Shown in pieces: positions 1 through 38,377 of a DNA stretch of 38,377 nucleotides. The stretch spans positions 1-38,377 of the forward strand of contig CAJCJH010000124.1 in the NCBI GenBank assembly GCA_903970615.1, given 5' to 3'. Origin of the DNA: Rhodospirillales bacterium. Lineage in GTDB: Bacteria > Pseudomonadota > Gammaproteobacteria > Nevskiales > Nevskiaceae. The notes beneath the pieces are model-generated. The model made no database searches. It had not been told where the DNA came from and saw only the letters and a program-made list of their open reading frames with translations. The translations under genes and the position numbers were made by a program. How positions within the stretch are numbered: the first letter of the stretch is position 1; each line of letters starts with the position of its first letter.

Positions 1-4
1 CCGC

Positions 5-55
5 GACCCGCCGTTCACCGCGACAGCTGCGCGGAAGGCGGGTCGGGGACCCGCC
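5..55. repeat. GC-rich hairpin with a third arm
   Basis: GGCGGGTC at 37-44 and GACCCGCC at 48-55 form a perfect 8-bp stem with a 3-nt loop. GACCCGCC occurs again at 5-12, so arm 37-44 could pair with either side. No T-run follows, so a classical intrinsic terminator is not supported. It may be the 3' end of an upstream transcript or a leader structure of the oxidoreductase gene starting at 104. Confidence 0.35.
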
Positions 56-103
56 CTGCATCAAAGATCGGCACCGGGGGGAGTAACATGATGGAGAAGA
101 CCC

Positions 104-1324
104 ATGACTAGCCAGTCTCCCTTCGACCCCATTCGCATCGGCCCGCTGCAGCTGCGCAACCGCTTCATCAAGTCCGGCGCCAACGAGGGCATGGCCAAGG
201 GCGGTGTTCCTTCGAAAATGCTGGTGGAGCACCACCGCGCCGTCGCCGCCGGCGGCGTGGCCATGACCAACGTGGCCTACTGCGCGGTGAGCGCCGACGG
301 CCGCACCTTCGTCGACCAGGTGCAGCTTGAGCCGGGCACGGTCAAGCACCTGCGCGTGCTGACCGACGCGGTGCACGGCGAGGGCGCGGCGGTCTGCGCC
401 CAGATCACCCATGGCGGCGCTTTCACCTTCGTGCCCAATTTGAGCACACGCTATCCGCGCAGCGCTTCCGGCGGCTTCAATGCGGCAGGGGTGATCAGCG
501 GCCGGCTGTTCCGCACTGCCATGACGGCGGCCGATCTGGACCGGGTCGCCGGCGAATTCGCCGAGGGCGCGAAGCTGGCGCGCGCGGCCGGATTCGACGC
601 CGTGGAAATCCACATGGGCCATGGCTACCTGCTCAGCCAGTTCCTGTCGCCGGCCTACAACAAGCGCCGCGACCCGTATGGCGGCGGCGCGGAGCAGCGG
701 GCCCGCTTCCCGGCCGAGGTGCTGCGCCGCGTGCTCGACGCGGTCGGCAAGGACCTCGCCGTCACCTGCAAGATCTGCGTCACCGAAGGCTTCAAGGGCG
801 GCGCCACCGCAGCGGACGCCGCCATCGTCGCCAGGGTGCTGGAGAGGGAAGGCGCGAACCTGCTGGTGCTCAGCGGCGGCATGAACGTCGAAGCACCCTG
901 GGCCATTTTCGGCAGCCCCATGCCGCGCGCCGCCACCGACAGCCTGCAGAACCCCGTGATCCGCACCGCCACGCGCATCCTGCGCCTCTGGGAGCCGAAG
1001 GTGAGCTTCCACGAACTGTATTTCATGGAGCACTCGCGCCAGGTGCGTGCCGCCGTGCGCATGCCGCTGGCTTACCTCGGCGGCGTCACCTCGCTGGCCG
1101 GCGTCGAACAGGCTCTGGCCGGGGGCTTCGACTGCGTGGTGATGGCCCGCGCCCTGATCCACGACCCGCAACTGGTCAACAAATTCCGCAGCGGCACGGT
1201 CACCCGCTCCGGCTGCACCGCCTGCAACGAGTGCGTCGTCATGATGTACACGCCCGGCGGCACCAGCTGCGTGCTGCAGGCGCCGAACGATGCGGAGCTG
1301 AACCGGACGCCGGCTGCGTCCTGA
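104..1324 (+). CDS. NADH:flavin oxidoreductase, old yellow enzyme family
   Basis: This 406-aa FMN-dependent ene-reductase-type TIM barrel would reduce an activated C=C bond with NAD(P)H in the cytoplasm. Visible family signatures are QITHGG (100-105), the paired active-site histidines H170 and H173 in a HMGHGYL stretch, and the SPAYNKRRDPYGG segment (182-194). The C-terminus carries C371, C374, C377 and C389, spaced like the [4Fe-4S] ligands of the larger 2,4-dienoyl-CoA reductase/BaiC type, but the protein stops there and has no FAD/NADH-binding second half. The start is supported by GGAGAAG at 93-99. It is the only plus-strand metabolic gene left of the hipBA island. A role in steroid or acyl-CoA double-bond reduction is plausible from context but unproven. 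Confidence 0.85.
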   Translation: MTSQSPFDPIRIGPLQLRNRFIKSGANEGMAKGGVPSKMLVEHHRAVAAGGVAMTNVAYCAVSADGRTFVDQVQLEPGTVKHLRVLTDAVHGEGAAVCAQITHGGAFTFVPNLSTRYPRSASGGFNAAGVISGRLFRTAMTAADLDRVAGEFAEGAKLARAAGFDAVEIHMGHGYLLSQFLSPAYNKRRDPYGGGAEQRARFPAEVLRRVLDAVGKDLAVTCKICVTEGFKGGATAADAAIVARVLEREGANLLVLSGGMNVEAPWAIFGSPMPRAATDSLQNPVIRTATRILRLWEPKVSFHELYFMEHSRQVRAAVRMPLAYLGGVTSLAGVEQALAGGFDCVVMARALIHDPQLVNKFRSGTVTRSGCTACNECVVMMYTPGGTSCVLQAPNDAELNRTPAAS

Positions 1325-1453
1325 GGGAGTTTACCGGGCGCTTTTCGGGCATTCGCCGGCGGCAGCTATCGGGAAATCGGAGCTGCGCCGCACTGGGCCA
1401 GTTGCGGACGCTCGGAGTTCACATGACGCGTCGGAAAAGCAGACGTTCGCGAG
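1324..1453 (+). repeat. Left copy of a ~130-bp direct repeat
   Basis: This stretch starts at the stop codon of the preceding oxidoreductase and is repeated in the same orientation at 3357-3485. The best-conserved core is TTCGCCGGCGGCAG(C/T)TATCGGGAA (from 1352) followed by GGAG(C/T)TGCGCCGCA. A second conserved block is GAAAAGCAGACGTTC (1434-1448). Conservation is patchy between blocks. It looks like a dispersed non-coding genomic repeat; short open frames through it are probably not genes. The remaining 1454-1529 segment up to the hipA stop holds nothing I recognise. Confidence 0.7.
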
Positions 1454-1529
1454 CCGATTGAAGATCCTTTGAAGCGCGCTAAGATGCCCCCCGGACCTTG
1501 TTCTGATGTAATTGACAGAACGCACCGGT

Positions 1530-2765
1530 CTACCGGCATTGTTTGACGTTGGCGCTGATTTGCGCCGTGATGCGCTCCCGCGTCTCGTAGCGGACGAAGC
1601 GGGAGAAGCCAGCCAGACGGCTAGGCCACTCGCCGGCGATCGCTACTACCCGTGCAACCATGTCCTCGGCGGGTCCCGGCTTGATCCCCACGTCGTGGGC
1701 GAGCTGCAGCAAATGCTTGCGGCCCACCTTCACGCTCTCCCCTCGTACCGACAGGGCATGATAGCCAACATTCCCCTCCTCGAAGGTGAGGTCGTAGGCC
1801 GGCGTCAGCCTCCAACTTCCACGCTCATCCAGCAGCATCGAGAAGTTCTTGAGGTGATCGTCTCGATTGTTGAAGACCACGTTGAAAATGCAGCGAAGAA
1901 ACAGCTTCTCCACCTCGCGCTGGTCGCGCGTGAGACGCTTGGTCAGCACCAGGATGTCCTTGTAGTCGGCCGTGGCGTCTCGGAAGTCCACGTCCAGCAG
2001 GCCGGCAAATGTCATCGTCGGCACGCGCATGCCGCGGACCCGGTCGAAGCGCACCGCGCCGAAGGCGGCACTGCCGATATTTGGCAGTGGGAACACCTTG
2101 CATACCGGCATCTCGATCCCGCAGGCCGTTGCGCAGTCAGCGTAGAGCTTTTCGAGGTAGCAAACCTCCTGGTTCTCTGCCCGGGCCGGGAACTTCACCA
2201 GCCAGGGCTCGCCCCCTGGGAACGGTCCGGTCGACATCTTGTAGCTGGCTGGTTCAATCCACATCGATGACTTTGGCCTGGCACCTTGCGCCGAGCCGGT
2301 CTTCTGCAGTACTGCGAGCAGCTCAGGCGAGAATCCTTCTGTGACCTCGCGCACCGCCATCGCCACCTCCATGATCGAGGCATGCGGCGTGCCGGGCTGG
2401 AGCTCCTCTGCCGGCTGGAACCGCAGCGCACCGAAGGCCGTGTCCCCAACGATGGCCAGGCGGGTCAGCGGTGTTGCTTCGGCAGGGTTGAGGCCCATCT
2501 TGCGCAGTTGCATATCCACCACCAGCTTGCCCCAGCCGTCGGGCAGCGAGTCATTGAGGAAGCCCGGGAGCGGCGTCTGCCTTTTTGGATTCCGGCCGGC
2601 GATCTGCGGCGTGCTTGCCAAAGGGTGGCTATACGGCGCCAGATCGACGCCGCGGCGCCGGGTCTCATCCGTGAATTCCACCACGATCTCGCGGCCATCC
2701 TCGAGTGCCGTGGCGTAGTGGAAGTCGACGCCCCAGCCCGAGTAGTAAACGAAGATTTTCGTCAT
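1530..2765 (-). CDS. hipA: HipA-family serine/threonine kinase toxin
   Basis: This 411-aa protein is the toxin of a type II HipBA module. Known HipA kinases phosphorylate targets such as glutamyl-tRNA synthetase and induce growth arrest; the target here is unknown. The N-terminal HipA_N-like region runs to about residue 120 and includes PLPGFLNDSLPDGWG (65-79). The kinase core has the GARPK ATP-loop motif (161-165), the catalytic-loop signature NNRDDHLKN (299-307, DDH at 302-304) and the metal-binding D325 in PAYDLT. The ATG at 2765 is chosen because it overlaps the hipB stop as ATGA and removes 34 non-family residues. Length and motifs look intact, so it is probably active or recently active. 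It interrupts a metabolic region and lies between direct repeats. Confidence 0.92.
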   Translation of the reverse strand: MTKIFVYYSGWGVDFHYATALEDGREIVVEFTDETRRRGVDLAPYSHPLASTPQIAGRNPKRQTPLPGFLNDSLPDGWGKLVVDMQLRKMGLNPAEATPLTRLAIVGDTAFGALRFQPAEELQPGTPHASIMEVAMAVREVTEGFSPELLAVLQKTGSAQGARPKSSMWIEPASYKMSTGPFPGGEPWLVKFPARAENQEVCYLEKLYADCATACGIEMPVCKVFPLPNIGSAAFGAVRFDRVRGMRVPTMTFAGLLDVDFRDATADYKDILVLTKRLTRDQREVEKLFLRCIFNVVFNNRDDHLKNFSMLLDERGSWRLTPAYDLTFEEGNVGYHALSVRGESVKVGRKHLLQLAHDVGIKPGPAEDMVARVVAIAGEWPSRLAGFSRFVRYETRERITAQISANVKQCR

Positions 2766-3088
2766 GAATGCGCCCGCCGGGCTCGCTGGCGCCTCCCCCG
2801 CTGCGCCTGCTGTTCGCGGAGCTCGCGCTCCGCGATAGTCAGCGCTGGGCTGTCCGGCTTGCCACACAACTCCTCGATCTCGTCCACGCGCCCCAGCGCC
2901 TCCATGATCTGAAGAAAGGTGCGCAGGCTGACGTCCCTGCCTGCTTCGAAGCGGCGCAGGGTCGCCAGGGAGACTCCCGCGCTGGGCGCGAATTCCTTCT
3001 GCGGGATGTTGCAGGCCAGCCGCAGCCCGCGCGCGCGCGCGGCTAAGCGCTGGGCTATTTCGTCGAGAGTGAGCAATTTAGATAGCAA
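2762..3088 (-). CDS. hipB: HipB-like Xre-family antitoxin
   Basis: This 108-aa protein has a Xre/Cro helix-turn-helix at about residues 18-58, including a KEFAPSAGVSLATLRRFEAG recognition segment, followed by a charged Arg/Gln-rich tail. It should bind and neutralise the adjacent HipA and repress its own promoter, as known for HipB. It is the upstream gene of the pair and its stop overlaps the hipA start by 4 bp (2762-2765), implying translational coupling. The basic C-terminal tail (RGRRQRARRAHS) is longer than a minimal HTH domain needs. Assignment rests on the HTH plus the hipA neighbour. Confidence 0.88.
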   Translation of the reverse strand: MLSKLLTLDEIAQRLAARARGLRLACNIPQKEFAPSAGVSLATLRRFEAGRDVSLRTFLQIMEALGRVDEIEELCGKPDSPALTIAERELREQQAQRGRRQRARRAHS

Positions 3089-3101
3089 ACGTGAGTCCTA
3101 A

Positions 3102-3136
3102 ATACCGTATAGTCAATATAATAACTCATAAATGAG
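3102..3136. promoter_or_regulatory. AT-rich hipBA promoter/operator candidate
   Basis: Immediately upstream of hipB the DNA becomes AT-rich, unlike its surroundings. It contains an inverted repeat CTCAT-AA-ATGAG (3125-3136), a distant pair TGAGT (3102-3106)/ACTCA (3124-3128), and a small ATAC-C-GTAT dyad. A TTGACT hexamer is present on the minus strand and TATAAT occurs on the plus strand at 3117-3122, but I could not place a convincing -35/-10 pair. Autoregulation by HipB binding such dyads is known for the family; the exact operator here is inferred. Confidence 0.45.
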
Positions 3137-3246
3137 CGATTATATGGGCTGGCTGGCGATTCGGGAGACCGAGGGTAGATTCAGACTATCCGCCGATCAC
3201 GCGTGCTGCACCATGACCTCCCCCGACCAAAACGGCAGGCCTTTGA

Positions 3247-3348
3247 ATTGTCTCCCAGATCGCGGGCTCGGGCAGCAACTCGCAATGGGCCACAGAGCTG
3301 CTACGAGACTTCAACCTGGGCGACCGGAGCAGCTACAGCTTCGCGTAA
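3247..3348 (+). pseudogene. Possible C-terminal gene remnant
   Basis: After a stop at 3244-3246, a 33-codon frame runs to TAA at 3346-3348. It reads like an authentic protein tail (contains SQWATELLRDFNLG) and has no start codon. Its family is not recognised. It ends just before the right direct repeat, so it may be the 3' end of a gene destroyed when the island formed. Chance is a real alternative at this length. Confidence 0.25.
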
Positions 3349-3356
3349 GGATGCGC

Positions 3357-3485
3357 AGGGAGTTCACCGCTCAATTGCTGGCGTTCGCCGGCGGCAGTTA
3401 TCGGGAAGTTGGAGTTGCGCCGCATGGGGCCAGGAGCGGCCTTTCAACCCATGAATCTTCGTGCCGAAAAGCAGACGTTCAGAGG
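3357..3485 (+). repeat. Right copy of the ~130-bp direct repeat
   Basis: Same-orientation partner of 1324-1453. Shared blocks are AGGGAGTT(C/T)ACCG at the left end, TTCGCCGGCGGCAG(C/T)TATCGGGAA in the core, GGGCCAG, and GAAAAGCAGACGTTC near the right end. Overlapping open frames through the repeat are judged non-coding because the conserved unit is the DNA and the frame differs between copies. Confidence 0.7.
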
Positions 3486-3490
3486 AGGTT

Positions 3491-3694
3491 CTAACCGGCC
3501 GTTGGGGTGTTTAGCGCGCGAATTGCTTGGTCGAGTGCTTTCCCGTCCTGACCAGCATAGTAGGCACGCGCCGCTTTGAGCCGCCCTGAAAGCTCCGTAA
3601 CAAAATCCGGCTTCATGAACGGCATCATTTTAGGCGCCGCCTCTGCTATAGCCTCAATCACATGCGACAAATCTCCCGCCGAGTAGTACTTCCC
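3491..3694 (-). pseudogene. 5'-truncated remnant of an unknown gene
   Basis: A minus-strand frame of 67 codons ends at TAG 3493-3491 and is blocked upstream by TAA at 3697-3695. It encodes a helical-looking tail containing VIEAIAEAAPKMMPFMKPD and then LSGRLKAARAYYAGQDGKA. Possible internal starts are the GTG before IEAIAEA or the ATG of MKPDFV (3616), giving a small 41-56 aa protein. I read it as the C-terminal fragment of a larger gene because no start with a ribosome site is visible and it abuts the right repeat. The parent family is not recognised. Confidence 0.4.
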
Positions 3695-3716
3695 TTAGGT
3701 CGAACTCCAGCTTGAT

Positions 3717-4595
3717 TCAGGTTTTCTTTCTGCGCCTTGCCTGCGGGTGGACCGCAGCGCGGGCTTCCAAAATCGATACGCCGTCGCCGCCGCGAATGCC
3801 GGCATAGCTCTTCGTTTCCGGCAGCGCGCCGGGCTGGTGCAACACGGCGTCGGCGAAGCCGCAGCGTTTCATGACTTCGACGACTTGCGTCTCGCTGGTG
3901 AAATGGAAATGCATGCGGCCGCGCACGAACGTGGAGAGCATGGCGCCGAAGGCCAGTGTGGCGGGGTTGATGCGGCGCGGCCTCAGGTAGACATCGTTCA
4001 GGTAAATTCCCTGCGGAAACTTGGCCAGGGTGCCGGCGATGCGCCGCCACACGCCGAGGGCCGACTCCGGGTCGAGGTAGTTCATCAGGCCTTCGGTGAT
4101 GATGGCGGTGCCGAGCTTGGGGTCCAGGGTCTTGGCCAGGGCCGCCAGCGATTGCGGGCCGCCGTCTGCCAGCGCATCGAGTTCCACCACGCTATGGCCT
4201 GGTGTCAGCAGGCCGCCCGCGTCGAGCAGGCGCTGCTTCAGCGCCACCATGTGCGGCAGGTCCGTTTCGATGTAGCGCAGACCGGCACCGAAGCGCCGCT
4301 TCATGGCCCAGCCGCGCGGCGATAGGCCGGCGGCGATTTCGATCACCTGGCCGATCCGGCCTTGTTCGATCGCATCGCCCAGGACGCTGTCGATGCCGCG
4401 ATGCCGTGCCAGCAACAGGGCGTCCAGCGAAATACCGCCGAGCAGCCGCGTCCCCAGCATCAGCGGCTCCATCAGCCGGCTGATCCGGCGCCCTTGCGGG
4501 GTCGCCAGCGCGGGATGCGACAGGCCGTGCCTGTACCAGAAGTAGCCGGTGGCGTAGGCGGTGGGGCTGATCCGCTCGGAAGACCTGGGAGGCAT
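3717..4595 (-). CDS. LCMT-type class I SAM-dependent methyltransferase
   Basis: This 292-aa protein resembles the leucine-carboxyl-methyltransferase/polyketide O-methyltransferase superfamily (COG3315-like). An N-terminal STAYATGYFWYRHGL-type segment is followed by SAM motif I, VIEIAAGLSPRG (84-95), and an acidic YIETDLP motif II (108-114). It would transfer a methyl group from SAM to an oxygen, possibly a carboxylate; the substrate is unknown. It is the last gene of the minus-strand operon, starting 3 bases after the upstream SDR stop. A methyltransferase is not a known component of the HIP route, so it may modify a side product or simply be co-transcribed. The C-terminus is Arg/Lys-rich. 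Confidence 0.75.
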   Translation of the reverse strand: MPPRSSERISPTAYATGYFWYRHGLSHPALATPQGRRISRLMEPLMLGTRLLGGISLDALLLARHRGIDSVLGDAIEQGRIGQVIEIAAGLSPRGWAMKRRFGAGLRYIETDLPHMVALKQRLLDAGGLLTPGHSVVELDALADGGPQSLAALAKTLDPKLGTAIITEGLMNYLDPESALGVWRRIAGTLAKFPQGIYLNDVYLRPRRINPATLAFGAMLSTFVRGRMHFHFTSETQVVEVMKRCGFADAVLHQPGALPETKSYAGIRGGDGVSILEARAAVHPQARRRKKT

Positions 4596-4598
4596 TGC

Positions 4599-5378
4599 CT
4601 ACACTCCCGGCGCCCCCGGAAAGCCCACATAGTACTGGCCGGTCAGCATGCCGCCGTCCACCGCGATTTCCGCGCCGCACAGATAGGACGAATCGTCGCT
4701 GGCCAGGAACAGGCTGGTGCGGGCGGCTTCGATCGGATCGCCGACGCGCTGCATCGGCACCATGGTATAGCGCTTGTTCACGTCTTCGCGCTTTTCGCCG
4801 TAGGGATTGCCCATGGCGGTGTCGATGCCGCCCGGATGGATCGAGTTGACGCGCACGCCCTTGTGGCCCAGCTCCATCGCGGCCACCCGGGTCAGGCCGC
4901 GCAGGCCCCACTTGCTGGAGCTGTAGGCGCCCAGGCCGTTGGCGCCCTTCATGCCGTCCACCGAGGAGACGTTGACGATGGAGCCGCTGCCGCGCTCCAC
5001 CATGTGCGGCGCCACCGCCTTGATGCCGAGGAAGGCACCCATCAGGTTGACGCCGAGCACGCGTTCGTAGTCCGCCTTGCTGGTGTCGAGCAGGGTCTTG
5101 AACATCAGGATGCCGGCGTTGTTGACCAGCACGTCGACCTTGCCGAAAGCGGCGATGGCCTTGGCCACCACGGCGCTCCAGCTGGCTTCGTCGCTGACGT
5201 CGTGATGCTGGAACAGGGCCGAGCCCTTCAGCTCTTCCGCCAACGCCGCGCCTTCGCTGTCGAGCACATCGGCAATCAGCACCCTGGCGCCCTCCGCCGC
5301 GAACAGCCGCGAGGTCGCTCCGCCCATGCCCCGCGCGCCGCCGGTGATGATCGCCACCTTGCCGTCCAGTCTCGCCAT
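4599..5378 (-). CDS. SDR, 3α/20β-hydroxysteroid dehydrogenase-like
   Basis: This 259-aa classical short-chain dehydrogenase has the cofactor motif TGGARGMG (12-19), D60 in the adenine-binding turn, NNAG (86-89), and catalytic S139, Y152 and K156 (YSSSK). The cofactor turn ends in Asp (IADVLD), which usually favours NAD(H). Overall it resembles the Streptomyces 3α,20β-hydroxysteroid dehydrogenase class, so oxidation or reduction of a steroid hydroxyl or ketone is a reasonable inference. A strong Shine-Dalgarno (AGGAGGAGAG, 5390-5381 on the minus strand) supports the start. It is in the minus-strand operon between another SDR and the methyltransferase. Confidence 0.8.
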   Translation of the reverse strand: MARLDGKVAIITGGARGMGGATSRLFAAEGARVLIADVLDSEGAALAEELKGSALFQHHDVSDEASWSAVVAKAIAAFGKVDVLVNNAGILMFKTLLDTSKADYERVLGVNLMGAFLGIKAVAPHMVERGSGSIVNVSSVDGMKGANGLGAYSSSKWGLRGLTRVAAMELGHKGVRVNSIHPGGIDTAMGNPYGEKREDVNKRYTMVPMQRVGDPIEAARTSLFLASDDSSYLCGAEIAVDGGMLTGQYYVGFPGAPGV

Positions 5379-5421
5379 TGCTCTCCTCCTGCCGCTTGTT
5401 TTGGTTTGGTCGTTGTAAGGC

Positions 5422-6294
5422 TTATTCCACGATGGCGGGGTGCGCCTGCGCCGGCCCGCCCAGCATCGCCCGGTGCGAAGGCGGCTGCTTGCCGTCGATG
5501 TCCTTGAGGCCGTAGTCCAGCGCCAGCTCGGCGCCGATGATGACCTGGCCGGATTTTTCCATGCGCGCCGGATCGCGGTACAGCGCGCCGATCAGGTGGC
5601 CGGTGAACTCCGGGCTTTCCGCAATCTCCCAAAAGCCGGCGTACTTGGCCGCGTCGGCGTCCATCACCCGGCGCGTGCGGTCGGTCTTGAGCATGCCCAT
5701 CCAGATCGAGACGGCGGCGACGCCGTGCTTGCGCAGGTCCACCGCCATGTCCTTGGCGAACTTGTCCACGCCCGCCTTCTGCGCGCCGTAGGCCGGCCCG
5801 TGCATGTAGCAGCTGGCGCCAAAGGAACTGGTAAAGGCGATCAGGCCGCGCTTTTGCGCCACCATCAGCGGCGCGGCATACCAGCTCGCGATATAGCCCG
5901 AGCGCAGGCCCACGTCGAGGATGTCCACCTGCTCCAGGGGCTTCTCCCAGAAGCCCCCCTTTTCGATCAGCGTGTCGTGGATCACGGTGGCATTGTTGAC
6001 CAGGATGTCGAGCCGGCCCTGTTCTTCCTTGACCTGTTCGAACAGGCGTTTGACCTGTGCGTCGTCGGCGTGGTCGACCACCACCGCGATGCCCTTGCCG
6101 CCGGCCTGGGTCACCCCGTCGGCGGTGGCGAATACCGTGCCGGGCAGGGGCGCATCGCCCTCCTTGCGCGAGCGCCCGGTGACGTATACCGTGGCGCCTT
6201 CGGCACCGAGGGCGAGGGCGATACCCTTGCCGGCGCCGCGCGATGCGCCGGTGACGACGGCGACCGCGCCGTGCAGCGGTTTGTCCTGGCTCAT
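5422..6294 (-). CDS. SDR family oxidoreductase, DHRS1-like
   Basis: This 290-aa SDR has TGASRGAGKG (15-24), an NNAT variant of the NNAG motif (100-103), and catalytic Y169/K173 (YGAQK). The long C-terminal part after the active site matches the DHRS1-type layout rather than a minimal 250-aa SDR. The ATG at 6294 is preferred over an upstream in-frame ATG at 6378 because GAGGAG lies 6 nt before it and the extra 28 residues look non-family. That Shine-Dalgarno overlaps the stop codon of the upstream ligase gene, which suggests coupled translation. Probable role: redox step on a steroid or steroid-derived acyl intermediate; the substrate cannot be read from the sequence. Confidence 0.8.
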   Translation of the reverse strand: MSQDKPLHGAVAVVTGASRGAGKGIALALGAEGATVYVTGRSRKEGDAPLPGTVFATADGVTQAGGKGIAVVVDHADDAQVKRLFEQVKEEQGRLDILVNNATVIHDTLIEKGGFWEKPLEQVDILDVGLRSGYIASWYAAPLMVAQKRGLIAFTSSFGASCYMHGPAYGAQKAGVDKFAKDMAVDLRKHGVAAVSIWMGMLKTDRTRRVMDADAAKYAGFWEIAESPEFTGHLIGALYRDPARMEKSGQVIIGAELALDYGLKDIDGKQPPSHRAMLGGPAQAHPAIVE

Positions 6295-6304
6295 CCGTAT
6301 CTCC

Positions 6305-7855
6305 TCATGATTTGCGCAACTCGAATTTAAGCACCTTGCCCGAGGCATTGGTCGGCAGGCTTGCCACCACCTCGGCAAAACGCGGCACCTTGTAGTTGGC
6401 CATCCGCTCGCGGCACCAGGCGATCAGTTCCCTGGGATCGATCGACACCTGCGGCCGTGCTACAACGAAGGCCTTGCCGACTTCGCCGAGACGCTCATCG
6501 GGTACCCCGACCACCGCCACCTGGGCTACCGCGGGATGGCCGGCGATGATGCGCTCGATCTCGGCCGGGTAGCAGTTGAAGCCGCCGGCGATGTACATGT
6601 CCTTGAGCCGGTCGGTGATGCGCAGGTAGCCGCGCGCGTCGAGGATGCCGATGTCGCCGGTGTGCAGCCAGCCTTCAGAGTCGATGGCCTCGGCGGTGGC
6701 CTTGGCATCGTCCAGGTAACCCTGCATCACGTTATAGCCGCGCACCACGATTTCGCCGGCGTCGCCGGCAGGCAGCGGAACGCCCTGGGCATCGACGCAG
6801 CGCACTTCCGTTTCGGCCAGCGGCTTGCCGCTGGTCAGGGCCACCGTCTCGGCATCGTCCCCGGCGCCGCACAGCGAGACCACTCCGCAGGACTCGGTCA
6901 GGCCATAGCCGGTCAGCACCACCTTGAAGCCAAGCTCGGCGCGGATGCGTTCGATCAGTGCCGGCGCCACGGCGGCCGCCCCGGTGATGGTGGCGCGCAG
7001 GCTGGACAGGTCGGTGGCCGCGCGCTGCGGATCGTTGAGGATGCTGATGAACAGGGTCGGCGGCCCGGGCAGCACCGTCACGCGCTGCCGTGCCACCCGT
7101 GCCGTCAGGGCGGCGGCGTCGAATACCGCGTGCGGCAGCACCGTCGCTCCGGCGAGCAGGCCCGCCAGCCAGCCGAACTTGTAGCCGAAGGTGTGAAAGA
7201 AGGGGTTGACCACCAGGTAGCGGTCTTCCGGCACCAGGGCCATGTGCCGCGACCACTCCGCCACCGTGCGCAGGTTCTGGCCGTGCGAGGTCATCACACC
7301 TTTGGGCAGGCCGGTGGTGCCGGAGGTGAAAATCACATCCATCAGGCTGTCCGGCCGCACTGCGGCGGCGCGCTGCGCCACTGCGGCGGCGTCGATGCCG
7401 GCGCCGCGAGCCAGGAAGCCTTCCCAGTCCAGGTCGCCGGCCGCGGCCTCGCGCAATACGACCACGGTTTCCAGGCCCGCCGGCCGGTGCGGCGCCAGCA
7501 GAGCGGGATAATATTGATCGAGAAAACGCCCGGCGCTGAACAGCAGCCGCGCCCCGCTGCGCTCCAGCACGTAGGATGCCTCGCTACCGCGCATGCGGGT
7601 ATTCACCGGCACCACCGCCGCGCCGACGCTGTGGATCGCCAGTGCCGCGATCACCCATTCGACGCAGTTCTGGCCCCAGATGGCAACGCGCTCGCCGGCC
7701 TGCACGCCCAGCGCCAGCAGGGCGCGCGCCGCGGCAAGGCGCAGGCGGTCGAGCTCCTCGTAGCTGAGTGCCTGCCCATCCTCGCCGATCAGGGCGGTGC
7801 GGCCGGCGTAACGCTGCACGGCAGCGGCAAAGGCTTGCGGGACGGTGTGGTTCAC
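6305..7855 (-). CDS. fadD3: FadD3-like acyl-CoA ligase
   Basis: This 516-aa class I adenylate-forming enzyme activates a carboxylic acid to its CoA thioester via an acyl-AMP. Motifs are the P-loop TSGTTGLPKG (177-186), YGLTES (317-322), HTGD (398-401) and the A10 lysine K507 in NASGKVLK. The PVNTRMRGSEASYVLERSGA region resembles FadD3-family ligases, which load HIP with CoA at the start of C/D-ring degradation. With ipdAB, ipdC, ipdF and echA20 nearby, HIP-CoA ligase is the leading role, although another acyl-CoA synthetase (34443) exists in the window. The start is GTG at 7855, 5 nt after the ferredoxin stop, so the two are probably coupled. Confidence 0.75.
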   Translation of the reverse strand: MNHTVPQAFAAAVQRYAGRTALIGEDGQALSYEELDRLRLAAARALLALGVQAGERVAIWGQNCVEWVIAALAIHSVGAAVVPVNTRMRGSEASYVLERSGARLLFSAGRFLDQYYPALLAPHRPAGLETVVVLREAAAGDLDWEGFLARGAGIDAAAVAQRAAAVRPDSLMDVIFTSGTTGLPKGVMTSHGQNLRTVAEWSRHMALVPEDRYLVVNPFFHTFGYKFGWLAGLLAGATVLPHAVFDAAALTARVARQRVTVLPGPPTLFISILNDPQRAATDLSSLRATITGAAAVAPALIERIRAELGFKVVLTGYGLTESCGVVSLCGAGDDAETVALTSGKPLAETEVRCVDAQGVPLPAGDAGEIVVRGYNVMQGYLDDAKATAEAIDSEGWLHTGDIGILDARGYLRITDRLKDMYIAGGFNCYPAEIERIIAGHPAVAQVAVVGVPDERLGEVGKAFVVARPQVSIDPRELIAWCRERMANYKVPRFAEVVASLPTNASGKVLKFELRKS

Positions 7856-7860
7856 GTCAG

Positions 7861-8154
7861 CTATCTCAGGTACCGCACGCGGACCAGCGGCGTCTTCGGC
7901 ACCGACTGGCAGCCGAGGATCCAGCGCTCGTCCAGCTCGGACTGGTCGAGCACATGGTTTTCCAGCATTTCCACTTCGCCTTCCTCCAACTTGCAGATGC
8001 AGGAGGCGCAGGCTCCGGCGCGGCAGGAGAATGGCGGCGTCAGGCCGCCGTCCTCCAGCGCTTCCAGCAGCAGCTGGCCGGGGTGGGCGCTCACCGTGTG
8101 CCAGACGCCGTCGAGCTCGGCTTCAATGGAAACGGTGCCGTTGTGATGAGCCAT
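7861..8154 (-). CDS. Stand-alone [2Fe-2S] ferredoxin, KshB C-domain-like
   Basis: This 97-aa plant-type ferredoxin has ligands C44, C49, C52 and C82 (C-x4-C-x2-C-x29-C). The sequence after the cluster (EEGEVEML, then a WILGCQ segment) closely resembles the C-terminal ferredoxin domain of KshB, the reductase of 3-ketosteroid 9α-hydroxylase, and of PaaE-type reductases. The FAD/NAD domains of those proteins are absent. It probably passes electrons to a Rieske oxygenase or cytochrome P450 acting on steroids, but no oxygenase or reductase is encoded in this window. It sits between the HSD gene and the FadD3-like ligase gene in the minus-strand operon. Confidence 0.85.
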   Translation of the reverse strand: MAHHNGTVSIEAELDGVWHTVSAHPGQLLLEALEDGGLTPPFSCRAGACASCICKLEEGEVEMLENHVLDQSELDERWILGCQSVPKTPLVRVRYLR

Positions 8155-8186
8155 GATCAGATGGTCACCCTGCTTATTTGAATAGT

Positions 8187-8206
8187 CGGCGCCATGGAAG
8201 GCGCCG
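8187..8206. repeat. Intergenic hairpin
   Basis: CGGCGCC (8187-8193) and GGCGCCG (8200-8206) form a 7-bp stem with a 6-nt loop in the 70-bp gap between the HSD gene and the ferredoxin gene. No T-run follows on the minus strand. It could attenuate or process the operon transcript; function not established. Confidence 0.35.
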
Positions 8207-8224
8207 TCTTGTTCAGGACGAACA

Positions 8225-8995
8225 TCAGTCGGCCCACATCAAATAACCGTTGTCGATGCGCAGTTCCGCGCCCTGGATGAAGCGCGACTCGTCGGAAGCC
8301 AGGAACAGCACCAGGTTGGCGATGTCCTGCGGCTCGGCGAAGCGGGCCATGATCTGCTTGGGATCGCGTTCGCGCACGGCCGGCATCTGGCCCGGCTTGA
8401 GCGTGGTGTGCAGGCCGGCCACCATGGGCGTCTTGATGCCGTCGGGATGGATGGAGTTGCAGCGGATCTTGTAGCCCTTGCCGCGGCAGTGCGCCGCGAT
8501 GCTGCGCGTCATGGCCGCCACCGCGCCCTTGGACGCGCTGTAAGCGCAGAACGAAGACACGCCGCCGATGCCGGCCATCGACGACATGTTGATGATCGAG
8601 CCGGCGCCGCGCTGCTTCATCGCCAGCAGGCCGTGCTTGCAGCCGAGGAAGTAGCCGTCCGAGTTGATCTTCTGGATCTTCTGCCACAGTTCCAGGGTGG
8701 TGTCCTCGATGGTGCCGTAGGCCAGGATCGCGGCATTGTTGACCAGGATGTCGAGGCCGCCGAAGCGTTCCTGGGTGAGCTGCATCACCCGCAGCCAGTC
8801 CTCCTCGGAACTGATGTCCTGGCGCACGAACAGGGCCTGCTCGCCGATCTCGGCGGCTACCGCGCGCCCGGCTTCCTCGTTCAGGTCGGTCAGCACCACG
8901 CGGGCGCCTTCCCGTGCCAGCAGTATGGCATCTTCCTTGCCCACGCCGCTGGCGGCGCCGGTGACGATGGCCACCTTGTCCTGCACTCTGCCCAT
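8225..8995 (-). CDS. 3β/17β-hydroxysteroid dehydrogenase-like SDR
   Basis: This 256-aa SDR strongly resembles the crystallised 3β/17β-hydroxysteroid dehydrogenase of Comamonas testosteroni. Shared features are TGAASGVGK (12-20), VRQDISSEEDW (57-67), NNA (86-88), S138/S139, Y152 and K156 (YSASK), an IHPDGIKTPM segment and FLASDESRFIQGAEL near the C-terminus. The likely reaction is NAD+-dependent oxidation of the 3β- or 17β-hydroxyl of C19 steroids to the ketone, feeding the ring-degradation pathway. GAGGAG 6 nt upstream (9007-9002) supports the start. It is the first gene of the minus-strand operon and faces the divergent control region. Confidence 0.85.
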   Translation of the reverse strand: MGRVQDKVAIVTGAASGVGKEDAILLAREGARVVLTDLNEEAGRAVAAEIGEQALFVRQDISSEEDWLRVMQLTQERFGGLDILVNNAAILAYGTIEDTTLELWQKIQKINSDGYFLGCKHGLLAMKQRGAGSIINMSSMAGIGGVSSFCAYSASKGAVAAMTRSIAAHCRGKGYKIRCNSIHPDGIKTPMVAGLHTTLKPGQMPAVRERDPKQIMARFAEPQDIANLVLFLASDESRFIQGAELRIDNGYLMWAD

Positions 8996-9283
8996 GCTCT
9001 GCTCCTCGGTGGAATGGCTCTTTGTGGATTGGCTTGCACAGCCGGTGTCGATGCGCCGCCAACGCCTGGCCGGCCGATCGGGGCCGAACGATTCACCGGG
9101 GCCGGAAATGCGACAAGGCGCAGTGCGCGAGTATCTACCGGACCATTATTTCCATCCGCCTGGGCGATTCATCATCCGATGGGACTAGCCGTGCGCGGCG
9201 GGGTCTCGTCTTATCGGGTGAAGCCGCGCCCCCTGCCGGCTCTCGATAATTGAGCCCATACCAACACATCCGGCGGACACCCC
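8996..9283. promoter_or_regulatory. Divergent intergenic control region
   Basis: These 288 bp separate the minus-strand steroid operon from hsaC and the plus-strand operon, so promoters for both should lie here. A GATAAT hexamer at 9245-9250 is a possible plus-strand -10 without a good -35. CATC-C-GATG near 9173-9181 is a minor dyad. I found no clear 14-bp KstR/KstR2-type palindrome by eye and no open frame that resembles a protein. The regulator gene is not in the window. Confidence 0.6.
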
Positions 9284-10180
9284 ATGGTGAAGATCGACGC
9301 GCTGGCTTACGTCGTGGCGGAAAGCACCGACGTTGCCAAGTGGAAGCAGTTCGGCGAGGAGGTGCTCGGCGTCGCCACCACGGAGGCGCCGGATGGCGGC
9401 CTGTACCTGAAAATGGACGAGCGCAAGTATCGCATCGCCATCGTCAAGGGCGAACAGGACCGCTACTTCGCGTCCGGCTGGGAAGTGGCCAGCCCCGTTG
9501 CCTTCAAGGCGGCCATTGCCGCGCTGGAGCAGGCCGGGGTCAAGGTCAGCCCCGGCACCCCGCAGCAGAGCAAGGCGCGCTGCGTGCAGGAACTGGCTTC
9601 CTTCACCGATCCCTCCGGCAACCTGCACGAACTGTCCTGGGGCTTCACCACCGACTTCGCGCGCTTCATTTCGCCGGTCGGCGTGGAAGGCTTCGTCACC
9701 GGCGAACACGGCGTGGGCCACACGGTGCTGCCGGCGGTGGAGTTCGACGCCACCTGGACCCTGTTCCGCGACGTGCTGGGCTTCAACCTGTCCGACATCT
9801 TCCGCCACAAGTTCACGCCGGACCCGAACGAGCCGGTCAAGCGCATCTACTTCACCCATTGCGCCAACCCGCGCCATCACAGCCTGGCCCTGTTCGAGAT
9901 GGCCATGCCCAGCGGCTGCGTGCACATCATGATCGAGGTGCCGAGCATGGACGAGGTCGGCCGCGCCTACGACCGCATGCTTAAAGCAGGCGTCAAGCTG
10001 ATGGCTACGCTGGGCCGTCACGTCAACGACCGCATGACTTCGTTCTACATGAACACCCCGTCGAACTTCGCCCTGGAATACGGCTACGGCGGCCTGATGG
10101 TGGACTGGGAGCAGCACCAGGCTTTCGAGTCCACGGCGGTGAGCCTGTGGGGCCACGACTTCACAGTCGGCTTCAAGTGA
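9284..10180 (+). CDS. hsaC: HsaC/TesB-type extradiol dioxygenase
   Basis: This 298-aa two-domain vicinal-oxygen-chelate enzyme performs meta-cleavage of the catecholic 9,10-seco-steroid 3,4-DHSA, the step done by HsaC in actinobacteria and TesB in Comamonas. The Fe(II) ligands are H146, H214 and E265. The second-sphere residues H199, H246 and Y255 match the BphC/HsaC active site. The ending ESTAVSLWGHDFTVG is nearly the HsaC signature. It heads the plus-strand operon next to ipdA, linking A/B-ring cleavage with C/D-ring degradation. The Shine-Dalgarno is weak (GGCGGA). Codon use is strongly G/C-ending (Asp 14 GAC to 2 GAT by hand count), like the genes to its left and unlike most genes to its right. 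Confidence 0.92.
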   Translation: MVKIDALAYVVAESTDVAKWKQFGEEVLGVATTEAPDGGLYLKMDERKYRIAIVKGEQDRYFASGWEVASPVAFKAAIAALEQAGVKVSPGTPQQSKARCVQELASFTDPSGNLHELSWGFTTDFARFISPVGVEGFVTGEHGVGHTVLPAVEFDATWTLFRDVLGFNLSDIFRHKFTPDPNEPVKRIYFTHCANPRHHSLALFEMAMPSGCVHIMIEVPSMDEVGRAYDRMLKAGVKLMATLGRHVNDRMTSFYMNTPSNFALEYGYGGLMVDWEQHQAFESTAVSLWGHDFTVGFK

Positions 10181-10193
10181 TGGCGCCCCTCTG

Positions 10194-11075
10194 ATGGCGC
10201 TCGACAAGGAACTGACGGCCGCGGCGGCGATCGCGCAGCTGCGCTCCGGCATGACGCTCGGCATCGGCGGCTGGGGTCCGCGGCGCAAGCCGATGGCCCT
10301 GGTCCGCGAGATCCTGCGATCGCCGTTGAAAGACTTGACCGTAGTCAGCTACGGTGGCCCCGATGTCGGCATGCTGTGCGCCGCCGGCAAGATCAAAAAA
10401 CTGGTGTTCGCCTTCGTGACGATGGATGCGATTCCGCTCGAACCTTACTATCGCAAGGCGCGTGAAAGCGGTGCGATCGAAATCGAGGAATATGACGAGG
10501 GCATGTTCCAGTGGGGTCTGCGCGCAGCCGGCATGGGTATGTCGTTCCTGCCGATAAAGGTCGGGCTGGGCACCGATGTGCTGGCGAAGAATCCGCGGCT
10601 GAAAACCGTGCAGTCGCCTTACGCGGAGGGTGAAGTGTATGTGGCAATGCCGGCCTTGAGGCTCGATGCCGCGTTATTGCACGTCAACGAAGCAGACCGG
10701 CTCGGCAATACCCTGATCCGCGGTGCGGATCACTTCTTCGATCACCTTTATGCGCGCGCTGCCGATGCCTGCTACGTCAGCACGGAACAGTTGCGCGAAC
10801 AGTTGACGCTGTCGCCGGAAACCGCGCAGCAGAACCGCTTCGAGCGCTATCTGGTGAAGGCGGTGGTGCATGCGCCCTGCGGCGCGCATCCGACTTATCT
10901 CGGCCCCGATTACGGCTGGGATATGGAGCATCTGAAACGCTACAACGCGAGTGCCGGCGAAGAAGGCGGCTGGCAGAAATACCGCGATGAATTCGTCGCG
11001 GTTGACGAAGACAGCTATCTGGCGAAAGTCGGCGGCGCCGAGCGCATCGGCCGGCTCAAGCTACCGGTATTTTGA
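10194..11075 (+). CDS. ipdA: IpdA, COCHEA-CoA hydrolase α subunit
   Basis: This 293-aa protein has the class I CoA-transferase α-subunit fold: GMTLGIGGWGPRRKP (19-33), VVSYGGPDVGML, and E102 in a DEGMF segment that probably matches the catalytic Glu described for IpdA. With IpdB it forms a heterotetramer that, in Mycobacterium and Rhodococcus, hydrolytically opens the last carbocyclic ring of COCHEA-CoA rather than transferring CoA. It starts 13 nt after hsaC and ends 1 nt before ipdB. The first ~45 codons use almost only G/C-ending codons, while later codons use many GAT, AAA, TTG and GAA (Asp 4 GAC to 10 GAT after codon 50), so the gene may be mosaic. Confidence 0.9.
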   Translation: MALDKELTAAAAIAQLRSGMTLGIGGWGPRRKPMALVREILRSPLKDLTVVSYGGPDVGMLCAAGKIKKLVFAFVTMDAIPLEPYYRKARESGAIEIEEYDEGMFQWGLRAAGMGMSFLPIKVGLGTDVLAKNPRLKTVQSPYAEGEVYVAMPALRLDAALLHVNEADRLGNTLIRGADHFFDHLYARAADACYVSTEQLREQLTLSPETAQQNRFERYLVKAVVHAPCGAHPTYLGPDYGWDMEHLKRYNASAGEEGGWQKYRDEFVAVDEDSYLAKVGGAERIGRLKLPVF

Positions 11076-11076
11076 G

Positions 11077-11892
11077 ATGAGCGAAATCACTCTGGCCGAG
11101 TTGATGATCGTCGCTGCCAGCGAAGTCTGGCGCGACAACGGCGAAGTGCTGGCGTCCGGTATCGGCGTCATTCCGCGGCTGGGCGCGAGCCTCGCCAAAC
11201 TCACGCATTCGCCGGAATTGTTGATGACCGACAGTGAGGCCTATCTGGTCGCCGAGCCGGTGCCGATCGGGCCGCGCGCAAACTATCTGCCGAAGTACGA
11301 AGGCTATCTGCCGTTCGACCGCGTTTTCGATTGCGTCTGGGGCGGCCAGCGTCACGTCATGATCGGGCCGACGCAGATCGATCGCTGGGGTCAGACCAAT
11401 CTTTCTGTAGTCGGCGATTACGCCAGGCCGAAGTCGGCGATTCTCGGCGTGCGCGGCCTGCCCGGCAACAGCCTGTGCCATATCAATTCGATGATCGTGC
11501 CGAATCACGGACCGCGCGTATTCGTCGCCGGCGAAGTCGATATGGTTTCCGGCGTGGGTTATAACCCGGCGCGGTTCAGCGCCGGCATGCGCACCGATAC
11601 GATCGACCTGCGCCGCATCATCACCGATCTCTGCGTGCTCGATTTTGAAGGGCCGGACAAATGGAATGGCGCGGCGATTCGCGTGCGTTCGCTGCATCCC
11701 GGCGTCAGCTTCGAGCAGGTCCAGGCGGCGACCGCGTTCCCGCTGCGGCAAGCGCCCGGGCTGGCTGAAACTCCGATGCCCACCGCTGCGCAGCTGGCGA
11801 TCATCGCCAGGCTCGATCCGCACAATCTGCGCGCCGCGCAACTGAAGAATAATCCGCCGGCATTGCGGCTCGCATCCGGCATCGCCGCCTGA
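11077..11892 (+). CDS. ipdB: IpdB, COCHEA-CoA hydrolase β subunit
   Basis: This 271-aa partner of IpdA belongs to the CoA-transferase β-subunit family. Features include an early LASGIGVIPRLGASLA segment, a VWGGQRHVMIGPTQIDRWGQTN stretch and LPGNSLCHIN. Together with IpdA it would cleave the C-ring-derived cyclohexenone acyl-CoA. The ATG at 11077 is chosen over an upstream in-frame start (10951) that would overlap ipdA by 125 bp; TTTTGAG ATG places it one base after the ipdA stop, as expected for obligate subunits translated in equal amounts. The next gene follows after 4 nt. Confidence 0.88.
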   Translation: MSEITLAELMIVAASEVWRDNGEVLASGIGVIPRLGASLAKLTHSPELLMTDSEAYLVAEPVPIGPRANYLPKYEGYLPFDRVFDCVWGGQRHVMIGPTQIDRWGQTNLSVVGDYARPKSAILGVRGLPGNSLCHINSMIVPNHGPRVFVAGEVDMVSGVGYNPARFSAGMRTDTIDLRRIITDLCVLDFEGPDKWNGAAIRVRSLHPGVSFEQVQAATAFPLRQAPGLAETPMPTAAQLAIIARLDPHNLRAAQLKNNPPALRLASGIAA

Positions 11893-11896
11893 AGCC

Positions 11897-12793
11897 ATGA
11901 ACGACATCGTTCCGCCGAAGCAGGTCAAGGTCGAATACGAAACCGACACGCCGGTGCTGTATCGCGTGGAGGACGCAACGGCCTGGATCACGATGAACCG
12001 GCCGGCTTTCAACAACGCGCAGAATTCTCAGATGACCTACGCGCTGGATGCCGCGTTCCGGCGCGCGGTGGACGACGATGCGGTGAAAGTGATCGTGCTG
12101 GCCGGCAGCGGCAAGCATTTCTCCGCCGGCCACGATATCGGCACGCCGGGCCGCGATCTGCACAAATCGTTCGATCGCACGCATCTGCTGCCGGATCACA
12201 CCAACAAGCCGGGCGCGGAACTGCTGTACACGCGCGAGCAGGAAGTCTATCTCGGTATGTGCCGGCGCTGGCGCGACATCAGCAAGCCGACCATTGCGAT
12301 GGTGCAAGGGGCCTGCATCGCCGGCGGTTTGATGCTGGCTTGGGTCTGCGATTTTATCGTCGCCAGCGACGATGCGTTTTTCCAGGACCCGGTGCAGATG
12401 ATGGGCATTCCGGGTGTCGAGTATTTCGCGCATGCCTTTGAATTGCCGCCGCGCATCGCCAAGGAATTCATTCTGCTCGGCGAGCGCATGCCGGTCGCGC
12501 GTGCTCACCAACTGGGCATGGTCAATCGCGTGGTGGTGCGCGCTGAACTCGAAGCCGAGGTGAAGAAAATCGCCGCGAATCTAACGGCCAAGGGCAGGCT
12601 CGGTTTATGGCTGACCAAGCAGGCGGTGAATCATGTCGAAGAACTGCGCGGCAAGCGCAGCGCGATGGATGCCGTGTTTCACATGCACCATTTCGCGCAC
12701 GCTCAAAGCGACTTGACGCAAGGCAATAGTCTCGGCGGCATGGATGCAAAATCGATGGCTGCCGCCAATAAAAAGCGTGCCGGCGAAGCCTGA
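11897..12793 (+). CDS. Enoyl-CoA hydratase/isomerase family protein
   Basis: This 298-aa crotonase has the oxyanion-hole signatures GSGKHFSAGHDIG (71-83) and GACIAGGLMLAWVCD (138-152). It carries an insertion after the first motif (residues ~85-115, with a RTHLLPDH segment), making it longer than standard 250-260 aa crotonases. Residues aligned with the usual catalytic glutamates fall in the QDPVQMMGIPG stretch, where the first Glu position is Asp or Gln, so water addition may not be its reaction. It lies between ipdB and ipdC, 4 nt after ipdB and 2 nt before ipdC, hence a HIP-pathway role is likely. It is distinct from the EchA20 homologue at 13890. Confidence 0.8.
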   Translation: MNDIVPPKQVKVEYETDTPVLYRVEDATAWITMNRPAFNNAQNSQMTYALDAAFRRAVDDDAVKVIVLAGSGKHFSAGHDIGTPGRDLHKSFDRTHLLPDHTNKPGAELLYTREQEVYLGMCRRWRDISKPTIAMVQGACIAGGLMLAWVCDFIVASDDAFFQDPVQMMGIPGVEYFAHAFELPPRIAKEFILLGERMPVARAHQLGMVNRVVVRAELEAEVKKIAANLTAKGRLGLWLTKQAVNHVEELRGKRSAMDAVFHMHHFAHAQSDLTQGNSLGGMDAKSMAAANKKRAGEA

Positions 12794-12795
12794 AA

Positions 12796-13893
12796 ATGAG
12801 CCGTTTGCAGACAGCGCTGACTGCGCAGCTCGGCTGCCGGCATCCGATCGTGCAGACGGCGATGGGCTGGGTCGCCGATGCGAAATTGGTCAGCGCAACC
12901 AGCAACGCCGGCGGCTTCGGTTTTCTGGCGGCGGCAGTGATGTCAACCGCAACGCTGGAAGCCGAGATCGGAAAAATACGCGCATCGACGGATACACCGT
13001 TCGGTGTGAATTTCCACATGTTCCAGCCGAACGCGGCGGAGGTGATCGACTGCGTGATCGCGCATCGTGATCGTATCCGCGCCGTCAGCTACGGCCGTGG
13101 ACCGGATGCGAAAACCATCCGGCGCTTCAAGGATGCCGGCGTTCTCTGCATGCCGACGGTCGGCGCGCTGAAGCACGCTCGGAAAGCGGTCGAACTCGGT
13201 GCGGACATCATCACCGTGCAAGGCGCCGAAGGCGGTGGCCACACCGGCAGCGTGCCGACCACGCTATTGCTGCCGCAGGTGCTCGACGCGGTGAAAGTGC
13301 CGGTGGTCGCTGCCGGCGGCTTCCATTCCGGCCGCGGACTCGCCGCTGCGCTGGCCTTCGGTGCCGCAGGGATCGCAATGGGTACGCGCTTTCTGATGAC
13401 CGCCGAATCGCCGGTGCCGCGTGCCACCTTGCAGCGCTATCTCGACGTCAAGGAGCCTGCGTCGATTCGTGCATCGACCGCGCTCGATGGTCTGCCGCAA
13501 CGGATGATCGATAACGCCTTCCTGCTCAAGCTGGAACGCGGCGGCCTGCTATCGCGCTTGCAGGTCGCGCTGCACAGCGCTTGGCTCTGGCGGCGGCAGA
13601 CGGGCATGTCGATCGGCCACATGGCGCAAACATTTTTCAGCGCGCTGAGGCAGGGCGACTCGGCTATTCAGACGATGATGGCGGCGAATGCCCCGGTCAT
13701 CATTCAGCGTGCGATGGTCGATGGCCTGCCGGACGAAGGCGTGCTGCCGAGCGGACAGGTGGCAGCGCTGCTCGATTCGCTGCCGAGTGTCGCTGAGTTG
13801 ATTGCCGCGATCATCGCCGAAGCGGAAATGTGCCTGTTGCAATTGCCATCCATGACGATCGCTCCATCCAAGTTATTCTCGAAAATCGCATGA
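12796..13893 (+). CDS. ipdC: IpdC-like flavin-dependent oxidoreductase
   Basis: This 365-aa protein belongs to the nitronate monooxygenase/NPD family of FMN TIM barrels. FMN-binding motifs are QGAEGGGHTG (142-151), AAGGFHSGRG (172-181) and GAAGIAMGTRF (189-199). IpdC of actinobacteria is needed in HIP catabolism and is proposed to install a hydroxyl or double bond on the 5-OH-HIC-CoA ring system. Its place directly after ipdAB, as in Mycobacterium (Rv3551-Rv3553), supports the name. The stop overlaps the next start as ATGA (13890-13893). The C-terminal third (after ~205) is the family-specific extension that packs against the barrel. Confidence 0.85.
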   Translation: MSRLQTALTAQLGCRHPIVQTAMGWVADAKLVSATSNAGGFGFLAAAVMSTATLEAEIGKIRASTDTPFGVNFHMFQPNAAEVIDCVIAHRDRIRAVSYGRGPDAKTIRRFKDAGVLCMPTVGALKHARKAVELGADIITVQGAEGGGHTGSVPTTLLLPQVLDAVKVPVVAAGGFHSGRGLAAALAFGAAGIAMGTRFLMTAESPVPRATLQRYLDVKEPASIRASTALDGLPQRMIDNAFLLKLERGGLLSRLQVALHSAWLWRRQTGMSIGHMAQTFFSALRQGDSAIQTMMAANAPVIIQRAMVDGLPDEGVLPSGQVAALLDSLPSVAELIAAIIAEAEMCLLQLPSMTIAPSKLFSKIA

Positions 13894-14669
13894 GCCTGCC
13901 GTTCAAGACGACGATCGACGAAGGTATCGCCGAACTGGTGATCGATCGCCCGCCAGTGAATGCGCTCAACGATGCCGGCTGGCATGCGCTGGCCGATGAA
14001 ATCGCGCGGCTGGGTTATTTGCCGGCGGTGCGGGTGATCGTCCTGCGCGCCGAAGGCCGCGGGTTTTGCGCCGGTGTGGATATCAAGGAACTTGATGCGC
14101 AGCCGGAAAAGATCATCTCCGTTAACGCCGGCAACTATCGCAGTTTTGAAGCGGTACACCGCAATCCGCTGCCAGTGATCGTCGCGGTTCACGGCTTCGT
14201 GCTCGGCGGCGGCATCGGTCTGGCGGGTGCGGCGGATATTGTTATTGCGGCGGACGATGCCACGTTTGGAGTGCCTGAAGTCGATCGCGGCGCGATGGGT
14301 GGCGGCGCACATTTGCAGCGTCTGTTTCCGGTGCAGAAAGTACGCATGATGTATTTCACCGGCGAGCCGATCACGGCGGCCGAGGCGCATCGTCTCGGCG
14401 CGGTCGAAGCGATGGTGCCGCGCAACCAGCTGCGCGATACCGCGATGACGATTGCGAAAAAGATCGCGTCCAAGAGCAGTCCGATGATCCGGCTCGCCAA
14501 GGAGTCCCTCAACGGCATTGAGGATGGCAATCTCGAAGCCAAATATCGCTGGGAACAAGGCTTCACTTTGCAGGCCTATTCGACTAAAGATTCGGCCGAG
14601 ACGAGGCGCGCTTTCGTCGAAAAACGCGAAGCGGATTTTGCGTCGGCAAAAAAGGCAGCGGGATCGTGA
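13890..14669 (+). CDS. echA20: EchA20-like D-ring hydrolase (crotonase)
   Basis: This 259-aa crotonase closely matches EchA20: VILRAEGRGF-AGVDIKE in the first oxyanion motif, GFVLGGGIGL in the second, FGVPEVDRGAMGGGAHL around the catalytic Glu positions, and a C-terminal YRWEQGF. EchA20 hydrolytically opens the five-membered D ring of the HIEC-CoA intermediate. The start at 13890 overlaps the ipdC stop; an upstream in-frame ATG (13830) would extend 20 residues into ipdC. Position between ipdC and the FadE31-like gene fits a coherent HIP operon. Confidence 0.88.
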   Translation: MSLPFKTTIDEGIAELVIDRPPVNALNDAGWHALADEIARLGYLPAVRVIVLRAEGRGFCAGVDIKELDAQPEKIISVNAGNYRSFEAVHRNPLPVIVAVHGFVLGGGIGLAGAADIVIAADDATFGVPEVDRGAMGGGAHLQRLFPVQKVRMMYFTGEPITAAEAHRLGAVEAMVPRNQLRDTAMTIAKKIASKSSPMIRLAKESLNGIEDGNLEAKYRWEQGFTLQAYSTKDSAETRRAFVEKREADFASAKKAAGS

Positions 14670-14730
14670 TCGGCTTGTTGCTCAGCGCATCGATGAGATC
14701 AATCGCGCAAGGTCTTTGGGATGCCTGCGC

Positions 14731-15906
14731 ATGAGGCTGGAATACACCGGGCCGCAGAAGCGCTTCAGGCTGGAGGTGCGCGAGTGGCTCGCAGCGCATG
14801 TGCCGAAGGCGACGCTGCCGAGCTTCGACACCGAGGTGGGCTTTGCCGAACATCGCGCCTGGGAAGCGAGTCTGGCGCAAGGCCGCTTCAGTGCGGTGAC
14901 ATGGCCGGAAGCGTTCGGTGGCCGCGGCTGCGGACTCATCGAATGGCTGATTTTTGAAGAGGAATACTGGCGCTCATCGGCGCCGCTGAGAGTCAATCAG
15001 AACGGCATTTTCCTGCTCGCGCCAACCTTGATGGAATTCGGCACCGAAGCGCAAAAGCAGCGCTTTCTGCCGAAGATGGCGACCGGCGAGGAAATCTGGG
15101 CGCAGGGCTGGAGCGAGCCGGGTGCGGGTTCCGACATGGCGGCGATCCGCTGCACTGCACAGCGCGATGGCGATCACTATGTCATCAATGGCCAGAAAAC
15201 CTGGAGCACCCGCGCGGTCTGGGCTGACTGGCTTTTCGGCCTGTTCCGCAGCGAGCCCGGCTCGCAGCGTCATCATGGCCTGACCTTCGTATTGCTGCCG
15301 TTGAAGCTGCCGGGCATCACCATCCGGCCGATCAAACAGCTCAACGGGCTGGCCGGTTTCGCCGAGATTTTTTTCGACAACGTGCGCGTGCCGGTGGAGA
15401 ACCGGCTTGGCGACGAAGGCGCGGGCTGGAACATTGCGATGGCCACCGCCGGCTTCGAGCGCGGCCTGATGCTGCGTTCGCCGGGCCGTTTCCAGCAGAC
15501 GGCGAAATTGCTGGTGAAGCTGTATCAGCAGAACCGCGAACGCGCCGATGCGGACCCCGCGATCCGCGATGCGGTGATGCGCAGCTGGATGGGCGCGGAA
15601 GCCTATACGCTGGCGACTTACCGCACCGCCTGCCGGCTCAACAAGGGCGCCAAGATCGGCGCCGAGGCCAGCACCAACAAGATTTTCTGGTCCGAACTCG
15701 ACCTGCTGATGCACGAAACCGCGATGCAGATTCTCGGCCCGCAAGGCGAGTTGATGGCGCGCTCGCCGGAGCCGGCCGATCCCGGCAATGGCTATAGCTG
15801 GCTCGATGGGTTCCTGTTCTCGCAAGCCGGGCCGATCTATGCCGGCACCAACGAGATTCAACGCAACATCATCGCCGAACGAATGCTGGGACTGCCGCGT
15901 GCCTGA
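14731..15906 (+). CDS. fadE31: FadE31-like acyl-CoA dehydrogenase
   Basis: This 391-aa FAD-dependent acyl-CoA dehydrogenase introduces an α,β double bond into a ring-opened steroid acyl-CoA. Motifs include WAQGWSEPGAGSDMA and the C-terminal IYAGTNEIQRNIIAERMLGLPR. The residue before GTNEIQ that supplies the catalytic Glu in MCAD-type enzymes (YEGT) is Ala here, as in FadE31, so the base must come from elsewhere. The ERGLMLRSPGRF stretch also matches FadE31. Known FadE31 forms heteromers with the short FadE32/FadE33, and such a short partner follows at 16001. Start chosen at ATG 14731 because the longer frame would overlap echA20. The 61 bp upstream hold no clear signal. Confidence 0.82.
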   Translation: MRLEYTGPQKRFRLEVREWLAAHVPKATLPSFDTEVGFAEHRAWEASLAQGRFSAVTWPEAFGGRGCGLIEWLIFEEEYWRSSAPLRVNQNGIFLLAPTLMEFGTEAQKQRFLPKMATGEEIWAQGWSEPGAGSDMAAIRCTAQRDGDHYVINGQKTWSTRAVWADWLFGLFRSEPGSQRHHGLTFVLLPLKLPGITIRPIKQLNGLAGFAEIFFDNVRVPVENRLGDEGAGWNIAMATAGFERGLMLRSPGRFQQTAKLLVKLYQQNRERADADPAIRDAVMRSWMGAEAYTLATYRTACRLNKGAKIGAEASTNKIFWSELDLLMHETAMQILGPQGELMARSPEPADPGNGYSWLDGFLFSQAGPIYAGTNEIQRNIIAERMLGLPRA

Positions 15907-16000
15907 CATGAACATCCTGCGAAATTTATCGATGTTGCCGCGCGGAGAATTCTGTTCGCGCCGCGCCGGGCAGGTTCCCGGTTCATTGCGAGCCTGAGCG

Positions 16001-17056
16001 ATGGACTTCACCTTTGCCGAACAACAGATCGCGTTCCGCGATGCGGTGCGCAAGTTCCTCATCATCGAAGCCGCGCCTGAGATGCTGCGTGAAATCTGGG
16101 AAACCAAGAGCGGCCGTTCGCGCGAGCTGCGCTGCAAGCTGGCGGATCAGGGTCTCACCGCGATCTCGGTGCCGGAGACGTACGGCGGCATCGGTCTCGG
16201 TGATCTCGACTGGATTCTGCTGCAGGTCGAACTCGGTTACTACGCGATTCCGGATTCGCTGTCCGACACCGCCTATCTCGCCAGCTGGCTGCTCGAACAT
16301 CTGCCCGCCGATCTGGCATTGAAGCGCGAATGGCTGCCGCGCATCGCCGCCGGCACTGCGCGCATCGCGGTTGGGCATCCGGTCAATTTGTTGGTGGCGG
16401 ATGCCGAACTGGCCGATCTGATTCTGCTCTGGCACGACGATGAAATTCATGGCGTGACTGCCAGCGATGTGAAGTTGACACCGCAGGTCAGCATCGATGC
16501 CTCGCGCCGGCTTTATGCGATCGAATGGTCGCCTTCGGCGCGCACGCGCCTGTGCTCGGCGAAGCAGGGTGCCGGGCTTTGGCAGCAAGTGCTGAACCGC
16601 GGAGCATTGGCGCTGGCGGCGCAGCTGCTGGGCCTGGCGCAGCGCATGGTCGATCTCGGCGTGGACTACGCCGCGCAACGCAAGCAGTTCGGCAAACCCG
16701 TGGGTGCGTTCCAGGCGGTGAAGCATCAGCTGGCGGATGTCGCGGTGAAAATCGAATTCACCAAGCCGGTGTTGTTCCGCGCGGCGTATGCGGTCGACCG
16801 CGATCTCGATGACGCCGCGATTCAGGTATCGCACGCCAAGCTGGCCGCGGGCGATGCCGCCAGACTCGCCGCCCGCAATGCACTGCAGGCGCATGGCGCG
16901 ATGGGTTACACCTGGGAAGCCGATCTGCAGATGTTCATGAAACGCGCCTGGGCGCTGGATGCTGCGTGGGGCGATCGCGGCTTCCACAAGCAACGCGTCG
17001 CCGATGCGATTTTTGCCGATGGCGCCGAACTCGGCCCCGGCAGCACCTTCAACTGA
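16001..17056 (+). CDS. Short acyl-CoA dehydrogenase, FadE32/FadE33-like subunit
   Basis: This 351-aa protein is shorter than canonical ACADs and has a degenerate middle domain, typical of the partner subunit of α2β2 steroid ACADs. It retains the C-terminal features RKQFGKPVGAFQAVKH and QAHGAMGYTWEADLQMFMKRA that line the FAD/acyl site at the heterodimer interface. It most likely pairs with the FadE31-like protein encoded just upstream. A 94-bp gap (15907-16000) separates them; I see no gene there. Assignment to FadE32 versus FadE33 cannot be made by eye. Confidence 0.8.
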   Translation: MDFTFAEQQIAFRDAVRKFLIIEAAPEMLREIWETKSGRSRELRCKLADQGLTAISVPETYGGIGLGDLDWILLQVELGYYAIPDSLSDTAYLASWLLEHLPADLALKREWLPRIAAGTARIAVGHPVNLLVADAELADLILLWHDDEIHGVTASDVKLTPQVSIDASRRLYAIEWSPSARTRLCSAKQGAGLWQQVLNRGALALAAQLLGLAQRMVDLGVDYAAQRKQFGKPVGAFQAVKHQLADVAVKIEFTKPVLFRAAYAVDRDLDDAAIQVSHAKLAAGDAARLAARNALQAHGAMGYTWEADLQMFMKRAWALDAAWGDRGFHKQRVADAIFADGAELGPGSTFN

Positions 17057-17080
17057 TTCATCAAACCACTGGATTCTCCG

Positions 17081-18229
17081 ATGACTGAGGCCTACATCGT
17101 CGATGCACTTCGCACCCCGACCGGCAAGCGTCGCGGCGCGCTTTCACAGATGCATGGCGCCGATCTCGGCGCGCATGTGTTGCAGGCGCTGGTGTCGCGC
17201 AATGCTATTCCGGCGGAGGATTACGACGATGTTGTGTTCGGTTGTCTCGACGCCATCGGCCCGCTCGCCGGCAACATCGCGCGCACCTGCTGGCTGGCCG
17301 CAGGGCTGCCGCTGCATGTGCCCGGCGTGACGATCGATCGCCAGTGCGGATCGAGTCAGCAGGCCATACATTTCGCCGCGCAGGCGGTGATGAGCGGCAC
17401 GCAGGATGTGGTGATCGCTGGCGGCGTGCAGACGATGAGCCAGATTCCGATCAGCTCGGCGATGATCGCTGCGCAGCCACTCGGCTTCAAGGATCCGTTC
17501 TCCGGCAGCAAGGGCTGGACGGCGAGATTCGGCGACGCGCCGGTGTCGCAATTCCACGGCGCGCAGATGATCGCCGACAAGTGGAAAATCAGCCGCGAGG
17601 CAATGGAACAGTTCTCGCTGGAAAGCCATGTGCGTGCGCGCAAAGCGATCGCGGCCGGCCGCTTCGATCGGGAAATCATCGAAACCGCAGGGCTGAAGTA
17701 CGATGAGACCACCCGCGAGACCTCGCTGGAACAGATGGCGAAACTCGAACCCTTGGCGCCCGGCGGCACCATTACCGCGGGCGTATCGAGCCAGACCGGC
17801 GATGCCGCCGCCGCGGTTCTGGTGGTATCGGCCGCGGCGCTCAAGCGCTATCAATTGAAACCGCGCGCGCGCATTCATCACTTGAGTGTTTACGCCGACG
17901 ATCCGATTTTCATGCTCACCGCGCCGATCCCGGCCACGCACCACGCGCTGAAAAAATCCGGCATGACGCTCGACCAGATCGATCTGGTCGAGATCAACGA
18001 AGCCTTTGCGCCAGTGGTGCTGGCCTGGTTCAAGGAAACCGGTTATCCGCACGACAAAACCAATGTCAACGGCGGCGGCATCGCGCTCGCCCATCCGCTG
18101 GGCGCAACCGGTGCGAAGCTGATGACCACGCTGCTGCACGAACTGGAACGCAGCGGTGGACGCTACGGCCTGCAGACCATGTGCGAAGGCGGCGGTGTCG
18201 CCAACGTCACCATCATCGAGAGGCTTTGA
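17081..18229 (+). CDS. fadA6: FadA6-like thiolase
   Basis: This 382-aa type II thiolase has the nucleophile C89 in DRQCGSSQQA, NEAFAP (306-311), H338 in ALAHPLGATG and the second cysteine C368 in MCEGGG, ending with VTIIERL. The DRQCGSSQQAI, ISSAM and MCEGGG-ANVTIIERL stretches match Mycobacterium FadA6 (Rv3556c), the thiolase of late HIP degradation. The Gly usually preceding the HP of the active-site loop is Ala. It would cleave a β-ketoacyl-CoA to acetyl-CoA plus the shortened chain. The next SDR starts 1 nt after its stop. Confidence 0.9.
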   Translation: MTEAYIVDALRTPTGKRRGALSQMHGADLGAHVLQALVSRNAIPAEDYDDVVFGCLDAIGPLAGNIARTCWLAAGLPLHVPGVTIDRQCGSSQQAIHFAAQAVMSGTQDVVIAGGVQTMSQIPISSAMIAAQPLGFKDPFSGSKGWTARFGDAPVSQFHGAQMIADKWKISREAMEQFSLESHVRARKAIAAGRFDREIIETAGLKYDETTRETSLEQMAKLEPLAPGGTITAGVSSQTGDAAAAVLVVSAAALKRYQLKPRARIHHLSVYADDPIFMLTAPIPATHHALKKSGMTLDQIDLVEINEAFAPVVLAWFKETGYPHDKTNVNGGGIALAHPLGATGAKLMTTLLHELERSGGRYGLQTMCEGGGVANVTIIERL

Positions 18230-18230
18230 G

Positions 18231-19103
18231 ATGAGCGGAATCTGCGAGGCACGCACCATCATCGTTACCGGCGCCGGCGCCGGGCTCGGCCGCGAATATG
18301 CGCGCGCGCTGGTGGCCGAGGGCGCGAATGTCGTCGTCAACGACATCAAGCCCGATGCTGCGCAAGCCGTCGTCGATGAGCTTGGCGCACAGGCGCTGGC
18401 CAATGGCGACGACATCACCTCGATGGCCGGTGCGAAGTCGATCGTCGATGCCGCGGCCGCGAAGTTCGGTAGCGTTGATGGTGTCGTCAATAACGCCGGC
18501 ATCGTGCGCGATCGCATGTTTGCCTCCTTGACCGAAGAAGATTGGGATCTGGTTATCAAGGTGCATCTGAAAGGTCATTTCTGCATTGCCAGCACGCTGG
18601 TTCAGCGCTGGCGCGATCAGATGAAGGCGACCGGCCAGAAAGCCGACGGCCGCATCGTCAACACCAGTTCCGGCGCGGGATTGCAAGGCAATATCGGGCA
18701 AGCCAATTACTCGGCGGCGAAGGCCGGCATTGCCTCGCTGACGCTGGTGCAGGCGGCCGAGCTGGCCCGCTACGGCGTTACTGCCAATGCACTGGCGCCG
18801 GCGGCGCGCACCGGCATGACCGAAAAAGTGTTCGCCGACATGATGAAAGCGCCGGAGGGCGGCTTCGATTTTTTCCATCCGGGCAACGTCGCGCCGCTGG
18901 TGGTGTGGCTCTGCAGCAAGCAGTCGGCGCATGTCAGCGGCAAAGTGTTTGAAGTCGCGGGCGGACAAATTTCGATCGCCGATGGCTGGCGTACCGGCAC
19001 GGTTTGCGATAACCGGGCGCGATGGCAGCCGGCAGCGCTGGGCGCGGCAATCGACGAACTGATTGCCAAGGCGCGTCCGCCACAGAAGGTTTACGGCACC
19101 TGA
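18231..19103 (+). CDS. SDR oxidoreductase, HSD17B4/hydroxyacyl-CoA dehydrogenase-like
   Basis: This 290-aa SDR has TGAGAGLGR near residue 15, NNAGIVRD, a TSSGAGLQGNIGQANYSAAKAGI active-site stretch (Ser, Tyr and Lys triad) and a C-terminal extension of about 40 residues. That motif set is typical of the dehydrogenase domain of peroxisomal multifunctional enzyme type 2 and of mycobacterial relatives next to fadA6, which oxidise 3-hydroxyacyl-CoA. The start at 18231 is one base after the fadA6 stop; the longer frame from 18156 would overlap fadA6. Probable role: hydroxyacyl-CoA dehydrogenation in HIP β-oxidation. Confidence 0.8.
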   Translation: MSGICEARTIIVTGAGAGLGREYARALVAEGANVVVNDIKPDAAQAVVDELGAQALANGDDITSMAGAKSIVDAAAAKFGSVDGVVNNAGIVRDRMFASLTEEDWDLVIKVHLKGHFCIASTLVQRWRDQMKATGQKADGRIVNTSSGAGLQGNIGQANYSAAKAGIASLTLVQAAELARYGVTANALAPAARTGMTEKVFADMMKAPEGGFDFFHPGNVAPLVVWLCSKQSAHVSGKVFEVAGGQISIADGWRTGTVCDNRARWQPAALGAAIDELIAKARPPQKVYGT

Positions 19104-19133
19104 GTTTCACGGGAATTTTGCAATGGCATTCCG

Positions 19134-20258
19134 ATGGAGCTGAAACTCTCCGACGATCAGCGGATGATCCGCGAGTCGGCAGACAGCGTGCTGGCCGACG
19201 TTGCCAGCTCTGCGCAAACCCGCTTGGCAATGACGGCGCCGGGGGCTTACGACGCCGCGGTCTGGCAGCGCCTCGCCAGCGAACTGGGATGGTGCGCAAT
19301 CCCGATCCCGGAAAAATTTGGCGGTCTGGGTCTCGGCGCGATCGAGCAGGTGCAATTGTTCGAGGCGATGGGAAGACATTTGTTGTGCGCGCCCTATTTC
19401 GCAACGGTGGCGCTCGCGGTGCCCTTGCTGCTCAGTCTCGCCTCGAATGCCGCTCAGCAAAAATGGCTGCCGCCGATTGCCGAAGGCCGCCTGCGCGCGA
19501 CTGCGCCGATGGTCGCCGACAGTTCTGATGAGGTGTCCTCAACTTCGCTCAAGCTGCGTGCAAATCGGCACGGCAATGAGTGGCGGCTCGACGGCAGCGT
19601 GGCGAGATTGATCGACGGCGCCAGCGCGCAGTTGCTGTTGCTGCCCGCGTCGATCGGCGACAACATCACGGCGTGGTTTGCCGTGGAAACCGCGCAGTCG
19701 GGCTTGCGCGCTGTTGAACGCGAAGCCTGGGATTTGACCCGCCGCTTCGCAGAGATCGAACTGGACCAGGTTGTGGCACATCGCATCGATGAGCCATCGG
19801 ACAAGACGAGTGCCTCGCCGGCGATCGCAATGGCGCGGCTGTGCCTCGCCGCGGAACAGCTCGGCGGCGCGCAGGCCTGTCTCGACATGAGCGTGGCCTA
19901 CACCGCGACGCGCAAACAATTCGGCCGCAGCATCGCCGGGTTTCAGGCCATCAAGCATCGCTGCGCGCAGATGATGGTCGAGGTCGAAGCGCTGCGCTCG
20001 ACCGTTTACGGCACCGCAGCCTTGTTCAGCAATTCGCAAACAGAGCAGGACTGCCCCACCGAGGCTGCGCTAACGCTCGCGCTGGCGAAAGAAACCTATT
20101 TCCAGTGCGCGCAGGAAGCCATCCAGCTGCACGGCGGAGTCGGCTTCACCTGGGAATACGATCCGCAACTTCATCTCAAGCGCGCGCAGGCGGGATCGCA
20201 CTGGATGGGCACCGCGTCCGTGTTGCGCGCACGTCTGGCCGACGAACTGATGGTATGA
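19134..20258 (+). CDS. Acyl-CoA dehydrogenase, β-type subunit
   Basis: This 374-aa ACAD keeps the N-terminal helical domain (PIPEKFGGLGLG), the FAD-contact RKQFGRSIAGFQAIKH and the C-terminal HGGVGFTWEYDPQLHLKRA, but its β-barrel middle is diverged. Its stop overlaps the fadE30 start by 4 bp (20255-20258), so it is probably the obligate partner of that protein. The αβ order here is reversed compared with the 14731/16001 pair. The acyl substrate is presumably HIP-derived CoA esters; no direct evidence. Confidence 0.8.
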   Translation: MELKLSDDQRMIRESADSVLADVASSAQTRLAMTAPGAYDAAVWQRLASELGWCAIPIPEKFGGLGLGAIEQVQLFEAMGRHLLCAPYFATVALAVPLLLSLASNAAQQKWLPPIAEGRLRATAPMVADSSDEVSSTSLKLRANRHGNEWRLDGSVARLIDGASAQLLLLPASIGDNITAWFAVETAQSGLRAVEREAWDLTRRFAEIELDQVVAHRIDEPSDKTSASPAIAMARLCLAAEQLGGAQACLDMSVAYTATRKQFGRSIAGFQAIKHRCAQMMVEVEALRSTVYGTAALFSNSQTEQDCPTEAALTLALAKETYFQCAQEAIQLHGGVGFTWEYDPQLHLKRAQAGSHWMGTASVLRARLADELMV

Positions 20259-21454
20259 ACGCACCTATGAATCCGGCGGCAAACTTAAGCGACGATGCCG
20301 CGTTCCGCAGCGAGGTGGCGGACTGGATGCGAACCCATCTGAGCGGACGTTTCGCGCAGCTGCGTCATCGCGGCGGACCGGGCGACGAAGCCTTCGAGCC
20401 CACGCTGCGCAAAGACTGGGAACGCGAACTCGCCGCGGGCGGCTGGACTTGCGTCGGCTGGCCGCGTGCGCATGGCGGACGAGAACTGTCGATTGCACGC
20501 CAGGTCATTTTTTACGAGGAATATGCGCGCGCAGGCGGGCCGGGTCGCATGGGTCACATCGGTGAAGGCCTGATCGGTCCGACGCTGGTCAAGTACGGCA
20601 ATGCCGCGCAACAAGCACGCTTTTTGCCGGCGATCGTCGCCGGCCGCGAATACTGGGCGCAGGGTTATTCCGAACCCAACGCCGGCTCCGATCTGGCCAA
20701 TGTGCAGACGCGATGCACGCGGCAGGCCGATGGCAGCTGGCGCGTTACCGGTCAGAAAATCTGGACCTCGCTGGCGCAGGAATCGGACTGGATATTCGTG
20801 GTCGCGCGCAGCGAGCCCGGCTCCAAGGGCAACAAGGGTTTGAGCTTCCTGCTGCTGCCGCTGGCGCAGTCCGGAATCCAGATCCGGCCGATCCGGCAAC
20901 TCAACGGCGGCGCCGAGTTCAACGAAGTGTTTTTCGACGAGGCGATCGCCGATAGCGATGCGCTGGTCGGCGCACCGGGCGAGGGCTGGAAGATCGCAAT
21001 GGCGCTGCTCGAAATCGAGCGCGGTGTTTCCACGCTCGGCCAGCAGATGCACTTTGCGCACGAATTTTCCTGCGTGATCGCCGCGGCGAAAGCGTTCGGC
21101 TGCGACCGCGATCCATCGATCCGCGATCGCATCGCGCGCGCCGCCACCGGTTTGCGCACGATGCGCTACAACGCATTGCGCATGCTCGCCGGCGACGCGC
21201 TCAGCCTCGGCCGCGAGGCCTTGATCTACAAATATTTCTGGAGCAACTGGCATCGTGACCTCGGCCGGCTGGCGATGGATGTGCTCGGTTCCGCCGGCGA
21301 TCTGCCGAGCGACGATCCGCTGATCCGCCCCTTGCAGCAATTGTTCTTTTTTTCCCGCGCCGACACGATCTACGGCGGCACCAACGAAATCCAGCTGAAC
21401 CTGATCGCCGAACGCGGCTTGGGCATGCCGCGCGAACCGCGACCGGCTGCCTGA
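20255..21454 (+). CDS. fadE30: FadE30-like acyl-CoA dehydrogenase
   Basis: This 399-aa ACAD matches FadE30 (Rv3560c type) throughout: LGPG-type GGPGDEAFE near the N-terminus, CVGWPRAHGGRELS, WAQGYSEPNAGSDLANV, SEPGSKGNKGLSFLL, EFNEVFFDEA, ERGVSTLGQQ and IYGGTNEIQLNLIAERGLG. FadE30 dehydrogenates the propionyl side chain of 5-OH-HIP-CoA, the first β-oxidation step after activation. Like other steroid FadEs it has Gly instead of Glu before GTNEIQ. ATG at 20255 is coupled to the upstream ACAD. A 113-bp gap separates it from ipdF. Confidence 0.88.
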   Translation: MNAPMNPAANLSDDAAFRSEVADWMRTHLSGRFAQLRHRGGPGDEAFEPTLRKDWERELAAGGWTCVGWPRAHGGRELSIARQVIFYEEYARAGGPGRMGHIGEGLIGPTLVKYGNAAQQARFLPAIVAGREYWAQGYSEPNAGSDLANVQTRCTRQADGSWRVTGQKIWTSLAQESDWIFVVARSEPGSKGNKGLSFLLLPLAQSGIQIRPIRQLNGGAEFNEVFFDEAIADSDALVGAPGEGWKIAMALLEIERGVSTLGQQMHFAHEFSCVIAAAKAFGCDRDPSIRDRIARAATGLRTMRYNALRMLAGDALSLGREALIYKYFWSNWHRDLGRLAMDVLGSAGDLPSDDPLIRPLQQLFFFSRADTIYGGTNEIQLNLIAERGLGMPREPRPAA

Positions 21455-21567
21455 CATGATCATCCGGCAAGAAAACTCAGCGGTCTGCCGTTCGCCACCT
21501 CATCCTTCCGGCTGATTTTTGCCTGCCGGACTTGCGGCGAGAATGCAGGACGCCCGATGGGACCGAA

Positions 21568-22374
21568 ATGATTGCCACCGAAGTTCACGCTGCCGCGCTG
21601 CCGAAGCCCGTTCCGCCACATGGATTGCTGGCCGGGCGCAGCGTCCTGGTCACCGCCGCGGCCGGCGGCGGTATCGGCTTTGCAACAGCGCAGCGCGTGC
21701 TGGAAGAAGGTGCGCGCGCCCTCGTGATCGCCGATATCCACGAGCGCCGTCTAGGCGAAGCGCTGGCCAAGCTGCGCGGCGAATTCGGTGAGCGAAGGAT
21801 CGAAGGCCGCATCGCCAACGTCACCGACGAATCGCAGGTTCAAAGCCTGATCGATTTTTCGGAAGAAGCCACTGGCGGTATCGATGTGCTGGTCAACAAT
21901 GCCGGGCTTGGCGGAACCCGGCGCGTGGTCGATATGAGCGATGAGGAATGGCATCGCGTGCTCGACGTCACGCTCACCGGCACGTTCCGCCTGACGCGCG
22001 CGATGCTGAAAAAAATGCAGCCGCGCGGCCGCGGCGCGATCGTCAACAATGCCTCGGTGCTCGGCTGGCGCGCGCAGAAGGAACAGGCGCACTACGCAGC
22101 GGCGAAGGCCGGGGTGATGGCGCTGACGCGCTGCTCCGCGCTGGAAGCCGCCGAGTACGGCATTCGCATCAATGCGGTATCGCCATCGATCGTATTTCAC
22201 GATCACCTGCGCAAGAGCGCGCCTGCCGAACTGCTGAAAGACCTGGCCGGCCGCGAGGCTTTCGGCCGCGCCGCCGAGAGCTGGGAAATTGCCAACGTCA
22301 TCGTCTTCCTGGCCTCGGATTACGCCTCGTATCTGGTGGGCGAAACCATTTCGGCTTCGAGCCAGCGCGCCTGA
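21568..22374 (+). CDS. ipdF: IpdF-like SDR, 5-oxo-HIP-CoA reductase
   Basis: This 268-aa SDR has TAAAGGGIG (29-37), HERRLGEAL after the cofactor turn, NNAGLGG (110-116), the S163/Y176/K180 triad within a NNASVLGWRAQ to HYAAAKAGVMALTRCS region, and ASDYASYLVGE near the end. These match Mycobacterium IpdF (Rv3559c), which reduces the 5-keto group of HIP-CoA. ATG 21568 is preferred to an in-frame upstream start at 21532 whose extra residues look non-family. It lies directly downstream of fadE30, as in the mycobacterial cluster where fadE30 and ipdF are adjacent. Confidence 0.87.
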   Translation: MIATEVHAAALPKPVPPHGLLAGRSVLVTAAAGGGIGFATAQRVLEEGARALVIADIHERRLGEALAKLRGEFGERRIEGRIANVTDESQVQSLIDFSEEATGGIDVLVNNAGLGGTRRVVDMSDEEWHRVLDVTLTGTFRLTRAMLKKMQPRGRGAIVNNASVLGWRAQKEQAHYAAAKAGVMALTRCSALEAAEYGIRINAVSPSIVFHDHLRKSAPAELLKDLAGREAFGRAAESWEIANVIVFLASDYASYLVGETISASSQRA

Positions 22375-22390
22375 ACCGCGCGCGCCTGCC

Positions 22391-22846
22391 ATGACTATCG
22401 TCTTCGACTCCGCCGAATCCATTCTCGCCGCCGTGGGCCAAACGCTGGGCGCAACGCCGTGGCTGCCGATCACTCAGCAGCGGATCGACACTTTCGCCGA
22501 AGCGACCGGCGATCATCAATGGATACACGTCGATCCGGTGCGCGCCAAAACCGGACCTTTCGGAACCACCATCGCGCACGGTTATCTGACGCTGTCGCTG
22601 TGCTCGATATTCCTGCCGCAGCTGGTTGAAGTGCGAATGAAGATGGGCGTGAACTATGGCTGCGACAAAGTGCGCTTCCCCAATGCCGTGAAAGTGGGCG
22701 CGCGCATCCGTGGCGCCGGCGAACTGGTTGGCGCCGAGAAAACCCGCGACGGCGGTGTGCAGGCAACGATCCGCGTGACTGTTGAAATCGACGGCGAAAC
22801 GCGGCCGGCTTGCGTCGCCGAAACCATTTCCCGCTATTACTTCTGA
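22391..22846 (+). CDS. MaoC-like enoyl-CoA hydratase
   Basis: This 151-aa single hot-dog protein has the hydratase-2 motif with D41 and H46 in GDHQWIHVD and the following [11 protein letters not shown] segment. It would hydrate a trans-2-enoyl-CoA to the (R)-3-hydroxyacyl-CoA. An in-frame upstream frame from 22289 overlaps ipdF and is rejected. The gene sits between ipdF and a thiolase and thus can supply the hydration step for one of the β-oxidation cycles. It is a stand-alone protein, not the MaoC-DUF35 fusion seen in ChsH2. Confidence 0.85.
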
Positions 22847-22856
22847 AGAGAATGCC

Positions 22857-24062
<1,206 letters not shown>

Positions 24063-24123
24063 CGCAGCAGCAACACCATCGATTCCGGCAACGACCGGAC
24101 CGGTGAAACCGGAGGATGAGCAA

Positions 24124-25230
24124 ATGGCGCGAGTGATGACAGCAGACCTGGAAAAACTCCGGGTGAGACGGCAGGCGACGTTCGGCTGGCCGGCGATCGT
24201 GTTCGTGATCCTGACTGCGGCGGCAACTATTTTTTCGTTCTCGCCGCGTCCGGTGCCGTCATTTCCGCCGAGCGTCATTCATGTCGATCGCCTTCTCATC
24301 AACGGACTCGCCGCCTCCGGCAGGCGCTTGATCGCCGCGGGTGAGCAAGGTCACATTCTCATCGCAGACTCGCCCACCGGACCGTGGCGCGAAGCGAGCA
24401 TCGCCCATCCGCGCGGCTCGTCGTTGACGCAGGTGGCTTTCATCGACGACAAAACAGCGATCGCGGTCGGCCACGACAACTGGATCTTGCGCAGCGATGA
24501 TCGCGGCGAGACCTGGAAAGAAATGGCTTTCGATGGCGAACAGGGTAACGCGCTGCTCGGCATCGCCGGTCCTTACTCCGGCCGCCTGTTTGCGTTCGGC
24601 GGTTTCGGCGAACTGCGCAGCTCCGATGACCAAGGCCGCAGCTGGCAGAAAATTTCACTCGACGATGCAAAGGCTGCGAAATCTACAGTGCCTGCCAAGC
24701 CGGCCGATCCCAATGCATTTCCGTTCAGTGATTCCGCCGTATCAGCCGACGAGGACCGGCATATTTACGGCATTACCGCCTGCAGCGATGGCAGCCTGAT
24801 TCTCGCCGGTGAACGCGGCCTGCTGATGCGTTCGCACGACAACGGCGACCACTGGCAAAGCCTGCCATCGATTTATGCCGGTTCGTTCTTCGGTATTTTG
24901 TCGCTGAAAAATAATGCGCTGCTGGTCTACGGCATGCGTGGCAATGTGTTTCGCAGCGGCGATGCCGGCGCGCACTGGACCAAGATCGCCGTGCCGACCG
25001 ATCTGTCGCTGTTCGGCGGTGCGGTGACGCTGGCGGGCGAGGTGCTGCTGGTCGGCGATGCCGCAACGGTGCTGGAGTCGCACGACGCCGGCGCCAGCTT
25101 CACGCGCGTCGCCGCCGAAGGCCGCAAGGCCTTTTCGACCATTCTGCCGCTGGATAATACGCATTGGCTCACCGGCGGCGACGGCGGCATCAACCTGATC
25201 GCGGGAGATGCCGGCGGAGCGCATCGATGA
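24124..25230 (+). CDS. Membrane-anchored Asp-box (YCF48-like) β-propeller protein
   Basis: This 368-aa protein has one N-terminal transmembrane or signal-anchor segment (about 20-40, WPAIVFVILTAAATIF) preceded by basic residues, so the rest should be periplasmic. It then carries repeated Asp-box motifs of the S-x-D-x-G-x-x-W type: RSDDRGETW, RSSDDQGRSW, RSHDNGDHW, RSGDAGAHW and a degenerate ESHDAGASF, expected to build a β-propeller like YCF48/sialidase-type proteins. GGAGGA (24111-24116) supports the start. The stop overlaps the next ATG by 4 bp, so it is coupled to the MMPL permease and is probably its periplasmic partner. Enzymatic activity is not expected. Confidence 0.8.
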   Translation: MARVMTADLEKLRVRRQATFGWPAIVFVILTAAATIFSFSPRPVPSFPPSVIHVDRLLINGLAASGRRLIAAGEQGHILIADSPTGPWREASIAHPRGSSLTQVAFIDDKTAIAVGHDNWILRSDDRGETWKEMAFDGEQGNALLGIAGPYSGRLFAFGGFGELRSSDDQGRSWQKISLDDAKAAKSTVPAKPADPNAFPFSDSAVSADEDRHIYGITACSDGSLILAGERGLLMRSHDNGDHWQSLPSIYAGSFFGILSLKNNALLVYGMRGNVFRSGDAGAHWTKIAVPTDLSLFGGAVTLAGEVLLVGDAATVLESHDAGASFTRVAAEGRKAFSTILPLDNTHWLTGGDGGINLIAGDAGGAHR

Positions 25231-27623
25231 AATTCGGGCTGGGCAGGCTGGTCAACCGGTTTTCAGACATCCTGATCGCGCGCCGGCATTGGCTGTCGAT
25301 CGTTTTCCTGATGATGACCGCGGGCTTCGGCTATAGCGCCACCCATCTCAAGCTCGACCCCGGATTCCTCAAGCTGATTCCGGTCGAGCATCCGTACATG
25401 AAGACGATGATGCAGTACCTGAAGAATTTTTCAGGTGCGAACACCATGCTGATTTCGCTGCACTGGAAGGGCAAGGGCGATATCTACAATCCAGAATTCA
25501 TGCAGTCGATGCAGCAGGCGACCGATGAAGTGTTTTCGATTCCCGGCATCAACCGCACCAAGGTTTCGTCGATCTTTACGCCGGATGTTTATTACATCGA
25601 AATCACCGAGGATGGCTTCCGCGGCGCGCCGGTGGTGCCGGCGCAATTCGATCGCACGCCGCAGCAGCTGGAGCAGGTGCGTCATAACGTCGAGAATTCC
25701 GGGCAGCTCGGTCTGCTCGTCGCCAATGATCTGAAGAGCGCGCTGATCCGTGCCGACCTGCAGGATTACGATCCCAACGACGGTAGCAAGGTCGATTACT
25801 GGGAAGTGCAGAAGCGGCTCGAAGCGCTGCGCGCGCGGTTCGACAATGCCGATATCGAAGTCAATATCGTCGGCTTCGCACAATTGCTGGCCGATGTAAT
25901 TCACGGCCTGCTCGGCGTGATCGGATTTTTCCTGCTCGCGTTCGTCATCACCGCCTGCCTGCTTTACTGGTACACGCGCTCGCCGCGGCTGACCTTCACC
26001 GCGCTCACCGTTGCGCTGCTGCCGGTGCTGTGGCTGCTCGGCACGCTGCCGCTGATCGGCTTCGGCATCGATCCGCTGTCGATCCTGGTGCCATTTCTGA
26101 TTTTCTCGATCGGCGTCAGCCACGCGGTGCAGATGACCAACGCCTGGCGCAACGAAGTGGTGGGCGGCGCATCCGCGGTCGAAGCGTCGCGCGCCGCATT
26201 CCGCAAGCTGTTCATTCCCGGCGCGGTGGCATTGCTGACCAATGCGCTCGGCTTCGCCGTCATCATGTTCATCGACATTCCGATCGTGCGCGAACTCGGC
26301 GTCACGGCATGCCTCGGCGTACTGCTGATGATCGTCACCAACAAGATGATTCTGCCGATCATCCTCACGCATGTCCGGCTGGAATCTTCGAGCTGGAAGC
26401 AGCCTTGGCGCACCGCCCAGGCCAGCGGCTTGACCCGACTATGGCGCGCCGTCGGCAAATGCGCCGAAGAACGCACCGCGCTGTATGTCTTCGGCGTCTG
26501 TCTGCTGCTGCTGGCGGGAACCAGCCTGCTGTCGCGCGGAATGGTGATCGGTGATTCCGGCAGCGGCGCGCCGGAACTGCGCGCCAATTCACGTTACAAC
26601 ATCGATAGCCGCGCGGTGGCCGGTTCCTACGATATCGGCGTCGATATGCTCAGCGTGATCGTCGAGGCGCCGGATTTCGAGGGCGATTCCTGCCTGCATT
26701 ATCCGGTGGTGGACTTAATCGACCGCTTCGATCTTTACATGCGCGGCGTCGCCGGCGTGCGCTCGGTGACGAGTGTTGCCGGCATCGGCAAGCTGGTGAT
26801 TTCGGCTTTCAACGAGGGCAATCCGCGTTGGCGCACGCTACCGCGCAGCGAGGTCGGGCTATCCACCGGCTCGCGTGCGTTCGATCCGGGGCTGGGCCTG
26901 AACACCGAGAATTGCCGCGCGATCCAGACGCTGATTTTCATGCAGGATCACGAAGGCGCAACCATCGCGCACGCGATTGCCGAGATCAAGAAATTCATCG
27001 CCGCGAATCCGGTGGAGGGTGTCACCATGCGGCTGGCGAGCGGCAATGTTGGTGTGATGGCGGCGACCAACGAAGCGGTAGCCGCGGCCGAAGTAAAAAT
27101 GCTGCTGGCGATCTTCGGCGCATTGACCTTGCTGTGCTTCATCACGTTCCGCTCATGGCGCGCCGCGCTGTGCGTGATCGTGCCGCTGACCATCGTTTCG
27201 ATTTTCTGCAACGCCTTCATGGCGGTGCTCGGCATTGGTCTGAAAGTAGCCACGCTGCCGGTGATCGCGCTGGGTGTCGGCGTCGGCGTGGACTACGGCA
27301 TTTATCTGTTCGAGCGGATCACGCACTACATGAACGAAGGCCGCAGTTTCCAGGAATCCTTCTCGCTGGCGATGGACGAGCGCGGCAGCGCGGCGGTGTT
27401 TACCGCGATCACCATGTCGGTGGCCGTCGGCACCTGGATTTTATCCGCACTGAAACTGCAGGCCGACATGGGCCTGCTGCTGTCCTTCATGTTTCTCTAC
27501 AACATGCTCGGCGCGATCTGCCTGTTGCCGGCGCTGGGTGCGTGGCTGTTCCGCGATGGCGGCAAGACTTACGCGCTGACCGCCGCGCGGCCGCGGATCG
27601 TGCCGTCTTCCGGCCGCTCATGA
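25227..27623 (+). CDS. MMPL/RND-family permease
   Basis: This 798-aa inner-membrane transporter has the duplicated RND layout: a first TM helix (about 22-39), a periplasmic domain (40-220), a TM block (about 225-390) with GFGIDPLSILVPFLIFSIGVSHAVQM, a second single TM (about 430-450), another periplasmic domain, and a final TM block containing GVGVGVDYGIYLFERI. Such proteins use the proton gradient to move lipids or steroids across the envelope. Overlap with the YCF48-like gene suggests a complex. Steroid uptake or export is inferred from context; such pairs are often seen beside steroid and hydrocarbon genes. The longer frame start (25164) is rejected. Confidence 0.85.
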   Translation: MKFGLGRLVNRFSDILIARRHWLSIVFLMMTAGFGYSATHLKLDPGFLKLIPVEHPYMKTMMQYLKNFSGANTMLISLHWKGKGDIYNPEFMQSMQQATDEVFSIPGINRTKVSSIFTPDVYYIEITEDGFRGAPVVPAQFDRTPQQLEQVRHNVENSGQLGLLVANDLKSALIRADLQDYDPNDGSKVDYWEVQKRLEALRARFDNADIEVNIVGFAQLLADVIHGLLGVIGFFLLAFVITACLLYWYTRSPRLTFTALTVALLPVLWLLGTLPLIGFGIDPLSILVPFLIFSIGVSHAVQMTNAWRNEVVGGASAVEASRAAFRKLFIPGAVALLTNALGFAVIMFIDIPIVRELGVTACLGVLLMIVTNKMILPIILTHVRLESSSWKQPWRTAQASGLTRLWRAVGKCAEERTALYVFGVCLLLLAGTSLLSRGMVIGDSGSGAPELRANSRYNIDSRAVAGSYDIGVDMLSVIVEAPDFEGDSCLHYPVVDLIDRFDLYMRGVAGVRSVTSVAGIGKLVISAFNEGNPRWRTLPRSEVGLSTGSRAFDPGLGLNTENCRAIQTLIFMQDHEGATIAHAIAEIKKFIAANPVEGVTMRLASGNVGVMAATNEAVAAAEVKMLLAIFGALTLLCFITFRSWRAALCVIVPLTIVSIFCNAFMAVLGIGLKVATLPVIALGVGVGVDYGIYLFERITHYMNEGRSFQESFSLAMDERGSAAVFTAITMSVAVGTWILSALKLQADMGLLLSFMFLYNMLGAICLLPALGAWLFRDGGKTYALTAARPRIVPSSGRS

Positions 27624-27720
27624 GCACCCGGGAAAATTGGCCGAGGTGATGAAGCGCTAGCATCGCCCGCAAGCGCAAGACGCTGGCGGTGAAGAAAACA
27701 AAATCACGAGGAGAACACCG

Positions 27721-28818
27721 ATGCAAGCAGTCGAAACGGAACAGTTGATCTCGGCGGATTCGCATGTCTACTTCACTTCCGATTGGGTCAAGCAGCGTCT
27801 GCGGCGTGATCTGCACGCGGTCTGGGACGATGCCACGGCGAAGGCTGAAGTGCATGCGGCGAAGGTGCTGCGCGGTGGTCAGCCGCAGTTGCATCTGGAA
27901 GATTTCGTCGATCCCTCGGCTTCGCAGGATCCGGGCTATAAAGATCCGCTCGGCAAGCTGCGGGCGATGGACCGCGACGGCGTTCACGCGGAAGTCATTT
28001 TCCCTGAACTCGGCGGCGCCAAAATCTGCCATCCGGCGCTGATGGGCAGCGACTGGAAGGAAGTGTTCCGCGGTTACAACCAGTCGATGGCGGATTTCGC
28101 ATCGAGCGATCCGGACCGCCTGCTGTGCGCCTATCAACTGCCGCTGCAGGATATTCCATTTGCGATCAGTGAAGTCGAACGGCTGGTGCGCGACTACAAG
28201 GCGCGCTGTGTGCAGCTGACGCCGTTTCCAAGTGATCTCGGCCTGCCGGATTTTCACGATCCGGTATATGCGCCGCTATGGCAAACGATCGAGGCCAGCG
28301 GTCTGACGATCATGAATCATCTCGATATGAAGACCCATCTCTGGGACGTCTTCCGCCGCGATCCAACGCCGCAAAAAGGCATTTTCACTGCCATGCCGTG
28401 GGCACCGCTGGCAGAGACCCTGTGCTTCTGGATTCTCACCGGCACGCTCGAACGCTATCCGAAAATGAAGGTGGTTTTCGTCGAGCCGGGCCTCGGCTGG
28501 TTGCCGTGGTTTTTTGAAACCCTGCTCGATCCGCGCATGCATCAGCATTATGAATTTCCTGGCGTGAAGCAGCCACCGAGCGAAACCTTCCGCAAGCAAT
28601 GCGGCGCCACATTCATGTATGAACCGAAAGGTCTGAAGGCGTTTTACGAATACTTCGGCGCGGATTGCCTGTACTGGTCAACCGATTTTCCGCATCCCGC
28701 AACCTGCTGGCCGAACTCGCAATCGCAGGTGGTCAGTCAATGCGCCGAAGCCGGTATTCCCGCTGCCGACCGGCGCAAGATCGTCAGCCAGAATGCCTTG
28801 CGCACCTTCGGACTTTAG
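27721..28818 (+). CDS. Amidohydrolase_2-family metal-dependent hydrolase/decarboxylase
   Basis: This 365-aa TIM-barrel protein is of the ACMSD/γ-resorcylate-decarboxylase-like amidohydrolase group. The N-terminal metal motif reads SADSHVY (D-x-H-x-Y) instead of the more usual D-x-H-x-H, NHLDMKTH carries a likely metal His, and STDFPHP holds the conserved C-terminal Asp. The reaction could be hydrolysis or non-oxidative decarboxylation; the substrate is unknown. A strong GAGGAG (27708-27713) supports the start. It opens the right-hand module and is preceded by a 97-bp gap after the permease gene, so it may start a new transcription unit. Confidence 0.8.
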   Translation: MQAVETEQLISADSHVYFTSDWVKQRLRRDLHAVWDDATAKAEVHAAKVLRGGQPQLHLEDFVDPSASQDPGYKDPLGKLRAMDRDGVHAEVIFPELGGAKICHPALMGSDWKEVFRGYNQSMADFASSDPDRLLCAYQLPLQDIPFAISEVERLVRDYKARCVQLTPFPSDLGLPDFHDPVYAPLWQTIEASGLTIMNHLDMKTHLWDVFRRDPTPQKGIFTAMPWAPLAETLCFWILTGTLERYPKMKVVFVEPGLGWLPWFFETLLDPRMHQHYEFPGVKQPPSETFRKQCGATFMYEPKGLKAFYEYFGADCLYWSTDFPHPATCWPNSQSQVVSQCAEAGIPAADRRKIVSQNALRTFGL

Positions 28819-28830
28819 CAGCGCGCGGGC

Positions 28831-28914
28831 GAGGTCTCGTCCATTTGCAGCATGCAGGTATGGGCTTGCGCGAACTAAGGTCTTCGCGTTGCCGGACGAA
28901 GTTTCAGAGACCTC
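28831..28914. repeat. Inverted repeat before the CaiB gene
   Basis: In the 129-bp gap after the amidohydrolase gene, GAGGTCTC (28831-28838) is mirrored by GAGACCTC (28907-28914). A smaller CTTCG/CGAAG hairpin (28882-28886/28897-28901) lies inside. This could be a leader structure or an operator; no T-run is present. No convincing ribosome-binding site lies before the ATG at 28948. Confidence 0.3.
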
Positions 28915-28947
28915 GTCGAGCAAACCAAAACAACATTGGATAACACT

Positions 28948-31416
28948 ATGGCTGGAGTGCTTGCAGGAATTCGCGTGCTGGACCTCAGCTGGGGTGTGGC
29001 TGGGCCGATGACGACGATGCTGATGGCCGATCACGGCGCCGCCGTCACCAAGATCGAGCCGCCGGGCGGCGATCCGTTCCGCGACCAGCTGGGCTACAAG
29101 GTCTGGCAGCGCGGCAAGAAGAGTGCGGTATTCGACTTGAAAGACGCTGCTGACAACAACAGTTTTCTGGTCTTGGCGAAGTCGGCGGACGTGATCGTCG
29201 AGAGCTATGCACCGGGTGTGACCGAGCGGCTCGGCATCGACTACAAAACCTTATCGGCACTGAATCCGCGCCTGATTTATTGCTCGATCACCGGCTATGG
29301 CCGCGACACTGCGGATGCCAATCGTCCGGCCTACGATGCGCTGGTCGCGGCGCGCACCGGCCTGCATTGGGAACAGCGCGGCTGGGCCGAAGGCGCGCTG
29401 AATCACCTCGCCGGACGCGATGATCCATTCCCCGACATGGAAGTGCCCTACGACTGGGTGCAGGGCGCGCCGCGACCCGGCCCGTTGTTTCCATCGTCGT
29501 ACTGGCCGAGTCTCGGCGCGTTCTTCGCGGCCAGCGTCGGTATCAACGCGGCTTTGCGTGCGCGCGAGCACAGTGGTCTCGGCCAGCGCGTGGAGACTTC
29601 CTTGCTGCAAGGTGCGATGGCCGGCGCGGCAGGGGTGTGGATGCGCGCCGAAAACATCGATGCGCCCGGTTTCGATTCCTGGATTCTGGGCTGCAAGGCG
29701 CCGAAGGGTCAGTTCAAATGCGCCGACGGCGAATGGATTCACAACTGGGTGCCGAATCCGCGCTTCATCCTTGGCTCATCGACCGGCGCAACCCTCAACG
29801 CATCGCCGGACCTGACGGTACAGAACGATCCCGACCGCTTTGGTACCGGACCGGAAGAACTGCTGGTGATGACGCATTACCAGCCGATCCTCGCCGAAGC
29901 AGTGGCGCGGTTCCCGGCGAAGGATTGGGTCGCCGCCGCCGCGACCGCCGAGATGACCATGCAAAACGTGCGCTCGGCCGAGGCTTCGCTGATCGATCCG
30001 CTGTTCCTGAAGGACGGCTGCGTGGTGGAAACCACCGATCCCGAACTCGGCACGCTGCGCACTGTCGGCCAGACCTACAAGCTGAGCGCGAATCCATCCC
30101 GGCCCGGCGCGCATGCGCCCAAGCCTGGCGAGCATACCGAGCAGGTCAAGGCCGAAGCCGCACGGCCGGCGCCGCAGCCCGGCAACGTAGCGAGCGGCAG
30201 AAAACTGAAGGCGCCGCTGGAAGGCATCGTCGTGCTTGATCTCGGTCTTGCGATTGCCGGACCGTTCGGCACGCAGTTGCTCAGCGATCTGGGTGCGACC
30301 GTCATCAAGATCAACGGCCTTTACGATATGTTCTGGCATCGCGTGCACATCGCCTACATGGCGAACCGCGGCAAGCAGAGCATCACGCTGAATCTGAAAG
30401 ATCCGCGCGCGATGGCGATCTTCCACAAGCTGCTGGCGAAGGCTGATGTGGTGCATCACAACATGCGCTATGACGCGGCCGAGCGGCTCAAGATCGATTA
30501 TGAGTCGCTGAAGAAACTGAAGCCGGATTTGATCTACTGCCACACGCGCGGCTTCGAAACCGGCGAGCGTGCCGGCTTGCCGGGCAACGACCAGACCGGC
30601 GCGTGTTTGTCCGGCATCCAGTTCGAGGACGGCGGCATGCACGATGGCGGCAAACCGCTGTGGAGCCTGACCAGCTTCGGCGATACCGGCAACGGCTTCC
30701 TGTCGGCGGTGGGGGTGATCCAGGCGCTGTATCACCGCGATCGCACCGGTGCAGGCCAGATGGTCGATACCTCGATCATCAACGCCGCGCTGCTGAACAC
30801 GTCCTATGCGGTGGCGAGGCCGGATGGCAGCGGCTTCGAGCGGCCGAAAATCGACGGTATGCAGTACGGCTATTCAGCGGGACATCGGCTCTATGAAACC
30901 CGGCAGGGATGGCTCTGCATCGTCGCGGTGAATGCCAGTCATTGGGATGCGTTGTTCGCCGCGACCGGGCTTGCCGAACTCGCGGTCGATCCGCGTTTTG
31001 CAACGGCTGATGCGCGCAAACAGAATGATGCCGCGCTGGCCGATTTGATCGCCGCCAAATTGAAAACGGACGATGCTGCCAACTGGTTTTCCAAGCTCGA
31101 TTCTGCCGATGTTCCGGTCGAAATCGTCGCGGAAGATTTCTCGAAAAAACTGCACGACAACGCCGAATTCCAGCGGCGCAAATGGGTGGTGTCGTATCCG
31201 CATCCGCATGTCGGCAAGCTCGACCAGATCGGCCTGCTGTTCGATCTTTCCGAAACACCCGGCGTGATTCAGGGGCGTCCGGTGATCGTCGGCGAGCATA
31301 CGCAGAAAATCCTCGGCGAACTCGGCTACAGCGAAAGCGAAATCCAAACGCTCGAAGAACAGTTTGCCATCGGTTTTGCAGGCATGCCGCGCATGCCGCC
31401 GCGCAAGGCTGCCTGA
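28948..31416 (+). CDS. Tandem-fused CaiB/BaiF class III CoA-transferase
   Basis: This 822-aa protein contains two complete CaiB/BaiF domains: residues ~7-380 (IRVLDLSWGVAGP; candidate catalytic D130 in NRPAYD) and ~423-822 (IVVLDLGLAIAGP; candidate catalytic D548 in GNDQTG), joined by a Pro/Ala-rich linker (about 385-420). Class III enzymes transfer CoA between acids via a catalytic Asp and usually work as interlocked dimers of ~400-aa chains, so this fusion may form the dimer in one chain. In Proteobacteria such CoA-transferases can activate steroid acids. ATG 28948 is preferred to the TTG at 28936, but neither has a good Shine-Dalgarno. The acid substrate is unknown. Confidence 0.85.
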   Translation: MAGVLAGIRVLDLSWGVAGPMTTMLMADHGAAVTKIEPPGGDPFRDQLGYKVWQRGKKSAVFDLKDAADNNSFLVLAKSADVIVESYAPGVTERLGIDYKTLSALNPRLIYCSITGYGRDTADANRPAYDALVAARTGLHWEQRGWAEGALNHLAGRDDPFPDMEVPYDWVQGAPRPGPLFPSSYWPSLGAFFAASVGINAALRAREHSGLGQRVETSLLQGAMAGAAGVWMRAENIDAPGFDSWILGCKAPKGQFKCADGEWIHNWVPNPRFILGSSTGATLNASPDLTVQNDPDRFGTGPEELLVMTHYQPILAEAVARFPAKDWVAAAATAEMTMQNVRSAEASLIDPLFLKDGCVVETTDPELGTLRTVGQTYKLSANPSRPGAHAPKPGEHTEQVKAEAARPAPQPGNVASGRKLKAPLEGIVVLDLGLAIAGPFGTQLLSDLGATVIKINGLYDMFWHRVHIAYMANRGKQSITLNLKDPRAMAIFHKLLAKADVVHHNMRYDAAERLKIDYESLKKLKPDLIYCHTRGFETGERAGLPGNDQTGACLSGIQFEDGGMHDGGKPLWSLTSFGDTGNGFLSAVGVIQALYHRDRTGAGQMVDTSIINAALLNTSYAVARPDGSGFERPKIDGMQYGYSAGHRLYETRQGWLCIVAVNASHWDALFAATGLAELAVDPRFATADARKQNDAALADLIAAKLKTDDAANWFSKLDSADVPVEIVAEDFSKKLHDNAEFQRRKWVVSYPHPHVGKLDQIGLLFDLSETPGVIQGRPVIVGEHTQKILGELGYSESEIQTLEEQFAIGFAGMPRMPPRKAA

Positions 31417-31453
31417 GCTTATCCATCGTGCTACTAAAACTCTCGTAAAATCC

Positions 31454-31891
31454 ATGAACCCGACTGCTGCAAACGATGGCGACAAGCCGATCCGCCTCGC
31501 GCCGATCGTCACGCCCGATGCGAAATTTTTCTGGGACGCGGCGGATCGCAGCGAATTCTTCGGCCAGAAATGCGGCGACTGCAATCGCTTCCGTTTTCCG
31601 CCGCGGCCGATGTGCCCGCATTGCTTCAGCGTCAAGCGCGAGGAAGTGGCGCTGTCGGGCCGCGGCAAGATTTACACCTGGATTCGGCCGCAGCACCCGC
31701 CCGCTTATGGCTTCCGCGAGCCGCCGATCGTCGCGGTGATCGAACTCGAGGAAGGCTTTCGTTTCGTCTCGAATATCGAGGGCATCGCTTTCGAGCAAGT
31801 CACAGCCGGCATGCCGGTTGAAGTGATGTTTGCGGACACTATGGGCAAACATAAGGTGCCGGTGTTCCGTCCGCTGGGACGCGGCGCATGA
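31454..31891 (+). CDS. DUF35/OB-fold zinc-ribbon protein, aldolase partner
   Basis: This 145-aa protein has an N-terminal helix and zinc ribbon with CGDC and CPHC pairs (C-x2-C-x11-C-x2-C), then an OB-fold (GRGKIYTWI, IELEEGFRFVSNI). DUF35 proteins bind acyl-CoA substrates for thiolase-like partners; in actinobacteria this domain is fused to MaoC in ChsH2 and partners Ltp2. Here it stands alone. Its stop overlaps the start of the Ltp2-like gene by 4 bp (31888-31891), which argues for a stoichiometric complex. An upstream in-frame start at 31364 lies in the CaiB gene and is rejected. Confidence 0.85.
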   Translation: MNPTAANDGDKPIRLAPIVTPDAKFFWDAADRSEFFGQKCGDCNRFRFPPRPMCPHCFSVKREEVALSGRGKIYTWIRPQHPPAYGFREPPIVAVIELEEGFRFVSNIEGIAFEQVTAGMPVEVMFADTMGKHKVPVFRPLGRGA

Positions 31892-33054
31892 GCCGCACAT
31901 TTCAGGAAGCAGCGATCGCGGGGATCGGTGCGACGGAATTCTCGAAGGAATCCGGCCGTAGCGAATTGCAACTCGCCGCCGAATGCGCCAAGGCGGCCTG
32001 CGACGATGCCGGTATCGCGCCCTGCGATATCGACGGCATGATTACCTTCACGCTCGACAACAGCGATGAAATCACGCTGGCGCGCTGTCTCGGCGTCAAC
32101 GATCTTGCGTACACCGCGCGCATTCCCGGCGGCGGTGCGGCGGCGGTGGCGACGATCTATCAGGCGATGGCGCTGGTCAACGCCGGTCTCTGCAAAAACG
32201 TGCTGATCTGGCGTGCGATGAACGAACGCAGCCAGTATCGCTTTGGCCAGAACGCCAGCGGCGGCAGCTACACCGCTGGCAATGGCACCGGCTCGCTGCT
32301 GTGGTGCGTACCGTTCGGCGCGATGACGCCCGGCACCTGGGAATCGCTCGCCGCGCAACGCTATATGCAGGTCTACGGTATTCGCAATGAAGACTTCGGC
32401 CGCGTCTCCGTGGTGCAGCGAAAATATGCGGCGAGTAATCCCAAAGCCTGGTTTTACAACAAGCCGATCACGCTTGACGATCATCAGAATGCGAAGTGGA
32501 TTGTCGAGCCGGTGCTGCGTCTTTACGACTGCTGCCAGGAGTCCGATGGTGGCCAGGCGATTCTGGTGACTTCGCTGGAACGCGCGCGCGATCTCAAACA
32601 GAAACCGGTGCACATCGTCGGTGCGTGCCAGTCGATTCCGTATAACGTCGAAGTGATCTCGAACTATTATCACGATGCCGATCTCGCCTTGATGCCGGAA
32701 GCCGAAGGCACCGCGAAACGGCTCTACGCGCAGACCGGCATGAAGCCCGAAGATATGCAGGTGGCGATGCTCTACGATGCGTTCACGCCGCAGGTGTTCA
32801 AGCAGCTCGAAGCCTTTGGTTTCTGCAAACGCGGCGAGGCCAGGGATTTCGTCGCCGACGGCAATCTCGAATTGAACGGAAAACTGCCGGTAAATACGCA
32901 CGGTGGACTGATCGGCGAAGCCTACATCCACGGCATGAACAGCATCGCCGAAATGGTGAGGCAGGTCCGCGGCACGGCGGTGAACCAGGTTGCGAAAGTC
33001 GACTACGCGCTGTGCTCATCCGGCATGGCTGGCGCCATTCTGGCGAAGGTTTGA
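31888..33054 (+). CDS. ltp2: Ltp2-type steroid side-chain aldolase (thiolase fold)
   Basis: This 388-aa lipid-transfer-protein-type thiolase-fold enzyme matches Ltp2 along its length: IVGIGATEFSK-like start, SGRSELQLA, NERS-RFGQ, NPKAWFYNKPIT, LYDCCQESDG, and NTHGGLIGEAYIHGMN. The thiolase nucleophile is missing: the site reads IPGGGAAAVAT (79-89). Y296 (LYDAFTP) and Y346 (EAYIHG) align with tyrosines thought to be catalytic in Ltp2. Known Ltp2-DUF35 complexes split 17-hydroxy-3-oxo-4-pregnene-20-carboxyl-CoA into androstenedione and propionyl-CoA. This suggests that the host handles sterol or bile-acid side chains; FadE28/29 and ChsH1 partners are not in the window. Confidence 0.83.
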   Translation: MSRTFQEAAIAGIGATEFSKESGRSELQLAAECAKAACDDAGIAPCDIDGMITFTLDNSDEITLARCLGVNDLAYTARIPGGGAAAVATIYQAMALVNAGLCKNVLIWRAMNERSQYRFGQNASGGSYTAGNGTGSLLWCVPFGAMTPGTWESLAAQRYMQVYGIRNEDFGRVSVVQRKYAASNPKAWFYNKPITLDDHQNAKWIVEPVLRLYDCCQESDGGQAILVTSLERARDLKQKPVHIVGACQSIPYNVEVISNYYHDADLALMPEAEGTAKRLYAQTGMKPEDMQVAMLYDAFTPQVFKQLEAFGFCKRGEARDFVADGNLELNGKLPVNTHGGLIGEAYIHGMNSIAEMVRQVRGTAVNQVAKVDYALCSSGMAGAILAKV

Positions 33055-33063
33055 AGCGCACGC

Positions 33064-34086
33064 ATGTCTGCCGTGGCCGAGCCGTCGAAGACGCCGCTGA
33101 AACCATTGGCGCCGGCGCGCAGCATCATCCGGCATGTCGATAGCGGCCTGAGCTTGCCGGGCGAAAATCGCTTGCAGCTTGCCGTCGAAGTTCGATGGCC
33201 TGATCGCACACAATTCCCGCAGCCATCGATCGCACTGGTGTGCCTGCCCGGCGGCGGCATGAACCGGCGTTTCTTCGATCTGATTCCAGCCGATGGCGGC
33301 ACCGATTTCAGCTTCGCCGAACAGATGCGCGCGCGCGGATTCATCGTCATTCTGGTGGATCACCTCGGCGTTGGCGACAGTAGCCGTCCGCGCGATGTTT
33401 TCAGTTTGACGCCGGAAGTGTTGACCCAGACGAACCAGCACGCCGTCGAATACATCGTCAGCGCTTTGCGTGATGGCTCGCTCACCAGCGAACTGCCCGC
33501 GCTGACGAATCTGAGAACCATTGGTGTCGGCCATTCGATGGGTGCCTTGCTCACGCTCGTGCAGCAGCATGAATTTCATCCGCACGCGGCAGTCGCGGTG
33601 CTGGGTTTTTCCACTGGCGGCCTGCCGCAATATGTGAGCGAAGAAGCACTCGGCTTGATGGCCGCCGATGCGGTCGGTATCCGCAAAGAACTGGAGCGAT
33701 TGGCGCGTGCGCAGTTTGGCGATGCGCCTTCGGTGCGGCGTTCATCGCCGCAGTCCGGCGATCTTTTCGCGGCCGCGAAAGCCGATCCGCGCGGTATCGC
33801 CGCGCTCAAACCTGCACTTGCGCCGATGCTGCCGGTGCCGGCATTTCTGTCGATGCTGCCGGGCAATATCGCAGCCGAATGCGCAGCGATCGACGTGCCG
33901 GTTTTCATCGGCGTGGGCGAACTCGACATGACCGGCCCCGCGCAGCTCATTCCCGCAGCGTTCAGCACCAGCCGCGACGTTACGCTGGAGGTGTTGCCGC
34001 AAGCCGGGCATAGTCATTTCATATTTCCTGCGCGCGCCCAACTGTTCGACCGACTGGCCGAATGGGCTGCCGCACGAATGCACTGA
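33064..34086 (+). CDS. α/β-hydrolase fold protein
   Basis: This 340-aa α/β-hydrolase has nucleophile S158 in GVGHSMG, candidate acid D288 in VGELDMTG and H316 in QAGHSHF, a full triad. An oxyanion region is seen at LPGGGMNRRF (61-70). No signal peptide is apparent, so it is probably cytosolic. It follows the aldolase gene by 9 nt. Possible substrates are steroid esters, lactones or CoA thioesters; nothing in the sequence fixes this. The family is too broad for a symbol. Confidence 0.82.
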   Translation: MSAVAEPSKTPLKPLAPARSIIRHVDSGLSLPGENRLQLAVEVRWPDRTQFPQPSIALVCLPGGGMNRRFFDLIPADGGTDFSFAEQMRARGFIVILVDHLGVGDSSRPRDVFSLTPEVLTQTNQHAVEYIVSALRDGSLTSELPALTNLRTIGVGHSMGALLTLVQQHEFHPHAAVAVLGFSTGGLPQYVSEEALGLMAADAVGIRKELERLARAQFGDAPSVRRSSPQSGDLFAAAKADPRGIAALKPALAPMLPVPAFLSMLPGNIAAECAAIDVPVFIGVGELDMTGPAQLIPAAFSTSRDVTLEVLPQAGHSHFIFPARAQLFDRLAEWAAARMH

Positions 34087-34109
34087 TTTCAGGATTGGGA
34101 GATTCAACA

Positions 34110-34427
34110 ATGGCAATGATCGCGCTGAAAGCCGGCGGACGTTTCAAGAGCGCAGTGAGCGAAGTACAGGTGATGGTCATCAAGGCGCCGCCGGGCGAAC
34201 ATCGGGTGCAATGCGGCGGCGTGGACATGCTCGGCGCCAATGCGCCTGCGCCGGAACCGGCCGCCATCGATTCCGCGGATAGTGGCGAAACGCTGATCGG
34301 CAAGCGTTATGTCAACGCCGATGAATCGCTCGAACTGCTGTGTACCAAAGGTGGCAAAGGCAGCTTGACGCTCGGCGGCGCGGCGCTGGAAATCAAGCAG
34401 GCCAAACAGTTGCCTTCGTCCGACTGA
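34110..34427 (+). CDS. Small uncharacterised protein (105 aa)
   Basis: I do not recognise the family with certainty. The 105-aa protein has an N-terminal β-like stretch, a Pro/Ala-rich middle (GANAPAPEPAA, 42-52) and a C-terminal segment IGKRYVNADESLELLCTKGG with two cysteines overall, C35 and C78. It has no TM segment or signal peptide. A GGGAG Shine-Dalgarno (34097-34101) precedes the start and the gene fits neatly between the hydrolase gene and the ligase gene with short gaps, so it is likely real and expressed. The C-to-C arrangement and Gly-rich tail could suggest a small carrier or accessory subunit, but this is speculation. Confidence 0.65.
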   Translation: MAMIALKAGGRFKSAVSEVQVMVIKAPPGEHRVQCGGVDMLGANAPAPEPAAIDSADSGETLIGKRYVNADESLELLCTKGGKGSLTLGGAALEIKQAKQLPSSD

Positions 34428-34442
34428 GCGTAGGGCGCACCG

Positions 34443-35990
34443 ATGAATATCACGATGATTCTCGACATGGCCGCCGATGCCTTCGGCGATCGTGTCGGCG
34501 TCGTCGCCGGTGCGCAGCGGCTGACTTACGCCGAGCTGCGCCAGCGCGCATATGCGGGGGCCGCTTACTTGCGTGTCAGCGGCGCATCGCGGGTAGCCCT
34601 GCTCGACGTCAACAGTCCCGCGGCCGCGGTTGCGATTTTCGCCGCTGCTTATGCCGGCATTCCGTATGTGCCGCTGAACTACCGGCTGACCCGCGCAGAA
34701 ATCAACGCGCTGCTGGCGCGCATCGCACCCGCAGCGGTGATCGCGGGCGGCGAACATCTCGCGCTGGTCGATGAACGCGAAGGCATTCGCGTAATCGCCC
34801 GCGAGGCATTCCTGAATTTGCCGGATACCGATGAAGCTTTGCCCGAGGCCACCGACGATCCCCGCGCCATCGCCGTGCAGCTGTTCACCAGCGGCACCAC
34901 CGGTCAGCCAAAGGCGGCGATCCTGCGTCACGAAAACCTGATGGGCTACATCATCGGCACCGTGGAATTCGCCTGCGCCGGAGACGACGATGCGATTCTG
35001 GTGACAGTGCCGCCTTATCACATCGCCGGGATTTCCGCGGTGCTCAGTTCCACCTACGCCTGCCGTCGCATGGTGCAGCTGGAAGCTTTCGACGCCGCCG
35101 CATGGATCGATGCCGTGCAGCGCGAACAGGTGAGCAATGCCTTCGTTGTGCCGACGATGCTCGGGCGCATTGTCGATCTGCTGGAAAAAAGTGCGTATGC
35201 AAAACTGCCGGCGTTGCGTTCGCTCGCTTATGGCGGCGGAAAAATGCCGGCGGTCACGATCGAACGCGCGATGCGGCTGCTGCCGCAGGTCGATTTCACC
35301 AACGCTTACGGACTTACCGAAACCAGTTCGACGATCGCGGTGCTCGGCCCGGAGGATCATCGGTCCGCGATCACTTCAAACCAGCCGGAAGTGCGGCGGC
35401 GGCTGTCTTCGGTCGGCCGGCCGACGGCCGCTGTCGAAATCGAAATCCGTGCAGAAGATGGCCGCGTGCTCGGCGCTGGCGAAGCCGGCCTGGTGTTCGT
35501 GCGCGGGCCGCAGGTGTCCGGTGAATATCTGTCGCAAGGCCAGGCAGTGAGTCAGCCGCAAGGCAGCCCGCTCGATGCGGAGGGCTGGTTTGCCACGCGC
35601 GACCGCGGTTATCTCGATGCCGACGGCTATCTGTTCCTCGATGGCCGCGCGGACGATGTGATCGTGCGCGGCGGCGAGAATATTTCGCCCGGCGAGATCG
35701 AAGACGTGCTGCTGCAACATCCGGCCATCGCCGACGCAGCGGTCGTCGCCATTGCGGATGAACAATGGGGCGAAGGCGTGGCCGCTGCGATCGTGCTCAA
35801 GCCGGATGCGCAGGCGTCCATCGAAGAATTGCAGGATTTCGTCAAGCGACAATTGCGTTCGTCGCGGGTGCCGCAAGTCATCGCGTTTCGGGATCAGCTG
35901 CCGTACAACGAACTCGGCAAGGTGTTGCGGCGGCAGGTGCGGCAGGAATTGGCCGAGCTTCAGCCGCAACCGCAAACGGCGGTGGCGTAA
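34443..35990 (+). CDS. Class I acyl-CoA synthetase
   Basis: This 515-aa AMP-forming ligase has P-loop TSGTTGQPK (149-157), YGLTET (289-294), GRADDVIVRGGENISPGEIE (401-420) and the A10 lysine K493 (LGKVLRR). The usual TGD triad before the hinge reads TRD (385-387). It probably loads CoA on a steroid or side-chain carboxylate for the module around it, or on a HIP-like acid in parallel to the ligase at 6305. The two ligases are clearly different subfamilies. It starts 15 nt after the small protein gene. Confidence 0.82.
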   Translation: MNITMILDMAADAFGDRVGVVAGAQRLTYAELRQRAYAGAAYLRVSGASRVALLDVNSPAAAVAIFAAAYAGIPYVPLNYRLTRAEINALLARIAPAAVIAGGEHLALVDEREGIRVIAREAFLNLPDTDEALPEATDDPRAIAVQLFTSGTTGQPKAAILRHENLMGYIIGTVEFACAGDDDAILVTVPPYHIAGISAVLSSTYACRRMVQLEAFDAAAWIDAVQREQVSNAFVVPTMLGRIVDLLEKSAYAKLPALRSLAYGGGKMPAVTIERAMRLLPQVDFTNAYGLTETSSTIAVLGPEDHRSAITSNQPEVRRRLSSVGRPTAAVEIEIRAEDGRVLGAGEAGLVFVRGPQVSGEYLSQGQAVSQPQGSPLDAEGWFATRDRGYLDADGYLFLDGRADDVIVRGGENISPGEIEDVLLQHPAIADAAVVAIADEQWGEGVAAAIVLKPDAQASIEELQDFVKRQLRSSRVPQVIAFRDQLPYNELGKVLRRQVRQELAELQPQPQTAVA

Positions 35991-35999
35991 ACCCGAATC

Positions 36000-36458
36000 G
36001 TGGCCTTCCTCATCGAACACGATCTGGAAATTTCCGCGCCTGCCGAAGTGGTCTGGGAAGTCATCAGCGATCTGCCGCGCTATGGCGAATGGAACCCGTT
36101 CTGTATCGAAGTACGATCCACGCTCAAGCCCGGCGATACGATCGACATGCGAGTGAAGCTTGGCAAACGTGCGCAATTCCAGCGTGAATTCGTCACCGAT
36201 TACGATGCGGGCCGCGGCTTCGCCTATCGGATGAAACCGGCTCCGGCGGGTGCCTTGTCGAGCCGGCGTGCGCATCAGATCCGCGCGCTCGACGCGCAGC
36301 GCTGCCGTTATCAGTCGCAGTTCCGTCTGCAAGGCTGGCTGGTGCCGCTGGTTCGTGGCCTGCTCGGCGCGCGTTTGCAGACGGGATTTTCCGGCATGAG
36401 CCATGCCGTCAAGCAGCGTGCGGAACAATTATGGGAGCAGCGTAAACGCGCGGTATGA
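36000..36458 (+). CDS. SRPBCC (START-like) family protein
   Basis: This 152-aa protein has a polyketide cyclase/START-like β-barrel pattern: an opening IEHDLEISAPAEVVWEVISD, a central PRYGEWNPFC motif and a C-terminal long helix (GFSGMSHAVKQRAEQLWEQ). Such proteins bind hydrophobic ligands in a cavity; a steroid-binding or isomerase-like role is a reasonable inference. The start is GTG at 36000, 9 nt after the ligase stop, with no clear Shine-Dalgarno, which fits coupling to the ligase. The next gene begins 6 nt after it. Confidence 0.8.
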   Translation: MAFLIEHDLEISAPAEVVWEVISDLPRYGEWNPFCIEVRSTLKPGDTIDMRVKLGKRAQFQREFVTDYDAGRGFAYRMKPAPAGALSSRRAHQIRALDAQRCRYQSQFRLQGWLVPLVRGLLGARLQTGFSGMSHAVKQRAEQLWEQRKRAV

Positions 36459-36464
36459 CGAGCC

Positions 36465-37871
36465 ATGCCTGACGACATCGCCGCATCTCTTGCCGTTGCA
36501 GAGCGCAGCGCTTTCGCCATCGAAACCGAGGCCGGCGAATGCTATGGCCGGCTCCTGTTGCAACAGCTTGGTGCGCATCCGCAACGATCGCTGTCGGTCA
36601 TCCAGCAACATCCCGCGGTGGCTTTCGCGCGCAGCGGTTTGATGTGGCTGACCGGTGCCGCCGACGGCGAGCCGCAGATGTGTCCGGTAGCCATTGCTTC
36701 GTGTGCGGACGGTGCGCTGGCCGCCTTGGCGAGTCTGTCGCCCGAGGCCAGTGCGCTGGATCATCTGCGCGGTGCGGCGCTGTTGGCGGAGCGTGCGGCA
36801 TGGTCTGGCGCGACGCGGCGCGGCGACGTATCGGCGGGCGGCAGTTGTCGTCTGCTCTCTGCGTGCGATGCAAGGCTCGCGGTGAATCTGGCGCGCGATG
36901 AGGATTGGTCGCTGGTACCCGCCTGGCTGCAAGCGCCGGCTGCGGACTGGCCGCAAATCAGCGAACTTGTGATTCAGCGGCCTGCGGATGAACTCGTGCA
37001 GCGCGCGCGCTGGCTCGGGCTTGCGGTTGTGCGATCCGAAATTCCGCCAGTCAATCGAGCTTGGGCCAATCGAGCGTGGTTTACGACTATCGCCGAAGGC
37101 CCGCGAAAGCAGCGGCGGGAAAATCAACGCCCGCGCGTGCTCGATCTTTCATCGCTGTGGGCCGGGCCGCTATGCGGCCGTTTGCTGGCCATGCTCGGCG
37201 CCGAGGTGGTGAAGCTTGAAAGCGTCTCGCGGCCGGACGGCGCGCGATCAGGCTCACCGGTTTTTTTCGATGCGATGAACGCCGGCAAGCTCAACGTGGC
37301 GATCGACTTGACGACGGCGGCCGGGTGCACGCAGTTGAGCGACTTGCTGGATAGTGCGGATATCGTTATCGAGGCATCGCGCCCGCGCGCCTTGCGGCAG
37401 CTGGGCATTGATGCGGAAGCGCGCATCCGCAACGGCAATGGCCAGACCTGGATCAGCATCACCGGCTATGGCCGCCGCGCACCGCAGGATCAATGGATCG
37501 CCTACGGTGATGATGCCGGCGTCGCCGGTGGACTTACTGAACTGCTGCGGATGGCAAGCGGCCAGACGCTGCTCTGTGCCGATGCGATCGGTGATCCCTT
37601 GACCGGCCTGCATGCTGCGCTCGCAGCTTGGGCGGTATATCAACAGGGCGGCGGAAGGCTGCTGTCGATCCCAATGCGCGATGTCGTGGCGCAGATTGCG
37701 AACTTCGATCGGCCGCATTCAGCTTCTGCGTTGCGCACGCGCTGGCAAGGTTGGCAGCAACTGGCCGCAGGAGAAATCGCGGCACCCGCCGCTGATTTAC
37801 CGCGGGGACAAGCGCGGCCTTTGGGTGCTGATACGGCGAAGGTTTTGAGGGATTGGCGCGTCGAATGTTGA
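36465..37871 (+). CDS. CaiB/BaiF-family CoA-transferase with N-terminal extension
   Basis: This 468-aa protein has a CaiB N-terminal Rossmann signature, RVLDLSSLWAGPLCGRLLAMLG, only from residue 224 on. A possible catalytic Asp lies in YGDDAG (349/350). The first ~210 residues resemble the CaiB C-terminal or linker domain weakly, so the order looks permuted or duplicated and degenerate. The C-terminal domain ends early (~240 residues after the Rossmann start). Its stop overlaps the next ATG by 7 bp. Activity is uncertain; it could be a non-catalytic partner of the tandem enzyme at 28948. Confidence 0.72.
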   Translation: MPDDIAASLAVAERSAFAIETEAGECYGRLLLQQLGAHPQRSLSVIQQHPAVAFARSGLMWLTGAADGEPQMCPVAIASCADGALAALASLSPEASALDHLRGAALLAERAAWSGATRRGDVSAGGSCRLLSACDARLAVNLARDEDWSLVPAWLQAPAADWPQISELVIQRPADELVQRARWLGLAVVRSEIPPVNRAWANRAWFTTIAEGPRKQRRENQRPRVLDLSSLWAGPLCGRLLAMLGAEVVKLESVSRPDGARSGSPVFFDAMNAGKLNVAIDLTTAAGCTQLSDLLDSADIVIEASRPRALRQLGIDAEARIRNGNGQTWISITGYGRRAPQDQWIAYGDDAGVAGGLTELLRMASGQTLLCADAIGDPLTGLHAALAAWAVYQQGGGRLLSIPMRDVVAQIANFDRPHSASALRTRWQGWQQLAAGEIAAPAADLPRGQARPLGADTAKVLRDWRVEC

Positions 37872-38377
37872 TTCGCAATGCCGAGATTTTCTGCGAAGCC
37901 GGCGCGCTCAGGCGCGTCGATCTGCGAATCTCCGATGGCCTCATCGAAGCGCTGGGACCGCGGCTGCAAAGACGCCAAGCGGAATTCGTTTTCGATGCGA
38001 TGGGTGGGCTGCTATTGCCTGGTCTGCACGATCAGCATCTGCACCTTCGAGCATTGGCGGCGGAGCAGGCGTCGGTGCGGTGCGGACCGCCGGAAGTGCT
38101 GTGCGAAACGGCGCTGAGTGTGGGATTGCATTCGGCATCCGCGTCACTGGCGCCAGGCGAATGGCTGCGCGGAACCGGCTACCACGAAAGCGTGGCCGGT
38201 TTGATCGATCGAGACTGGCTGGATCGACACGGACCGGCGCGGCCGATTCGCATGCAACATCGCGGCGGGCGTTGCTGGTTTTTCAACAGCCGGGCTTTGC
38301 ACGAGATCGGCGTCGATCCGGATCGACTCGATGACAATCCGCTGGAGCGTATCGGCGGCCGCGCCACCGGCCGTCTT
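37865..38377 (+). CDS. Amidohydrolase_3/YtcJ-like metal hydrolase, 3'-truncated by window
   Basis: The first 171 codons are present and the frame is open to the window edge. The N-terminus LIRNAEIF and the metal-binding H58-L-H60 in LPGLHDQHLHL are hallmarks of the amidohydrolase superfamily, and the RGTGYHES and GRATGRL segments resemble YtcJ-type (amidohydrolase_3) proteins. The ATG overlaps the CaiB stop by 7 bp (37865-37871). The function in this module is unknown; a C-C or C-N hydrolase is possible. It is the second amidohydrolase-superfamily gene in the window but from a different subgroup than 27721. Confidence 0.75.
   Translation, partial: MLIRNAEIFCEAGALRRVDLRISDGLIEALGPRLQRRQAEFVFDAMGGLLLPGLHDQHLHLRALAAEQASVRCGPPEVLCETALSVGLHSASASLAPGEWLRGTGYHESVAGLIDRDWLDRHGPARPIRMQHRGGRCWFFNSRALHEIGVDPDRLDDNPLERIGGRATGRL

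Follow-up and report, generated by a model that had tools for sequence, protein, structure and literature searches.

Which task is shared by ten genes that lie beside steroid genes and combine CoA loading, CoA transfer, an aldolase and two amidohydrolase-type genes? The block occupies the right-hand end of a 38,377-nucleotide stretch of DNA from a Nevskiaceae bacterium (contig CAJCJH010000124.1), the whole of which is called the window here. A preliminary description had listed its families as tightly packed on one strand and as fitting no known pathway. All of the families are found by Pfam on the + strand from 27721 to 38377, in the order claimed, and a search of open-licence PMC papers returned no description of the gene combination.

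Layout of the block and its linkage to steroid genes

The block and its upstream context consist of the following features.

9284-24062, +: left operon (context)
24103-25230: YCF48-like gene before the MMPL gene (context)
25227-27623, +: MMPL transporter gene, directly upstream of the block (context)
27721-28818, +: AH2, PF04909 (Amidohydro_2) enzyme, PtmU3/DitZ-like, a proposed acyl-CoA hydroxylase (Pfam)
28951-31416, +: CaiBf, CoA_transf_3, fused double type III CoA-transferase of 821 aa (Pfam)
31454-31891, +: DUF35 protein (zf-ChsH2/OB_ChsH2_C), stand-alone zinc ribbon and OB fold without a MaoC domain (Pfam)
31888-33054, +: Ltp2-type aldolase of the YD[A/N]F clade (NCBIfam PRK07855, alignment, tree)
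33064-34086, +: alpha/beta-hydrolase, ABH (Pfam)
34110-34427, +: ORF105, conserved orphan of 105 aa
34443-35990, +: AMP-forming acyl-CoA ligase, AMP-binding (Pfam)
36000-36458, +: SRPBCC-family protein (Pfam)
36465-37871, +: CaiB2, CaiB-family protein with swapped segment order (alignment)
37853-38377, +: YtcJ-like Amidohydro_3 gene, incomplete at the contig end (Pfam)

The longest intergenic gap in the block, between AH2 and CaiBf, is about 130 bases, and two gene pairs overlap; one overlap is between the end of CaiB2 (37871) and the start of the YtcJ-like gene (37853). Codon-usage scores recover every block gene except the incomplete YtcJ-like gene, with the lowest scores for DUF35, SRPBCC and CaiB2. 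The MMPL transporter probably serves uptake.

The left operon holds genes for an HsaC-like dioxygenase, an IpdA/B-type CoA transferase, an acyl-CoA dehydrogenase (ACAD) pair (19134-21451), an SDR, MaoC (at 22391) and a thiolase, together with EchA20-, IpdC-, IpdE1/E2- and FadA6-like genes; some of these names are presumptive. The top models of the ACAD pair are pimeloyl-CoA dehydrogenase and IpdE2, both far below their cut-offs. The genome as a whole contains KstD-, KshA-, HsaA-, HsaC-, HsaD- and IpdAB-type genes of the aerobic 9,10-seco pathway. The KstD, HsaA, HsaC and HsaD matches fall below the NCBIfam equivalog cut-offs and KshA_C lies above its Pfam cut-off. A sterol start of the CYP125 type was considered and set aside, the sole P450 found having CYP51 as its best solved relatives.

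The linkage was surveyed in 117 related genomes, the window's own included. CaiBf and the Ltp2-type aldolase each occur in 44 of them, and in both cases all 44 lie inside the 45 genomes that carry the C/D-ring marker IpdE2. One aldolase in this count (genome G001) is split into two fragments, and one genome (G003) carries a second Ltp2-type protein that is 53% identical. AH2 is found in 33 of the 117 genomes, and in 21 of 32 stretches it is the gene immediately before CaiBf; among the 45 genomes with IpdE2, 12 lack AH2 and retain the aldolase, H. effusa (G047) being one of them. Three contigs (L125, L132, L138) are possibly misbinned. The block tracks the IpdE2 and KshA markers near-perfectly, so the attachment to steroid genes asserted in the preliminary description is borne out by co-occurrence far beyond chance, although the 117 genomes are all kin and Fisher p values overstate their independence. 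The gene-neighbourhood check that had been proposed beforehand likewise speaks against chance, as gene order is kept across many genera alongside this co-occurrence. Because CaiBf and the aldolase are confined to IpdE2 genomes, the assignment of the block to steroid catabolism is supported.

The aldolase and its DUF35 partner

The aldolase scores 521.9 bits against the NCBIfam model PRK07855, "lipid-transfer protein" (cut-off 469), and its best solved relative is TcLtp2 of Thermomonospora curvata (PDB 6ok1, E 3e-133). The catalytic Tyr294 and Tyr344 of TcLtp2 align with Y296 and Y346, which are invariant in 40 of 40 rows. The oxyanion-hole His of the YDHF motif is not kept: it is replaced by Ala in 35 and by Asn in 5 of the 40 rows, and by Ala298 (motif YDAF) in the window. 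Judged by these residues, with both Tyr kept and the YDHF His replaced, the enzyme is not a standard Ltp2. The DUF35 partner has the zinc pattern C-x2-C-x10-C-x2-C, read from the translation as C40, C43, C54 and C57. The pair thus resembles Ltp2-ChsH2 (6ok1) in sequence kinship, in both catalytic Tyr residues and in a DUF35 partner with a C4 zinc pattern. It differs in the Ala/Asn replacement, in its stand-alone DUF35 and in its neighbours, which are fused CaiB and PF04909 genes and not MaoC hydratase genes.

The Sal-Shy bile acid aldolase of Comamonas likewise comes from Proteobacteria, has the thiolase fold and pairs with a DUF35 protein. In Sal the motif reads YDCY, Gln occupies the position of the second Tyr and the zinc site is of the Cys3His type (PMC12329534), whereas the block aldolase has YDAF and Tyr346, and its DUF35 protein has a four-Cys site. 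The active site of the clade departs from both studied types.

In the tree (70 rows, 66 of them different, some loci having been reached twice), the YD[A/N]F aldolases form a clade of their own, and they share a genome with a YDHF type in 5 of the 23 genomes examined. Two rows with long branches, L264 (Ala) and L257 (His), fall outside both clades. According to a warning from the tree program, the joining of L242/L244 and that of L260-L262 may be false. Beyond Nevskiaceae, motifs were read in 30 loci, L263 being left out of motif scoring. Hydratase candidates were assessed by Pfam on the neighbours of YDHF-type or unscored copies (L247, L248, L258, L259, L263); downstream of L246, also of the YDHF type, lies a CaiB gene. 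A further steroid aldolase in the window's genome was considered and rejected, as the sole other Thiolase_C_1 protein (on C120) has the GHP motif of thiolases.

AH2, the CaiB-family proteins and the remaining genes

The preliminary description had counted two metal hydrolases in the block. For AH2 this stands as a family label only, its nearest solved relatives being DitZ and PtmU3; the latter is described as a hydroxylase in the diterpenoid platensimycin pathway that accepts CoA-ligated polycyclic substrates (PMC7782822). AH2 has counterparts of all six AibH2 ligands (D13, H15, H200, E255, D322, H325), kept in every covering row (27 to 29 of 29 rows). In these respects it is akin to PtmU3 and the amidohydrolase-related dinuclear oxygenases (PMC7782822, PMC10811679). 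In those enzymes an acidic residue after the last His (PtmU3 Glu313, AibH2 Asp342) is linked to the second metal, according to PMC7782822, whereas AH2 has Ala327 at this position in 27 of 27 covering rows. A further difference is that no Rieske or ferredoxin gene lies adjacent to AH2 in the window, within about three genes; a 2Fe-2S ferredoxin gene lies at 7864-8154 on the opposite strand. AH2 is the sole PF04909 gene found in the window's genome and therefore has no AibH1-like partner. The idea that AH2 replaces HsaD found no support: whether or not AH2 is present, HsaD-like matches turn up in 44 of the 45 IpdE2 genomes, all below the family cut-off; G070 has none. HsaD is a weak marker because genomes without the steroid core also match.

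What had been called a tandem CaiB does comprise two CaiB halves, but these form a single gene of 821 aa and not two genes. Each half of CaiBf has the usual order of domain segments. The position of Asp169 in E. coli CaiB corresponds to Asp578 in the second half and to Ser in the first. An Asp at this catalytic position is common to CaiB-family proteins whatever their exact reaction. A role of CaiBf as an alpha-methylacyl-CoA racemase is disfavoured, as the position that we take to be that of the racemase His is Asn546. CaiB2 also has an aligned Asp (Asp377). Its residues 53-194 match CaiB 144-325 and its residues 224-412 match CaiB 16-208, and on this alignment it is a rearranged CaiB form with the large- and small-domain segments in swapped order.

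The acyl-CoA ligase usually adjoins ORF105 and is matched in the PDB by general acyl-CoA ligases, which give no steroid clue; the alpha/beta-hydrolase has one weak PDB match. ORF105 (run on 34107-34424) has no Pfam or NCBIfam match. Its predicted model is beta-rich, with no match among PDB folds at E<=0.001, and a profile search of PDB sequences was empty. An internal repeat is unsupported (hhalign probability 5.9).

Candidate reactions of the block

What was observed, and what a mechanism can build on, are the identities of the genes, their conservation, their steroid linkage and the kept catalytic Tyr residues. On this basis we favour, at somewhat below an even chance, a steroid-catabolic unit for C-C cleavage that would proceed through CoA activation, beta-hydroxylation and retro-aldol cleavage. 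The AMP-forming ligase would load a steroid-derived carboxylic acid with CoA, and CaiBf may shuttle CoA from the released acyl-CoA to the next acid, as its one conserved Asp suggests, although that residue does not tell one CaiB-family reaction from another. In most genomes the beta-hydroxyl on the acyl-CoA would probably be introduced by AH2 as a PtmU3-like metal-dependent hydroxylase, which is the weakest step: it is supported by PtmU3/DitZ kinship, the six ligands and the position upstream of CaiBf, and weakened, as an oxygenase step, by Ala327, by the 12 core genomes that lack AH2 and by the missing adjacent Rieske gene. Genomes without AH2 could obtain the hydroxyl through the left operon, from its ACAD pair and MaoC. 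The DUF35-Ltp2 pair would then cut the C-alpha/C-beta bond, and the products would be a short acyl-CoA together with a ketone or an aldehyde; with a C22 side-chain stub as substrate, the acyl-CoA would be propionyl-CoA.

A bolder form, which we consider unlikely though worth stating, is a new O2-dependent cleavage route in Pseudomonadota and Acidimicrobiia. Here an amidohydrolase-fold oxygenase would beta-hydroxylate a steroid or triterpenoid CoA ester, the YD[A/N]F Ltp2-DUF35 pair, without the oxyanion His, would cleave it, and the fused CaiB would recycle CoA. In two Acidimicrobiia loci (L260, L261) the start of CaiBf, a PF04909 gene, a YDAF-type Ltp2 and DUF35 are clustered in another gene order, and the PF04909 protein there again has DitZ and PtmU3 as its best matches; both findings count for the favoured unit as well.

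Equally unlikely in our view is ordinary removal of a C20-C22 side chain, in which the ACAD pair would dehydrogenate, MaoC hydrate and DUF35-Ltp2 cleave, AH2 being an unrelated hydrolase and the block a Nevskiaceae counterpart of ChsE1E2/ChsH1H2/Ltp2. The kinship of the aldolase to Ltp2, the ACAD pair, MaoC and thiolase in the same long gene run, the finding of no other Ltp2-type protein in the window's genome and the dispensability of AH2 are consistent with this. PMC12502768 describes a steroid aldolase step with a DUF35 domain, as in the block, for the Comamonas testosteroni ORF40-44/M. tuberculosis igr-type operon, which groups the aldolase genes with those for the dehydrogenase and the MaoC hydratase. 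Unlike in that operon (ChsE1E2, ChsH1H2, Ltp2), no ACAD or MaoC gene is present from AH2 to the contig end, the MaoC gene and ACAD pair lie 9-12 kb upstream, and DUF35 is not fused to MaoC. The YD[A/N]F site, unlike that of TcLtp2, the low-scoring models of the ACAD pair and the retention of such genes as strictly as ring genes in these genomes also argue against it. The side-chain role suggested in the preliminary description is further weakened by the five genomes that hold both aldolase types and by the occurrence of several block genes in Croceicoccus estronivorus, which degrades estrone.

In that organism (L178), AH2, ABH, ORF105, CaiB2 and YtcJ are present and sit with FadA6-, MaoC- and SDR4-like genes. 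This content is among the points that favour action on the ring skeleton, a non-sterol triterpenoid or an estrogen-type intermediate in place of the C17 side chain. The acyl-CoA that is hydroxylated and cleaved would then derive from the rings, and CaiB2, ORF105 and the ligase would serve C/D-ring fragments. The near-perfect co-occurrence with ring genes and the many Acidimicrobiia loci in which ORF105-ligase adjoins FadA6-like genes point the same way, and second AH2 copies, which adjoin KshA-type, HsaA and HsaC genes in 4 of 4 loci examined, would also fit a ring role. A further point in its favour is that the edc estrogen cluster of Novosphingobium tardaugens has its own lipid-transfer protein and ChsH2-like genes for steroid degradation; the passages of PMC7793797 consulted name no fused CaiB, PF04909 gene or 105-aa orphan in it. 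Against this reading, the C/D-ring route of Comamonas and Mycobacterium is not known to need such an aldolase, and the closest aldolase of characterised function acts by cutting a side chain (PMC12329534). We regard a ring, triterpenoid or estrogen-type substrate as rather improbable. Chance clustering of common CoA-metabolism genes is almost certainly wrong, for although each family taken alone is widespread (1218 plasmid records contain CaiB-type matches to CaiBf, all below 60% identity), it is already refuted by the co-occurrence with steroid genes, along with the order conserved over many genera.

Cultured carriers include H. effusa AP103 (aldolase), and the loci of Stagnimonas aquatica and Hydrocarboniphaga daqingensis also show AH2 on matching contigs; since cultured relatives carry the genes, the favoured cleavage function is directly testable. 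Little has been mapped of steroid degradation in Proteobacteria other than Comamonas and Pseudomonas, and the block provides a defined set of genes that almost all steroid-core genomes in one family retain. Should AH2 prove to be an oxygenase, steroid catabolism would gain a metal-dependent hydroxylase, and C-C cutting a possible biocatalyst. The O2-dependent route, if true, would mirror in catabolism the step that PtmU3 performs in platensimycin biosynthesis.

Gene content and surroundings of the block

The ten families named in the preliminary description have been recovered with Pfam and NCBIfam, all on the + strand and in the order given there. Its "tandem CaiB" holds for the two CaiB halves found by Pfam but not for the gene count, as both halves lie in one single 821-aa gene. 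The block is composed of the following genes:

27721-28818 (+), AH2, amidohydrolase-fold gene (PF04909)
28951-31416 (+), CaiBf, fused double CaiB
31454-31891 (+), DUF35, ChsH2-type
31888-33054 (+), Ltp2-type aldolase
33064-34086 (+), ABH, alpha/beta-hydrolase
34110-34427 (+), ORF105, 105-aa orphan
34443-35990 (+), AMP-forming acyl-CoA ligase
between the ligase and CaiB2 (+), SRPBCC gene
36465-37871 (+), CaiB2, second CaiB
after CaiB2 (+), YtcJ gene, incomplete because the contig stops at 38377

Every block gene except the cut YtcJ gene is included in the codon-usage listing. The region to the left of the block carries a gene for an HsaC-like dioxygenase as well as C/D-ring (HIP) genes, comprising an IpdA/B-type CoA transferase, EchA20-, IpdC-, IpdE1/E2- and FadA6-like genes, FadD3, which scores over its cut-off, and others. 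Several gene names in this left operon follow those of the KstR2 regulon. A HipA-like gene (HipA_C + Couple_hipA; 1533-2765, - strand) also lies within the steroid region. Elsewhere in the genome, KstD-, HsaA- and KshA-type genes occur together on contig C80 and an HsaD-like gene on C8. The sole P450 match in this genome is CYP51-like (L215:1435-2829; G000:C8), ~3 kb from the HsaD-like gene, and at locus L217 a similar-looking P450 gene adjoins HsaC.

Distribution and linkage to the steroid core

The proposed attachment of the block to steroid genes has been borne out across 117 genomes, 45 of which carry IpdE2, the marker of the steroid core, and 47 KshA_C. CaiBf and Ltp2 (counted at no less than 74% identity) are each present in 44 genomes, all with IpdE2, and are each absent from one IpdE2 genome (G003 and G029, respectively). 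ORF105 is found in 45 genomes, being absent from G029 and having one weak match without IpdE2 (G069), and AH2 in 33, never without IpdE2 but missing from 12 of the 45 IpdE2 genomes. Fisher p values for co-occurrence with the core, which ignore kinship, range from 1e-31 to 2e-19. In the eight genera that contain genomes both with and without the core, CaiBf tracks the core with the sole exception of G003. The block is genuine and conserved, and it is linked to steroid genes.

Among the 80 of 103 relatives listed, the named ones from GTDB contigs are mainly Nevskiaceae, in the genera Hydrocarboniphaga, Solimonas, Nevskia, Sinimarinibacterium, Panacagrimonas and Stagnimonas. The nearest Ltp2 to that of the window, at 90% identity, is from H. 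effusa AP103, which belongs to a different genus of the same family. The whole block (27721-38377) is also most similar to that of H. effusa (L126 / G047), and copies in MAGs labelled Nevskia, within the window's own genus group, are less similar. This closeness despite the different genus hints at transfer within the family. One study already predicts 9,10-seco steroid degradation for Hydrocarboniphaga (PMC4810484).

AH2 is immediately upstream of CaiBf in 21 of the 32 stretches around CaiBf, and DUF35-Ltp2 lies inside 17 of the 32. Outside Nevskiaceae, AH2-CaiBf-DUF35-Ltp2-ORF105, with or without ABH, forms a single run at loci L133 and L140. Among 80 named loci surveyed around ORF105, this gene, the ligase and CaiB2 occur together in Nevskiaceae, Alphaproteobacteria (L157, L171), a Thiotrichales MAG (L141) and many Acidimicrobiia; at the Acidimicrobiia loci CaiB2 is on the opposite strand, and FadA6- and ACAD4-like genes are close by. 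Block genes have also been observed on contigs labelled Verrucomicrobia, Caulobacterales and Acidobacteria (L125, L132, L138). L125 has a Nevskiaceae-like appearance, with an Ltp2 at 82%, and may be misbinned. DUF1329 genes are repeatedly close to the block in Nevskiaceae (27 of 112 loci). DUF1302 genes are close to it at five of 112, and the two kinds of gene (sites L038:16756-18123 and L063:17491-19101) may have a role in uptake.

The aldolase and the CoA enzymes

The best solved relative of the window Ltp2 is that of Thermomonospora curvata (TcLtp2; 6ok1, E 3e-133). As described in PMC12329534, TcLtp2 uses the catalytic Tyr294, in the motif YDHF, and Tyr344, with the His of YDHF forming the oxyanion hole, while Sal, the Comamonas bile acid aldolase, has YDCY and a Gln in place of the second Tyr. 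The window aldolase retains aligned counterparts of both catalytic tyrosines (Y296 and Y346) but has YDAF instead of YDHF, and it differs from Sal in combining YDAF with Tyr346. Both Tyr are invariant in 40 aldolase rows including the window's, with the His position occupied by Ala in 35 and Asn in five. The aldolase tree has 70 rows (66 different), and in it a branch with support 95/91 separates 52 YD[A/N]F rows from 15 rows with YDHF plus a single unscored one; L264, with Ala, and L257, with His, are outliers on long branches.

The YD[A/N]F copies adjoin CaiBf, DUF35, ORF105 or the ligase. The Pfam-tested neighbours of four YDHF copies (L247, L248, L258, L259) are MaoC, ChsH2-type or ACAD genes, and a fifth (L246) has a CaiB gene downstream. 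Both types are held by five of the 23 genomes examined (G117, G126, G131, G133 and G139, Croceicoccus estronivorus), probably by G118, and by G132 only when the outlier L264 is counted. Because five genomes hold both, the YD[A/N]F aldolase is not simply a substitute for the canonical side-chain aldolase, although in the window's genome the YD[A/N]F copy is the only Ltp2-type protein found.

In CaiBf, D578 of the second half aligns with Asp169 of E. coli CaiB, and the first half has Ser there. CaiB2 aligns with CaiB in two pieces (residues 53-194 with 144-325, E 3.1e-06; 224-412 with 16-208, E 2.9e-27), indicating that its segments have changed places, with a partial repeat. Its Asp377 is invariant in 40 rows, and in Foldseek it aligns with CaiB-family enzymes over about 200-280 columns, at a query TM below 0.4. 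CaiB2 looks like a tandem that has lost part of each end, or like a circular permutation. This rearranged form (36465-37871) is conserved in Nevskiaceae, Alphaproteobacteria and Acidimicrobiia.

ORF105 has no match in Pfam or NCBIfam, and its confident beta model (pLDDT 91.9) has no PDB fold match at E<=0.001; it might serve the ligase as a small partner for binding or as a scaffold. Diverged second copies (44-54% identity; among them G056:C1:380566, G055:C4:1792 and G035:C102:107136) accompany a full-length-like copy in nine of 117 genomes, and G069 has a single weak copy and no other.

The amidohydrolase and the role of the block

AH2, the sole PF04909 match in its genome, has PtmU3 (E 2.3e-22) and DitZ (E 3.8e-18) as its best solved relatives, with decarboxylases ranking behind. 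PMC7782822 describes PtmU3, from diterpenoid biosynthesis, as a diiron beta-hydroxylase able to take CoA-ligated substrates; it gives the ligands of AibH2 as Asp25, His27, His211, Glu265, Asp337 and His340, and ties an acidic residue two positions past the last His to the second metal. AH2 has counterparts of all six ligands, conserved in every covering row, but Ala at the latter position, unlike PtmU3 and AibH2. PF04909 contains many uncharacterised oxygenases recognised via adjacent Rieske genes, as PMC10811679 reports; no Rieske gene is adjacent to AH2.

The strongest argument for coupling AH2 to the aldolase is that the same linkage occurs in another phylum with a different gene order. At L260 and L261 (Acidimicrobiia), a CaiBf start, two PF04909 proteins, a YDAF-Ltp2 and DUF35 are clustered on differing strands, while L262 shows just a PF04909-like gene with Ltp2 and DUF35. 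The Pfam assignments cover L260 alone, where the PF04909 protein best matches DitZ and PtmU3. The genes for platensimycin probably include an Ltp2-like protein with a DUF35 partner as well. PMC13063091 describes ditF, a putative sterol carrier-like gene of resin-acid degradation, as required for growth. Against the coupling stand the 12 core genomes without AH2 and the second AH2 copies, which occur in six genomes. At the four loci examined (L216-L219; G049, G057, G053, G052; 74-77% identity) each such copy adjoins a KshA-type gene and has genes like HsaA and HsaC beside it, which is also compatible with a ring role.

We favour, tentatively and at somewhat less than even chances, the proposal that the block is a CoA-dependent retro-aldol cleavage unit in which AH2 would likely act as a hydroxylase. 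A variant of ordinary side-chain removal is less likely, and a ring or triterpenoid role slightly less likely still.
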